Of a stretch of 64,000 bases of DNA, positions 1-64,000 are shown piece after piece; position 1 is the first letter of the stretch; each line of letters opens with the position of its first letter. The notes under the pieces are model-generated. The model made no database searches. It was given only the letters and a program-made list of their open reading frames with translations, and was not told where the DNA came from. A program made the position numbers and the translations under genes. The stretch comes from Cheilinus undulatus (Eukaryota > Chordata > Actinopteri > Labriformes > Labridae): the NCBI RefSeq assembly GCF_018320785.1, contig NC_054886.1:1429177-1493176 (forward strand). Reading direction: 5' to 3'.

Positions 1-149
1 GACTTCACACAGTGGTAGTTTTATGTCTGGTGTTCTATTTAAACATCATCATTAAATACATAAAATGATAAGTGAAGAGTAGCCTGTTTGAATATGTTTT
101 AAAAATGTATGACGTTCACTCAGCGCTGACATCTACCCGCAAAAAACTA

Positions 150-312
150 AAACTAACAGTAAAACTAAGAAAAACTAAACTAAAACAAAGCATTTTTGCA
201 AAATAAAAACTAAACTAAAATAACAAACCATATGTCAAAACTAATAAAAACTAAACTGAAATCGAACACAGAAAGTGAAAACAAAATAAAAACTAATGAA
301 AAATCCAAAACT
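150..312. repeat. A-rich AAAACTAAA low-complexity tract
   Basis: The tract is built from many imperfect copies of AAAACTAAA and close variants. No reading frame is supported. It resembles the degenerate tail of an interspersed repeat, but the family is not identifiable. The flanking bases 1-149 show no feature. Confidence 0.6.
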
Positions 313-341
313 ATTATAACCTTGCTCAGCAGATAAATGTG

Positions 342-1040
342 CTGCAGGTCCTTCTGATGTTTCTTTTCTACTACAGTCAGAACTGCTCTTTTATTAGAAA
401 TGTTGATATCTAGTGGACAAATGTTAGCATAGCAGCTCTTCTAATCATTTCTACATTTCTGTTAGCCGAATGATGATGAACTATGGAGGTGTTCAGAGGG
501 CATAAACACTCCTCCTGTTGTCTTATATCAGTGTTTTGATCATGTACATGTAGATTTGGTGAGTGAGTTCTGGAAGCACATTCACATCCTCCTGTCTCTG
601 CTGCTCCTGCTCTCATCACCTCCTACTCAGGGTAAGTTAGGGTTAAAAGTTTATTTGGCTTATAATATTTTAGTCTGTTCTGGTGACTGGATTAGTTTTT
701 GAAATCAAATTTTCACTTTAATTAACATGAATTTAATTTTGGATACTTCTCATTTTTGTGACCCAAATCGGAGTTTGTTGTTGAGTAAAACTCTTATGTA
801 GATCTATGTGCATATGTGTGTGCACATGTTTGGCATGAGACATCAGCAGGTTTTGAAAAATTTAGCACATAAATAAAAAGCTCTTGGAGACTATTTGTTG
901 TGCTGAACTTCCTCCACCAAGAATTATGGAGGCCACTGAGCTCTAGGGAACCTTCAGTGCAGCAGAAGTTTTTTGTAGCCGTCCCCAGATCTGTGCCTGT
1001 CAACAATCCTGTCTTGGTTTTTCCTCTGATATGCATTGTC
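342..1040. repeat. Duplicated 5'-flank block A, copy 1
   Basis: This stretch is strongly similar to 28150-28700, starting at the shared CAGAACTGCTCTTTTATTAG and ending around the shared CAGATCTGTGCCTGTCAA. It belongs to the large tandem duplication that produced the GTPase array. The small open frames here are not supported as genes. From 1041 to 1965 I see only a short TCAAATCAAATCACTTTAT repeat core near 1083 and no gene. Confidence 0.6.
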
Positions 1041-1982
1041 AGATGTGAGGTCCTCTATAGAGATGTGTGTGCCTTTCCAAATCAAATCAAATCACTTTAT
1101 ACCATGGTCACAATAAAAAAAAAACAAAAAAACCCCACAAATTTATCATTTCATACATTTTGCCATCAAAATAGAAAGTTTCCCTGAAGCAACAATTCCT
1201 TTTCCCTAGCAATGCCCAGGGGCTTGACAAATAACTGGAATAATCCTTCAAATCCTGTAACGTTCTCAGAGAATGTCAACGTAGTTCAGTAACCCAGTGA
1301 ATAGGACGGACCATAGATACGAAATCACAATGGAACAAATGACTAGTCTCTGCAGCGCACTTTCTGAACGGATTTATCGATGAAAAAACATGAAGACGAG
1401 GAAGACTGAGAGTCATCTGTGATCAGACTATAAATCTGTACGTTAACATGAACAGTCATCTGATAGAAAGCTTCATTTTAACAGACCAGCTCTGTTTGAA
1501 CAGAATAATTCCTCCTTCTGCACTACCAGGTCACAGAGGTGAAACAGAGCTGTCCACGCCCTGCAGGTGCTGATTCTCAAACCACACCATGACTATTTGA
1601 CTGTAATGAAGATGCAGCTCACATCAAAACATCAGTCCTCTGCACCTGATGAATCTGCATCAAAGTGACTCTTGTGCTCCAGTTTCTGTTTTGGATCTGC
1701 TTATAGGAGAGTGTCCATTGAAACATCTTTTGTACGTTATGGTCCTTTCTGCGAGCACCAACCAGACACTCTTTATTTGATTTTTAAAATTTTTCAAACC
1801 GATTTCATTCACACACTTAGAGTTCATCTGTAGAACAGGTACAGATGTCACAGATTGCTGTCTCTACAGCACAAAGCACTGTTAAAATAAGATTTATAGT
1901 TATGATAAGGATTTTATTTAAAACTGCTGACAGACAGAGCTGATAAAAAAGAAGCTTAACTTTACCAGTTCTCTGTTGACAG

Positions 1983-2957
1983 CAGTGTCAAAAATATTCA
2001 CATTCATTACTCAGATAGAAGTATAGATACTAGGGTTTAAAAAGACTTCTGTAGAAGTTAAAGTATCAACTCTAGCTTTCTACTCAAGTAAAAGTATAAA
2101 AGTATTGGTTCCAAAACTACTTAAAGTATAAAAGTAAAAGTAATGTAAAGAGAAAAAAATTCCATTGAGGACAAAAGCTTAGGCCGCGCCACAGGGGCTG
2201 ATTCCATTCTATCATTCCATTCCATTCCATTATACCTACCATTCCATTCTATTCTACCATTCCATTCTATTCTACCATTCCATTCAACCATAGTGCACTA
2301 CCCCACCTCCCCAAACACATTTTCTAAAGGCCAGAATGACTGAAATGTTATATTAAACGTTAATGTTGAAAAATTTGGGATGCACCTGTTTCAGCCGTAT
2401 TTATGCCCATTGAAAATGAATGCATTTTAGTACAATGCAAATACATTCAAGAACCATATACAGTATTTGTACTACCAGCCTCCTCGCTGGTGCTTGGTTG
2501 GGATATTTTGCTCCAATTCTCTTGAGTCTCTGCCACAGACATCTTCGTATTTGGCTGCATACATCTGACATGATCTGTGTCATGTCCGAAGGTGCAATGG
2601 ATCGCGTACAAACCAATAGGGTGTCAGAATGGTATTATGTTTATAGTTCTCAACCAACCACAATCAAATTCACTCTATCGGGATAGCACGATTTATGTGA
2701 ATAGTTTTTTTGAGGTTTTTTATTTGTGTTTTTTTGAATGATGCCCAGCCGGAATGAAAACAAGCTGAAATGAAATAGGAGTAACGAGGCTATTTTTAAA
2801 ATGTAAGGAGTAGAAAGTACAGATAATTGCTTGAAAATGTAAAGAGTAGAAGTAAAAAGTCAGCTGAAAAATAATTACTCCAGTAAAGTATAGATACCCA
2901 AAATTTCTACTTAAGTAAAGTAATGAAGTATTTGTACTTTGTTACTTGACACCTCTG
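1983..2957. mobile_element. hAT-type non-autonomous element (MITE), 975 bp
   Basis: The element is flanked by a perfect 8 bp direct repeat, GTTGACAG, at 1975-1982 and 2958-2965, which is the hAT target-site length. Its ends are CAGTGTCAAAA and, in inverse orientation, CAGAGGTGTCAAGTAAC. The interior holds AAGTA/AAAGTA-rich arms and an ATTCC tract, with no transposase frame. It sits inside a class A coding exon of the minus-strand GTPase unit. Confidence 0.8.
2201..2288. repeat. (ATTCC)n satellite-like tract
   Basis: Tandem ATTCC/ATTCT pentamers lie inside the 975 bp hAT-type element. Confidence 0.85.
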
Positions 2958-3142
2958 GTTGACAGACATCCATGCTGTGAGTCTCTGCTGCTTCCTCGGT
3001 GTAAGATTCAGCGACTACATCCTCATCACTGGTTTCCTTTATTGAAGAAGAAAAACATCCCCTCATAACTTCATACACAGTTTAGGTCTAGGAAGGTGAG
3101 GAAACCTCATTTAATACAGCAAGATTTGTACAAACACTTTAC

Positions 3143-3204
3143 CTTCACTGTATCTGCGCTCTCTGTCACCAACACTTGTGCAGGATTACTGGAACAGCTT
3201 CTCA
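3143..3204 (-). CDS. Class B exon of VLIG-like unit 0
   Basis: The minus-strand acceptor TTACTTTCAG precedes 3204 and the donor GTAAAG follows 3143, as in the other class B exons. The exon is 62 nt, one codon longer than the usual 59 nt, so it keeps the phase 1 to phase 0 pattern and reads open as RSCSSNPAQVLVTESADTVK. It joins in frame to the class A exon at 3036. Unlike the B exons at 19.7 and 53.4 kb it has no ATG-GAG at its 3' end, so it looks internal. The matching large GTPase exon should lie left of the window. Confidence 0.6.
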
Positions 3205-4404
3205 CTGAAAGTAATGAGACGAGATCATCATCTTAATGTACTTTGCCTGCAGGTTTAAAAGGTCATGAAGGATACTGTGCATGATTTCCCAATTAAAAAA
3301 CACGGCTTTTCAGTCTTACAATCACATGTGGGATCTTGAAACTAATGGTACCTAAAGACTGCCATTGAAAGTTTAAAATTCACACCCCTGTGACGGTTCA
3401 TGTGCAATTTTAATTTACAGCAATTTACTTTTTACAAAACCAAGTTTCAAAAGACAAAAAAAAAAAAAAATACATTTTACAAAACCATTTTACGAAGCAG
3501 GAAACACTTAAGAATTTTTTTTAATGTCCTTTGCAACCATGTTTTTTGTTATTTAGTTTTTTTCCTCATGTGTCTTTAAAATGTAAATTTGTTCCTCCTT
3601 TATTAACATGTTTTTATTAAATTTATTTCATTTGTTAAAATGTTTTGCAAAATGTATATTTATTTCCTCATCTCTAAACAGATTTATATGTCAATTTATT
3701 TTCCTCATTTGTAAACATGTTTTGTAAAATCTAAATTTGTATCCTCCTTTGTAAACACTGTTGTAAGATTTAAATTTGTTTGTATTCCAAAAAGTCTTTA
3801 AATTTAATTTTGTGTCATGAAAGGTGAAAATGTTTTTGTTACTTTTAAATTATTTCAATATTTGTAAAAGTGTTTCAGACTTTAATTTTGTGCTGCACTT
3901 CCAGGCCACCATATATTACCACATATTTTAAAGTGTAAACATTGTGCATTATGATTATGCATTAAGCAGTCCTAGACACGTGACCTCTTGAACCTGCATT
4001 CTCTTAAAGCACACACAGAGTTTGTATGTAGGTTTATGTAGTCCATCATCATATAATGTTCTTGTAAACCGTGTTCCTGCCTCAGCTGTAAACTTGGTAA
4101 ACAGAAGTGAGAGAGTAGATTAATGCCCTCTGAACCATGGGTGTCAAACCATTCAGGGTTTTAAACAAGACACAATAAAAAGTCTTACAGAATATGCTAT
4201 TACATCAATAATCTGTTGTTTATAACAGATGTTACCCACCTACTTTTCGCTGTTTTCCTACATGAAAAGAAATTATTACAGCATGTAAAAAAATGAGCTG
4301 TGTAGAGGAGATGTGCACACTGCAGTCTGGCATTGCTTAATTCAGTAGTTTTCTCCTCTTCATTTTTCCCTCACCAGTATAAAGGACCCTCTAATGCCTT
4401 AAAT
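3205..4404. other. Non-coding, no feature recognised
   Basis: AT-rich sequence with an A15 run near 3458 and many TTTGTAAA-like imperfect repeats at 3500-3880. No supported gene on either strand. It is read as intron of unit 0. Confidence 0.5.
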
Positions 4405-4475
4405 GCACCTGGAGGAGGCAAGGATGGAGGAGGGAGGAGGCATCAGGAGGAGGGAGGAGGCTTCAGGAGGAACCC
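4405..4475. repeat. GGAGGAGGCAT purine-rich minisatellite
   Basis: Imperfect tandem copies of GGAGGAGG(G/C) with GCATCA/GCTTCA spacers, strongly purine-biased on the plus strand. Confidence 0.75.
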
Positions 4476-4849
4476 ATGATTGGTTCATATTTATTTTATA
4501 TATATTTGACATGCCTGATTATCAGTGGTATTACTATGGCAGATAAAAATCATTTAATCTTCATCTATGTACACATTTGTGTTACTAGGTCTGAGCTTAG
4601 GCTTTTTTAGTCCATTCACATTCTTGTGGTCTGTACAATGACCCACCATAGAGCTCTCTGAGTTTAAACTGACATTACTTCTCTATAAATTAAAGCAATT
4701 ATCAAACTTCTGACTAAGTGATGCCAAAATTCTTAGGGATTAAATTACCCCACATGAAGTGTGTCAGTATTTTCAAGGGATTTATGGTTCTGTATTAAAG
4801 CTAGCAGGGACAATTTTAGTAATTCTGAGACTCCAGGCTTAGAACCATA

Positions 4850-5260
4850 AAACACAGGTGCATCTCAGAAAAACAGGATATCATGACAAAGTTCCTTTTT
4901 TGCTATTGTTCAATTCAAAAAGTTAAAAGTCCATATATTTTATACACAGACCATATTTTATGTTTTGACTGATTCCCTCTGATTTAAAAGTGATTATTCA
5001 GTGCTTTGAGTAGATTTTAAATTCATTTATTTTTACTTTAACTTGAGTAGATTTATAAACCATTGGTTTTGCATAAGTAGGCTACACTTATATCTAAGCA
5101 TTGGTGCTGTTGTACTTCTTAACTTGAGTACTACATCACTGTACTCTCTCCACCTATGAAAAGTACATAGTAGAGGATCAGAACATAAACTATATTAACG
5201 ATTTGAGCCTTTTCTTGTTTTGTGTATGATTGAACACTTGAGGGCGCCATTATCACACAT
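4850..5260. repeat. Tc1-like terminal fragment and ACTTGAGTA-type MITE fragment
   Basis: At 4854-4910 there is a GTGCATCTCAGAAAAACAGG segment like the ends of Tc1-like elements. From about 4985 to 5245 lies a dispersed repeat with the core TGAACACTTGAGGGCGCCAT, recurring at 8870-9130 and 59270-59460. No coding sequence. The intervening 4476-4849 shows nothing recognisable. Confidence 0.5.
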
Positions 5261-5289
5261 CTACAGCAGTCTCCAAACTCTAAGGGGAT

Positions 5290-5579
5290 TGTATGGAGGA
5301 CTGTCAGATGAGTGCTTCCTGTTTTATTTCGGTGCTTCCTTTGATAACTGCTGATTTTACCTTGTTGTCTGCCCCTGTGGTTAATGACCCAGAGTCTATT
5401 TAGGCAGGTTCTGCTAACCAGCTCACTCTCTCTCCCCACTTTGCAGCAGCAGCACCTCATTTGTGTGTGCTCAGGTTTTAGTTATATCCTGTTTAAAACT
5501 TCAATAAAAGTTATATTATGATTGAATCCATTGTGTGTGGTTTCCATTATTATGTGCGACGTTTGAGCCAGCCATAACA
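5290..5579 (+). repeat. Possible solo LTR
   Basis: The segment starts near TGTATGGAGGACTG and ends AGCCATAACA, close to the inverted TG...CA termini of retrotransposon LTRs. It carries an AATAAA poly(A) signal near 5504. I could not find a clean target-site duplication, so the assignment is tentative. Confidence 0.35.
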
Positions 5580-5589
5580 AGGCAATAAA

Positions 5590-6560
5590 ATAACAAAGGA
5601 ACCGTCAATTGAAGGACTACAAATAAGCCCACTAGTGGTTTATCCTGAAGAGGCTCCATGGAGACTAATGTGTCCAAGAGTTGACTTATCACTGGCTGAA
5701 ATGAAAAGGACAGGGAAGAAAACAGTGGAATAAAGAATATGATGACTTTGTGCAGGTGTACACGGATGGGGTGAAAAATCCAGACATGGGTGTAACAGGA
5801 TTCAGGGTGGCAGAAAGGAGTGGGCATATATAAAAGAACAGGTGATGGGTTAGGGGTGTACACAGTAGAGATGGTGGCGCTGTTGGTGGCATTAAGAAGG
5901 GGGGAAATAACATCAGAAAAGAAGATAGTTATATGCTCAGATTCGGCATCAGTTCACTCAGATATCCTGTATCAGGTTCTGCACACAGTCACGAGAATAC
6001 ACAACAAAGGGGGGCCCAGGTCACATTCCTTTGGGTGCCAGCACACGTAGGGGTGCGAGGGAATGAAGAGACTGAAAAGTTGGCGAAGAGGGCACTGAGG
6101 GAAAAAAGGTTGAAACACAAGTATGCATAAGCAAGACAGAACTGAAAAGTGTAAATTAATCAGATTTAGCAAAGCATGTGGGACAGAGAGTACAGAGGAA
6201 GACACCTGTACCAGATTCAACAAAATTTCAGAGCTTCAAGGATTGGCAGTAAGAGTAGAAGAAAAGAGATGATGATGACAAGACTAAGGGTAGGACACTG
6301 CCTTTAACAAAATGTTGAAATTAATGGGGAAGCATGACACTGGCTTGTGTGAGGAGTGTCAGGAAGAGGAGTCAATAGAACATGATTCTGAGGTGTAGGA
6401 GGTATAATACACAGAGGGAGGTGAGGAGGGAGCTGATGGGAGTAGGAGTGAGGAATAGCACTAAAAGGATTACTGAACATGGTGATAGGACACATCATAG
6501 GAAGCTGTTAGAATATTTAAGGAGCACAGGGCTGTTTAACAGGATATGAGGGAAGGCAGG
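5590..6560 (+). pseudogene. Non-LTR retrotransposon RNase H domain remnant
   Basis: Frames on the plus strand show RNase HI landmarks in order: a YTDG aspartate motif near 5760, VEMVALLVAL with the glutamate near 5868, CSDS near 5935, and FLWVPAHVGVRGNE near 6030. A downstream cysteine-rich tail (CEECQEEESIEH) starts near 6345. Domain order and motif wording match the RNase H end of fish non-LTR retrotransposons of the I/Nimb type. Frameshifts near 5830 and 5990 and several stops show it is dead. No reverse transcriptase domain was found upstream. Confidence 0.7.
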
Positions 6561-7124
6561 ATATAAAAGAATGAAGAACAGCTGGTATTAGTGTAGGTTT
6601 ATTGTATATTTATTTGGGTTAATCAGGTTACTATATTTATACTGGGTAAGGATGGATATGTGTCTTCTTGGTATTATTAAATCCATAATCAGAGCCAGAA
6701 CTCCATAATGAAAGGGGGCGCTAATGCAACTGTTGGTGAGGACCAGGATGAACCAGTTGAGGATGAACATTGCATTTGAGGCTTTAGTCATAACTATGAG
6801 TGCCTGTGTGGTCTGTAAAACAATAAACACAAATCAGACACTGTCTGTTTCCATTGCTATCTTTTACAATACACTTTATAAGCTAGCATTAAATAGCAAG
6901 GAGAACCCAAATAACACGCCTAGCACAAAACATAGGCTGAGAATAAGGGTGTGCATGTTAGCAATATTAAGGGAACATATAGGTGCTAGAAATGCATTTA
7001 CCTACTATTCTTCTAGCTAGCATGCTAACCGTTAATGTTAATCGCGGATGCTAATGCTAAGCACTAGTTCTTTACTTCTTCACATAATCATTACAGGAAC
7101 TAACTAAAAGCTCTTATTACTTAC

Positions 7125-7240
7125 TTGATTCTCGTGGACACCCTTCACCACTCAGCTCAGTAACAAGACAAACAGCCTCTAACTCTGAACCTCTCACAGC
7201 TGCATCTGCTCTGAGTAAGACAGGGATGAACACAGGAAGG
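7125..7240 (-). promoter_or_regulatory. Possible 5' UTR exon 1 of VLIG-like unit 0
   Basis: On the minus strand a strong donor (ATCAA|GTAAGTAA) follows 7125, and the sequence before it is GC-richer than its surroundings. A CRE-like palindrome lies immediately upstream at 7250. Unit 0 exons follow 4 kb downstream on the same strand. The transcription start is a guess. The neighbouring 6561-7124 and 7400-8270 contain no recognisable gene. Confidence 0.3.
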
Positions 7241-7249
7241 GAGGGGCTG

Positions 7250-7257
7250 TGACGTCA
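7250..7257. promoter_or_regulatory. Palindromic CRE (TGACGTCA)
   Basis: A perfect TGACGTCA lies between possible divergent first exons: one on the minus strand ending at 7125, and one on the plus strand (about 7300-7381) ending at CTTG|GTGAGC. CREB/ATF family proteins bind this palindrome. Use as a promoter here is inferred from position only. Confidence 0.4.
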
Positions 7258-8339
7258 CACATACGGAGCCTTTAACTCCAACCGCCATAAAACCGAAGAA
7301 GAAGGTAGAAGAAGCTGAGTTCTGCTTCTCCAGGCTCTGTATCTGTTGCTCCAGACCACCTGCTCATATTTCCTCTGCTTGGTGAGCGTTAACAATTCAT
7401 ATGAAATGTTTTCTGTACCGTGGTTTATGCTTCATGTGTAAAACTTACGTTTAATTAACAGAATCAATGTTATTAGCATGCTAATCGCTAATTAAGCTAA
7501 GCGCTAATTAGCAGCCATGCTAGGTGGATGTACATGTTGCCTTTGTTCAGTATAGCAGGCTAAGTTTCTCTAAACTGTATTCTCTCATTTGGTAAAGCTT
7601 AACTCTTTGTTTTACAGAGAAATTTGTGATTCTTCATGTAAAATACAGTGAGTTACTCTTTGTTTTCTGTACCTTGAACAGGGTAAATGTTTTTGCTTAT
7701 CGAGTTGAGAAAAGCTCAGACAGCCATAGCAGCAGAAGTAAAGGGAGTCTGTGTGCTTCTTCTCTTTTCTCTGTACCTCTTCCTTCATATCATCTGCTCA
7801 TGTAGTATTTTACCTCCTAGTGCACGGACCTTTTGCTGAAACGGAGCTGTTATCGTTTCTGGGTGACCAGTGATCATCCTGGCCTCTCTTGGGTAAAACA
7901 AGCCCATTATGACATATAACATTTATTTTTCTGGCCTGAGGGCTTTTAACCAATAAAACTGCAATATAGCCTACTGCAACTTTGAAATCACACTAGATGC
8001 AACGTTTCTTTGACCTGAAATTTAACACATTTTTTTGCAGCAGAGATGTTATGCTCGACACATGTAAACACTGAAGTGTCCATTTTTTTAAAATAATTTG
8101 CTAAAAATCCTGCTTCTCTTGTTTTTGTATACAGACTGCTTAAACAAGACAGATGTAAAATCATCAGTCTCATAATTACAACAGTTCACAAGGATGCATG
8201 ATAATGGATGAATGATAATGAATCAAGAACAAAACATGCACAGCATACTTTTACCAGACATGGAAAGTTACAAAATACTTATTACTAAAGCTAAATACTA
8301 TCTTACTCAAAAATACTACTTATGTTCTGCAACTAAGTA

Positions 8340-8540
8340 GCTTTTGTGTACTTTTACTAAGTTACAATATTATTTAGCAGATGAGTTATCCAAAGCAACG
8401 GATATCTGAAAGGTACACATGTGTTCCAGGAGTCAAGGATCTTAACCAAGGGCCCAAACTGGATATTGATTCTGTACTGACTGGGAGTTGAACCATCAAC
8501 CTCCCATGCCAACATCAGTGGTGGGATTTTTTTAGAAGTC
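8340..8540 (-). repeat. SINE-like fragment
   Basis: Contains the fish repeat core TTTAGCAGATGAGTTATCCAAAGCAAC and, on the minus strand, a GGTTCAACTCCC segment resembling a tRNA-type B box. Too degenerate to be called a tRNA gene. Confidence 0.45.
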
Positions 8541-8869
8541 ATTTTAATTTTCCTTCTGTATAACTTTGGAGACACATTTATTTTTATATCTAAATTGCAT
8601 CTGTTGAGTGAAAATCATTGGTCAAAAGAGAATGTCCAAGCTGGACAAGTGTTTGACATGTTATAGTTGTAGATACATGACCAAATGACTGAGGAAAACA
8701 TACAATGAGAGACTGAATCCACATTATATTAATAAAGGTGCTTTTTCATTCCTCCTCTTATAAATGTGTGCCTTTAATTAAACTTCCTAGTTTGGAGATT
8801 CATACTCTTGTGTGTGTTTGCCCTGCGCATAAAGATAACACACTTTTTTCCAGCCCCAAACTCTCCGGT

Positions 8870-9210
8870 ATAAAAGTGACTTCTGATTACTCAGTACTGA
8901 AGGTAGATTTGAAATCAATTACATTAACTTCAGTAGTTTTATTGACCATTGGTTTTACTAAGTAACTGTGCTGGTACTTGTACTTTTTCACTTGAGTACT
9001 ATACTATTGTACTCTGTCCATCTATGATGTTTACATAAAAGGAGATTAAAACATAAATAATTTTGTTTTTTGTCATCCCTTTCTTGTTTTGTGTATAACT
9101 GAACACTTGGGGGCGCCATTATCCCACATTTACAAAGGTTTCCCCACTCTAGGCGGATCACATGAGAGGAATAGACCTGACTGAGCAAGAGGACAAAGTC
9201 AGACATATTT
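8870..9210. repeat. ACTTGAGTA-type MITE fragment, copy 2
   Basis: Shares the TGAACACTTGGGGGCGCCAT core and flanking ACTTGAGTACTATACT sequence with 4985-5245 and 59270-59460. No coding potential. The following 9211-9660 shows nothing further recognisable. Confidence 0.5.
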
Positions 9211-9663
9211 TCATTTTACTGTAAGGATAAAGAGAAAACACAATTTTCCTTTAATAAGTGCGTTGTCTTTGCCCTTTTTCTGACTGAATAAATTAAAGAC
9301 CTATTGAGTAACAGAGGCAATGTCACAGTTTGCACAAGACAGTTGCATGACCTGGTTGTGCAATTTTAAAATCTCGTGTTACCATGTGGCCATTTGTGGC
9401 TTCATTTTTCTGTCCAGAGAGCCTGAGATGATTTATTAGCATCCATTATTCACAAATAACCTAAAATATTGTCAGTTTGAGGTTTTCTTGCTTGTTGGTG
9501 TGGAGGTTGTAGTACAAGATCAGAGAATTGAGTAGTGATTCATGGTCTGGAAATCTGAACTGATCACAGAATCCTGGAAATATATTCCATGATGAGTAAT
9601 TTACTTAAGTAAAACTATTAACACAGAGAAAAGGAAGCTGAAGCTAATGTGCTGATTATGATC

Positions 9664-9669
9664 TTTATT
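9664..9669 (-). terminator. Candidate poly(A) signal of unit 1
   Basis: TTTATT on the plus strand is AATAAA on the minus strand. The surrounding block (AAGCTAATGTGCTGATTATGATC) aligns with the one around 31062-31067 downstream of the paralogue, so the site is conserved between copies. It lies about 1 kb past the stop codon. Confidence 0.45.
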
Positions 9670-10665
9670 GGTAAATAGACTTTCGCTTGTATAGCACTTT
9701 TCGAGTCATCAGACTGCTTTAGTAAATCATTTCCCAGGAAAATATATATGCTATGCTGACAACACTTCATTCAACATTACCCAACATAAACTCATCAAAT
9801 TTCAAATGCCAAAAAACGCAATATTAACCAACAAATAAAAAACAACAGTAAAGTGTAAATTCTGAGATAAAGAGTAATGACGATAGCTCTGATTTGATCC
9901 AGATTTGATTTACTTCAATTTCTGTCATGAATAAATGTTAACATCACCAAATGTAAAAGACAGAGATTTTCACAGAATAATACATGAAGAGATAAACATA
10001 ACAATCTGTAATTTTTGTACACATGCAGACTTTTAAGATGATTTTTAAAGGGTAAATAATAGGTTTTCATGAGAAAGATCACACAAGAAAGGAAAACCTG
10101 ATCACAGATGAGAGACAAACAAACATTGTGTTGTATACAAGTATTGTACATGTGTTATATACTTAAGGACCATAACAAAAAGCAACTTGAAGTATTTTAA
10201 TATGTTAAATCAGATTGAAAGATATTGTCCTGCCCTATAATGATAGTTATACACATACTGAAAGGAACAGAACGGCAAATGTGCTTTTGGTTTCTGCAGA
10301 AAAATCCATTAAAGAAAAAAAGACATAATCATAGGTAAACTTCTTTTGGATTATTTTATCACATTTTATTAGCTGAGTCCTTTTAGCTGACTTATTGCAG
10401 TGACCAGGTCACACAGACTTCAGGTTGTCTTAAATCAGTATGGAGCCCTTTACCATGATTGTACTGCATCTTAGCATGAACATGGACACCTATAAACTCC
10501 CGATCAACTAAAAAATGAGTCAAAAAGTCAGTCTCTACTACTGTTGTACTACTGACATTTTTCGCTTTCTCTTTTCCTAAACACCACGTCCGTGTTTGTG
10601 CCACCTTCACATAGAAGTGCGTCTGTGCATGCTGAATGTAAGACAGCGGCAATGTTAATACTGTC
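9670..10665 (-). other. 3' UTR/downstream region of unit 1
   Basis: Similar along much of its length to 31068-32003 downstream of the unit 2 large exon (for example the shared TTCTGTCATGAATAAATGTTAA region), as expected for the 3' UTR of duplicated genes. No supported coding sequence. Confidence 0.5.
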
Positions 10666-13600
10666 TTATTTCACAGTGAATGACTTTTTCAGTCTCTCTT
10701 TTGCAAGTTCTGGTGTGATGTCTTTCCAAGTGTCTGGGATCTTTGCACGCTTTGCATTATATGCTTCAGCAAACTCTCTGTTGAACCTGTTCAGTACATA
10801 TTTCCAGTAGTCTGAAGCCTGAAGGCTGTTATCTGGAGCAATCCGCCAGTCAGGGAAGATCTTGGTGTACTCTTTGTAAGGGTGACGTTCACCATTTGTG
10901 GCATTACAGCGAAATGAGCGGTCACTACTCACTGATGTAGTGCATATACTAGTTGCAAGTCTTTGTGATGAGATTTTTCTGACTCTGCCCAGACCCTCTG
11001 GCCAGTGCATTGAAGTTTGGTGCTGCTTATGGTCAGTTCCTCCTGCCTCACAGGGAGCTGAGCAGAATGGACACTGTTTGCTACATCCAATGACTCTTTT
11101 GTAAAGCTCATTCTCAGGATTTACATGAAGGTTTGAGAGCTTGGTTTTGATGTTAGTCTTTTTAAACTGCTTTCTAAGAGCTTCTTCCATGTCCTTCACA
11201 GACACAGTGAGCCACTGAGCAAACTGTTCCTGTTTGACGTTGTTCAAGATCATGAAAGGACCGAGAGCATCCTCAGAAATGACCAGTTTTTCACCAAGTT
11301 CCTGACGGATATCCTGAATCAAGTTCTGCAGGTTGCTACCTTTCTTTGCTTGAGCTGTGTGTATCGCATCATTTATGCTCCTGATACTTGACCTGAGATG
11401 CTGGTCCTCAAACTCTAATATTTTATCAGACTGATTGGTCATGAGTTTTAACATTTCATCCCTGATCCATTCCTTCACATACTGCTCATATGAGCAGATG
11501 TAGCTGTGGTAGTCTTTAAAGTTGTTCTTTGAAAGCAGATCTAGTAAGACTGAGTACTGGAAGAACATTCGTGTGCTGAACTGGAACTTTGTCATCATTT
11601 CTCCAGTGATATCAGGACCCAATGAACGGTTGATAAAGTCTTCAACAGCCGGTTTCAGGCAGTGCTCTGTGAACTCTTCTGCCTTCTTCTGGCTCTGGTC
11701 TAGTTCATAGAACTCATCCTTGAAGTTAGCGCGGAACCTCTCTTTGTTTTGTTTGAGACAGCTGGAGGGATCATTCCTTTGAATGAAATCTCCATGCATT
11801 TTCTGAAACTTTCTGGCTGCATTTGCACAGATGTGCTGTTTCAGAGAAACCTCAAAGTCTATCTCTATCTTCACATCCTTGTGGTTTTTCAGTCCCTCAT
11901 CGATCAGGTGAAGGATCTCCTGGATGAAAGTGCTGTGGTAGTTGTTCTTTCTATCCACTTTTTCCTTCACAAAGTGTGCGCAATCCCTTATGATACCATC
12001 AGCTACTCGTCGTAGCACCATAATATGATCTTCAATGCTGAAAAATTTGCTGACTGAGTGCATCATTTTCTTTAAGCGTCCATCAGCTGTGTGTTTAAAA
12101 GGCATTTTTCCACAATCCTGCAGCTTTTTTTGACTCAGCAGTTCACACGCTTGACCCTTGCGTTTTAGATTTTCTCTCAGGTAGTGGGCTACATTTCCCA
12201 TGACATCCATGGTATCTTGTTTGTGAAGGACTTGTTCCTTCAACATTTTGTTCCACATCTTCTCAAATTCTTCATCCAGCTTTTCTTCTGCCATGTCCAC
12301 TTTTTTCTTTCTGCATTCTTCGATCAGTGCTAGTACTCTCTCTTCTAATTCTTTTGTGTGGTTCGCCTTGATTCTGTCAAGTTTTATCATTTCTTTTCTG
12401 GTTTCTGCTGCAACTGTGAGTTGGTTGTATACAGAGCTTTCCATTTCTCTACGAAGGCTCCTTGCACTGTTTGCAAAGTCCTCTCTGTATGCTTCAACAA
12501 GACTGACATGACACCCTGCTTGCTTGAAGTACTTCTTCAGATTTTCAAGAAGCTTTGTCTCCCATTCAGACAGCACTGTGCATGCTTCACTTTTCAAATT
12601 GGTGAGTAGTTGTCCAATGTCAGAAACCTCAGCTTTCACTCTGCCAAAGTTAGAAATCTTAGTTTCTGCTGTTTTTGTCCATGAGTACATGCCTGTTTTG
12701 AACTCCCATTCCCATTTATTGAATTCTGTGCAGAGCCTCATGTATGCATCAGCCACCAGGCTGTTTCTGAAGCTAAAGATGAAGTTCTCATGTTTAACAG
12801 AGTTCCACAGGCTTGTTATCCACTCTGTAAACTCCAGGAGATTGTTAGAAGAAGACTCACAATCTCCCAGGACTTTAAGAATATTTTTCTTGAGCTCATA
12901 AGTGACCTCACTGTACCCTGCATTAACTGGTGCCATTGGTGGGCTCCCATTCCAGAGTCCTGGGACGTAGCAGTTCCCAGTGTCTGGACTGTACTCCATC
13001 ACATCAGTGAAGCTCTTGTACTCCTCCTTGTTCTCCATTTTGGCAGCTGCCTGGGTCATCTCATTTAACTGTTCCAGGAGCAGTTCTCTTTCTCGTAAGT
13101 TCTTCTCAGGGGCTGATACATCTGCCACGTTCTGGTGAACAAACTGACATCTGGGTTTTTTGCCCACAGATTTCATTCTGAGAAAGGCGTGCACAACTAT
13201 CTGCAGGATGTCCTTCATTTCTGTGGAGTTCTCCATTGCAATGTTGATGATAGTGATGTCACTCAACCCCACAACAAGTGTTGCCAGCTCATTGTCATGC
13301 TCAAAGCTGTTGTCTAGTTTTGAAAGCTCTGGTGACTTTAAGCCCTCAGTGTCAATGATCACCAAGAAGTCACAGTTGAGTTCTTGTTTGATGTCTTCAT
13401 TGACTTTGATGAGCAACATGAAGGCACCTCTGGTGCATCGACCACTGCTGACTGCAAACTGTACTCCAAACATGGTGTTGAGGAGAGTAGACTTCCCTGT
13501 ACTCTGAACTCCAAGAACTGTGACCACCAGTATCTTGCTCTGAGGAGACACCAAGTCATTGAGCTGAGCCAGAACATCAGTTACCCATCTGAGAGGAATG

Positions 13601-15338
13601 TTTGAAGCATCACCATCTACAAGCTCCAGAGGAAATCCATCAAGCAACAACCCTGCACACAGTCTGGGCAGATGAGCTAACTGTTGACGTGATGGATTTG
13701 TTTGTTGGAGAGAAACTGAGGCTTCATAGATCTGACCCATTTCACGGAAGAAGTGTTCAATCCCAAGTGAGCTGTTGGAGAGTTGTTGGTCGATTTTTTT
13801 TATTTCCTCTTTGTTTTCAGGACTTTTGTTTTTGTTTTTGTAAGCCTCTCTGAGGCCAGACAGTTTCTCTCGAGACAGATTATCAAGGTTCATCCTCATC
13901 CATTTCAAGAAATAACATCTCTCAATACCTGGTGTTGATATTGCGTTGATGAAACATGTCATTGCATCAGACATATTGTAAGAGTTCTGTTGTGCCCGAA
14001 GTTCTTTTTGCTTCTTCTGAAGATCACTTTTGTACTCTTCAATGTTTTCAGACCCAACATTTCGAAGCCTGAACATTTCCTTCTCATTGCTGGTCAGTTC
14101 CTTCCATATTTCTCCCTGCAATGATAGCTGATCTTCTTTGTATTTCAGGATATCTTGAATTTGTGCAGTGATGGCATCTGCATTTTTCTTTGCTGTCTGA
14201 CACTCTTGACGGTCTTCATCAACCCAGATCCCCAGTTCATGGGCAATGTCAGCCATCTGTTCAATGTTCATCTTCTTCTCTGAGTTCTCCACCACACTGT
14301 TGACTGTTTTACGTAGATTTTCGATAAAGTCTGCTTCATTCATTTGCTTGGTCTTTAAAAGGATGTTGCTTTTTTTCAGTTTCAGCTTGTTTGCCACCTT
14401 CTTCAGAGTATCAGAGCATTTCTGGCTCTGAGGGTTTCCCACGAGGAAGATCTGTGCCTTGTGGTTTTGGTTTGTGAGCAGGTTGCACTCAGGGTCCAGA
14501 TTGTCAAAGAACACAAAAACTGCTGCAGATGTCTGACACAGAAAAGAAAACTGTGTCTCAAATGAAGCACTGTCTCCACGAAGGTTAGCTACAGCTACTG
14601 GCTCACTGAAAACATCCATGGTTTTGATCCCACAAGGTAGATACCAGGTAACTTCAGTCAGTCCATTAGATATTCTTCTTGGACAGGCACCATTTTCCAT
14701 GTCACTGTGGATGAATGTATCATGGTACTGCTGAGAATTACTCAGAAGTTTATTGAGGATCTCTGACTTAGACAAGGAGCACTCACCCAGTCTCACAAAG
14801 GAAACCATTGGAAGTTTAGAGACAACAATCCTGTCTTCAATAAAGCCCTTGGATTCTGAAAGTGATGAAGGTCTGTACTTTTTCACTATGTCTCTCATGG
14901 CCCAAAGCATTAGTGTGCACTGCTCTGTGTCACAATTAGGAAGCAGCAGAGGCACAGAAAACTGGCACATGGACATTTTGAGGGCCATTTCTTGTTGTAC
15001 AAAACCATCAGAACACAGAAAGAGAGCAGTGATTATGTCAAGAGGGTTCAGCTTGTCACCTGACTGCAGATCTCCAAAAAGATCATCAATATCTCTATCT
15101 GTTGCTTCTGATTCAGCATCACAGGCAGATTCACATTCAGATGTGAACTTTACATTTCTACCCGTCACATTAACCATCATCAGTTTCTTTAGAAAATACC
15201 ATGGAAGATCTGAATTACAGCTGGTGGGTTCATCAGTGATGGTCTTCTTATTGATCTGGAGTATTTCACTCAGGGATAGCTTCTCCTTGAAGTGATGCTC
15301 CAGTCCCAGATCCTTCAACAGGCTCTCCAGTTGTGTCT
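10666..15338 (-). CDS. VLIG/GVIN-type very large GTPase, large 3' coding exon (unit 1)
   Basis: The open frame is 1562 codons if read from the ATG at 15354. That ATG lies in a splice acceptor (TTTGATTCCACAG|AGACAC), so the exon probably starts at 15338 in phase 1, beginning TQLESLLKDLGLEH. Residue numbers follow the open frame. The N-terminal part carries family blocks (LNPLDIITALFLCSDGFVQQ near 105; YFLKWMRMNL near 480). A GTP-binding domain follows: G1 GVQSTGKST near 613, G2 region CTRGAF, G3 DTEGL near 667, and HQNV near 738 where other GTPases have a G4 motif. The C-terminal half is helical and charged, with a Cys/His cluster (CSKQCPFCSAPC, then H..H) near 1420 and the ending block SDYWKYVLNRFN. 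Single-exon coding of this region is typical of the family. Mammalian relatives are cytosolic/nuclear GTPases induced by interferon; the fish role is inferred. The frame is intact and ends in TAA at 10666-10668. Confidence 0.93.
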
Positions 15339-15405
15339 CTGTGGAATCAAACATGTATGTTTAATCAACATGTTTGTTCAACCGTACATTCTCACACAAA
15401 AAAAC

Positions 15406-15660
15406 TAGGGTTGTTCCGATTCCGATACCAGTACCAGAAATACGTCCAGTACTGCTTAAAATGCAGGTATCAGTATCGGCGAGTACACGAGTTAATTTAC
15501 CGATTTGATACAGTTTGGTTTAGCTTCATATTTAGCTTCATTTAGCTATGCTAAATGTTAGCGGTATAAGCTGGAAATCAATTCTTCTTCACTGTGAAGT
15601 AACAACAAGGACCCGCTTCAGAGCACACATAGCACACCAGGCAGCAGCTTCATGCTAGAG
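15406..15660 (+). mobile_element. hAT-like terminal fragment
   Basis: Starts TAGGGTTGTTCCGATTCCGATACC, the style of end seen on several fish hAT elements with GATACC/GTATCGG repeats, but the matching right end was not found. It lies in the long intron of unit 1. Confidence 0.4.
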
Positions 15661-15700
15661 ACGGCAGGATTTTTTTTGGAGAGATACAAGAGAGAGATCT

Positions 15701-18021
15701 GTAGTCCCCTCCAAAAATATTGAAACAGTGGGCCCATTTCCTTTATTTTTGCTGTAAACTGAAAAATTTGGGGTTTGATATCAAAAGATGAATATGAGAC
15801 AAGAGATCAACATTTCAGCTTTTTTTCCAGGTGTTTACATCTGGATCCGATGAACCACTTTGAAAATAGAACTCTTTGTTGTAACCCGGCCATTTTTCAT
15901 GTTAGCAAAAGCCGTGGAACATGTGACTGACGGGTGTGTTTTATTGCCTCGGTGTGCCCTATTACATTGATTATTCAAACGATAAATAGCGCTGAATGTC
16001 CACGCTCAGTTTCAGATTTGGGTTTTGCCTTTGGAGACTGCATTTATAGAGAGCTGTAACCAACATGAAAACCAGAGAGCTGTCACAGAAGACTTCATGA
16101 ACAAAACTACAGAGGCTTTACCAGAAGATGCAAACCACTCATTAGCAAGAAGGACAGGAAGGCCAGGCTGGAATTTGCCAAAAAGTACAGAGATGAGCCT
16201 CAAACAGTCTGGGACAAAGTTTTATGGACTGATGGGACAATGATGAACCTTTACAAAAGTGATTGGGAGTAACCCCCAAAACAAACAACAACTGACAGAG
16301 GCTGCAGTGAAAGCCTGGAAAAGCATCACATAAGAAGAATGCTGTAGTTTGGTGATGTCAGTGGATCACAGGCTTGATGCAAGTTTTGCAAGAAAAGGAT
16401 TTCCAACTTAACATTAAGGGCCAGATCTACTAAGATCCCAATTTGCGTGTAATGATTTACATGCACAATTCAGAATTTTGCATTTGGGGTTGAACCGTGG
16501 TTTGCGGGTGATTTACTAAGAGTAATTGCGTAAATGACAAGAGGTGCAAACGTGTTGAAGACACACCTATTTAAATGAGGGTTTTGCGTGTTACACGGTT
16601 TGCTGCATGGCGAGTTTGGAGAGCCGAAGATGCAAAATTAAATTTGACCCTACCGAATTAGAGGTGTTTGGTGGATGAAGCCATAAACACTTAAATGAGC
16701 TACAGCAAAGAAGCCCTGTTTCGTCTCATTCAAGGTGTCCCGAGTGCGTGGAAACCTGATAAACCCAGCCATCCGGCGCGGCTTTTGTCATTTCAGGTTG
16801 TAACACTTAATTTTTCTCAAGCTAGTGTTAAACACACACAAGGGGGGACTTTTAAGGAAAATAGAAAACCTTTTAAAGTAAAGAATATATTAAAATGCAA
16901 TGAACAACAATTCTGAATGAACACAATCAATAAAGTGCTCCAGAGACCACAATAAAGTCAAAGCGTTTCATATTTAATTACACCACCACCACCAGAACGA
17001 ATGTGCATGTCGCGCGTGAAGTTAAATCAAAAGTAGGTCACAACAAAAATAATGATCTGATCACAGTCTTATAAATTAAAAATAAACTTTAAGTCCCAAT
17101 CTAACCTTGTCCCTCTCCAAGTACTTTTTAAGTGTCATTCAAGTCTTTTAAAGTCAGTGATGCACGCAAACTCAATATAGTCTATAATCCACAAGGAAAC
17201 GAAGGAAAAGTTATTGCGTGACTCCTTCTCGTGGCTGGCTCCAAATCTGCTCTGAGTTCCTCCAACGGCTCCAAAATGGCATGGCTGGATAGGCGATATG
17301 TTTAAATGACTGTTTCCTCATTCATTCAAAAAATGATCACACAAGGCTGAAAAATGTGTTCTCTGCGTCTTCTTTCATCGTTTCGATGTCTCCTTCTTGC
17401 CACAGTAACCGCAGCCATGCATGCACAGTTACGCATACACACAGTTTGCACCTCCCTTTCAGACGTGTTAAATATAGATGCAGTTTCTAGAAGCAAAATA
17501 GCTTTCAGGTTTGATAAATCGCTTTGCGTGTGCTAAAATAATATATTTACATTTTCTCCTCCCAGCACACACACAATTGCTTGTAAACGCCCCATATTGC
17601 ATATTCATTGCGGCGAACGTACTAACTGGATGCGGACACGCTATTTTGCACCTTTGAAAGACGCAACCCTTAGCGCGCACTGTTAGTAAATCACTTTGTA
17701 CATTTTTTGGCGTGTGCTATGAGTTTGCACATGTTTTAATTCATGCAAACCTTTAGTAGATCTGGCCCTAAGTCTTATTCACTTAAATCTATTTAGAGTC
17801 TATCCGTTCCTATACTTTTGCTCACATGAAAACTTGGTGCTCTGTTTAAAACAAAGCTCTCTCCTAAGTTGTTTATCTGATCTAGATATAAATACCTAGA
17901 AATGAAAGCGGACATGTTGCTCTCTTGTCTCATGCTCATCTTTTTGTGTCAAACCCAAAAGTTTTCAGTCTACAGCAGAAATAATGGAATTGGGCCAACA
18001 GTACTTATGGAGGGGACTGTC
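15701..18021 (+). mobile_element. Degenerate Tc1-like transposon with nested insertion
   Basis: Inverted ends: GTCCCCTCCAAAAATATTG at the left and, inverted, AGTCCCCTCCATAAG at the right. Subterminal parts also mirror each other (GAGACAAGAGATCAACAT against ATGTTGCTCTCTTGTCTC). A transposase remnant at 16030-16240 reads ...NLPKSTEMSLKQ..., close to the Tc1 region before the first catalytic aspartate. The body is split at 16418-17768 by a Harbinger-like element. Inactive; lies in the unit 1 intron. Confidence 0.65.
16418..17768. mobile_element. PIF/Harbinger-like non-autonomous element, 1351 bp
   Basis: Perfect inverted ends GGGCCAGATCTACTAA are flanked by a 3 bp direct repeat TAA (16415-16417 and 17769-17771), fitting the TWA target preference of PIF/Harbinger elements. 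The interior repeats the word TTGCG/TTTGCGTG near both ends and has no transposase frame. It is inserted inside an older Tc1-like element. Confidence 0.75.
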
Positions 18022-18022
18022 T

Positions 18023-18896
18023 ACAGGTACATCTAAAAAAATTAGAATATCATGAAAAAGTTCAATATTTTTTGTCACTCTTTTCGGAAAGTGAAACCCA
18101 TATATTATATTGACTCATTACCGATAGAGTGAAATATTTCAAGCCTTTATTTCTTGAAATGTTGATGATAATGGCTTACAGATAAGAAAACCCAAAATTC
18201 AGTGTCTCAGAAAATTAGAATATTTCATAAGATCAATAAAAAAGGATGTTTTAAACAGAAATGTCAGGCTTCTGAAACGTATGTTCATTTCTATGCCTTC
18301 AGTACTTGTTTGGGCCTCCTTTTGCATGGCGGCATGACATGGAGGCGATCAGCCTGTGGCACTGCTCAGGTGTATTGGAAGCCCAGGTTGCTTTGATAGC
18401 AGTCTGGGGTTCAGGTCAGGCCAGTTTGCTGGCCAATCAAGCACAGTAACACCATGGTCTCAAGCAACGTGGATTCTGTGCCTCTCCACTCCTCCTATAG
18501 ACTCTAGGACCTTAAATCCACATTGCTTGAAGTCCAGTGTGAAGTTTCCACAGTCAGTGATGATTTGGGCTGCCATGGCATCTGCTCGTGTCGGTCCACT
18601 GTGTTTTCTGAAGTCCACAGTCAACGCAGCCATCTACCAGGACATTTTAGAGCACTTCATGCTTCCTTCTGCTGACAAGCTTTATGGAGATGCTGATTTC
18701 ATTTTCCAGCAGGACTTGGCACCTGCCCACACTGCCAAAGGTACCAAAAGCTGGTTCAGTGACCATGGTGTTACTGTGCTTGATTCAGACCTGAACCCCA
18801 TAGAGAATCTATGGGGTATTGTCAAGAGGAGGATGAGAGACACCAGACCCAACAATGCAGATGACCTGAAGGCCGCTATCAAAGCAAATGACACTC
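18023..18896 (+). pseudogene. Tc1-like transposon, palindromic and 3'-truncated
   Basis: Begins CAGGTACATCTAAAAAAATTAG, a typical end of this Tc1 subfamily. The plus strand at 18548-18890 encodes the C-terminal half of the transposase, with FQQDLAPAHTAK carrying the second catalytic Asp and DLNPIENLWGIVKRR carrying the Glu. The left arm at 18240-18450 is the inverse complement of the transposase 3' end instead of the 5' part, giving a head-to-head palindrome. The element stops abruptly near 18896. A second palindromic copy is at 25501-26411. Confidence 0.75.
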
Positions 18897-19139
18897 ATTT
18901 TTTCTGTTCTGTGTCTCAGGTCAGAACTCAGATAGAAATGTGTGACCATCAGGCAAACAAAGAGAAGCAACATTGCTGTTGTGCAGCAGAGTAACTGAAG
19001 ATATGATTACATTTTATGCTAATGTTGAGATAGCTTTAAATATAAGTGTGTTAACATTAGCCATTGCTAACAAAACTAAATCGCTATCTCTCTTCATGTG
19101 GTCTCAGTCTTCCACACAGTTTTATTCATATTTGACATC

Positions 19140-19235
19140 TCTTATTTCAGAGTCAGAATCAGCTTTACTGGCCAGGTAAGTGTGCACATACGAGGAATTT
19201 GACTTGGTTAAACATTGCTCTCTTAGTACAGTATA
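19140..19235 (+). repeat. Dispersed CAGAATCAGCTTTACTGGCCAG repeat fragment
   Basis: The segment AGAATCAGCTTTACTGGCCAG followed by GTGTGCACATACGAGGAATTTG is a wording common in dispersed fish repeats. Short and non-coding. No gene is seen from 18897 to 19500. Confidence 0.4.
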
Positions 19236-19500
19236 GTTGTGCCTTTCTGAAAGAAAAAAATTCAACACCCCACTAAGATCCTGTAAGGCCTCCACTTCAG
19301 TACAGACTGCTGAATGTTTTTCAGGCCTCCTGTGCATAGTTACAGTTTCTAACCCAAGATTGGACAGTTGCTGTTTTAGGGAGGGGCTTAGAGAAGGGTC
19401 AATTGTGGTTGAATGATTTTGACTGCAACTGTACATATATTAATCGAAGAAGAGCTGCTTAAAACTATGTTTTTTATTACACTTGTGTTGAAAACTTTAC

Positions 19501-19588
19501 CTTTTGCATTCTTGCTGTCAGTAGATGCTGGAGGTGGACTTTCTTCTGCCTCCTCCCAATAACCTTCCATGTCTTCATCTCTGGTTTC
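19501..19588 (-). CDS. Class A coding exon of unit 1 VLIG-like gene
   Basis: Minus-strand acceptor TTTAATGAAG precedes 19588 and donor GTAAAG follows 19501. The 88 nt exon starts in phase 0 and ends in phase 1 with G, which joins AG of the large exon at 15338 to make the Glu before TQLESLL. The peptide is acidic (ETRDEDMEGYWEEAEESPPP, then ASTDSKNAK). Close paralogues are at 53.2, 50.8, 47.8 and 46.7 kb, which supports it as a real exon even though no cDNA was available. The intron to the large exon is about 4.2 kb and filled with transposons. Confidence 0.7.
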
Positions 19589-19705
19589 CTTCATTAAATG
19601 ACAATAACAAACCACATAATGACATCAATCTTCTCACAAAACTGTACACATTGCAGGTGTGTTAGGAATTCATATTGGCTATTGTTGTACAAAGAAGTTG
19701 TTTAC

Positions 19706-19764
19706 CTCCATTGTGTTGGAGCTCTCTGTCTCTCCTCAGTCAGGATTATTATGACAGCCTCTCT
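19706..19764 (-). CDS. Class B exon of unit 1, probable initiating exon
   Basis: Acceptor TTACTTTCAG before 19764 and donor GTAAAC after 19706; length 59 nt. In the frame used by internal B exons it has an in-frame TGA at 19736-19738, where the paralogues read TGT. Its 3' end is CTCCAACACAATGGAG: the ATG has A at -3 and G at +4 and is in frame with exon A (phase 0). The simplest reading is that this is the first coding exon, contributing only Met-Glu, with the rest 5' UTR. That gives a protein of roughly 1590 residues with the large exon. Confidence 0.55.
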
Positions 19765-20615
19765 CTGAAAGTAATGAGACAAGATTTTTATCCATGTTAC
19801 TTCACATTTTCCAAACAGTTGATGGTACCAAGTTGTCTGCTTGGTATTGTTTAGATTTGAAGGTGCCAGGCTGGCAGTGTGTGAGTCTGTGATTGGAAAG
19901 AATTAACATCATAAATGGCCAGTATGTCAGGCACTGAATGCAATTCCCCAATCTAGCTGAGTTTTGTGCCATTATTCACATGAATCTATCTATTTAACAT
20001 TTATTGTTTTATGCACTTTATTGGGGAGCCCTCTTCTTCAAGCCCCTTGAGGGTTTTTTTGGGATTTCCTCGGCATGTCTTTTAAAATTTAATTGCTTAT
20101 CAGTAATGTCCGTCCATTTTTGTTATTGTTGTTGTGTTTTGTTGTATTTTAAAATGTGCAAAATACATCAAATCAAATCACTTAAATTGCACGTGTTACA
20201 AACTGAGATAAAACAGCATATAAAATTGCCTAATCAGGTCTGCTGCTAAAAAAAATAAGGTAACACTTGTGAAGTACAAGTATAACGCCATTTTGAATCC
20301 AGCCCTCAGTGAGATGATAATCTGGATTCCTGATGACTGTTTTTATTTCAGTTTTAGCTCCAAAAGTATAAAACGTAGACCAGCTAGGATTTTACACTGT
20401 AATGTGTTTCACTACAGCAAAACTAACCTGCTGCTATGCAGTCCCCCTTTCAACTCTGTCATTTCCTTTTCCTTTCTCCCCTACTGAGATGAACATAAAT
20501 GAACTATTTTACCTAATATGCTATTAATTTTAAACAAAACACTCTAAAATGTTGACCCATTCCACATTCCTTTGCATATTTATTTTCTTATTTTGCCCAC
20601 TTACCGGATGGTGTA
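19765..20615 (-). other. 5' intron/flank of unit 1, homologous to unit 2
   Basis: Aligns with 53417-54130 (shared TTGATGGTACCAAG, GTGTGTGAG and CAGCTAGGATTTTACACTG-like stretches). No supported coding frame. It marks how far the unit 1/unit 2 duplication extends upstream of the first B exon. Confidence 0.5.
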
Positions 20616-20620
20616 GTTGC

Positions 20621-20854
20621 TGTGGTGTAAAGTAAAAGTACAATTTCATGGTGTAATATAAACAGCGTAAGGGTACGTTAGTGATGTGAACACAGGAAGT
20701 GATGTCACCAGATGGGACTTGTTTGTTCTATGTGCTCCATGAGAAGTTAGTCAGCAGTTGAGTAAGTCAGTCAAGTGTTATGTTAAAGCGAGTCGTGTTA
20801 ATAAAGTCAGCGAAAGATAGTCGCTGCCTCCTGATAACTCTACATAACACTACA
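20621..20854 (+). mobile_element. Solo LTR, 234 bp, with 5 bp target duplication
   Basis: Starts TGTGGTGT and ends ACACTACA, near-perfect inverted TG...CA termini. The flanks carry the direct repeat GTTGC at 20616-20620 and 20855-20859, the target length used by Ty3/gypsy- and BEL-type elements. An AATAAA signal lies near 20801. No internal retroelement genes remain, so it is a recombined solo LTR. It sits close to the presumed 5' end of unit 1. Confidence 0.7.
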
Positions 20855-20885
20855 GTTGCTAGCTATAAGTTGTTAATGTCTTTAC

Positions 20886-20930
20886 CTCGTCGTTCCTCAC
20901 ATAAGTTAAAAGGAGAGTAGGACGGGATGG
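20886..20930 (-). promoter_or_regulatory. Possible first (5' UTR) exon of unit 1
   Basis: The minus strand shows a donor GACGAG|GTAAAG after 20886. The sequence lies just upstream of the region shared with unit 2 and 1.1 kb before the ATG-bearing B exon. An alternative donor CATCCG|GTAAGT is at 20605. The transcription start is not visible. Tentative. Confidence 0.25.
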
Positions 20931-21597
20931 CGGTGAAGGGACAGGCCTGCACTGTGCATGCGTTTATTTGTAAGCGTTTATTTGTATCTGAGCGCATACA
21001 AAGCAGCTGTTTTCATTTTAAACTGAGTTTAACTGGTCATTCATTTAGGCATTGGCAGAGTTAGGGGGTGGCTACATGGGCTTAAGCCCCAGATGTTTTC
21101 ATAAAAGCCCTGAACCTGTTTTGTCTCAGAGCGACTCTCTTCTCCGTTAAGTTATTGATTGTGCTTGAATTGGGGATGAAGGGAGTGCTCTTGTCGTTAA
21201 TATACTATCTTTGGTAGACGTTGAGGCCGTGGAGTTGAAGGCAAGAGCAAAGAAGCGAGTGGATATTCAGTACAATACAGGTAAAGTTTCTAAAGTGTGA
21301 AGCCAACATACAGCACGTCCATTCAGCCTGAGCTCACAGCTGGTTAGTGTCGTGTGTTTGCTTGTTACTGTGTTGTTTTAAGTCAGGGACTCTGCTCTGA
21401 TTAAAGCTAAAAACACAGACACGTACGCCTGATCAATCAGTTGGATGACTGAGCTTTAGCTGAGAAAATAAATATGCCTCCTCCATGTTACAGACAACAC
21501 TCCTTTAAGTTTTCCTCTGAGTTCTGACCATGTTTGATCAATAGTGATCTGATTCTGTGTGTCTCCTCAGTGATGCTGCTGATCCTGGATCAGTCTG

Positions 21598-21639
<42 letters not shown>

Positions 21640-21654
21640 CCACACACACACACA
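21598..21654. repeat. (CA)n microsatellite
   Basis: About 28 CA dinucleotides with one CCCC interruption. Confidence 0.95.
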
Positions 21655-22261
21655 CTGCACAGCAGAGATGTTAAATAAAAACAAAGTCACTTGTTTTGGA
21701 AAAAGAAAGAACTTGTCATTTTCAACAAAATCTTGTGCACACACTTTTACATTTAGTAATGGCTGTTTTTAAAAGACGTGAATTGTGCATGATTCAGACA
21801 CAAATCATGTAAAATAAAAGATGATCTAAAAGAAACCATGTTTTTGCTGAAGTATAGGCTGGAGTATTTTATGATCTCTTAAACTCTTTTAGATAGAAAA
21901 CACTACCTTATCCACTCTTTAAAATATTAGCAATTATGAACCTCTCTCTGGATTTGGTTGATACTTTATCTTGGATCTTATACACAGAAAACATTATTTG
22001 GCTTTTAGACTTAGACTTTAGTCTGACCTTACTGACTCCAATAATGTGGAAACATTTAACTTGAGAATGTTAATTTAGCTGCTTTATTTTTATTTTAAAA
22101 AAGACAGTGCAAAACACACCACAATATAGGAAATAAGTCTTTTAAAGCTCAAAGATTTCTGGGGGAAGACACCCCACACAAGTCTGAAGAACATCCTACA
22201 TGCCTGGCTGGTACCCTGGGTGTGGTTTGCTTTTTAGTAGTTCTTAGTTAATGGAAGGATA

Positions 22262-22291
22262 AAAATAAATAAATAAATAAATAATAAATAA
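22262..22291. repeat. (AAAT)n microsatellite
   Basis: Six to seven AAAT units with one missing base. Confidence 0.85.
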
Positions 22292-23188
22292 AGGTGCTGA
22301 GTGAAGGACATTTGCAAAGAAAAGATGAGGAAAGGACAGTAAAACCCCTCACAGCTGAAGAAGAAGATTCTCCAGAAGAGGAGAGCTGATGAGGAGGGAG
22401 AGAAACAATAGAAGTCAGGAAAAAAGGGAAGGAAATATGTGATGAAAAGGCTGAGGCTGAATTCAGATTTGAGGAATCGTGAAAAACATGAAGTGAAAGA
22501 AAATGTAAAAAAAGAGAGAGAGAGGAAGGAGAGAAGAGGAAGTGAAGTCGCTACTCAAGTGAAGACAAAGAGAGGCAGAAGATGAAACTGTTGATCGGAT
22601 AATAGAGCTTTGTTACAGAAAAGATAGCAGAGGTGCCAAGATTTGATGTGGCTAAGATACATGTAAAACTTGCTCTTTTAATGGTAATATCCTGGTTGTA
22701 AATCTAAAAGCTCATTGGTTTTATATTTTCCTCTTTCAGTGGAGCAGAGAGAGAAAGGGAGAGAATGAAAGAAGATGAGAGGAGGAAGAGAGAGCAGAAA
22801 ACAGAGTGAGTCAGAGAGAATTGATCACAAGGTGCCTATAGATGAGGCCAGTTTTTAAATTCTGTTCTGCTATTTGCCTTTGGGAAAAAACAAACATGCA
22901 TAATTAGATTACAGGTACATACTCAACACTTTAAAATCATAAAAACTGTTTCTAATAGGTACTTTAAGTTCTCCTAAATAAAACGTGCATTCGCGTACTA
23001 AAAACAGCTGGGTTATTTCATCTACCCAACTGTGGGGTTATGAAATGTTTATCCCATTATTGGGTTATTATGGGTTATTTATATGGGATTTGGGTTATTT
23101 TAGTGCAACTCATGCGCTGAGTCAAAATCCATCAACCCAACATACAACGGTTGACTCAGCACCTGGGTTGTTTGTGCTTTGAACATCA

Positions 23189-23315
23189 TGACGTCATCGT
23201 GTCATCACTTCGACTTCTCTTGCCATCCAGCACGAAGCACCAAGTGCGATAGGAATATCAACACCAGGAAACCCCGACTTGTCACCCTCTTGGAGAGCCA
23301 AGTCAATAATAAAAG
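23189..23315 (+). promoter_or_regulatory. CRE palindrome and possible 5' UTR exon of the SAM-domain gene
   Basis: TGACGTCA lies at 23189-23196, followed by a moderately GC-rich stretch ending AATAAAAG|GTTTGT, which could be a first exon donor. It precedes the SAM exon at 23941. Position-based inference only. Confidence 0.25.
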
Positions 23316-23940
23316 GTTTGTGCACACTGCATATCTAATTCACATTGTCTGTTTTGCATTACCTTTTAAATTAGTATTGTGGCGATTCAGGAAGCTGTCG
23401 CCTGGAGCAGGGACTTCTGGGTATTACTTTGTTTAAGGGAATTCACTCTTCTGATGTTCTTTAATGTTCATGTTTCATTGCGGGGTTGTAATTGTGCATG
23501 TTTTGCTTGTTGGTTCATGTTTTTGGGGGAGGATGTTCTTTTAAAGTGTCACACCATGAGTGAGGGGGTTAATGGTGTAGACTACACTGTCTGTATGTGT
23601 CTGTGTTGAAAAATAAATGATAGCTGCTTGTGCTCTGTGCACGGGTGTTTGTCAAACTCATTCAGCTTGTCTATGAGCCATTCCTCACCACAGTATCGTT
23701 ACATTTTCGTTATCATGGAAGCACACATGGATACAGTCTATTGGTTTGGTTAATTAAGTAATGCAAGTAGTTCATAATGTCCATGGGCATATGGTCACTG
23801 TTCAGCCACAAACAAGCTTGTTATCTTCACATTGGATTACATTCTGTTGCTAGTCTGCATTGCTTTTGGTATGGTGATATCTGAATAGTTAATACAATAG
23901 CAATTTTATTTTGCTGAAGCTCTTTTTGTGATTGTTTCAG

Positions 23941-24011
23941 ATCTATGGACAGCTTTGTTATTAACACGTTGATTGAGTGGTAGCTGACAGACCTTACAGA
24001 AAAATTTAAAG
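23941..24011 (+). pseudogene. SAM-domain exon, N-terminal half, with in-frame stop
   Basis: Acceptor TTGTTTCAG precedes 23941 and donor GTAAGTG follows 24011. From the ATG at 23945 it reads MDSFVINTLIEW, stop, LTDLTEKFK, and then joins in phase to the exon at 24877. The wording resembles the first helices of SAM domains in multicopy fish proteins. The TAG at 23981-23983 replaces a coding codon, so this copy is non-functional. Confidence 0.5.
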
Positions 24012-24876
24012 GTAAGTGTTAAGATCCTTCATGTCTGCTGTGACTCTGAAGATCAGCAGGCACACGTGTGCAGCCTGCAGCAGTCAGCCACAGGTGGAGC
24101 CACTCTGGCCTAATCAGGAGTCTTTAAAGGACTTCTGAGCCCGTTTTTCTGTTTGCTCTGCTGCTGACAAGATACATTTCCACCCTGGCTGTCAAGTGCA
24201 TCAAAAGTGAGTGTTATTTGATGCTATTTAATATATTAAATACATTTAATCTAATTTATGATTGTTTGAGCAGATAAATTTTGTGTTAAATGTAAACTTT
24301 AATTTCTGATGAACATTATTGAATATTATTTGTTGCTTGAAGACCATCAATTAATTATGTTACCTTTTCCTTTTTGTTAAATACAGAAACACCACTTGAC
24401 AGCCTGTAAATAAAACCCTTTAACTTGGGCCTTCGTCTTTGCTTTGAGTGATTCCTCCCCTTCAAACTGATGCTGATAAACGCCAGCCCTACAAAACCGT
24501 TACACGTTTAGAACAGTAAGAAATGTATTTTATTGTATTTTTACCATCTACAGCATATCAAGTCTGCATTGCTAGTCAAAGTGATAATTTGGACAGTCAT
24601 GGAGTTGACTGCATTTCTTTTTTTGTTGAAATTCTTGTGAAATATAATTTCCTCTTTTTTTCAATAGTTTCCATGTAATGTGTCACATTGACTCTGATAA
24701 ATCAATAGGGCACATGTCTTTTGTAGGCTTTCAGTGCTTTATTCTGTAATAATAAATGATAGAACATGCATGTTTATTATTATAGCTTCCGTGCAATTAG
24801 CCACACCTTTTTGTTTTCTGCTCTTCTGTTGTAAAAACAAAGATGTCTTAGTGTTTTTTCTATTTTTGTCTTTCAG
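24012..24876 (+). other. Intron with LTR-like insertion (about 24020-24505)
   Basis: From TGTTAAGATCC near 24019 to AACCGTTACA near 24504 there is a TG...CA-bounded block with an AATAAA signal near 24412. I could not find a target duplication. It shares layout and words (CAGGCACAC, GTGCAGCCTGCAGC, AAATAAAACC) with 63337-63720. The rest is AT-rich intron sequence. Confidence 0.35.
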
Positions 24877-24985
24877 AGGAGGAATTTGATGAGGAGAGTT
24901 GTCGTCTATTAGATGAGGCTACTATCAATCTTTTGATCCCTAGCGCTGGCCCTAGGCTCAGGTTCCTCAAACAGTTTCTATTTTT
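24877..24985 (+). pseudogene. SAM-domain exon, C-terminal half
   Basis: Follows acceptor TTTGTCTTTCAG and completes the split codon from the exon at 24011. It reads EEEFDEESCRLLDEATINLL, then IPSAGPRLRFLKQF. The LIPSAGPRLRFL segment is the typical last-helix wording of SAM domains. The donor is unclear; the frame opens into AT-rich sequence after 24985. Confidence 0.5.
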
Positions 24986-25071
24986 TAATTCTACTATACT
25001 AGTTGGTAGACATTTGGTACTTACTCATTCACACTCTCACTTATCTCTTACATTCTTTGTTTCTTTCTTAG

Positions 25072-25446
25072 CCTTGAACAAACATGGTGGAGTACCTCCA
25101 TGAGGCCAAGGCATCTACTCCATACCCCTATGTCCTGACACTGGGCAGTGACCATCACCATGTGTCTCAGGCCTTTGTGATCATTGATGGACAGTCATTG
25201 GAACAGGAAGCACTGCTTCAGGCCATTGATGTTTCCTTTAAGGCATTCTTTGTGTTTGACATTCAATACCCGAAGCAATGTACACATGTGTGGGAATTCT
25301 TACAGACTGTTATTTATAAAATGCCAGGAGAGAAGTCCAAACTAGTACAGTTTCTGGAAAGCAGAATACTTGCTTGCAAGTTAAGGGTACTACAGCGTTT
25401 TACATCCACATTCCAAGAATCTTCACCCAGTTCATTAAAGGGGTAG
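25072..25446 (+). pseudogene. C-terminal exon of the SAM-domain gene
   Basis: An acceptor TTTCTTAG precedes about 25075, and the frame from the ATG at 25084 is open for 120 codons to TAG at 25444. The peptide includes AFVIIDGQSLEQEALLQAID, then FKAFFVFDIQYPKQCTHVWE, a C-terminal block I recognise from multicopy uncharacterised fish proteins that also carry SAM domains; its function is unknown. Poly(A)-like AATAAA follows near 25477. Upstream lesions make the whole gene a pseudogene, although this exon is intact. Confidence 0.5.
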
Positions 25447-25500
25447 TAGTTTTGTTATTGTTGATATTTCTGTAAAATAAAAAATATCTACGTAGTAATT

Positions 25501-26411
25501 GTAGCAGCCTTCAGGTCATCTGCATTGTTGGATCTGGTGTCTCTCATCTTCCTCTTGACAGTACCCCATAGATTGTTTATGGGGTTCAGGTCAGGCCAGT
25601 TTGGCCTCTTCAGGCCTCTTCAAGGTCCCAGAGGCTGGAGGAAGAGTGGAGAGGCCCAGAATCCACGTTGCTTGAAGTCCAGTGTGAAGTTTCCACAGTC
25701 AGTGATGATTTGGGCTGCCATGACATCTGCTGGTGTTGGTCCACTGTGTTTTCTGAAGTCCACAGTCAATGCAGCTATCTACCAGGACATTTTAGAGCAC
25801 TTCATGCTTCCTTCTGCTGACAAGCTGTATGGAGATGCTGATTTCATTTTCCAGCAGGACTTGGCACCTGCCCACACTGCCAAAGGTACCAAAAGCTGGT
25901 TCAGTGACCATGGTGTTACTGTGCTTGATTCAGACCTGAACCCCATAGAGAATCTGTGGGGTATTGTCAAGAGGAGGATGAGAGACACCAGACCCAACAA
26001 TGCAGATGACCTGAAGGCCGCTATCCAAGCAAACTGGGCTTCCGTTACACCTGAGCAATGCCACAGGCTGATCGCCTCAATGCCACGCCACATTGATGCA
26101 GTAATTCATGCAAAAGGATGCCCAACCAAGTATTGAAGGCATAGAAATGAACAGACTTTTCAGAAGCCTGACATTTCTGTTTAAAACATCCTTTTTATAT
26201 TGATCTTATGTAATATTCTAATTTTCTGAGACACTGAATTTTGTTTTGTCTTATCTGTAAGCCATAATAATCAACATTTCAAGAAATAAAGGCTTGAAAT
26301 GTTTCACTCTATGTGTAACAAGTCTATACAGTATATGGTTTTCACTTTCAGAAAAGAGTGACAAAAAATATCGAACTTTTTTATGATATTCAAATTTTTT
26401 GAGATGTACTA
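25501..26411 (+). pseudogene. Tc1-like transposon, palindromic copy
   Basis: The plus strand at 25700-26135 encodes the C-terminal half of the transposase to its natural stop (FQQDLAPAHTAK, DLNPIENLWGIVKRR, ending GCPTKY). The right terminal region to 26411 is the inverse complement of the left end of the copy at 18023. The left arm, 25501-25615, is the inverse complement of the transposase 3' coding region (minus strand WPDLNPI.NLWGTVKR), so the 5' half is missing and replaced by a second 3' half. Nested inside the CACTA-like unit. Confidence 0.75.
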
Positions 26412-26744
26412 GTGTGATTTGCATGACCAAATCTATCATGTATTTTGTTATAGGTTTGTAGTTTAACAGTTTTATAGCTATGGGTAGTCTATTGCAATTT
26501 GTGTTCCTATAGATTGTACTGTAATCTTAGAATTAATGAACAAATGTGTAGTTGAATGAACCCAGAGTTGTAATTAATTTGACCCAGCATTTGGGTGGAA
26601 TATTTAACTCATCTGTTGGGTTAAAATGGACCAACCCATTTTGAAGGGTCAAATTAACTAATGCTGTGCTAGTGCTATTTTGACCCAGCAGCTGAGTTAA
26701 AAACAAACCAAATTGGGTTATTTTTAAACCATCATTTTTTAGTG

Positions 26745-27790
26745 TGTGTTTTATTGGGGTCTTCTCCTCAAAATTGTAGCATAAACCAGAGGATCTTGCC
26801 CCCCCACCCCCCCTCAAAAACACCCCTGCACCTCTCATCTGTTTTGCTCCTTTCTCACTGGTTTTCTTCTTCAGTGGTATCATCAGTAGCCTGTCTTTTA
26901 TTAAATCAGCGTAAAATAAACGTTGACTTTATTTATTTATACCCACAATCTGATTTCAAACAGCTGATCAGTGCGAGGAAGTTCAACAGTTCAACGTTGG
27001 CGTGGTGTGTGCCATACCTATAGATAGATAGATTCTTTAGATAGAATAAATAAGGGATTATTTCAGTTTTCTGTCTAGTATGAAAGCATAAGCAGGAAGT
27101 TGTGAGAGGACACCCGACATGGTCGTTATTGGACAGCTGTCATTAAAAGAAACACATGAAGACCATGATTTCTTTAAGTGTTTGAATTGGAGTCCGTCTG
27201 CCCCCCCCTTGCAGTCACATGATCTTCTTGGCCCGTTTTGCATAAGGCACTGTTTTTCATTTTTTGATGTATTCCATGACATTTTTGTTGCCCCCTTTCC
27301 GCCGGAACACCCGGTCTATGTTTCAGGACCTGAGGATTTGTAGATTAAGTAGTGGAGGAGAGCAACCGTCGCTGCTGCGTAAAAGATGCATGAACGGTTA
27401 GAAAATAAAAGTAACCATAGGAAAAGAGTGACAAAAAAAACAAACAAAAAAAAAACTAAACGAGTTTCGAGTCTTTGGCTCAGGTCCAAGTCAAGTCTTA
27501 AGTCCCTGATGTGTGCAACTTGAGTCCAAGTCACGGACTGGAGTCCCCATCTCTGGGTCACACCTTATATTAACCTGGTTGGAGGTCCATATTTTGTTGT
27601 TATTGCACATTTAGGACAGGTCATATTTCACTGTGAAAGCCCTTTGGGTATCAAAAGTATCTATTCAGTACTTTGAGTACATTTAAATGACTTTATTTTT
27701 ATTTGAGTAGATTTATAGACCAATTCTTTCTCTATTCAACTAATTTGTAACCTGAGTTACTGTACTTTTACTTGAGTACAATAGTTTTTT
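26745..27790. other. Non-coding with AAGTC-type repeats
   Basis: A C-rich tract (CCCCCCACCCCCCC) lies near 26801 and a TAGA tetranucleotide run near 27021. A repeat with CAAGTCAAGTCTTAAGTCC and GAGTCCAAGTCACGG lies at 27460-27560, and an ACTTGAGTA-type MITE fragment at 27650-27790. No gene supported. Confidence 0.45.
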
Positions 27791-28700
27791 AACCCACGAC
27801 AGTGCTAGACAGAACGTAGAAGGCAGCTCAGCTCGTAGGGGAGCCGTTGAAAGTAACTCACCTTTAAGGACGAGATGAGTAGATTTGAAACAGCATTCTT
27901 AAATTCAGGAGTTTTCTTTTCAGTGCAGCGTCTGGCTTGTTTCTCCTACACCCCAAGCATATCACTTCTAAATGCCAACGCCCTAAATGCACACTTCTCC
28001 TTTTAAACCACTCAGTAAATTCTTCCACTTTCAGTATCAAAAATAGATTCTTCATCATATGATTTACTGGAAAAAGGGTCTTGTTTGGTAAGATTAACTG
28101 GTGTAAAGGCCATCTAATGCCCCTTCAAGATTGCAACAGATACATTTACATAAAGCCAGAACTGCTCTTTTATTAGAAATGTTGACATCTAGTGGACAAA
28201 TCTTAGCATTGCAGCTCTTCTAATCATTTCTACGTTTCTGTTTGCAGAATGATGGTGAACAATGGAGGCATAAACAGAAGGCATAAACACTCCTCCTGTT
28301 GTCTTATATCAGTGTTTTGATCATGTACAGGTAGATTTGGTGAGTGAGTTCTGGAAGCACATTCACGTCCTCCTGTCTCTGCTGCTCCTGCTCTCATCAC
28401 CTCCTACTCAGGGTAAGTTAGGGTTAAAAGTTTATTTGGGTTATAATATTTTAGTCTGTTCTGGTGACTGGATTCGTTATTGAAATCACATTTTCACTTT
28501 AATTAACATGAATTTAATTTTGGATTCTTCTCATTTTTGTGACCCAAACAGGAGTTTGTTGTTTAGTAAAACTCTTTGTAGATCTATGTGCTCACATGTG
28601 TGCACATGTTTGGCATTTGACATCGGCAGGTTTTGAACAGTTTAGCACATAAATGAAAAGCTCTTAGCCTTCCCCAGATCTGTGCCTGTCAATAATCCTG
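27791..28700. repeat. Duplicated 5'-flank blocks, unit 1 copy
   Basis: 27840-28070 aligns with 56030-56240 (shared ATTCAGGAGTTTTC and AAATGCCA...CACTCCTTTTAA stretches). 28150-28700 aligns with 342-1040. These mark the homologous far-5' flank of each GTPase unit. No coding sequence is supported. Confidence 0.55.
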
Positions 28701-28779
28701 TCTTGGACCGGTCTTGGTCTCAAGACCACATTTCGAAGGTTTTGGTCTTGTCTCAGACTTGAGAGCATTTTAAGAGAAA

Positions 28780-29500
28780 GAAAGAAAAATAAAATTAAGC
28801 AGAACAGTCTTTTACTGTTCAACCTTGGCATGCTTTTTTAAAATAGATTTTTATGATCTTGGTCTTGGTCTTGTCTCGGTCTCAACTTGTCTTGGTCTTG
28901 GTCTTGACTTGGTCTCAGTTCCCAAAAGTCTTGGTTGTGTCTTGGTCTCGGTGCACTCTGGTCTCGGGCAAGTCTTGGTCTTGCATAGTGTAGTCTTGAG
29001 AACAACACTAGTGTTGAGTATATAACGTGTTTTCACCAACAGGTGGCAGAATTACCTCATACACAGTCTCATAAGAAGCTGTTGTTCTGCTTATGTGCCT
29101 GTTTGTGTTGTAGAGCATTTGACCTGATGTGTATTTGTCCTTTAGGCCAGTTTTATTCATAGATTTAGTAACCACAGAAGCTGTAAAATATGAAAGTGTC
29201 CTATTATTTTATTCTAGATTTGATTTCTCTTTCTGCCTTATATACCACACACAGATATAGAGAACATACAGACCTGTGATGCCTTCTATGCCTGATGTTT
29301 GCTCATGCCTTCATTAAAGTAGAAAGGAAAATGCCTACTGCCTACCTCCTGATAGACACCCCACAGAGATAGCATATTAGAATACATCCAGTCATTTATC
29401 AGGTCCTTAGCAGCCAGAGTAACTTCTTTGTCTCTACATTGGATAAATTGTGATCTCTGGTTGCATTTCAGTTAAGCTCATCCACTTAAAATTTTTTACA
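28780..29500. repeat. Duplicated block C, copy 1, with CTTGGT minisatellite
   Basis: Very similar to 58235-58885 over about 700 bp, including TATATAACGTGTTTTCACCA and TAGCATATTAGAATACATCC. It starts with an irregular (CTTGGT/CTCGGT)n tract at 28855-28985. No coding sequence supported; 29501-29750 is AT-rich and featureless, and 29750-29840 matches 60120-60200. Confidence 0.65.
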
Positions 29501-29869
29501 TTAAACGTTAAGTTTTTCCTGTCTGGTTTTTCCACTGGTAATTCAAGAACCTATAAAACTACTTTTCTTGCTAATGTCTTACCTTCATTATTTTTGGAAC
29601 TAAATGTAAACTCTTAACTCTCTGGTTAAGGAAAATATGGTGTTTTATTTTGAAAGAAAGCATTATTGTTATTTGTCAGTGTATATCTGTGATATTGTGA
29701 ATGAAGTAATGTTGGAAAACAGAACAAGTGCAGAATGACATGGAGAAGATGCTTTTATTTTGAATACTGACTATTAGACCCTGCTGAGCGAGGCCAAACT
29801 GAACTGTCTCATCCTTTTTTTACTGTTTTTACAGGACCCTTATCTGTTTATGGGTACTTAGTGTGAGAC

Positions 29870-30670
29870 AGTGTGAAACAAATCCATCTGGCGTGCCAGG
29901 TTAGCGGCCCGTTACATCTGGAGTAAAAATAACAGCATTTGATAAAAAGAACATCATACCAACAGTCAGACATGGTGGTGGCAGTGTGATGGTCTAGGGC
30001 TGCATTGCTGCTTCAGGACCTGGACTACTTGCTGTGATTGATGGAACAATGAATTCTGCTGTCTACCAGTAAATCCTAGAGGCCTAAAGGCGAATGTCCA
30101 GCCATCAGTTCATGACCTCAAGCTCAAGCACTCATTGGTTATGCAGCAGGACAATGACCCGAAACATACCAGCAAGTCCACCTCTGAATGGCTCAAAAAA
30201 GAAAAAAAAATGGAAAGTTTTGGAGTGGTCTAGTTGAAGTTTGGACTTAAATCCAATTGAAATGCTGTGGTGTGACCTTAAACAACAGTTCATGCTGGAA
30301 ATCCCTCCAATATGGCTGAGTTAAAACAATTCTGTGAAGATGAGTGGGACAGCAATCCTCCACAGCCATGAGAAAGACTCATCACCAGTTATCACAAACG
30401 CTTGATTTCAGTTATTGCTGCCAAGGGTGGAACAACCAGTTATGAGGATCAGGGGGCAATTACTTTTTCACACAGGGCCAGATAGGTTCGGATTTTTTTT
30501 TCTTTAATAAATAAAATCTTCATTTAGAAACTGCATATTGTATTTACTTGGGTTGTCTTTGTGAGATATCAAGATTGGTTTGATCCAAACCTTTAAGGTG
30601 TGATAAATATGCAAAAAAAAAAAAAAAAAAAAGGAATTAGAGAGGGGACAAATACTTTTTCACAGCTTTT
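29870..30670 (+). pseudogene. Tc1-like transposon remnant
   Basis: Plus-strand fragments match Tc1/mariner transposase: a TWWWQCDGLG segment near 29970 (the family usually reads GGGSVMVWG), then QQDNDPKHTSK near 30150 with the second catalytic Asp, and C-terminal YHKRLISVIAAKGGTT near 30390. Several stops and frameshifts disrupt it. The right end is near 30665 (CAAATACTTTTTCACAGC). The left end was not found. Confidence 0.7.
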
Positions 30671-31061
30671 TCAGTTTATTTTGTATTCAAAGATGTCTGT
30701 TGTTTGTTTTTATATATTTTTTTACAATCAGAAGAGCAAAGTTTGAATTATTTTTTAGAAATCTAAGTAGCTTTGTTTTCAATGATTTTAACACATAATG
30801 ATCCACCTACATGATGTGGATGTAGGACATGAACCACATTACTTACAAATACAGCGTCGAAAAATCCTCTGTTAAGAGCACTGGCTAAAGCCATCAAAGT
30901 CCAGCTAACTACTGTACCTGTGCTGTAGAGCCCTGAAGGAAGGAATTCATGGTCTGGACCTCTGATCTGATCACCACAGTGTGGAAAATGGAAAACAGAA
31001 AACAGAAACAGTCTGTGAATATAGACTAAAGGAAATTAAAGCCAATGTCCTGTTTTAAATC
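30671..31061. other. Intergenic between units 1 and 2
   Basis: From about 30945 the sequence begins to align with 9515-9660 (shared TTCATGGTCTGGA), marking the 3' flank of unit 2. No gene is seen. Confidence 0.45.
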
Positions 31062-31067
31062 TTTATT
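31062..31067 (-). terminator. Candidate poly(A) signal of unit 2
   Basis: AATAAA on the minus strand, in a block (AAGCCAATGTCCTG...ATC) conserved with the candidate site of unit 1 at 9664-9669. Confidence 0.45.
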
Positions 31068-32003
31068 AAATCAGTTCACAGGAGTTTATTTATTTGTAAA
31101 ACTTGATGCAACATTACTTAACAAAAATTCCATGAAAGTGGAAATGCAGAAAATACAAAACTTCACAAAAAAAACAAAAAACAAAAAACAATACAGTTAA
31201 AAATCTGAGAAGAAGAATAATGACAGCATGCAATGGCAACATTGTTCTTAAAATGTAAAGCCAATTATCATCTCCTTTGAATTAAACTGAATTGATCCCG
31301 ATTTAATTTAATCCAATTTCTGTCATGTGTAAATGTTAAATTCACCAAATGTAAAAGAAAGATTTTCACAGAACAACACATGAAGAGATTAACAAAACAA
31401 TCTGGAATGTTGGTGCACATAGAGACTTTTAAGATGATTGGTAAATATGTGTATTTTAATGTTTTTAGGACAAATATCAAGGAAAAATTGCTTCTAAATG
31501 TTGAGTAAGAAATTACAGGAAAGAAATAAAGAACATTGTGTACTATTTCAAAAAAATGTCTTGTGCTTTTTATGCTTAAGAACCATAACAAATAGCAAAA
31601 AAAAAAGAGTATTTTAATGTCTTTATTCTTAGTGATACTGCTCTGAATGATGACAGCCTAAGAAATACTGAAAAAGAATTGTGTATATAGAAGATTGGTT
31701 GCCTCAGAAAAAACTATATAAAAAAAAAGTTATTTAAATCAAAATGAAACAAACTGATTGAACTATATCTTCACAAGTGCATGGACCCCCCAAAAGTCCT
31801 GATCGACCAAAACAACGAGTCAAAAAGTCAATCTCTACTACTGTAAATTTTGATGACTGATCATATTTTTTGTTTTCTCTTTCCATAAACAATACTTCAG
31901 TGTTGTGACTGCCCTCTACTTTCACATAGAAGTCTCAAAATCCATGAAAGAAAGATGTACATCTCTGAGCCCTCAATATGAGAGGGGAAGTGTTCTGAGT
32001 GTC
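31068..32003 (-). other. 3' UTR/downstream region of unit 2
   Basis: Aligns with the region downstream of unit 1 (9670-10665) with indels; includes an A/C-rich AAAAAACAAAA tract near 31167. No coding sequence supported. Confidence 0.5.
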
Positions 32004-35000
32004 TTATTTGACATTGAATGACTTTTTCAGACTCTCCTCAGCAAGTTCTGGTGTGATGTCTTTCCAAGTGTCTGGAATATCAGCCGGCTTTGCATCATAT
32101 GCTTCAGCAAACTCTCTGTTGAACCTGTTCAGTACATATTTCCAGTAGTCTGAAGCCTGAAGGCTGTTATCTGGAGCAATCCGCCAGTCAGGAAAAATGT
32201 CCCTGTACTCCTTGTAAGGTTGCCATTCACCATTTGTGGCTTCACAGCGGAATGAGTGGTCACTGCTCACCAATGAAGAGCAAATGTCAATGACAAGTTT
32301 TTGTGAGGAGAGCTTTCTGAATCTGCCCAGACCCTCTGGTCGGTGCATTGAAGTTTGGTGCTGCTTGTGCTCAGTTCCTCCTGCCTCACAGGGTGCTGAG
32401 CAAAGTGGACACTGTTTGCTACATCCAATGACTCTTTTGAATAGCTCACTGTCAGGCTTAACATGAAGATTTGAGAGCTTGGTTTTGATTTTAGTCTTTT
32501 TAAACTGCTTTCTAAGAGGTTTTTCCATGTCCTTCACAGACACAGTGAGCCACTGAGCAAACTGTTCCTGGTTGACGTTGTTCAGGATCATGAAAGGACC
32601 GAGAGCATCCTCAGAAATGACCAGTTTATCACCAAGTTCCTGACGGATATCCTGAATCATGTTCTGCAGGTTGCTACTTTCTTTTGCTTGAGCTGTGTGT
32701 ATCGCATCATTTATGCTCCTGATACTTGACCTGAGATGCTGGTCCTCAAACTCTGATATTTTTTTTGAGTCATCGGTCATGAGTTTTAACATTTTACCCC
32801 TGATCCATTCCTTCACATACTGCTCATATGAGCAGATGTAGCTGTGGTAGTCTTCAAAGTTGTCTTTTGAAAGCAGCTCCAGTAAGACTGAGTACTGGAA
32901 GAACATTCGTGTGCTGAATTGGAACTTTGTCATCATTTCTCCAGTGATATCAGGACCCAATGAACTGTTGATAAAGTCTACAACAGCCGGTTTTAGGCAG
33001 TGCTCTGTGAACTCCTCTGCCTTCTTCTGGCTCTGGTCTAGTTCTTTGAACTCATCCTTGAAGTTAGTTAGGAACCTCTCTTTGTTTTGGTTGAGACATC
33101 TGGAGGGATCATTCCTTTGAATGAAATCTTCATGCATTTTCTGAAACTCTCTGGCTGCATTTGCACAGATGTGCTGTTTCAGAGAAACCTCAAAGTCTAT
33201 CTCTATCTTCACATCCTTGTGGCTTTTCAGCTTCTTGTCAATCATGTGGAGGATCTCCTGGATGAAAGTTTCATGGTAGTTGTTCTTTGTTTTCATTTTG
33301 TCTTTCACATACCGTTCACATTCCAGTATGACACAGTCAGCTATTTTTTGTAGCTTCATTTCAGGCTGTTTAGTGCCTAACATTTTACTGACTGTGTGCC
33401 ACACCTGTTTGATAGACCCTTCAGATGATGTTTTTTTGGGCATCCAACCACAATACTGCACCTTTTTTTGACTCAATATTTCATTCACAAGACTCCCCTT
33501 GTGTGTTAGATTTTCTCTCAGGTAGGAGGTTACACTCCCCATGACATCCATGGTCTCTTGTTTGTAAAGGACTTGCTCCTTCAACATTTTATTCCACATC
33601 GTGTCAAATTCTTCATCCAGCTTTTCTTCTGTCATGTCCACTTTTTTCTTTCTGCATTCTTCAATCAATGCTCTCACTCTCTGTTTCAACTCTTTTGTGT
33701 GGTTTGCTTTGATTCTGTCAAGTTCTATCATTCCCTTTCTGGTTTCTGCTGCAACTGTGAGTTGGTTATGTACAGATCTTTCCATTTTTCGACAAAGACT
33801 CTTGGCACTGTTAGCAAAGTCCTCTCTGTATGCTTCAACAAGACTGACATGACACCCTGTTTGCTCAAAGTACTTTTCCAGGTTTTCAAGAAGCTTTGTC
33901 TCCCATTTAGACAGCATTATGCATGCTTCACTTTTCAAATTGTTAAATAGTTGTGCAATGTTTGACTCCTTAGATTTCACTCTGCCAAAGTTAGAAATCT
34001 TAGTCTCTGCTTTTTTTGTCAATGAAAACATGTCTTCTTGGAATTTCCATTCCCATTTATTGAATTCTGTGCAGAGCCTCATGTATGCATCAGCCACCAG
34101 GCTGTTTCTGAAACTGAAGATGAAGTTCTCGTGTTTGACAGAGTTCCACAGGCTTGTTATCCACTCTGTGAACTCCAGGAGATTGTTGGAAGAAGACTCA
34201 CAATCTCCCAGGACTTTAAGAATATTTTTCTTGAGCTCATAAGTGACCTCACTGTACCCTGCATTGACTGGTGCCATTGGTGGGCTCCCATTCCAGAGTC
34301 CTGGGACGTAGCAGTTCCCAGTGTCTGGACTGTACTCCATCACATCAGTGAAGCTCCTGTACTCCTGCTTGTTCTCCATTTTGGCAGCTGCCTGGGTCAT
34401 CTCATTTAACTGTTCCAGGAGCAGTTCTCTTTCTCGCAAGTTCTTCTCAGGGGCTGATACATCTGCCACGTTCTGGTGAACAAACTGACATCTGGGTTTT
34501 TTGCCCACAGATTTCATTCTGAGAAAGGCGTGCACAACTATCTGCAGGATGTCCTTCATTTCTGTGGAGTTCTCCATTGCAATGTTGATGATAGTGATGT
34601 CACTCAACCCCACAACAAGTGTTGCCAGCTCATTGTCATGCTCATAGCTGTTGTCTAGCTTTGCCAGCTCCAATGACTTTAAGCCCTCAGTGTCAATGAT
34701 CACCAAGAAGTCACAGTTGAGTTCTTGTTTGATGTCTTCATTGACTTTGATGAGCAACATGAAGGCACCTCTGGTGCATCGACCACTGCTGACTGCAAAC
34801 TGTACTCCAAACATGGTGTTGAGGAGAGTAGACTTCCCTGTACTCTGAACTCCAAGAACTGTGACCACCAGTATTTTGCTTTGAGGAGACACCAAGTCAT
34901 TGAGCTGAGTCAGAACATCAGTTACCCATCTGAGAGGAATGTTTGAAGCATCACCATCTACAAGCTCAAGAGGAAATCCATCAAGCAACAACTCTGCACA

Positions 35001-36682
35001 CAGTCTGGGCAGATTAGCTAACTGTTGACTCGATTTTTTTGTTTGTCAGAGAGAAACTGAGGCTTCATAGATCTGACCCATTTCACGGAAGAAGTGTTCA
35101 ATCCCAAGTGAGCTGTTGGAGAGCTGTTTGTCAATTTCTTTGATTTTCTCTTTGTTTTCAAGGTTTTTGTCTTTGTTTCTGTAAGCCTCTCTGAGGCCAG
35201 ATAGTTTCTCTCGAGACAGATTATCGAGGTTCATCCTCATCCATTTCAGGAAATAACATCTCTCAATACCTGGTGTTGATATTGCATTGATGAAACATGT
35301 CATTGCATCAGACATGTCAGAAGAGTTCTGTTGTGCCCGAAGTTTGTTTTGCTTCTTCTGAAGATCACTTTTGTACTCTTCAATGTTTTTTGACCCAACT
35401 TTTCGAAGCCGAAACACTTCTTTCTCTATGCAAGTCAATTCTTTCCATATTCCTCCCTGCAATGGTAGCTGATCTTCTTTGTATTTCAGGATATCTTGAA
35501 TTTGTGCAGTGATGGCATCTGCATTTTTCTTTGCTGTCTGACACTCTTGACAGTCTTCATCAACACAGATCCCCAGTTCATGGGCAATGTCAGCCATCTG
35601 TTCAATGCTCATCTTTTTCTCTGAGTTCCCCACCACACTGTTGACTGTTTTACGTAGGTTTTTGATAAAGTCTGCATCATTCATTTGCTTAGTCTTCAAA
35701 AGGATGTTGCTTTGTGTCAGTTTCAGCTTGTTTGCTACCTTCTTCAGAGCATCCATACTAAATTGCTGGCTCTGATGGTTTCCCACCAGGAAGATCTGTG
35801 CCTTGTGGTTTTGGTTTGTGAGCAGGTTGCACTCAGGGTCCAGATTGTCAAAGAACACAAAAACTGCTGCAGATGTCAGACACAGAAAAGAAAACTGTGT
35901 CTCAAAAGACGCAATATCTCCACGAAGGTTAGCTACAGCTACTGGCTCACTGAAAACATCCATGTTTTTGTTTCCACAAGGTAGATACCAGGTAATTTCA
36001 GTCAGTCCATTAGATATTCGCCTTTGACAAGCACCATTTTCCATGTTTCGGTGAACGAATGTATCATGGTACTGCTGAGAATTACTCAGAAGCTCATTGA
36101 GGATCTCTGACTTTGACAAGGAGCACTCACCCAGTCTCACAAAGGAAACCATTGGAAGTTTAGAGACAACAATCCTGTCTTCAATAAAGCCCTTGGATTC
36201 TGAAAGTGATGAAGGTCTGTACTTTTTCACTATGTCTCTCATGGCCCAAAGCATTAGTGTGCACTGCTCTGTGTCACAATTAGGAAGCAGCAGAGGCACA
36301 GAAAATTGACACATGGACATTTTGAGGGCCATTTCTTGTTGTACGAAACCATCAGAACACAGAAAGAGAGCAGTGATTATGTCAAGAGGGTTCAGCTTGT
36401 CACCTGACTGCAGAGCACCAAGAAGAACTTCAAAATCAAAATCTGTTCTTTCTGATTCAGCATCACAGGCAGATTCACATCCAGATGTAAACTCTACATT
36501 TCTAGCTCTCACATTAACCATCATCAGTTTCTTTAGAAAATACCATGGAAGATCTGAATTACGACTGGTGGGTTCATCAGTGATGGTCTTCTTATCGATC
36601 TGGAGTATTTTGCTCAGGGAGAGCTTCTCCTTGAAGTGATGCTCCAGTCCCAGATCCTCCAACAGGCTCTCCAGTTGTGTCT
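32004..36682 (-). pseudogene. VLIG/GVIN-type very large GTPase, large exon (unit 2), one in-frame stop
   Basis: A paralogue of the unit 1 exon, same strand, collinear, with the same acceptor structure (CATTCCACAG|AGACAC) and end (DYWKYVLNRFN...SFNVK, stop at 32004-32006). The open frames 36698-35046 and 34991-32004 are in one frame: the only break is TGA at 35046-35048, where unit 1 has CAA (Gln), directly after YEASVSL. The following segment continues in frame (Q T K K S S Q Q L) into an intact GTPase domain with GVQSTGKST, CTRGAF, DTEGL and HQNV. No ATG occurs between the stop and the P-loop, so re-initiation would lose G1. The gene is either recently dead, polymorphic for a null allele, or affected by an assembly error. 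Upstream exons look well preserved. Confidence 0.88.
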
Positions 36683-37439
36683 CTGTGGAATGAAACATGT
36701 TTGTTAATTCAAATTACCCCTCTGGGTTTAAGATTAGTATTTCCGTTTGTTCATCAACCCACATAATTGATTCATTTGTATAAAGTCATGATTTTGGCCT
36801 TCTTGTGATTGTAGAAATGTGACTAGGGTCATTTTTTATGTTTTAAGAGAAATGGTCAAAAACCTCCCTGTGACCCTGTGTTGAGAATATTTCATAAAAT
36901 AAATTGGCCAATTGAAATTATTTCTGTCAATGTTTTCCATATGTATTGTCATGTTTGTTCACATGAAACTTCAGTGTGCTCCTTCAGTTCTCTGTGCCAC
37001 ATACACACACAGCCCCCCTTTCTGACATAGCAGCTTGTCTCTTTTTTGACCTCTGACAAAGAATGGAAGTACATCATACAAAATTACCTAATAAAGCCTT
37101 GTTTCAGTCACAATTATACTATGTAAACAGCTGATCAGCGTGACATTGAACATACTTGTCACAAAAACATTTCCAGAACTTCAATTGCTGGCACCACTTT
37201 GGGTCAAATAGAAGTTTATTTTGTCTCTTTCAAACCCAAAGCAAGTTTTTATTAAATCAGAAGATTGAGGGCTCCAAGTATCAAATAGAACAAAAGACAA
37301 AATAAAAGCACAATGTAGACCATTTAGCTTATAAAAATCTCTTTGCTTACTCAATCCATCAGTAGGATACCATAGTATGGGGGCATGAGCAGCACTCTAT
37401 GGAGCTCTCTGGATTGTTTTGTATTTTGGTGAATATTTT
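36683..37439. other. Intron of unit 2, nothing recognised
   Basis: AT-rich non-coding sequence without an identifiable repeat family or gene. Confidence 0.45.
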
Positions 37440-37639
37440 AAGGAATTTTTAGTTAATATTAAGTCAAACCATTTTTAAAAAGTTGTACGGTCCTCTCAGA
37501 AGACCAGTTGCTGTGGATGAGTTTTGCACTTGGAGATTTTTGATTGATTGCATGAGGCCTGGGCTGATGGTGTGTGGTGAGGCCTGGTCGGGCCTGTTCC
37601 TGAACAAGACCTGTGAATACTCCTTGCTAGGACAAGCTG

Positions 37640-38253
37640 GATTCAACTGAAACAATAGAATCCATTGGGAAATTTATTGAGGAGAGATATCAACTTGCAC
37701 AGATGGAAATGCCACAAGCAAGCTCACTAAGTAATCTTACTGGAAGGAAGAAGATGAAAGCTAAGCACAAGTGGCAAGCTGTTGCCACCAAATCAACTCC
37801 TAAAAGACCATGCTCTGAAGAAGTAAGTAATGAGGATGAAGTTGATGAGATCATGGAGGTTGAGACCAGGCTCCTGAAGTCACTTAATGATAGACTTGCT
37901 AAACTGAATGTGTTGGAGGTTATGATGAAAGACCTGAATCAACTTAAAGCTAGCCTTTAATACAGTCAGTGGCAAATTGATGAACTGCTGAGTGACAACA
38001 GGAACCTCAAGAAATCTGTCCAGGATATGGAGAACAGGGTGAACGTGCTTGAAAAGGAGAACAAGCGCCTGTCAGAAACCCTGCTTGATCAACAGTGTCG
38101 TTCTATGAAAAACAACTTGGTTTTCTCAGGGATTGCTGAGGAGGACAGTGTTGATTGTGAAACTGTTGTGAAGACCTTCATGACTGAGCAGCTGAAACTG
38201 CCAGGTGAAGTGGTAACAGCTGTCACCTTCTCCTGAGTCCACAGAATGGGTAA
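37640..38253 (+). pseudogene. LINE ORF1-like protein, N-terminal and middle part
   Basis: The frame has a basic N-terminal region (GRKKMKAKHKWQ), a leucine/charged coiled-coil-like stretch (ENRVNVLEKENKRLSETLLD near 38030) and SMKNNLVFSGIAEED near 38105, the wording of the RNA-binding domain of L1-type ORF1 proteins. Stops at 37958 and 38233 interrupt it; the second (TGA before VHRMG) fits CGA-to-TGA decay. The protein continues after the hAT insertion at 41425 (VLKDRPRAIVANFEHFKHKE). Confidence 0.6.
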
Positions 38254-41200
38254 CAGGGTTCCCGCGGGGTCTTAAAAAGTCTAAAAATGTCTAAAATTCG
38301 GAACATTAAATTGAAGGCCTTAAAAAGTCTTAAAAACGCCCAGATTTTCATCCAAGGTCTTAAATTTAATTGAGTCAAGTCTTAATTTTTTACTTTTGTT
38401 CATTCCCGAGAAGCGTTGGCCGTATGAAATACACTGAGTAAAATGCAGCAATCAGAAGTTGATTCTGTGTTGTCTGTCTTTCTGAGGGGCTCAGACAGCT
38501 GCTGGTGTTGGTGGGTGTTGATTAAAGTACAAATCCCATGATGACTGCAGGCCAGTTTGCGACCTTTTGCGACATGTTTACGACTCCGCACGTTCAGATT
38601 TACATCTGCTGCTTGCCGTAGAAAACATGAGCAGTGTGTTTTCAACGAGTCGCGGCTTGAAATCAGCGATTTTTTATGTTGGTTGGAAGCAGTCCCCAGC
38701 AATCGACACGAAGCTCGCTGTAAACTTGCAGGAGGACCATTCAGTTAGGGACCTTGGGTGTGAAAGCGCTTGAGTCTCACTCCAAGGCAGAGAAACACCA
38801 GCTTGCCATAAAAAGCCTTTAGTGGGCTCAAGCCATCACCCAGTTTTGTTCGCCACCCCCACCGTCTTCGTCAGTGCCTGGTCCCTCCGGACTCCAGCGC
38901 AGTGTCACTACCACTTCGGCTAACGACCTTTGAGCTACATTTGGATCCAGTGAAACATCAAAATCATGACCAAATCGTCCAAAATAAAATCATGACCAAA
39001 ACCATGGCCTTCAAGTGCCCCCAAAGATAGAAATCAAGAGGGGAGAGATCTGGGGATCTGGGAGGCCACTCCACATAAAAAAAATATACTTTATACATTT
39101 TCCTATGTATGGAAACTTATGGCCCACCCTGTATAGACATATATTAGTGTTGTGTTGGGAAGGTTACTTGGGTTAAGAAGGTAACTGTTTTAGTTGTTAT
39201 CCGTTTTATGCTGAATTAATTTAATGGGTTTTTTTTTAAGGGATGCACCGAAAATGGCCCAAAAGTGCATTTTCGGTTTTTGGCCAAAAGACTTTTATCA
39301 CCAAAACAACAAGGCCGAAACACGACGTTGTGATGACGCAAGCAAAAACCGCGGCCAGCACACACTTGGATCAGTGGTTCTCAAATCGGGGTATGCGTAC
39401 ATGAAGGCACTCCAGGGGGTATGCGAGATTTTAAAATACATGCCGGCTAAGAAAAACAGCGCCTTTTTTTTGCACGTCAGGAGCGACACGTTTTTGCGAG
39501 TATATTACTACATTCTAAAATCACATTCGTGTTGCAAACGTCTGCGGTGTGTTTTCTCTGTCCTCTGATAAACAATGATATTTTTTGAAGCGGAAGATAA
39601 AAGGAGGTTTGTCCCTCTCTGTCCTTCACTCCATGCGTAACGCAGCACTTTTATGCACAGCCAGGCTATCAGTGCCGTTTTGTTTCACGGATTCATTCAC
39701 TGTGCCAGCCAAGTTTGTAAGAGGAGGGACTGACTTTTCATTCATTCCATGTCAAATATGATCAATAAGAGTAATAGGGCACAGCTGAGGCTCGCGGTGA
39801 GAGGAGTTAACTCTCTCCACAGTGCACAGACTGGCTCACCTGTTTGTGTTCCAGACTGTTCAGAGGAGTCATTTAGCTGGTTGATCTGGAGCTTTTATAA
39901 GTTGTATGTCTGAGGTCAGAGGAGACTGTGTAGGTAAATATTTCACTAAAGTCCCGTTAGTTTAGAAACAGCTCCAGCTGTGCAAGTTTCGCTCCAGTGA
40001 GCGCACATAGTGGTGGTGCCAATTTTTAAGGCAGACAGAGGAACAAAAACATCCTCCTCTCCAACACCGCCTGATGTTTGATATCTCCACATATCTGTCT
40101 GTATCAGTGCTTGTGTTTATGCCTCTTTTTTTTTTAGCCTGGTAGAGAGGGAGACAGTGCAGCAGGCAGCCCAACATGTCCATATGAGCGCAAATGCGCT
40201 ACTTAAATATCCACAGCAATGTCGCGCTGCGAAATAATGTTGCAGGTGAAGAAGCTTGCTTTGACTCGCTACAGGTTCTAAATGTAAATATTTTGTGTAA
40301 ATAATTTGCATGAAAAAATTGCGTATAGAGTGTAAGGACCTTAAGTTTATAAACTGGAGTTAATATTTTGTAGGCTCTTAAATTTAATCACCCTAAACCC
40401 CCCTGAGTCTCCCCCATGGCAGGATGGTTTGACCCACACTGGCACATGCCTGTCAATCACTGTATTCACAACCTCTCCATTCATAAAACAGTTAATTATT
40501 TATTTTTTGTGAAGAAATGCTGATCTATAACTAAGTTCATGATTTCAGTTTGAGAAAAGAGAAGTCATTTTTATAACTTGTTCATTATTTACAGGTTTTT
40601 AGTTCTCTCTAGTCTTTATGTTTTTATTTCCAAATTGTTCCAGAGAGACCACTGCAGCTGAGCAGAGTTTTGCACACTTCTGGGTTTAAAGCCTTTCCAG
40701 TCACTGTTTTCAATATCTACATTAATTTGAATTCCCACATTTAGAGATGAGAAGATGTGCCATGACTTTAGTCATGCATTTTTAATATTTAAAATGCATG
40801 AAAAAAAATCTAATATTTGTAATTTGAAAGTGTTATCAGTTACAAAGTTTGATAAATCAGATGGCTGTCACAGCACTCTTTAATGTCTTTCTTTTTGGCC
40901 AAAAAGCTTTGAGCTGTTTAGGGGGTACTTGGCTGAAAAAATACTTCACAGGGGTTACATGATTGATAAAAGGTTGAGAACCACTGATTTAATGTATACA
41001 TGATTGCAGTCAAGTTAAACATTTTATTTTGTATTTTATTTTATATTGTGCATTGTTGGAATGAAGTGCTTGATAAATATTTACATAATTTTGTAAATGA
41101 TTTATTCTTTGAAGCATTAATATTAATTTTTGCAATTGCAATTGATTTTAGTGAGGTTAGTACACAGTCATAGCCATAAATGCAATGGTACTAATAATTG

Positions 41201-41418
41201 GCATAATCATTTCTTTCGGTGTTTCGGTTTTCCCTAGTTTTTTTTTTTTTGTTTAATCTTCAATAACTAAATGAATAAAAATAAAAGGTTTTGAATTTCT
41301 AGGATGATTTGAACGTTTCTGGTAATGTGTCGTGGTGGTCTAAAATTTCATTCATGAAGGTCTCAAAAGGTCTTTAAAAGGACTTGAATTTAACTTACTG
41401 AAACCTGCAAGAACCCTG
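38254..41418 (+). mobile_element. hAT-like transposon inserted in the LINE, 3165 bp, with nested elements
   Basis: Ends CAGGGTTCCCGCGGGGTCTTAA and, inverted, CAGGGTTCTTGCAGG. The flanks repeat GGGTAA (38248-38253 and 41419-41424), and joining them restores the LINE frame (HRMGK). A BED-finger-like N-terminal transposase remnant (WLEAVPSNRHEARCKLAGG) lies near 38680. The rest is replaced by other elements, one starting AGGGATGCACCGAAAATGG at 39239 and one at 39372-40986. The duplication seen is 6 bp, shorter than the usual hAT 8. Confidence 0.6.
39372..40986. mobile_element. Nested hAT-like element with CAGTGGTTCTCAA ends
   Basis: Left end CAGTGGTTCTCAA and right end TTGAGAACCACTG are perfect inverted repeats of 13 bp, characteristic of a hAT group. 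Subterminal GGGGTATGCG/GGGGGTA words also appear at both ends. I could not confirm an 8 bp target duplication. No transposase frame was found. Confidence 0.55.
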
Positions 41419-41663
41419 GGGTAAAGTATTGAAAGACAGACCAAGAGCCATTGTTGCCAATTTTGAACATTTTAAACATAAGGAGCTTGTGAAAAGTCGA
41501 GGAAAACAACTTAAAGGCACAAAGTTTGGAGTAAATGACCAATTTCCCCATGAAATCATCAACAGGAGGAAGGTACTCTAACCCATAATGAAAGAACACA
41601 GACTTCGAAATGATCGTGTCATTTTATTAACATACAAATTGTGCATAAATAATCAACTGTATC

Positions 41664-42284
41664 GTGACCCCGAAACAACTCCCTGGTTATTCTGATGTGG
41701 ATGGATATCTGATGCAGGTCTATAAACCTATGGCAAATTCAACTATTCAAATTGGTTCTGTGAATTTAAAACTACCTGAGAAGGGATTACATATTGCACA
41801 CATAAATGTTTGTAGTTTACCAAATAAAATGAAAGAGATCTGTAACATGTTGAAAATCAATGATATTCATGTTCTAGCTATCACTGACTCATATCTAGAT
41901 AGTTCTATCACTGATGGGCAAGTCCATGTGGATGGATATAATTTTATAAGAAAGGATAGGAATCAAAATGGTGGAGGTGTGGCAATGTATATTCAAAATT
42001 ACCTGCCTTTTACCAAGAGAGATGATCTAACAATGAATCACTTAGAGGCTGTATGGGTACAGATACATCTACCTTATCAAAAGCCTCTAATAATTGGATG
42101 TGCATATCGACCCCCTTGCTCAAATGTGAACTATTTAGATGACTTTTGTACTAGTCGAGATAATGCAACTAATGACAATAAGGAAGTGTTCTTTATGGGT
42201 GATTTAAATATAAATTGGTGTGATAACAAGAATAGCAACAAAACTAAATTACTGAAATTTACAGAGGGGTGTAATATGAAATAG
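41664..42284 (+). pseudogene. LINE ORF2 fragment: apurinic endonuclease domain
   Basis: The 206-codon frame shows landmarks of the non-LTR endonuclease domain: HINVCSLPNK with the conserved Asn, VLAITDSYLD (where most family members have Glu, here Asp), GYNFIRKDRNQNGGGVAMYI, GCAYRPP and FMGDLNINW with the Asp-Asn pair. It stops at 42282 in a sequence that normally continues into the rest of the endonuclease and the reverse transcriptase. Truncated and therefore dead. The clade cannot be decided without the reverse transcriptase. Confidence 0.7.
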
Positions 42285-42420
42285 ATGGTTTACAACCATA
42301 ACGTGTTGTTGGGAGTGATTGATTTGGTGACATAATCAATACATCTGAGCCCACTGATATGCTATTAAACAGAGAGGACTTCACTGAGCTGGAGATCAGC
42401 TGTTCTCCAGTGAATTAATT

Positions 42421-43759
42421 CAATGAAAGCAAACAAGAACGTTCAGATACACAGAGAAAGGAAATAACGATGTTGTTGGTACATGTAGACTGAATACTCA
42501 CATTAAGAGGAATTATGAAAAGAAAAAAACTGTAAAGAAAGCTGTTTTAGTTTGACTTTTTTCAATATTATTTTAATCCCTTGTTCTTCTGTACTAGCAG
42601 ACACACAGAGCTCTGTCTATCCAAATCGCCTTGTGACTTTAAATTCGTTTTAATTCATGCTTCTTGGGAAAATTTGATATTTAGCCTGTTATTGGGATTA
42701 ATAATGCTAGGGAAGTTACAAGTACAGAAAGACAAACATGTACCAGTAAAAACTCATTTTAATATTTATCTCCCAATTTAATAGCTTTTCAGCAACAAGT
42801 GTGAAAGGACATTGAGCCATTCCGCAACGGCGTGTGTGCGCTGCTGGCTCCATAAACGGGAGATTTAAAAACTAGCGCAGTTTAATCGAGCAGCATTTCA
42901 TCTGAGAAAACAACAGCGGGATAAAACAAAGAGGTTAGAGAGCTGATCACACTCTGTACAGGAGAGGAGAGAGCAGACACATCTCTGCTCACAGCAGCGT
43001 CTGAAAAGTTCCATGATGTGTTCAAGTGAGCTCGGTACTCTGAAGTTTCCAACCTCCGACATAAATATGTGCGCTGTGACACTGCTTAAAGTCAGACCTC
43101 CAACTCAGAAACACAGAGGAAAAAAAGCCTTTTGGATCTAATCGATCAAAATGAATGTTCATGTTATTTTCCCCGTATTTCATTTAGAACATACAAAGTT
43201 TTGAACCGAGAAATCCAGAGTTTTGAGTTTCATTCAAAGCAGCAGCTCGGGCAGCAGCTGCCATCTGATTACTGGACGCTGGGGTGTGTGTATAAGCTCA
43301 GGCGTGCGCGGCTCTGTTACACCTTTGTGTGAATTGCTCGTTGCGGAACAGAAACGGGCATTCCTTTTCGCCTTTATTGCGGAATCTCTGTGTAAAAAGG
43401 CTATTGTCACCTGAGTGTGATGAAAACTTTCTTAAACATAATTTCAGAATGTTAGCACAGGAAGCCTGGCATTTAGTCTGTTTTATAAATAAGATCAAAT
43501 AAAGTTAGATTATTATGAAATGATCTTGTTTTCCCCTTTTTTGCTTATTTTTGTTAAAGCACAAAGTTATTTTGATTTTATAATCAGATTGTACCGGATC
43601 AAATCGGACCGAACTGAATCGAATCAGATCAGACCGACTCTTTCTGTATTTTAATGAATCGTCAGTGAATCGAATCGTAGTCTGTGAATCGAGATTCAAA
43701 TCGAATCCTCTTGAGAAGGAAAGAGTCACACCCCTACAATGTGCATTACTCACATGCCA
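42421..43759. other. Intron of unit 2 with decayed transposon end
   Basis: At 43590-43740 there is a GAATCGAATC-rich stretch ending AGTCACACCCCTAC, the form of a DNA transposon terminus with repeated GAATCG words. No matching opposite end or coding sequence was recognised in the rest. Confidence 0.4.
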
Positions 43760-45760
43760 ACCAAGTCAGGCTACAACTTAGAGGCTGAAGGTCTACAGAA
43801 GTCAATCCGCAACCCAAGAAGGCAAAGGCCGAAAACAAGCCTGTGGATGAGGAGACCACCTAGGTCAACCTGAATCAACTGGGCTAACAATGGAAGGCTA
43901 TATTGTCTTGCACTACGGTGCATCCAGCCTCGACTCCCCAAAGGAAGGGCAGGCTGCTACATCAATATGGTAAGACCTGAAGTGTAGAGTAGAACACCAT
44001 GTGGCTGCTGCACCTGTTGTCAAGAGAGCTTTCTGGCCACAAGGCCCATGAGGTAGCCACAATGCGTGTAGAGCCACCCAAATCCCAGCTGGAACAAGCC
44101 ACTCTGGACACATGTAGCTTGCAGGATAGCCCCTACCACAGACTGAGAATCTTGAAAAGATCCTGCCCTGATGCCCCAAGTTGAAGCAAATAGGAAGCTG
44201 ATCAGACTTCTAAATAGTCCATGCATAACAAATGTCTCAATCAGGGCTCTGACTAGGCACAAGACAAACTGCCCCTACTCATACCCTTTTCCAAGCTTGT
44301 TTAAAATGAGTGACTGGAGCTCGACCAACAGGGACAGAAAGAATTCAGACAAGACCTAGTTAGGAATTATGGAGTGGGAAAGAGGTCCATGACCAACCCA
44401 TTGGGCAAACCTGCAGAAGTCATTACCATTTGATGTTCCCATCCCTGAGGGCCTCAAAGGAGGACACTTAAGATCATTGAGGACCCAGGCAGGAGCAAAG
44501 GGGAGACTGCAGTCCTGTGCAGCATAAGCTCTGGCATCTCTCCAGGAACCACAAAATCAAAGACCAGCTGTCTTCAGTTAGTGCCAAGCCCCCAATGCCA
44601 AACACCCCACAAGGTAGTAGCAGACTCCCAAGCCTCCTGGACTACAAAACTGCAGGGCATCCTGTGCTGTGGTAGGAGTGCGCTACAGTGAGCATTACAC
44701 CTAGCAGCCTGAGTAATGTTGCCCTAGCTGCCTGTATCATTCTCACAACAGGTTCCAGTGGCTGGATACTTGGATCCTGTCACGCTCAGGGGCCAGGTCA
44801 CCAGATTCAGCCTTGTTCAAAATGGGAGTTGCCATAGCAAGTGGGAATAATAAGGTGCCACCAATATCAGTCAACTGGACTCTACTGAGGAGGAGCTAGA
44901 GTAGGGTGAAGGAAGGACCAGTATACTGCAAAAGCCTGAGCCACAAATGTACCAAGGTATCTCACCCCAGTGAAGGCTGCCTGCTCTTTGAAAGAAGAGC
45001 CAACAATGGATGTCTCCCTCGAATCAAACAAGTCACCTTTTGTCCTGCTGCAGTGCTGCAGATTTTCTTGAAAACCTGTGTCTCCAATGCCCAGGGTGTG
45101 AATTTCCTTTTGAAACGCTGCCTGCTAAAGAAGTAACACACCTGCACATGTACTGCTCAGAGAAAGAAGAAGTGTGAGCAAACTGCCATTAATACAGTAG
45201 ATGGTCTACACAGGACAGAAGAGCCTGTCGGGACAGGTGGCTGTCCCTGTGCTGTCAGCCCTGAAGATGATGAGCTCTTAGTCTTGGCAGCCCCCTGAGA
45301 ATAAGGAAAACAACCCTTGGTTCCACAACACTTGGCGCTGTGCCAACCAAAGACTGGACCAACTCTTTTGATCCACAGCCTTTGTGGACAGCACCCCATC
45401 TTCTTGTGATGTGTCTGAGGACACCAGATGGTGAGACACTACTGTCCTACTGAAGTAAGACCCTGTGAACCATCTAAGAAACCACCACCTTGGTCTGGAG
45501 TGATCTACTTCAGGTAAAGCTCAGGTTCAGTGGACACTTTTATACAGGCCTCATGCACAAGAGGGAGAGGGAAGACCTGCTCATGGGTGCTCTAATGCCC
45601 TAAGGCCCATGAGGCAGAGCTGAAGCAGCAAGACTACCATCTCTCTTGAGCAAGGCCATCAAGACCCTGCTGGAGTCCACTACTTCACCCAGGATTCAAT
45701 CCAGGGAGAATTGAGCCTGCTTTAAGAGGTACAGGAGGACATGCTGCACTGTTGCAACTA
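43760..45760 (+). other. Unidentified 2 kb block, GC-richer than surroundings
   Basis: The base composition is visibly higher in G and C and poor in CpG, with many CCTG/CAGG words, and it contrasts sharply with the AT-rich flanks. Short plus-strand frames recur but are broken by stops, giving the look of an old decayed coding sequence or retrocopy. I recognise no family and assign no function. Confidence 0.35.
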
Positions 45761-46670
45761 CCAGTGACAACCGCATTTCTGAGGGCAATGTCAAGAGTCC
45801 TGGTTGCACAAAATTCTTGATAGTTGATTAGACTAACATTCTGTCCTTCACGTATGTTACTGGCCAATCCAAAAGATAACACAAAACTAGGTAGAAGGCA
45901 TGTGCAGCTCTTCTAAGTAACGTGAGTAGGTAGGGACTGTGGTAATTCATACTTGTTGGTGAATAAACCTCATGGTGAGGCTGGCTGGGAGAAGTGCAAA
46001 AACATCTTCTTTGTTCCACTTTCAACAACGAAATGCTGTCTAGATTTGATAAAAACTGCAGCTAAAGCTAAATTTGAGCTAATTACTCTACCTGCAGTCA
46101 TTGTATTTACCGGCTGAAGTACAACTGATGCCTGACTTTAACCATTGCGAACTCATGCCAACACAGGTTGGGAGAAAAGAGAAATAATCTATTCCACCAT
46201 GTAAAGCTGTCAGTGCAGTGGGCGTTTCTCTTTTGATAAAGAAATGTGGTCGAGTTCTGATAAAAGGGCTGCTGTACTAAAGCTACATCCAAACTAATCA
46301 CTATACCTGCAGCTAGTGGTGTTGAAAAAATAATTTCCATGATGCATCGTAATGCGAATGTGGACGATTCTGCATCAATGAAGAAGCAGCTCATATTGAT
46401 GTAGATGGATGCTGCTGTACTTGCAGCTGGACCTACTGTTTATAAAAAAGATAATGAAATGTTTCCCTTCAAACAGAGCTGTTCAGTGGTAGTCTGTTAT
46501 AAATTGTGAAGGTTTTCCTGTCTTTGCTGTAGTAGTCATACGTGATACTACTTGCTGATACAGGGGGGATGCATCTGAATTTGAGATGAATATGTTACCA
46601 GGAATATCAGTGTTCTGTGGAAACTTCATGTTACAAAAAATTTTTGGTTTGAAAACAAATTTGTACTTAC
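45761..46670. other. Intron of unit 2, nothing recognised
   Basis: Contains a short internal duplication: a segment with GCTAAA(T/G).TGAGCTAATTACTCTACCTGCAG near 46060-46100 resembles one near 46280-46315. No coding exon with class A, B or C features was found here. Confidence 0.4.
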
Positions 46671-46761
46671 TCTGTTTGCAGTCATTCTTGTTGCTAGTAC
46701 AAGCCAGAGATAGACTTTCTTCTGACTCCTCACAGGAAAGGTATAAATCATCACTGATTTC
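46671..46761 (-). CDS. Class A exon, unit 2, last before the large exon
   Basis: Acceptor TTCATTGAAG before 46761 and donor GTAAGT after 46671; 91 nt, phase 0 to phase 1, so it can splice directly to the large exon at 36682 across a 10 kb intron. The peptide begins EISDDLYLSCEESEESLSLA and ends with KNDCKQ. It is the most divergent A exon of unit 2. No class C exon follows it. Confidence 0.65.
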
Positions 46762-46854
46762 CTTCAATGAATGACAACAGTAAATCTTCTAATCTCTTAC
46801 ACATTGTAGGTGATTTACTTTTATTTAACAATGTTGCACAAAAAAGCTGTTTAC

Positions 46855-46913
46855 CTCTTTAGTGTTTGTGCTCTCTGTCCTCCCACAGTCAGGATTTCTA
46901 TGACATCCTCTCA
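46855..46913 (-). CDS. Class B exon, unit 2, third internal copy
   Basis: Acceptor TCACTTTCAG-type before 46913 and donor GTAAAC after 46855; 59 nt, open in the cassette frame as RGCHRNPDCGRTESTNTKE. It ends AAAGAG instead of ATGGAG, so it cannot initiate translation, which fits an internal position. It joins exon A at 46761 in phase 0 over a 93 bp intron. Confidence 0.65.
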
Positions 46914-47426
46914 CTGAAAGTAAAGAGACAAGACATTTTATCCCATTGTACTTCACATTGTTCATTAGTTTAAGAGAATACACTGCCATCATTTTGGGTT
47001 TGGAAATAAGACTTGAATGACATGATGGTATCACAACAGCCAGTCAGCCAGTCTGAAGGAGCAGCTGAATGTTATCATATGCAATTTCAAAGACAGAATT
47101 TATATCTAAAAGCATTGCAGTTCACGCAATTTAAAAAGTTTTGTCTACGTGTATTTACATTGAAAAAGAACACGTGGTCATGAGAATGTTAAAGTATTGT
47201 GTTTTCTGTTACAGATTTCTCTGTCTTTACAGAGTTCAAAAGAACAACAATAATGAGCAAATTAATGCTAACTTTGAATTACATCTTCTTTTCTCAGGGA
47301 AAATTTGACTAGTTGTTTAGCTGCAGCTACTCTGCTGTAGTGAAGACAACACATTTTTTTTTAAAAATGTTTCCTAAGTGATTACAATTTATTGAAGGAC
47401 TTTGTGGACTGATTTGTTTTACCCAC

Positions 47427-47606
47427 ATGTCTGTCCAGATGTTACAGCAGGCACAATAATGTCACTCCTGGGTTCTGCAGAATCCTGGATAAAGTGTTGC
47501 ACCCCTGGCATTAATGTGGTTGTGTCCATTACTTCATGCCCAATCTCCCCCTCTGTGCAAGTAGTCATGGTGTAGTTCTCTGCTTTACCAGCAGGAGTGG
47601 CAGGCT
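47427..47606 (-). CDS. Class C exon, unit 2, second copy (180 nt)
   Basis: Acceptor TTTAAACAG before 47606 and donor ACAT|GTGGGT after 47427. Length 180 nt, a multiple of three, entering and leaving in phase 1 with no stop: PATPAGKAENYTMTTCTEGE, then IGHEVMDTTTLMPGVQHF and so on to SGQT. Paralogue at 50371-50607. The peptide is Thr/Glu-rich with no recognised domain. Confidence 0.65.
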
Positions 47607-47699
47607 CTGTTTAAAGTTTATAATAATAAAATATTATTACTAATATGTCTCACGGACTGTTCTTGATTTAATTTTTCTTGTGTTGAAAATTTTTCTCAC

Positions 47700-47811
47700 C
47701 ATTTGCATTCCTCTGCCAACAGCCATCCTTGCTGTCAGTACATGCTGGATGTGGACTTTTTTCTGTCTTCTTCTGACAGTTTCTTTCAACGTCTGAATCC
47801 TCACTGGTTTC
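47700..47811 (-). CDS. Class A exon, unit 2, third copy
   Basis: Acceptor TTTAATGAAG before 47811 and donor GTGAGA after 47700; 112 nt, phase 0 to 1. The peptide starts ETSEDSDVERNCQKKTEKSP and ends with DGCWQRNAN. It belongs with the B exon at 49188, but a 1.29 kb Tc1-like element now lies in the intervening intron. Confidence 0.65.
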
Positions 47812-47876
47812 CTTCATTAAATGACAATAACAAGCCTTACACAGGGTAAGAGTAAGTGATTTTTTTTTTAAATATA

Positions 47877-49164
47877 CATGAGGACAAAATTATGAGCTCC
47901 CCCTATGAAAATTTTGTTGATTTGAACATATTTCTCAAGTGCTGTTAAACAAAGGAAATCATTTTTAACACAGTTTTTTCAAACATCCTAGTTTTGTTTT
48001 TGATGCTAAAACTATTTCACTTAGCACACAGAAATGAAAATATTCCACCAAAACTCCCAGGGTCTAAATTATTAGCCTTCCTGATGCTAATAGTCAATAG
48101 TGTCTCCTGCTTGCTGGATAGTAGCCTGCAGTGGTTTGTTGTAGTTTTAGTCTCTGACATGTCTCCTGAGGAATCCCTGCTCATTCTTCTGGCATGGACC
48201 TTCATCTTCAGTTCCCCCCACAGATTTTTAAATGGGATTTAAGTCAGGGCATTGTGCAGGCCACTCAGTAACACTCACTTTGGTTTTCTGAATGTAGTTC
48301 TTCACCAGGAGCGAAGTATGTTTTGGGTTGTCGCGTTGCAAGAAAAAAGCCACTACCCACATCCAGTTTTGTTGATGACTGCTTCAGGTATTCTTTCAAA
48401 ATATCATATCCTTTTTTTGTCAAGGTTCCTGGGCAAGCTGGACAAGGTTTCCAGTTCCAGATGCACTGAAGCATCCCCACAGCATAATCCTCCCACTACC
48501 ATGTTTCACTATAGGGACGGTGTTCTTTGCGTGATACGCCTCTCCCTTCATTCTCCAAACATCAGCAACATCTCTGTGGCCAAAGAGGTCTAGTTTAGGT
48601 TCATCTGACCAAAGAACATGCTTTCAGTGTTCATAATGCTTCTCCAGGTTGTCATCAGCATCCTTCAGTATGGCTTGAAGGTGTCTCTTCTGCAGAGGTT
48701 GAGTTTTTCTTGGTCTGCAACCTCTCAGTCCATTCCTGTGCAGGGCTCTAGTGAGGGTCTTTGTTGAGACTACAGTTCCTGACTTGGCTAAGTCCATTAG
48801 TAGTGTCTTGGCAGTTGTTGTCGTGTCTTCAGACACATCTGTCATATCTTTATTCTGATTTTACAAGCTTTGAGCATTACAAAGTTAATGCACATCATTG
48901 ACCAACGGTGGTTTTTGCAAAGGCTCGACTAAAAGGTCATTTCTAAACGAGGCTTATAATTTTTAACTGGGTAGTTTTTGGTTTAAGTGAGATAGTTTTG
49001 TTTCTGTTCACAAAGTAAAATTTATGTAAGCATCCAAAATAAAACAAGCACATTTGGAAAAGCTGTGCTAAAACCCTCCACTCTGTTTAACAACACTTTG
49101 GAAATACTTAAGAAAAATCGAAAATTTCGTTGGGGGGAGGGTGTAATAATTTTGTCCACCTGTG
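47877..49164 (-). mobile_element. Tc1-like transposon, 1288 bp, in a GTPase intron
   Basis: Inverted ends CATGAGGACAAAATTATGAGC and CACAGGTGGACAAAATTATTAC, with TA duplicated at 47875-47876 and 49165-49166. The minus strand carries a decayed transposase: an N-terminal helix-turn-helix part at 48624-48845 (TRALHRNGLRGCRPRKTQ), and WPAQCPDLNPI near 48230-48265 before the catalytic Glu region. Stops and frameshifts make it inactive. It separates class B exon 49188 from its class A partner at 47811. Confidence 0.85.
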
Positions 49165-49187
49165 TATCTTTTTACAAAGATGTTTAC

Positions 49188-49246
49188 CTCCATTGTGATG
49201 GAGCTCTCTGTCATTCCACACTCAGGAATTAATTGACAGTCTCCAA
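49188..49246 (-). CDS. Class B exon, unit 2, second internal copy
   Basis: Acceptor before 49246 and donor GTAAAC after 49188; 59 nt, open in the cassette frame: GDCQLIPECGMTESSITME. The sequence and its upstream flank (to about 49620) are almost identical to 50937-51380, a recent duplication. It ends ATGGAG like the initiating exons but is open throughout, so it can be internal. Confidence 0.65.
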
Positions 49247-49717
49247 CTGAAAGTAATGACACAGGATTGTTAACCCATGCTACTTCACATTTTTCAAACA
49301 GTTTAGGGGAACATGCTGCCTGCTTGGTACTATTTCCCCATTAACAGGAAAAATATCTATGTTATTTTGTCTTAAGTTTCCATGTCAGGTTTGAAAATAA
49401 GACTTGAATGGCAGGATGGTATTAAACAACAGTCCACTCTCAACCTTAAAGTATCCAAAGCCTGACCTCTGAACACTCATAAACTGTGAAGGTTTCATGC
49501 ATCAGCTGACTGTGAACTTTGGGACTTAGCTTTTCCCGCCTTGTGAAAACAGAGAGAGGATACACTTAAACTAAATACATGATCACACCCAAAAAATACA
49601 AAGCCAATCTCATCTTCCTTAATATTAAAGTTATCATGTGAAAGTTGTCACTTGATAATAGCTCAGAAACAAACAGTCGAAACACTGTGATTCATCAGAC
49701 TGAAACAAGCGCTAGAG

Positions 49718-50205
49718 CAGTGATTCCCAACCTGTGGGCCGTGGCCCCTTGGTGGGCCGCAAAGGTATTGCAAGTGGGCCGCCATTTTTTTTCATGGGGG
49801 GGGGGTAAATTATATTTAAAAAAAAAATACAGAGAAAGGATATTAAAAATGTTCAAATATTCTTTTCATTACTTTGATTTGTTTTTCCTTCAAGTATTAG
49901 ACATGTGACAAGCAAATGAGAGATAGGAACTTTTGTTGTTATCTAGAGGTTATTGTGTGGACAGCTCCTTGAAAACTGTAATACTGAAGGTGTTGCAACA
50001 TGTTACAAATGCTGTGTTAGCGACTGTGGAGCTTCCAATACGTTTCTCCTGTATTCAGTTCAGTCCTTTATGTTCAATCTTCAATTTAAAAAAGTGCTCT
50101 GAGAACACATTATATGGCCTCCATATTTATGGGGTTGGAGGTGGGCCGCGAAAACTTTTGAGACTTAAAAGTGGGCCCTGAGTTGGAAAAGGTTGGGAAC
50201 CAGTA
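49718..50205. mobile_element. hAT-type non-autonomous element, 488 bp
   Basis: Left end CAGTGATTCCCAACCTGTGGGCCG; right end inverts to a similar GGTTCCCAACC. Flanking 8 bp repeats CGCTAGAG (49710-49717) and CTCTAGAG (50206-50213) match at 7 of 8 positions. The interior has a GGGGGGGGG run and GTGGGCCGC words near both ends, with no transposase. It lies between two duplicated GTPase exon cassettes. Confidence 0.75.
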
Positions 50206-50370
50206 CTCTAGAGCTTTTGTGTCATTTTCCCATCACAAGTTTCTAACATGAAGGTTTATGTTTGAATGTTTTCATGTTGTCCTCACTGATCATAAGTACT
50301 CTTTTAGAAATATTTCCAAAGTCAAAACAAATTATTGAAAGGACTCTGTGGACTGATTTGTTTTACTCAC

Positions 50371-50607
50371 TTGTCTGTTCAGGTGTTACAGCAGACTCAG
50401 TAATGTCTTTCTTGGGTTCTACAGAATCCTGGGTGAGGTGTTGCACTTCTGGTGTTGATGTGGTTGTGTCCGTTGTTTCCTGCCCAACTTTCTCTTCTGT
50501 GCAAGTAATTATGGTGTAGTTCTCTGCTTTATCAACAGGAGTCTCTACATGAGAAACTTGCTCAACACTGGCACAACAGACTGACGTCTTTACATGAGGG
50601 GAGGACT
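50371..50607 (-). CDS. Class C exon, unit 2, first copy (237 nt)
   Basis: Acceptor TTATAACAG before 50607 and donor GACAA|GTGAGT after 50371. The 237 nt are a multiple of three in phase 1-1 and open throughout, including CCASVEQVSHVETPVDKAEN and TTDTTTSTPEVQHL. It is 57 nt longer at its 5' side than the copy at 47606. Its junction codons fit A exons upstream and B exons downstream. Confidence 0.65.
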
Positions 50608-50721
50608 CTGTTATAATGAAAGTTTACAGTAAAAAATATATACTTTTAAAACAGAATCTTACAGACTGTTCTTAATGTCCCTTGTGTTGAAAACTTTGTT
50701 GAAAAAAAACGTGAACTTCAC

Positions 50722-50830
50722 CATTTGCATCCCTCTGCTGACAGTCATTCTTGCTGTTAGGACATGCTGGCAGGGGACTTTCTTCTGCCTCCTCACAGTT
50801 TCCTTTAACGTCTGAATCATCTCCGGTGTC
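50722..50830 (-). CDS. Class A exon, unit 2, second copy
   Basis: Acceptor TTTAATGAAG before 50830 and donor GTGAAG after 50722; 109 nt, phase 0 to 1. The peptide begins DTGDDSDVKGNCEEAEESPL and ends with NDCQQRDAN. The intron to the B exon at 50937 is 106 bp. Confidence 0.65.
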
Positions 50831-50936
50831 CTTCATTAAATAACAATAACATACAATGTTATGAGATCAATCTTCTCATGAAACCTTACACATTGTAGCT
50901 GCATTGTATTAAATATATGTACACAAAGATGTTTAC

Positions 50937-50995
50937 CTCCATTGTGATGGAGCTCTCTGTCATCCCACACACAGGAAATATTTGACAGTCTCCAA
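50937..50995 (-). CDS. Class B exon, unit 2, first internal copy
   Basis: Acceptor TTACTTTCAG before 50995 and donor GTAAAC after 50937; 59 nt, open in the cassette frame as GDCQIFPVCGMTESSITME. Very close to the exon at 49188-49246. The other two frames have different properties (one stops), supporting this frame. Confidence 0.65.
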
Positions 50996-50999
50996 CTGA

Positions 51000-51759
51000 A
51001 AGTAATGAGATAAGATTGTTAACCCATGCTACTTCACATTTTTCAAACAGTTGAAGGGAACATGCTGCCTGCTTGGTACTATTTCCCCATTAACAGTAAA
51101 AAAATCTATGTTATTTTGTCTTAAGTTTCCATGTCAGGTTTGAAAATAAGACTTGAATGGCAGGATGGTATTAAACAACAGTCCACTCTCAACCTTAAAG
51201 TATCCAAAGCCTGACCTCTGAACACTCATAAACTGTGAAGGTTTCATGCATCAGCTGACTGTGAACTTTGGGACTTAGCTTTTCCCACCTTGTAAAAACA
51301 GAGAGAGGATACACTTAAACTAAATACATGATCACACCCAAAAAATGCAAAGCCAGTCTCATCTTCCTTAATATCAAAGTATCTCAACCATTTTATATTT
51401 CTGTGAATACTCATATTTTTTGTTTGACTTTAAAAAGTTACACAACAGTTTGGCATCTTTAAATCTTAAACACTTCATTCCCTAAGGCAGAGATATCAAT
51501 TCCAGTTGTATGAGGTCCAGGTTTAATAGATTTCCTCAAGCAAAGGTCTGGAATATCTTTTTATCCTACCTGTAATATTACTAGGTGCAGTTCATAAACA
51601 TTAAAACAAAAGCATTTTTAGGAGCTGAAAGTAATAATAAAACAGTAGTAATTCGCAATACTTATGAAATACAATAAATTATTTTCTTGTTGCAAGTAGT
51701 AAGATTTTTGGTAGACTATTTTCTACTATAATTGATCATTTTGAACGCAGCTTTATATA
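51000..51759 (-). other. Intron of unit 2, duplicated flank
   Basis: 51000-51380 is nearly identical to 49250-49625. The remainder to 51759 is AT-rich and featureless. Confidence 0.55.
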
Positions 51760-53099
51760 AACTTAGCACAAAAAGTAAGGAAATTTTTGTTTGGTAAATT
51801 ATTTCTTGGTTGTACCAATGCTTCTTGACAATAAATCTTATACCGTTGGAAAGCCTGTTTATTACCCTTTTAAATGGTGCCACATTTGTAAGGAACGTGC
51901 ATTTGTGGGATGAGCAGCAGAGCTGAGTATGTGGGTTGCACCCATGAAAAATGTACCAGATCTTCTCTGCCATTGCCAAACACTTTATTCTGCCATTGAC
52001 TCTTGTTTGGTGTTTGGTGGACTGGATGATAGAAGTTTGAAGAAACAATAAATATTGGCAATTTAACTATTTATTCATTTAACAAACAGGAGCCTCAGTA
52101 GTGTGTGGAAGAACCATACACAGCCACAACAGCCTGGCTCCTCCTCCTCATGCTGGTCACCAGCCTGGTCGCACACTGCTGTAGGATGGCATCCCATTCT
52201 TCAACCAGCATTTGTCGCAAGTCAGCCAACATGGTTGTGTTGGTCACTCTGGCACAAACAGCACACCCAAGCTGATCCCACAAGTGTTCAATGGGGTTAA
52301 GGTCAGGACTGCTGGCCGGCCATTCCATCCTCTCAAATCCCAAATTCTGGAGGTAGTCTCTGACAAACCCTGCTCTGTGGGGGCGAGTGTTCAGTCAGGA
52401 TAGAGTTCAGTCACAGACTGTGGAGATATGGGATTGCCACTGGTTGCAGAATCTTCTCTCGATATCTCTCTGCATCGAGATTTCCTCCAATGATGACAAG
52501 CCTTGCTTTTCCAGTGAGGGAGATGCCGCCCCACACCATCACTCTGCCAATACCAAAAAATGTTACTCTATTGGTGCAGCAATCAACATAGCTTTCTCTG
52601 CACTTCTCCACACTTTGACCCTACGATCCAACTGCCGTAGACAGAATCTGGACTCACTGCTGAACATAACTACCTCCACACGTTCAGGTTCCAATGCACA
52701 CGTTGCTGACACCTGCGCAAACGGACCTGACCATGAAGGGCAGTCATGGCAGGCCTATGAGACCAGAGATTTGCTGCGTGCAGTCTGTCTGCCCATGTCT
52801 GCCCATGCTTACAGGTGCTGCCAACTGGGGGTACCAGAAGCTCAAAACAAGAGTCAATAGCAACAGCAAAATAAGCTGTTCGGCATTGGCAGAGAAGATC
52901 TGGCCAATATTTAATGGGCGCAACCCACATACTCAGCTCTGCTGCTCATCCCCCAAATGCCTGTTCCTTACAAATGCAGCATCATTTAAAAGGGTAATAA
53001 ACAGGCTTTCCAACGGTATAATATTTATTGTCAGGAAGCATTGGTACAACACAGAAATAATGTACCAAACAAAAATTTCCTTATTTTTTCTGCTAAGTT
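51760..53099 (-). mobile_element. Tc1/mariner-like transposon with long inverted repeats, 1340 bp
   Basis: Ends AACTTAGCACAAAAAGTAAGG and inverted AACTTAGCAGAAAAAATAAGG, TA at 51758-51759 and 53100-53101, and about 260 bp of terminal inverted repeat (51760-52020 against 52845-53099). The minus strand at 52095-52343 encodes the transposase C-terminus (SSPDLNPIEHLWDQLG with the catalytic Glu), and further decayed fragments run to about 52900. Lies in the intron between the first A exon and the next B exon of unit 2. A lone arm of the same family is at 54475-54632. Confidence 0.85.
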
Positions 53100-53169
53100 T
53101 AGATTATTCTAACAAGAGCTGCTTAAAACTGTGTTATTTATTGCCATTGTGTTAAAACTTTACCTTTAC

Positions 53170-53251
53170 CAGTTTTGCTGTCAGTAGATGCTGGAGGTGG
53201 ACTTTCTTCTGCATCCTCCCAATAATCTTCCATGTCTTCATCTCTGGTTTC
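53170..53251 (-). CDS. Class A exon, unit 2, first copy
   Basis: Acceptor TTTAATGAAG before 53251 and donor GTAAAG after 53170; 82 nt, phase 0 to 1. The peptide is ETRDEDMEDYWEDAEESPPP then ASTDSKT, closest to the unit 1 exon at 19501-19588. It would follow Met-Glu encoded by the B exon at 53369. Confidence 0.68.
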
Positions 53252-53368
53252 CTTCATTAAATAACAATAACATACCACATAATGAGATCAGCCTTCTCAT
53301 GAAACCATACACATTGCAGGTGTGTTAGGAGTTCATATTGGGCATTGTTGTACAAAGAAGTTGTTTAC

Positions 53369-53416
53369 CTCCATTGTGTTGGAGCTCTCTGTCAGGATTA
53401 TTATGACAGCCTCTCT
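53369..53416 (-). CDS. Class B exon, unit 2, probable initiating exon
   Basis: Acceptor TTACTTTCAG before 53416 and donor GTAAAC after 53369. It is only 48 nt: relative to the unit 1 B exon 11 nt are missing, which would shift the cassette frame. The 3' end CTCCAACACAATGGAG is intact, with a good ATG context and the right phase for exon A. As in unit 1, lesions fall only upstream of this ATG, so it is read as the start codon exon contributing Met-Glu. Confidence 0.55.
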
Positions 53417-55158
53417 CTGAAAGTAATGAGACAAGATTTTTATCCCATGTTACTTCATATTTTCCAGTTGATGGTACCAAGCTGTCTGCTTTGCATATTT
53501 TAGATTTGAAGGTGTCAGGCTAACAGTGTGTGAGCCTGTGAGTGTGGACTTAACATCATAAATGGCCAGCACTGAAAGCAATGTTCCCCACATGGTCCTT
53601 TAATTTGTGCTAAGTTTTGTTTAATCATCCATGCATATCTATTTAAAATTTATTGTTGTATGCACTTTTAAGAACTTTATGTCCAGTTTTATTTTTGAAG
53701 TGTTCCTGTCATGATACTATTTGTGTATTGGATATGCATTGTAGTGTAAGTGGAAAATATGCTGTTGTTCATGGCTACTCAGTCGCTGTAGACGATCTGA
53801 CAAATGAATATAAGATTACATATCAACAAAGTGATTTTCATTGACATGGCTGATGAAGCAGCCAACCCAACAAAGCCAGGTACCTATATAACTCAAATAT
53901 GCGATCATAATATAATATGATCATTTGGATTGGTTGTACTGTTTTATTTCAACACCAGCTAGGATTTAACACTGTTACAATTCATCCATCAAAGTCCCTT
54001 GAGTGCTCACCTATTTCTTACAGTGTTTTTTCCACAGTGTATCTCTGTGAATGTGATTCACTGATGCACAGCTAACCTGCTTGTCTTTGTATTTTCTTTT
54101 TCAATGTTACACTACATTCACACCTGTCCTGCAGGTTAGGGGGTAGGCCTGCACTGTGCGCGCTCCGCGGGGCTGTGTATCTGTGCAGTGGTGTATTCCA
54201 TGATTGTGCCTCTATGTTACAGCCGGCTAAGACTGCACTATTTTTTTGGTCGTTCGTGATGGCACCATGTCAGACTATGCAACAAAAAAAACTTGGCCTG
54301 ACTGGCTGATGGACTACAAGCGAGATCCTGACAGCTCACCATATGCTGACGTCACAACTGTCTCCAAGACTGAGTTAGAGTTCATAGGTTGTGTTGGGGG
54401 TGTCGATTTATATGTGCACACATATTAGGCTATTTGGCATACCTAGATATTTACCAGTTAAGCATCCCACACATGCATGCTCCTTACAAATGTGGCTCCA
54501 TTAAAAGGGAAATAATCAGGCTTCCTAATGGTATAGGGTATATTGCTGAGAAGCATAGTTAAAACAAAGAGATAATCTACTAAAGAGAAAATGTTTTTTT
54601 TCTTCTAGTTTTGCACTAAGTTTAGTAGTTCACTTGTTTCTATTAAATGATAATATATTTATTTATAATTCCTTTGATTAATGTCCCTGATATGTGCTGA
54701 ATGAATGAATACCAGGAAGCAGAAATGAGACCTTTGTAGGAAGGAAAAGGACAGGAACTCTGCATTTATGGATGTAAACCTGCTCCTGACCGGCTTAGCT
54801 CCACTGGTTATATCACTATGCTAACTGTCTCAGAGCTTAGTTATCTTTATGGGGCAGGTTTTACTCTCCTTTTATCTCTTGTTTTAGTTTCCTCCCTTTC
54901 TGAAACCGAGTTTCTCTCATTTCAAGTTTGACTAAAAATGTTTAACTAAAAATGCTTTCTGATGCCTCTGCTCACTGACTTTCAACATTTGAGAATGCAT
55001 GAAAACTTCCCTTCATGTTAAACAAACCCAACGTCACGCCGAGCTGATATTTCACACAAATTTAGTAGCCAAAGTGTTTCCAACAGCGTTATTTAACCAA
55101 GTCAGTATCAGCATTAAACTCCTTTAGCTATGATCTCTGCAGACGATTAATCATCTAC
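53417..55158. other. 5' intron of unit 2, with duplicated flank and a lone Tc1 arm
   Basis: 53417-54130 aligns with 19765-20560. A solo terminal repeat of the long-TIR Tc1 family lies at 54475-54632 (CCTTACAAATGTGGC to TTGCACTAAGTTTAG). The 60-codon frame at 54246-54428 has no recognisable family feature. Confidence 0.5.
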
Positions 55159-55215
55159 CTTGTTCACTCCGTGCGTTCAGCTGTACCACCTCCTCTCTCT
55201 GCAGCTTTCCTCAGT
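55159..55215 (-). promoter_or_regulatory. Possible non-coding first exon of unit 2
   Basis: The minus strand reads GGAGTGAACAAG|GTAGAT at 55159, a donor after a purine-rich stretch with no ATG. An IRF-type motif lies just upstream at 55226-55235. The next exon on this strand would be the ATG-bearing B exon at 53416. The 5' limit is a guess. Confidence 0.35.
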
Positions 55216-55225
55216 CCTGTGCCAA

Positions 55226-55235
55226 GAAACGAAAC
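55226..55235 (+). promoter_or_regulatory. IRF-type element (GAAACGAAAC)
   Basis: AAGAAACGAAACC contains the AANNGAAA core bound by interferon regulatory factors. The two GAAA words are one base apart, not the two of a canonical ISRE. Its position directly upstream of the presumed first exon of an interferon-inducible gene family supports a regulatory role, but this is inference. Confidence 0.4.
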
Positions 55236-57346
55236 CAACCTCCGGCCTGAGGAGTCAGAGTGAGGTGGGTAGAGACATCTGGAGCTGCGTTCACTTGTAA
55301 TCTGACATTAGCGCTTCACTCGCGGAAAAAGTCCGATGAGCCGTAACTTTCCATTGCAATCATATTCCTTGAAAGTTTGATGAAGATCCGACTTTCCGTT
55401 CTCGAGTTTTCTTGTACACATACAAACACAGAAACAAACAAAGATACGGAACCCTTTACATAACCCCCTGCCGGTTTCACCGGCGTGGGAAAAAAAACTT
55501 AAAATGTCGTGTGCACATTTCTTTCCACGTTTCGCTCACTTATCAGGCAGTATATGTCTTTGTTGTTGTTTTGCTGGCTAGTCTTGCTGCCTTGGATGTT
55601 TTGCTTCCCTCTTTACCTGAAACGAGGACAGGACAGGTAGGCGGGGATGGGATTACCAACATTGGCGAGGCCGCGCAGCCGAGAATGTGTTATCAGAAAA
55701 TAAATACTCTAAGCTCATATTTAGAAGTAACAGCCATATTTTGAATAGACATGTGGCACTACTTTTTCTGACGTATGAATACACTTTGAGGAAAGTTTAA
55801 ATGTGTCTCAGCGGAGTGATCTAAGGGGCACTTGAACAGTAAAGCAACGTTGAAACTTTATCTCGGGGTTAAACTCATTTATTAGTAAGTGGAGGAGCAC
55901 AGCATTATATACCTGCTCATCAGCTCGTTGATTTAGCGTTAGATTTGAATATGAACACGTTAGTTTATTTAAAATTTGACTTTAATTTTTCACTACCTGA
56001 CATCAAAAAGGTCCACTCAACCCACCAACGAGAACAAAACTCACCTTTATGGACGAGGTGTGCAGATTGTAAATCCTTCTTATTCAGGAGTTTTCAGAGC
56101 AGCGTGGATCTGTCCTCCTGTGTCTGAACTATAAACGTTAAACCGTCAAATGCCACCACCCTGGATTCACACTCCTTTTAATCTGAGGGTAAAATCTTCA
56201 CTTTCGTTTTTCAGGAATAGATTCTTACTCATGATTTAATAAAAGAGAGTCAGTTTAACAGTAAATGGGATCAGATTACATTGTTCTTTCAACACACATA
56301 AAAACAAATCAACAGGACCAGATGAAGCAGAACAAAATGCTGTACACACAGAAATTACATTTTCTCTGGCATATTGCATGAGTCTTTACATTTCAGCTGT
56401 TGGAGATAGTTTGCCTTCATCAGCTGTAATAAAGCAATCTCACTTCAAATAATCCCATTATTATGCCAAAGTGATTGGAATAAATATTACACACGTGTTA
56501 AAAATGATAATCTGATTACATTGGGGAATATACTTTGAGTAAAAGTGTTTTTTTCACTTCATAGTTGTTGCCTGTATTGCCCAGCCCAGCCAAACACCTT
56601 CCTGAGCTGAGGTAAGTCATCACTGGCTGCAGTCTACTGTTTCTTATTTCAGTTGTCTGTTTCTCTTCATGTCCATTTATTATTTCCCAACTGCGTTCAG
56701 GTAACCTCAGTAAATTAGACGACTGTTTCCTATATGATATGATATGTTCAAATGCCCCATAAAAGATAGGAAAATTTTGTTTTGACAGGAAACAACAATA
56801 AATGCAGCTTTGAATATTGTTTGTATTTAAGGGATATAGAATAGATGTTACAGACTGAATAATGACATTTTAGCTCAAACATAACTCAGTTCTTACCACT
56901 TCTATTGAAAATGTTTGTCCTCATTTTGTCTTTACCCAAATCTATATAAAAGTATCATTAGTGGTATCAATAATGACCTGGATCAATGAGGAGTCTTGAT
57001 AACAGCATCAGTTTAAGTAAAAATGAACGATCCTCTTCCCTCATCATAATGAGACCCCACCATGCACGTTTTGGTCAAAAAATGCTGCAGTCTCTTATGT
57101 TTGTTAAATACAATCAAACTCTTCTTTCAATCTTCATTTCCCATTAAAAGAAATGGGACTTTTGAGGACATGTTTTGTGGTCTTTAGCAACCATACCTCT
57201 GTTTGTTTGCTCATGATGGTGAGCTTGGATTTCTGAGAGTTTTTTTAGTGTTTTTTTCCTAGGCTGGGCATATGATATAATTTTCAGTTGAACTGTTCCT
57301 GATTATTTAATGTAATTTGACTCAAAGCAGCTGCCGTTAGCTCACT
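55236..57346. other. Far 5' flank of unit 2, no gene recognised
   Basis: 56030-56240 aligns with 27840-28070 near unit 1. The remainder is AT-rich, with scattered short frames lacking any family feature. Confidence 0.45.
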
Positions 57347-57354
57347 GATTGTTC

Positions 57355-57898
57355 GAGAGGCATCTGGTTGCAGCCCTCGGGCAAACCTCTATGCTGGGGC
57401 GTTCGGCTGGAGACCTCTATGGTGGGGCAAAACCTCTGTGCTGGGGTGTGACGTATATTACCCGCGACAAAATTTCAGCTCTATCCGCTTGCCGACAGGC
57501 TGACCCTAAATCTAATCAGTCGGGTTTTATTGCCTAAACCTAACCAGTCGGATTAAAACGCCTAAACCGAACCAGTTGGGTTTTAATAGCGTAAGCCCCA
57601 ACGTATGGCTCGGCGTCTGCTACTGCACGGTCCAGCGTAGACCCGTACGCTGGGGGGAAGGGTCGGCGTCTGCACGGCCCAGCGTACAGGGCTATGCTAA
57701 TGTGTCATAAGCACAGCGGTGTAGTCATGCTAATAACACCTAGGTCATGCTAACAACAGCTAACACGCTGCACGCCCCAGCGTAGGCTTGGGCAATGTAC
57801 GTCACGCCCCAGCAAAGAGGTTTCGCCCCACCGTAGAGTCCTCCAGCCGAACGCCCCAGCGTAGAGGTTTGCTGGAGGGCTGCAGCCAGACCCTCTTG
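57355..57898. mobile_element. GC-rich palindromic MITE with hAT-length target duplication, 544 bp
   Basis: Flanked by the perfect 8 bp direct repeat GATTGTTC (57347-57354 and 57899-57906). The two arms, each over 100 bp, are inverted copies with repeated words CCTCTACGCTGGGGC and CGTTCGGCTGGAG. The centre has TAACC.GTCGG repeats. It has far more CpG than its surroundings, which suggests a fairly young insertion or CpG-protected repeat. No coding frame. Confidence 0.75.
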
Positions 57899-57906
57899 GA
57901 TTGTTC

Positions 57907-58234
57907 TGCCTCCTTGGAAATCTTTTTGAGTGTCTTATTTGTCAAACACCTGCAAAAACTCAGACATCAGTCCATCTTATTTCTAGTCAGAAATACCTCT
58001 GAACACTTACTTAAGCCCTCATTGACCTTACAAATCTAGAGAAACATCTCATTTTCAGATTTTTTAAATAATTCCAGACTTCTCAGTGGCTTTTAAATAC
58101 ATACAAGGATTTAATTTTTTTTTTTTACAAAAAGTTAGTTAAAAAATATAAGATTTGAGATTTTGCATGTTGTGCTTTGGTAGACACCTTGTTTATTTCT
58201 GGCAGATTTATTAAAAAGAAAACTAAAATTAATG
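57907..58234. other. AT-rich flank, nothing recognised
   Basis: Contains T-rich and A-rich runs near 58120; no gene or identifiable repeat. Confidence 0.4.
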
Positions 58235-58885
58235 AGAGAACACTTTAACTGTTCAACCTTGGCATGCTTTTTTTAAAATTGATTTTTATAGTCTTGGTCT
58301 CGGTCTTGACTCGGTCTCAGTTCCCAAAAGTCTTAGTCTTGTCTTGATCTTAGTGCACTCTGGTCTCGGACAAGTCTTGGTCTGGGATAGTGTGGTCCTG
58401 AGTGCAACGCTAGTGTTGAGTATATAACGTGTTTTCACCAACAGGTGGCAGAATTACCTCATACACAGTCTCATAAGAAGCTGTTCTGCTTATGTGCCTG
58501 TTTGTGTTTTAGATTTTGATTTGACCTTGACCTGATGTGTATTTGTCCTTTAGGCCAGTTGTATTCATAGATTTAGAAACCACAGAAGCTGTAAAGTATG
58601 AAAGTGTCCTATTATTATATTCTAGATTTGATTTCTCTTTCTGCCTTATAGACCACACACAGATATAGAGAACATACAGACCTGTGTTGCCTTCTATGCC
58701 TGATGTGTGCTCATGCCTTCATTAAAGCAGAAAGGAAACTAATGCCTACTGCCTACCTCCTGATAGACACCCCACAGAGATAGCATATTAGAATACATCC
58801 AGTCATTTATCAGGTCCTTAGCCAGAGTAACTTCTTTGTCTCTACACTGGATAAATTGTGATCTCTGTTTGCATTTCAGTTAAGA
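58235..58885. repeat. Duplicated block C, copy 2, with CTTGGT minisatellite
   Basis: Aligns with 28780-29500 over its whole length, including the (GTCTTG/GTCTCG)n tract at 58290-58390 and the downstream TATATAACGTGTTTTCACCA. Non-coding. Confidence 0.65.
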
Positions 58886-58986
58886 TAATATTTGTGAACT
58901 TGGCCGTGCATTTTTGCCCTTCCTGCAACTAAAAAGCCACAGCTCATTACCATTCCTTAGTCTGATGGGCAGTTAATGACAATAAA

Positions 58987-58989
<3 letters not shown>

Positions 58990-59074
<85 letters not shown>

Positions 59075-59104
59075 GGGGGGGGGGGTGTCTGTGTGTGTGT
59101 GTGT
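58990..59104. repeat. (AT)n-(GT)n compound microsatellite with G run
   Basis: About 30 AT dinucleotides, then GT dinucleotides, an 11-base G run, and more GT. Confidence 0.95.
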
Positions 59105-59269
59105 TTAATAGATTGGAAAAGCTTAGTCGTTAATTTAAAAAAATTCAAATAAAACAAGTGGATGAGTATATAGAGTATATTCAACCATCTCCCCACAGAA
59201 GTTATTTTTTAACTAGAAAAAAAATAACACATGACTACTCAGTACACTGAAAAGATTAAAAAAAAAAAA

Positions 59270-59470
59270 AAAAACTTTTTACTTTAATTCAGTAGTTTTA
59301 TAGACCATTGGTTGTACTTAAGTCCACCTTTATTTAAGTAGCTACTTTTATATAAGTACTTTGTTAATTTATTCTTCCCACCTGTGATGTTTGCATTGAT
59401 AAAAGAGATTTTTCATCCTTTTCTTGTTGTGTCTATAAATGAACACTTGAGGGCGCCATTATTAAACACA
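59270..59470. repeat. ACTTGAGTA-type MITE fragment, copy 3
   Basis: Shares TGAACACTTGAGGGCGCCAT and its flanks with 4985-5245 and 8870-9130. Non-coding. From 59471 to 60530 no gene is seen; 60110-60230 (CTGCTGAGCGAGGCTGAACC) matches 29770-29870, continuing the unit duplication. Confidence 0.5.
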
Positions 59471-60529
59471 CAACAGTCTAGACATGTTTACATTACTGTG
59501 AGGACAAAGCAGAACAAACATTTTTCTCTGTGTATATTTTTTTACAACCCTAAAATAAAAATAGGTAATCAGTGTATGGGGCTCAGTGGCTTAGACAAAG
59601 TAAATAGCCTACTTGCTGATTTATTTGAGAATGGCAATTTTCTCTATTATAACAGGATGAGGGAAAATTTTAACTTAAAAGGAAAAATACATTTATTTTT
59701 TCAAAAGAAAAAAAAAAGATTGAACAATATTACAGGTAACGTCTATTAAAGTATAGAAGTGGTATTAGATATGTCCATGTTTAAATAAGGGGATCTGGGA
59801 GAGAGAGATCTAGGATGAAACATGGGAGAGGATTCTCTCCAACAGTGGAAAATTTATTAGAGAAGCCAGGAGCAAATATGTTCAATTTAAGATATGTAAC
59901 TGTGACTCACACAAAATATCTGGTCACATTTTATGTTGTTTGTTTTTTGAATTGTGGAAATTATTTTGTGTGAAAAAGAACAGAGTAATTTGAGCCTTTA
60001 TGGATGGAAATGTGTTTGCTTTATAACTGATGTGATTCAGTGTGATTTATCCTGTGTACCTCAGTCTGACCAGCAGATGGCAGTGTGGTGCTGTGTTTCT
60101 CCCCATGGACTCTCTTTGCTAGCTGACTGTTGATGTTTCCTCACTGCTGAGCGAGGCTGAACCCAACAAAAGCAGTATTGACCATCTCATCCTTTTTCTC
60201 CTGTACTCAGTGTGAGACCATGTATCATTACACTCCTACAAGATTAGATAATATGGGATCAATCAAAGATGGTTGTGTTGGAAGAGTAAAAGTGTCAGTT
60301 AATTCCATTCTTTATGGGAATGTCAAATGGCCTTCTCTTTATGGAATTGTGTTTTGGATCTATTGAGGATTGGGTAGAAAATTATTTACTCAGATCACCA
60401 CAGTTATGTCTCCTCATAGATAGATCAGTTGTAACTTATTTAAGCAAATATTAATTTAGAGTTTTAATAACTGGTTTGATAAAATGTGCTCAGTTAATCC
60501 TGCAATTCTTTAGCAGACTCTACCCACTA

Positions 60530-60760
60530 AACATTGTACGTCCACAGGACGTGCGGATCTGGTCTAAATCAAGTCGGTCGGTCCAGGACCCAATCTGCAC
60601 ATCATTCTGACCTCCAAATCAAGTAGTGGATCTGGACGTAAAAGTGCGACCTCTCCTGGACATTGATATGCAGTTCAATATTTGAACGCTTGCGTACTCG
60701 TTTTTTTCAACGTCTTGTGGACGTGAATGTCAGGTGCAGAATATTGACATTATTCAATAT
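60530..60760. repeat. ACGTCC-rich dispersed element end
   Basis: Contains ACATTGTACGTCCACAGGACG and several further GGACGT/ACGTCC words, a style seen at termini of fish DNA transposons. The opposite end was not identified, so its extent is unknown. Confidence 0.35.
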
Positions 60761-60920
60761 ACTGCTCACACCAGCATTTTTCTTCTTAAACAAATATAAA
60801 TATATTTACTGAAAATAAAACAAACATCTTCTCAGGCAACCTCATCTATTAAGGTAACTGCTCACAAGCGGAGTGACAGAAGATAATCTGCGCAAGCGTG
60901 AAACTATCGGCAGGAAAAAT

Positions 60921-61015
60921 GACGTATGTCTTTTGTTAAACTAAAAGCTTGCGCCGAGAGCACAGCAGACACAGACTTGGTCGGGCTGTTAAAGAAGTAC
61001 AAGATTAAGTTAAAG
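60921..61015 (+). other. Possible exon of an unrecognised plus-strand gene
   Basis: From about 60926 an open stretch (SFVKLKACAESTADTDLVGL, then LKKYKIKLK) ends at a good donor AAAG|GTAAGT after 61015. A plausible acceptor with a long pyrimidine tract (TTTTGTTTTAACAG) lies before 62982. No family is recognised and no continuous frame across them was established. Confidence 0.25.
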
Positions 61016-61997
61016 GTAAGTGTATCTGACTGCAGGTTACCTTTTATGTTCTGTAATGTCATCAACAGTTGTTGCAAACCAGTGTCCACCTTTTGCGATT
61101 TTGTAGGGGTTAACAAAGATGGTGAACGCTAACAAGTACTAGCTCAGCCCAGCTAGCCAAATTTACTGTAAATTCAAACATTAATGGCGGATACTAAGTC
61201 ATGAACACCAGTGTGGTGAAATTCTCAACTGGGAGACACGTTAACATTATCTTACTCAGAAAGCAGATTTTATACTGTAGTGTAACTAACACCACACTGG
61301 GAGACACAGTTAAGTGTTTTTATCAGCAGCTTTTTATGCTTTGGTGTAACATAGTTGCGGCATCTCCACACAAATGGGCGCGTGCACGCAGTCAGGAAAC
61401 CGATCAAAATAAATGTCCTGCACTTTAACCTAGAAAACAACATAGATGACAAACAGCAGGGATGTGATGGCAGAGTTTTTTGAAGCTCTGAGGAGAAAGG
61501 CGATGCTGAGTTCGTCTGTGTAAATGTTGCTGTCAGCGAGTCCAACTTCATACCGAGTCTTTATCATACCTGCCCCCGCGGATCATGCACCTTTCCCTGG
61601 CCAGTGAGAGCGGGACGCCCCGCTAGACGTAAGTGTATGTGCTTAGCTGTGAACTGGCATTGTCATACACAACAACAAATAACAATCATATAAAACGTCT
61701 TTTGATCCGAAAGTTACTTCATCAGTGTCTTTGCAGGGATTTATGAAATTTAATTCATGGATATAGATCTGATAGTAAACGCATTTTCTCCATTTTTATG
61801 CAATATTGATCATATAGTCTATTGCAGCCAGCTCTTATGAGGACCACAATCGTAGAATGTTTTGCAGGTCATTTTTGTCTACTAATGACAGACTTTGACA
61901 TGTCCTGCAAAGCATTCTGAGATCTAACATCTAAAATTTTGACACTGAAATGAAGAAATACATGTTTAAGTCTTACTTCCTGCACTGTGATCCTTAA

Positions 61998-62909
61998 AGC
62001 AGCACTACGGATCTTTCACTTTTTCTATAGTGTTGTGGCGCCTGTGGACAAAAGCGGTAGTGCTTTACCAGAAGGAACACTCAATTACCCATGAGCACCA
62101 GCACGTACTGTCGTAAAGATCTTAATCTCCTGGTCGCGTGCATTTGTTTTGGAAGTGAATGAAAGAAGACAGGACTTACTCTTAAAACTACTCTTCTGTC
62201 TTTAGCAGCTGTTTGCAGGATGGATAGTGAAGAAGTAATGTATTTATTTTTGGCTAAATGACGATGTTGAAAATCACTAAGTTCAAATTGGTTTTATTAC
62301 CGTGAAGTCGCCCCCGGCCCCCGTCCTGTTTCAGCAAGATAGTGAATAAACTGATGACGAGATGGCCCTTAGTGATACGAAAAGACACACAACAAACTCA
62401 AGAGTACTGTATATAGATGGTAAGCAATCAACATCAGCAATAACAGGGCCAAATCAGCATTGGTCAGACATCCCCCCTTGTCTTTCAGCTCACGCCAGTG
62501 AGTGAACGCCGGGCCAATGTTTATTCTTGTCCGGGCATTTATCTTGTTACTCTCCTGCTTTCTTTTTTTTTTTTTTTGTCTCCTCTGATAAAACTTTTTT
62601 CTTTGGGTTTTTCGCTGCTTCCGCCATGATAACAACTCTATGTTTAGCTTTCACCTCGACTTCCGTCTTTTCAACGAATCGGGAAGGAGGGGGAAGTGAC
62701 ATATGCCGTAAAGCAGTCAAAGCTGTAGAAATTTGTAGTTTCTTAGTGTGGAAAGGTTCCTACCATCCACCTCGAAGTTACATTGTGCCAGTGAAGGCGG
62801 TACAGACCCCCCCAGACCATGACAGAGGTGTCATTCAACCTGTTGTAAGGTGATGTACCATCACAGTGACTCTAGAAATATTAGGGTGGAAAAACTATAT
62901 AGTGCTGCT
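61998..62909. mobile_element. TTAA-flanked DNA element, 912 bp
   Basis: Inverted ends AGCAGCACTA and TAGTGCTGCT are flanked by TTAA at 61994-61997 and 62910-62913, the target of piggyBac- and Kolobok-type transposons. No transposase frame is evident, so it appears non-autonomous. It contains a T16 tract near 62561. Confidence 0.65.
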
Positions 62910-62981
62910 TTAAGTACTGTCAGTAAAATGTTTTTCTTTTCCTTTGTTTTTTTCTTTTTTTTTTTTCATTTTGTTTTAACA

Positions 62982-63720
62982 GCTGCAGCAACTAGCTCAT
63001 GTTGGACCATAAGGACAGAGTCCATGAAGTTATTCACTGGCTCTTCACAAGTTCTCCAATGGCCTGCTTCAACATGAAGGGGGAGAAGGACAAAACATCC
63101 CTCAAGAATACAAAAACTATCAAGTAATACAAGATGCTGTACTGAATTCACTTGGAGGGAAAAGAAGATGCTGTCTGAACACATGCAGCAACATCTAAAC
63201 GTGATTCAGCGAAAAGAGGGGATGGAGTCATGCAATTTAATAACAGCAACTGAGGACTTCATAAGGACACATGCTTCAAAGCATTTAAAGCATGCACCAC
63301 AAAGAAGTGGAGGAGGGAGGTTCACAGACTGTTGTGAATTCTCTCATGCTGTCAGAATGGCGGCATCTGGTGGCCAATAATGGTACAGCTCAGACAGGAG
63401 TAATAATTGCTGACAGGTGTGTCAGGCACACAGGTGTGCCTGCAGCCAGCATTTAAAGTCATCACAGTCAGGCAGTGGTCTCTCTGATCTCCATCCACTT
63501 CTTCTATTCATCCTTGAGAATGTAAGACTGTTTCTTTGTTTTACTGCATTTTCTTTACAATTTTATGTTAATTATACAAATTGGAACTTGATTGTTTGAC
63601 TTAAAGCTTATGTTAACCTGTTACTTTGTTTTTGTTGACACAGAAACCATGGTTTGGATGGAAAATAAAACCTCAAAAGTGCTTCAATTGTCATCGGCTC
63701 TTTAATTTGAGACACTTTAG
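62982..63720 (+). other. Possible terminal exon and LTR-like sequence
   Basis: After a pyrimidine-rich acceptor at 62968-62981 there are only short frames. From about 63337 the sequence resembles 24020-24505 in layout and words (CAGGCACAC, GTGCCTGCAGCC, AAAATAAAACC), with AATAAA at 63664-63669. It could be a related LTR or a 3' exon. The last 280 bases of the window are AT-rich and featureless. Confidence 0.25.
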
Positions 63721-64000
63721 GTGGTCAGCTCTTTAACAAGAACCTAACAAGTTTTAATAGTCACTCAGGACTGATTTTTTGATTTTCATTAGGGGAATCT
63801 GGTCAGCCCTTTACTTTTTCTGTGTTCAGTTGGATTTTTACCTCAGTGTTCACACTTTAATGTTTATTATTTTATATTTTTATCCTTATTTGTGGTACAG
63901 ACCAAAGATAAGGTCATTTTATTTATTGTATTTTGCTACTATTGTTTTTACAAACTTAACTGCGGGTTACGCTCACTACTGTTTAGTAGTAGTGATAGTA

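Follow-up and report, generated by a model that had tools for sequence, protein, structure and literature searches.

Frame-neutral mini-exons ahead of VLIG/URGCP-like genes in Cheilinus undulatus: a variable array that probably builds the N-terminus

What is a string of ten very short exons doing ahead of the giant exon of a VLIG/URGCP-like GTPase gene? The question is raised by a window of 64,000 nucleotides (the whole stretch of Cheilinus undulatus DNA that was analysed), in which an earlier note had picked out ten predicted minus-strand mini-exons of three classes, B, A and C, between 46671 and 53416. The gene to which they belong (gene 1, or Vd) is, to judge by its sequence, a member of a tandem cluster of such genes. 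The answer developed here is that a variable, frame-neutral B-A (+C) array builds the N-terminus of these VLIG/URGCP-like genes; we find it the best explanation and, taken as a whole, a probable one.

Anatomy of the gene 1 array

All ten exons (four B, four A, two C) were found again in their places, classes and phases, with one refinement: B1 (53369..53416; this and the following exons are on the minus strand) is 48 nt long rather than 59 nt, which fits the start exon that it is predicted to be, with 5'UTR and ATG GAG. Next come A1 (53170..53251, 82 nt), B2 (50937..50995), A2 (50722..50830, 109 nt), C1 (50371..50607, 237 nt, donor GTGAGT), B3 (49188..49246), A3 (47700..47811, 112 nt) and C2 (47427..47606, 180 nt, donor GTGGGT), followed by a B and an A of terminal type, B4 (46855..46913, without an ATG) and A4 (46671..46761, 91 nt). 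The internal B exons are all of 59 nt and run from phase 1 to phase 0 (B2 and B3 open), the A exons run from phase 0 to phase 1, and both C exons from 1 to 1. Frame and GT-AG splice sites are intact in ten of ten. Joined conceptually to each other and to the acceptor of the giant exon at 36682, the exons share one frame, much as had been asserted for the internal B, A and C exons, and it stays open for 876 codons before meeting a TGA within the giant exon. The cassette-coded part of this frame is an acidic N-terminal stretch of 332 aa. That the same acceptor and the same phases recur upstream of other paralogues places these cassettes beyond chance.

(Two technical notes. Further, more decayed cassettes were sought in the 10-kb intron that precedes the giant exon and were rejected, since the matches were weak only: the best, to an opposite-strand C, went from E 3e-4 to 0.007 after refinement, and another stood at E 0.24. 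A Pfam search of the 332-aa stretch with the start of the giant exon gave no domain above threshold, its single match below the cut-off (E 0.12) being taken as chance; residues 1-110 of the giant exon have no sequence relatives in the PDB at E up to 1, and their one-sequence AlphaFold2 model, at a mean pLDDT of 39.7, is unusable.)

Further upstream, at approximately 55140..55265 on the minus strand, lies a probable non-coding 5' exon, whose limits we infer, with its promoter region. Upstream of Ve, the next paralogue, the region recurs with 88% conservation (C22:1513628-1514035); it has no match upstream of the other five genes in the 264-kb stretch. It contains, on the plus strand, the sequence AAGAAACGAAACC, which we take to be an IRF-like element and which is conserved between Vd and Ve.

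Arrays of different sizes among the paralogues

Homologous cassettes lie upstream of eight further close paralogues, and across the nine genes mapped (Va to Vi, with Vh and Vi read in part only) the array varies from one to four B-A units and from no C to two. Its composition is BA in Vc, BAC in Vg and Vh, BA-BA in Ve, BA(C)-BA in Vi, BAC-BAC-BA in Vf, and BA-BAC-BAC-BA in Vd; Va and Vb each have one BA and a distant pair with a 62-nt B (one B of this divergent subclass, at 3143..3204 on the minus strand, is either upstream of Vb or an orphan). These counts agree with the proposal that B-A and C are symmetric 1-1 modules: the units are homologous and tandem, and inserting one keeps the frame. 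The acceptor tttcag is kept in 18/18 B copies, 12 of which end in ATG GAG. Seven C exons were found, four of them sound; as called, two belonging to Vf contain stops, and that of Vi lacks its acceptor AG. In gene 2 (Vc; all on the minus strand) only one B-A unit was found with the giant exon (10666..15338, open): a start-exon B with a TGA in the internal-B frame (19706..19764) and an A of 88 nt (19501..19588). These too are in one frame with the giant exon, and the cassette-coded stretch is 32 aa long.

How might such differences have arisen? The suggestion of a recent duplication in gene 1 stands for a 458-bp tract around B2 and B3 (50923..51380 and 49174..49631, minus strand, 96.5% identical), but not for the whole cassette: the tract stops short of A and C, which are 79-82% alike (A 89/109, C 143/180), and the multi-unit array looks older. 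Differences number 16/458 on the B side against 57/289 in the A and C exons (p 6e-13); identity in the exons is not clearly higher than in the short B-A intron. In a tree of units, copies cluster by array position and not by gene. The labels start, middle and terminal, which were picked after the pairwise identities were known, fit one change each (support 79/84, 98/96 and 86/98); Vd2 and Vd3 are sisters (95/94), as are Vf2 and Vf3 (100/99). On this tree, Vd and Vf appear to have duplicated, or homogenised, their middle units independently of each other, and the multi-unit array probably predates the split of several paralogues. The giant-exon tree of seven genes is star-like, with no starred branch, and consequently the order of gains and losses is not resolvable from it.

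A guarded frame and a gene in probable decay

Do the cassettes evolve neutrally, with stops at the expected rates, as the earlier note had thought might count against it? The answer is divided: the amino acids change as if neutral, while A has far fewer stops than neutrality would predict. In codon models, which have low power on such short exons, omega = 1 is rejected for the giant exon as a whole (p 2e-24) but not for its first 100 codons (p 0.24) or for any cassette class (A, p 0.50; B, p 0.24; C, p 0.34). Among 18 A copies, 16 have a length of 1 mod 3 and 17 are without a stop. A neutral simulation (rooted on the consensus of the open copies and run without indels at uniform rates) expects 11.9 A copies with a stop against the one observed, and 0/4000 runs gave one or fewer; with actual exon lengths 11.0 are expected (one or fewer in 1/2000 runs), and with branch lengths halved 7.7 (30/2000 runs). 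Internal B copies have stops in 0/7 against 2.6 expected (P 0.135), which alone is not significant. Disruption of the internal frame affects 6/8 first B copies against 0/7 internal ones (Fisher p 0.007, with three of the 18 B, hard to place, left out); if those three are placed by position, the contrast becomes 5/9 against 1/9 (p 0.13). The stop common to the start-type B of Vb2, Vc1, Vf1 and Vi1 may be a single inherited event. The frame of the cassettes is, in short, guarded, and their amino acids are without measurable constraint.

The giant exon of gene 1 (32004..36682, minus strand, 1569 codons) matches both URGCP and URGCP_GTPase in a Pfam scan, in a frame split by a single TGA at 35048-35046 and open elsewhere. 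This TGA sits upstream of the GTP-binding motif GVQSTGKST and breaks the GTPase frame, so that "immune GTPase" is not supported as a description of this copy, and gene 1, as assembled, is probably decaying. In gene 2 the two families are matched at E 1.3e-121 and 5.5e-199 in a single 1564-aa frame. No stops were found in the searched parts of the giant exons of Vb, Vc, Ve, Vg, Vh and Vi, and the Pfam scan found no NACHT or FISNA in the giant exons.

One can think of the gene 1 array as the debris of a pseudogene, its open frames left over. Confined to gene 1, this reading is compatible with the family-wide explanation, and its chances appear to us evenly balanced. The TGA, the codon tests that do not reject neutrality, and a broken neighbour, Vf, with stops in its cassettes, all speak for it; but frame and splice sites survive in all ten exons, the giant exon is open but for that one codon, the TGA falls in what is apparently the last exon, so that a truncated protein might result, and Ve and Vi have two-unit arrays with open giant exons.

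From array to N-terminus

The explanation that we prefer draws directly on the anatomy, the phases, the single frame, the differences between paralogues, the unit tree and the depletion of stops in A. The segment 46671-53416 would be the 5' coding part of gene 1, and the N-terminus would be built from units of two exons, a B (phase 1 to 0) followed by an A (phase 0 to 1), to which a C (phase 1 to 1) may be attached. The 5'UTR and ATG GAG would come from the first B, and the internal copies would be translated through. To an ancestral array, its start, middle and terminal units already distinct, later gains would have been added, the middle unit being doubled separately in Vd and Vf; gene 2 would have been left, presumably by loss rather than for want of gain, with one B-A. 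Partial homogenisation would have accompanied these changes, with unequal crossing-over and gene conversion as the likeliest mechanisms. Ahead of the URGCP and GTPase domains, which are conserved, the proteins would thus have a fast-changing, acidic and probably disordered stretch, whose length ranges between 32 aa in gene 2 and 332 aa in gene 1. Sound units are most likely spliced in constitutively; length would therefore vary by gene and not by isoform.

The original proposal was instead that the symmetric modules are alternatively included and generate N-terminal isoforms. The anatomy is compatible with this, every B-A unit and C of gene 1 being frame-neutral and the giant exon being joinable from A or from C. 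Frame-neutrality, however, follows from the mode of unit duplication and does not require regulated skipping; splice-site quality is broadly alike across the ten exons (donors with 5-7 of 8 consensus matches); and a trout exon, which codes for 670 aa, is no cassette of this type. We consider isoforms of this kind doubtful. More speculative still, and in our estimation improbable, is a composite in which the array is a length dial of an acidic N-terminal arm, with rapid gain, loss and conversion among paralogues and individuals, infection-selective inclusion, and internal B exons serving as insert or start. Least likely of all is that every repeated B is an alternative first exon, equipped with a promoter of its own and giving a start codon: the 12 copies ending in ATG GAG and the upstream sequence taken in by the B2/B3 identity suit this idea, but a first exon needs no tttcag acceptor, read in phase from that acceptor, internal B copies stay open while start-type copies often do not, and Ve shares a 5' region situated upstream of the whole array (though unmatched at five other genes).

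How novel is the preferred arrangement, a variable array of B-A (+C) units? Its giant exon, in which URGCP (PF25496) and URGCP_GTPase (PF25683) occur together, is that of VLIG, GVIN1 and URGCP; for these, a literature mostly searched below full-text level yielded no description of small N-terminal exons in repeated form. To that extent the claim that it had not been described holds; it does not extend beyond VLIG genes, since zebrafish NLR-C (NLR-B30.2) genes have been described with an arrangement of this kind. These, in the parts of the reports available to us, have a variable number of N-terminal peptide repeats of ~30 aa, encoded by single exons, for which exon shuffling and gene conversion are proposed (PMC4852459, PMC11192531). 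Both are large fish-expanded families of nucleotide-binding proteins of immune type, with small N-terminal exons before a large NTPase exon. NLR-C proteins have NACHT where the array genes have the URGCP GTPase; the likeness is one of architecture. Amplification of a single exon in teleosts is likewise on record for piccolo b, a synaptic gene in which, according to the portion consulted, a zinc-finger exon reached varying, independent numbers, ascribed to unequal crossover (PMC3484663); the acidic stretch here, in contrast, has no Pfam domain above threshold. Mutually exclusively spliced exons, as outlined in PMC9013439 and PMC9741552, are also tandem duplicates, but the unit here consists of two or three exons, with no sign of a mutually exclusive choice.

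What appears new, set against the NLR-C repeats as excerpted, is the unit: a pair of exons, neither of them frame-neutral alone, with an optional C, whose first exon serves also as start exon. Automatic gene models at such loci may disagree in exon number. The findings suggest a second fish-expanded NTPase immune family of NLR-C-like architecture, with variable small frame-neutral exons before a giant NTPase exon, and with an architecture shared by NLR-C and VLIG-like genes it becomes testable whether selection has acted convergently in favour of adjustable N-terminal arms.

VLIG/URGCP-like genes of the window and the gene 1 array

Three members of the VLIG/URGCP-like GTPase family lie in the window, all on the minus strand: gene 1 (Vd), whose giant exon spans 36682-32004, gene 2 (Vc), with its own at 15338-10666, and Vb, known here from one B exon of a divergent 62-nt subclass (3204-3143), possibly an orphan. 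The giant exons of genes 1 and 2 both match URGCP and URGCP_GTPase (Pfam) and are about 90% identical; that of gene 2 is uninterrupted over 1564 codons, and that of gene 1 carries a single in-frame TGA (35048-35046) upstream of GVQSTGKST, the GTP-binding motif. Intact copies of the exon are present among the paralogues of gene 1. Separately, two frames (18338-18994 and 25465-26136) match DDE_3 transposase, 374 bp of both regions being 97.6% alike.

The mini-exons of gene 1 (46671-53416) fall into classes B (phase 1 to 0), A (0 to 1) and C (1 to 1), in the order B1-A1, B2-A2-C1, B3-A3-C2, B4-A4; all ten were located where the earlier note had placed them. B1 is 48 nt long with ATG GAG at its 3' end; the remaining three B exons are 59 nt. 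Conceptual joining of the ten to the acceptor at 36682 yields an open frame: an N-terminal stretch of 332 aa (72 D/E vs 25 K/R, with abundant S, T, P and C) continues into the giant exon and ends at its TGA after 876 codons. The single B-A unit of gene 2 places 32 aa ahead of the same giant-exon start. Two transposon-like elements with inverted ends occupy array introns, 47872-49167 (ends of about 185 bp at 69%; positioned between B3 and A3) and 51755-53104 (255 bp at 88%).

Vd and its neighbor Ve share a conserved region that probably holds a 5' exon and contains an IRF-like element; it has no match at the five remaining genes of the 264-kb stretch holding Va to Vg. Vd and Ve may be under interferon control. 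An 87% repeat (28781-29476 upstream of gene 2, 58215-58884 upstream of gene 1), which is matched in part upstream of Ve and close to Vg, may be a shared promoter region or a mobile element.

Cassette number among the paralogues

A protein search of the 1.17-Gb genome in 46 contigs returned 17 rows, taken as 15 loci: 12 on C22 (the contig of the window, which occupies C22:1429177-1493176), with C1 contributing two and C2 one; the C22 loci are 89-95% identical to gene 2 (itself excluded). Upstream sequence was read for nine of the 12, Va to Vg within the 264-kb stretch and Vh and Vi elsewhere, by running A, B and C profiles made from the window on the remaining paralogue sequence. Vc has BA, Vg BAC, Ve BA-BA, Vd BA-BAC-BAC-BA and Vf BAC-BAC-BA; in Vf several are damaged. 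Vh (giant exon up to about C22:3820642; cassettes sought in 3821501-3829500) has at least BAC, and Vi (giant exon from about C22:171590, plus strand; 155001-165000) at least BA(C)-BA. Va and Vb each have one BA close to the giant exon and, 17-28 kb farther upstream than this nearer B, a distal pair with a 62-nt B (C22:1379091-1379152 and window 3143-3204); the distal pairs may be orphan starts or far first exons and only possibly belong to these genes. B-A units thus number one to four per gene across nine paralogues. The giant exon is broken in Vf and, in its downstream part, in Va; it is free of stops, in the part searched, in Vb, Vc, Ve, Vg, Vh and Vi, so that cassettes, including the two-unit arrays of Ve and Vi, are present in intact-looking genes.

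Probable selection on the frame

The length of A is 1 mod 3 in 16 of 18 copies, spread over six length classes. Vf1 and Vb1 depart from this: the former belongs to a broken gene, and the latter differs at its 3' end from its sibling Va1. The earlier note had named the possibility that these frames evolve neutrally, with stops at expected rates, as counting against its reading. For amino acids that possibility stands: pairwise dN/dS is 0.76 for A, 0.73 for B and 1.02 for C, and in codon models omega = 1 is not rejected for any of the three classes or for the giant exon's first 100 codons, but is strongly rejected for the whole giant exon. For stops in A it fails: one copy in 18 has a stop, vs 11.9 expected from neutral simulation along the unit tree (one or fewer in 0/4000 runs). 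Excluding Vf gives 0/15 against 10.1 expected (P 0.0003); actual A lengths give 11.0 expected (one or fewer in 1/2000 runs), and halving all branches 7.7 (30/2000). Internal B exons are by themselves no more open than chance allows in the simulation (P 0.135). Disruption affects 6/8 first B exons vs 0/7 internal ones (p 0.007, leaving out Va1, Va2 and Vb1 as hard to place; 5/9 vs 1/9, p 0.13, with these assigned by position), which is counted in favor of coding because a first B should be untranslated ahead of its ATG. Of the seven C exons found, only four are sound. We read this as selection that keeps the frame open with residues little constrained, as expected of a putatively disordered arm.

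History of the units

The recent duplication proposed in the earlier note holds for the 458-bp B2/B3 tract (49174-49631 vs 50923-51380, 96.5% identity) and not for A2 vs A3 (89/109 positions identical) or C1 vs C2 (143/180). With 16/458 differences on the B side vs 57/289 in A plus C (Fisher p 6e-13), a single duplication of one age is insufficient; the contrast would be explained by gene conversion of the tract at a later date or by a second duplication that was only partial.

In a phylogeny of the full set of 18 B-A units (five without a label, the other labels picked after pairwise identities were known), one change suffices for each of the start (Vb2, Vc1, Vd1, Vf1, Vi1; weakest support, 79/84), middle (Vd2, Vd3, Vf2, Vf3; strongest, 98/96) and terminal units (Va2, Vd4, Ve2, Vi2). 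Because units group by type, the array of unlike units seems to predate the divergence of these paralogues. Vd2 and Vd3 (95/94), like Vf2 and Vf3 (100/99), are sisters; either both genes doubled their middle unit independently, or the copies were homogenised inside each gene. Among seven giant exons (including those at C22:1399815-1404467, 1496991-1501688 and 1559373-1564064, and at window 10666-15338 and 32004-36682) the branching is star-like; this hints at homogenisation via gene conversion or at a burst of duplication, and it yields no order of events.

Published reports describe, in zebrafish NLR-C genes, N-terminal repeats of ~30 aa, one exon each, ahead of a large NTPase exon, variable in number and shuffled between groups (PMC4852459; PMC11192531); in teleost piccolo b, one exon amplified 8 to 16 times (PMC3484663); and in trout GVIN1, an exon for 670 of 1,836 aa reported missing in a disease-susceptible line (PMC8321248). 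The open-access literature, screened mostly at listing level, yielded no description of N-terminal exon repeats for VLIG genes. The arrangement, of which the earlier note knew no description, accordingly appears new for VLIG genes and not new in kind. The NLR-C repeat is a single exon, whereas here it is a pair, neither exon of which is neutral alone. Variable N-terminal exon repeats in fish NTPase genes are known; what appears new is an exon-pair unit whose first exon, B, doubles as start.

Isoform choice by splicing of cassettes is possible but unsupported. Most likely, units have been duplicated, lost and converted within and between tandem genes, changes that would be tolerated because the units are 1-1 symmetric; the outcome would be an N-terminal length specific to each gene.
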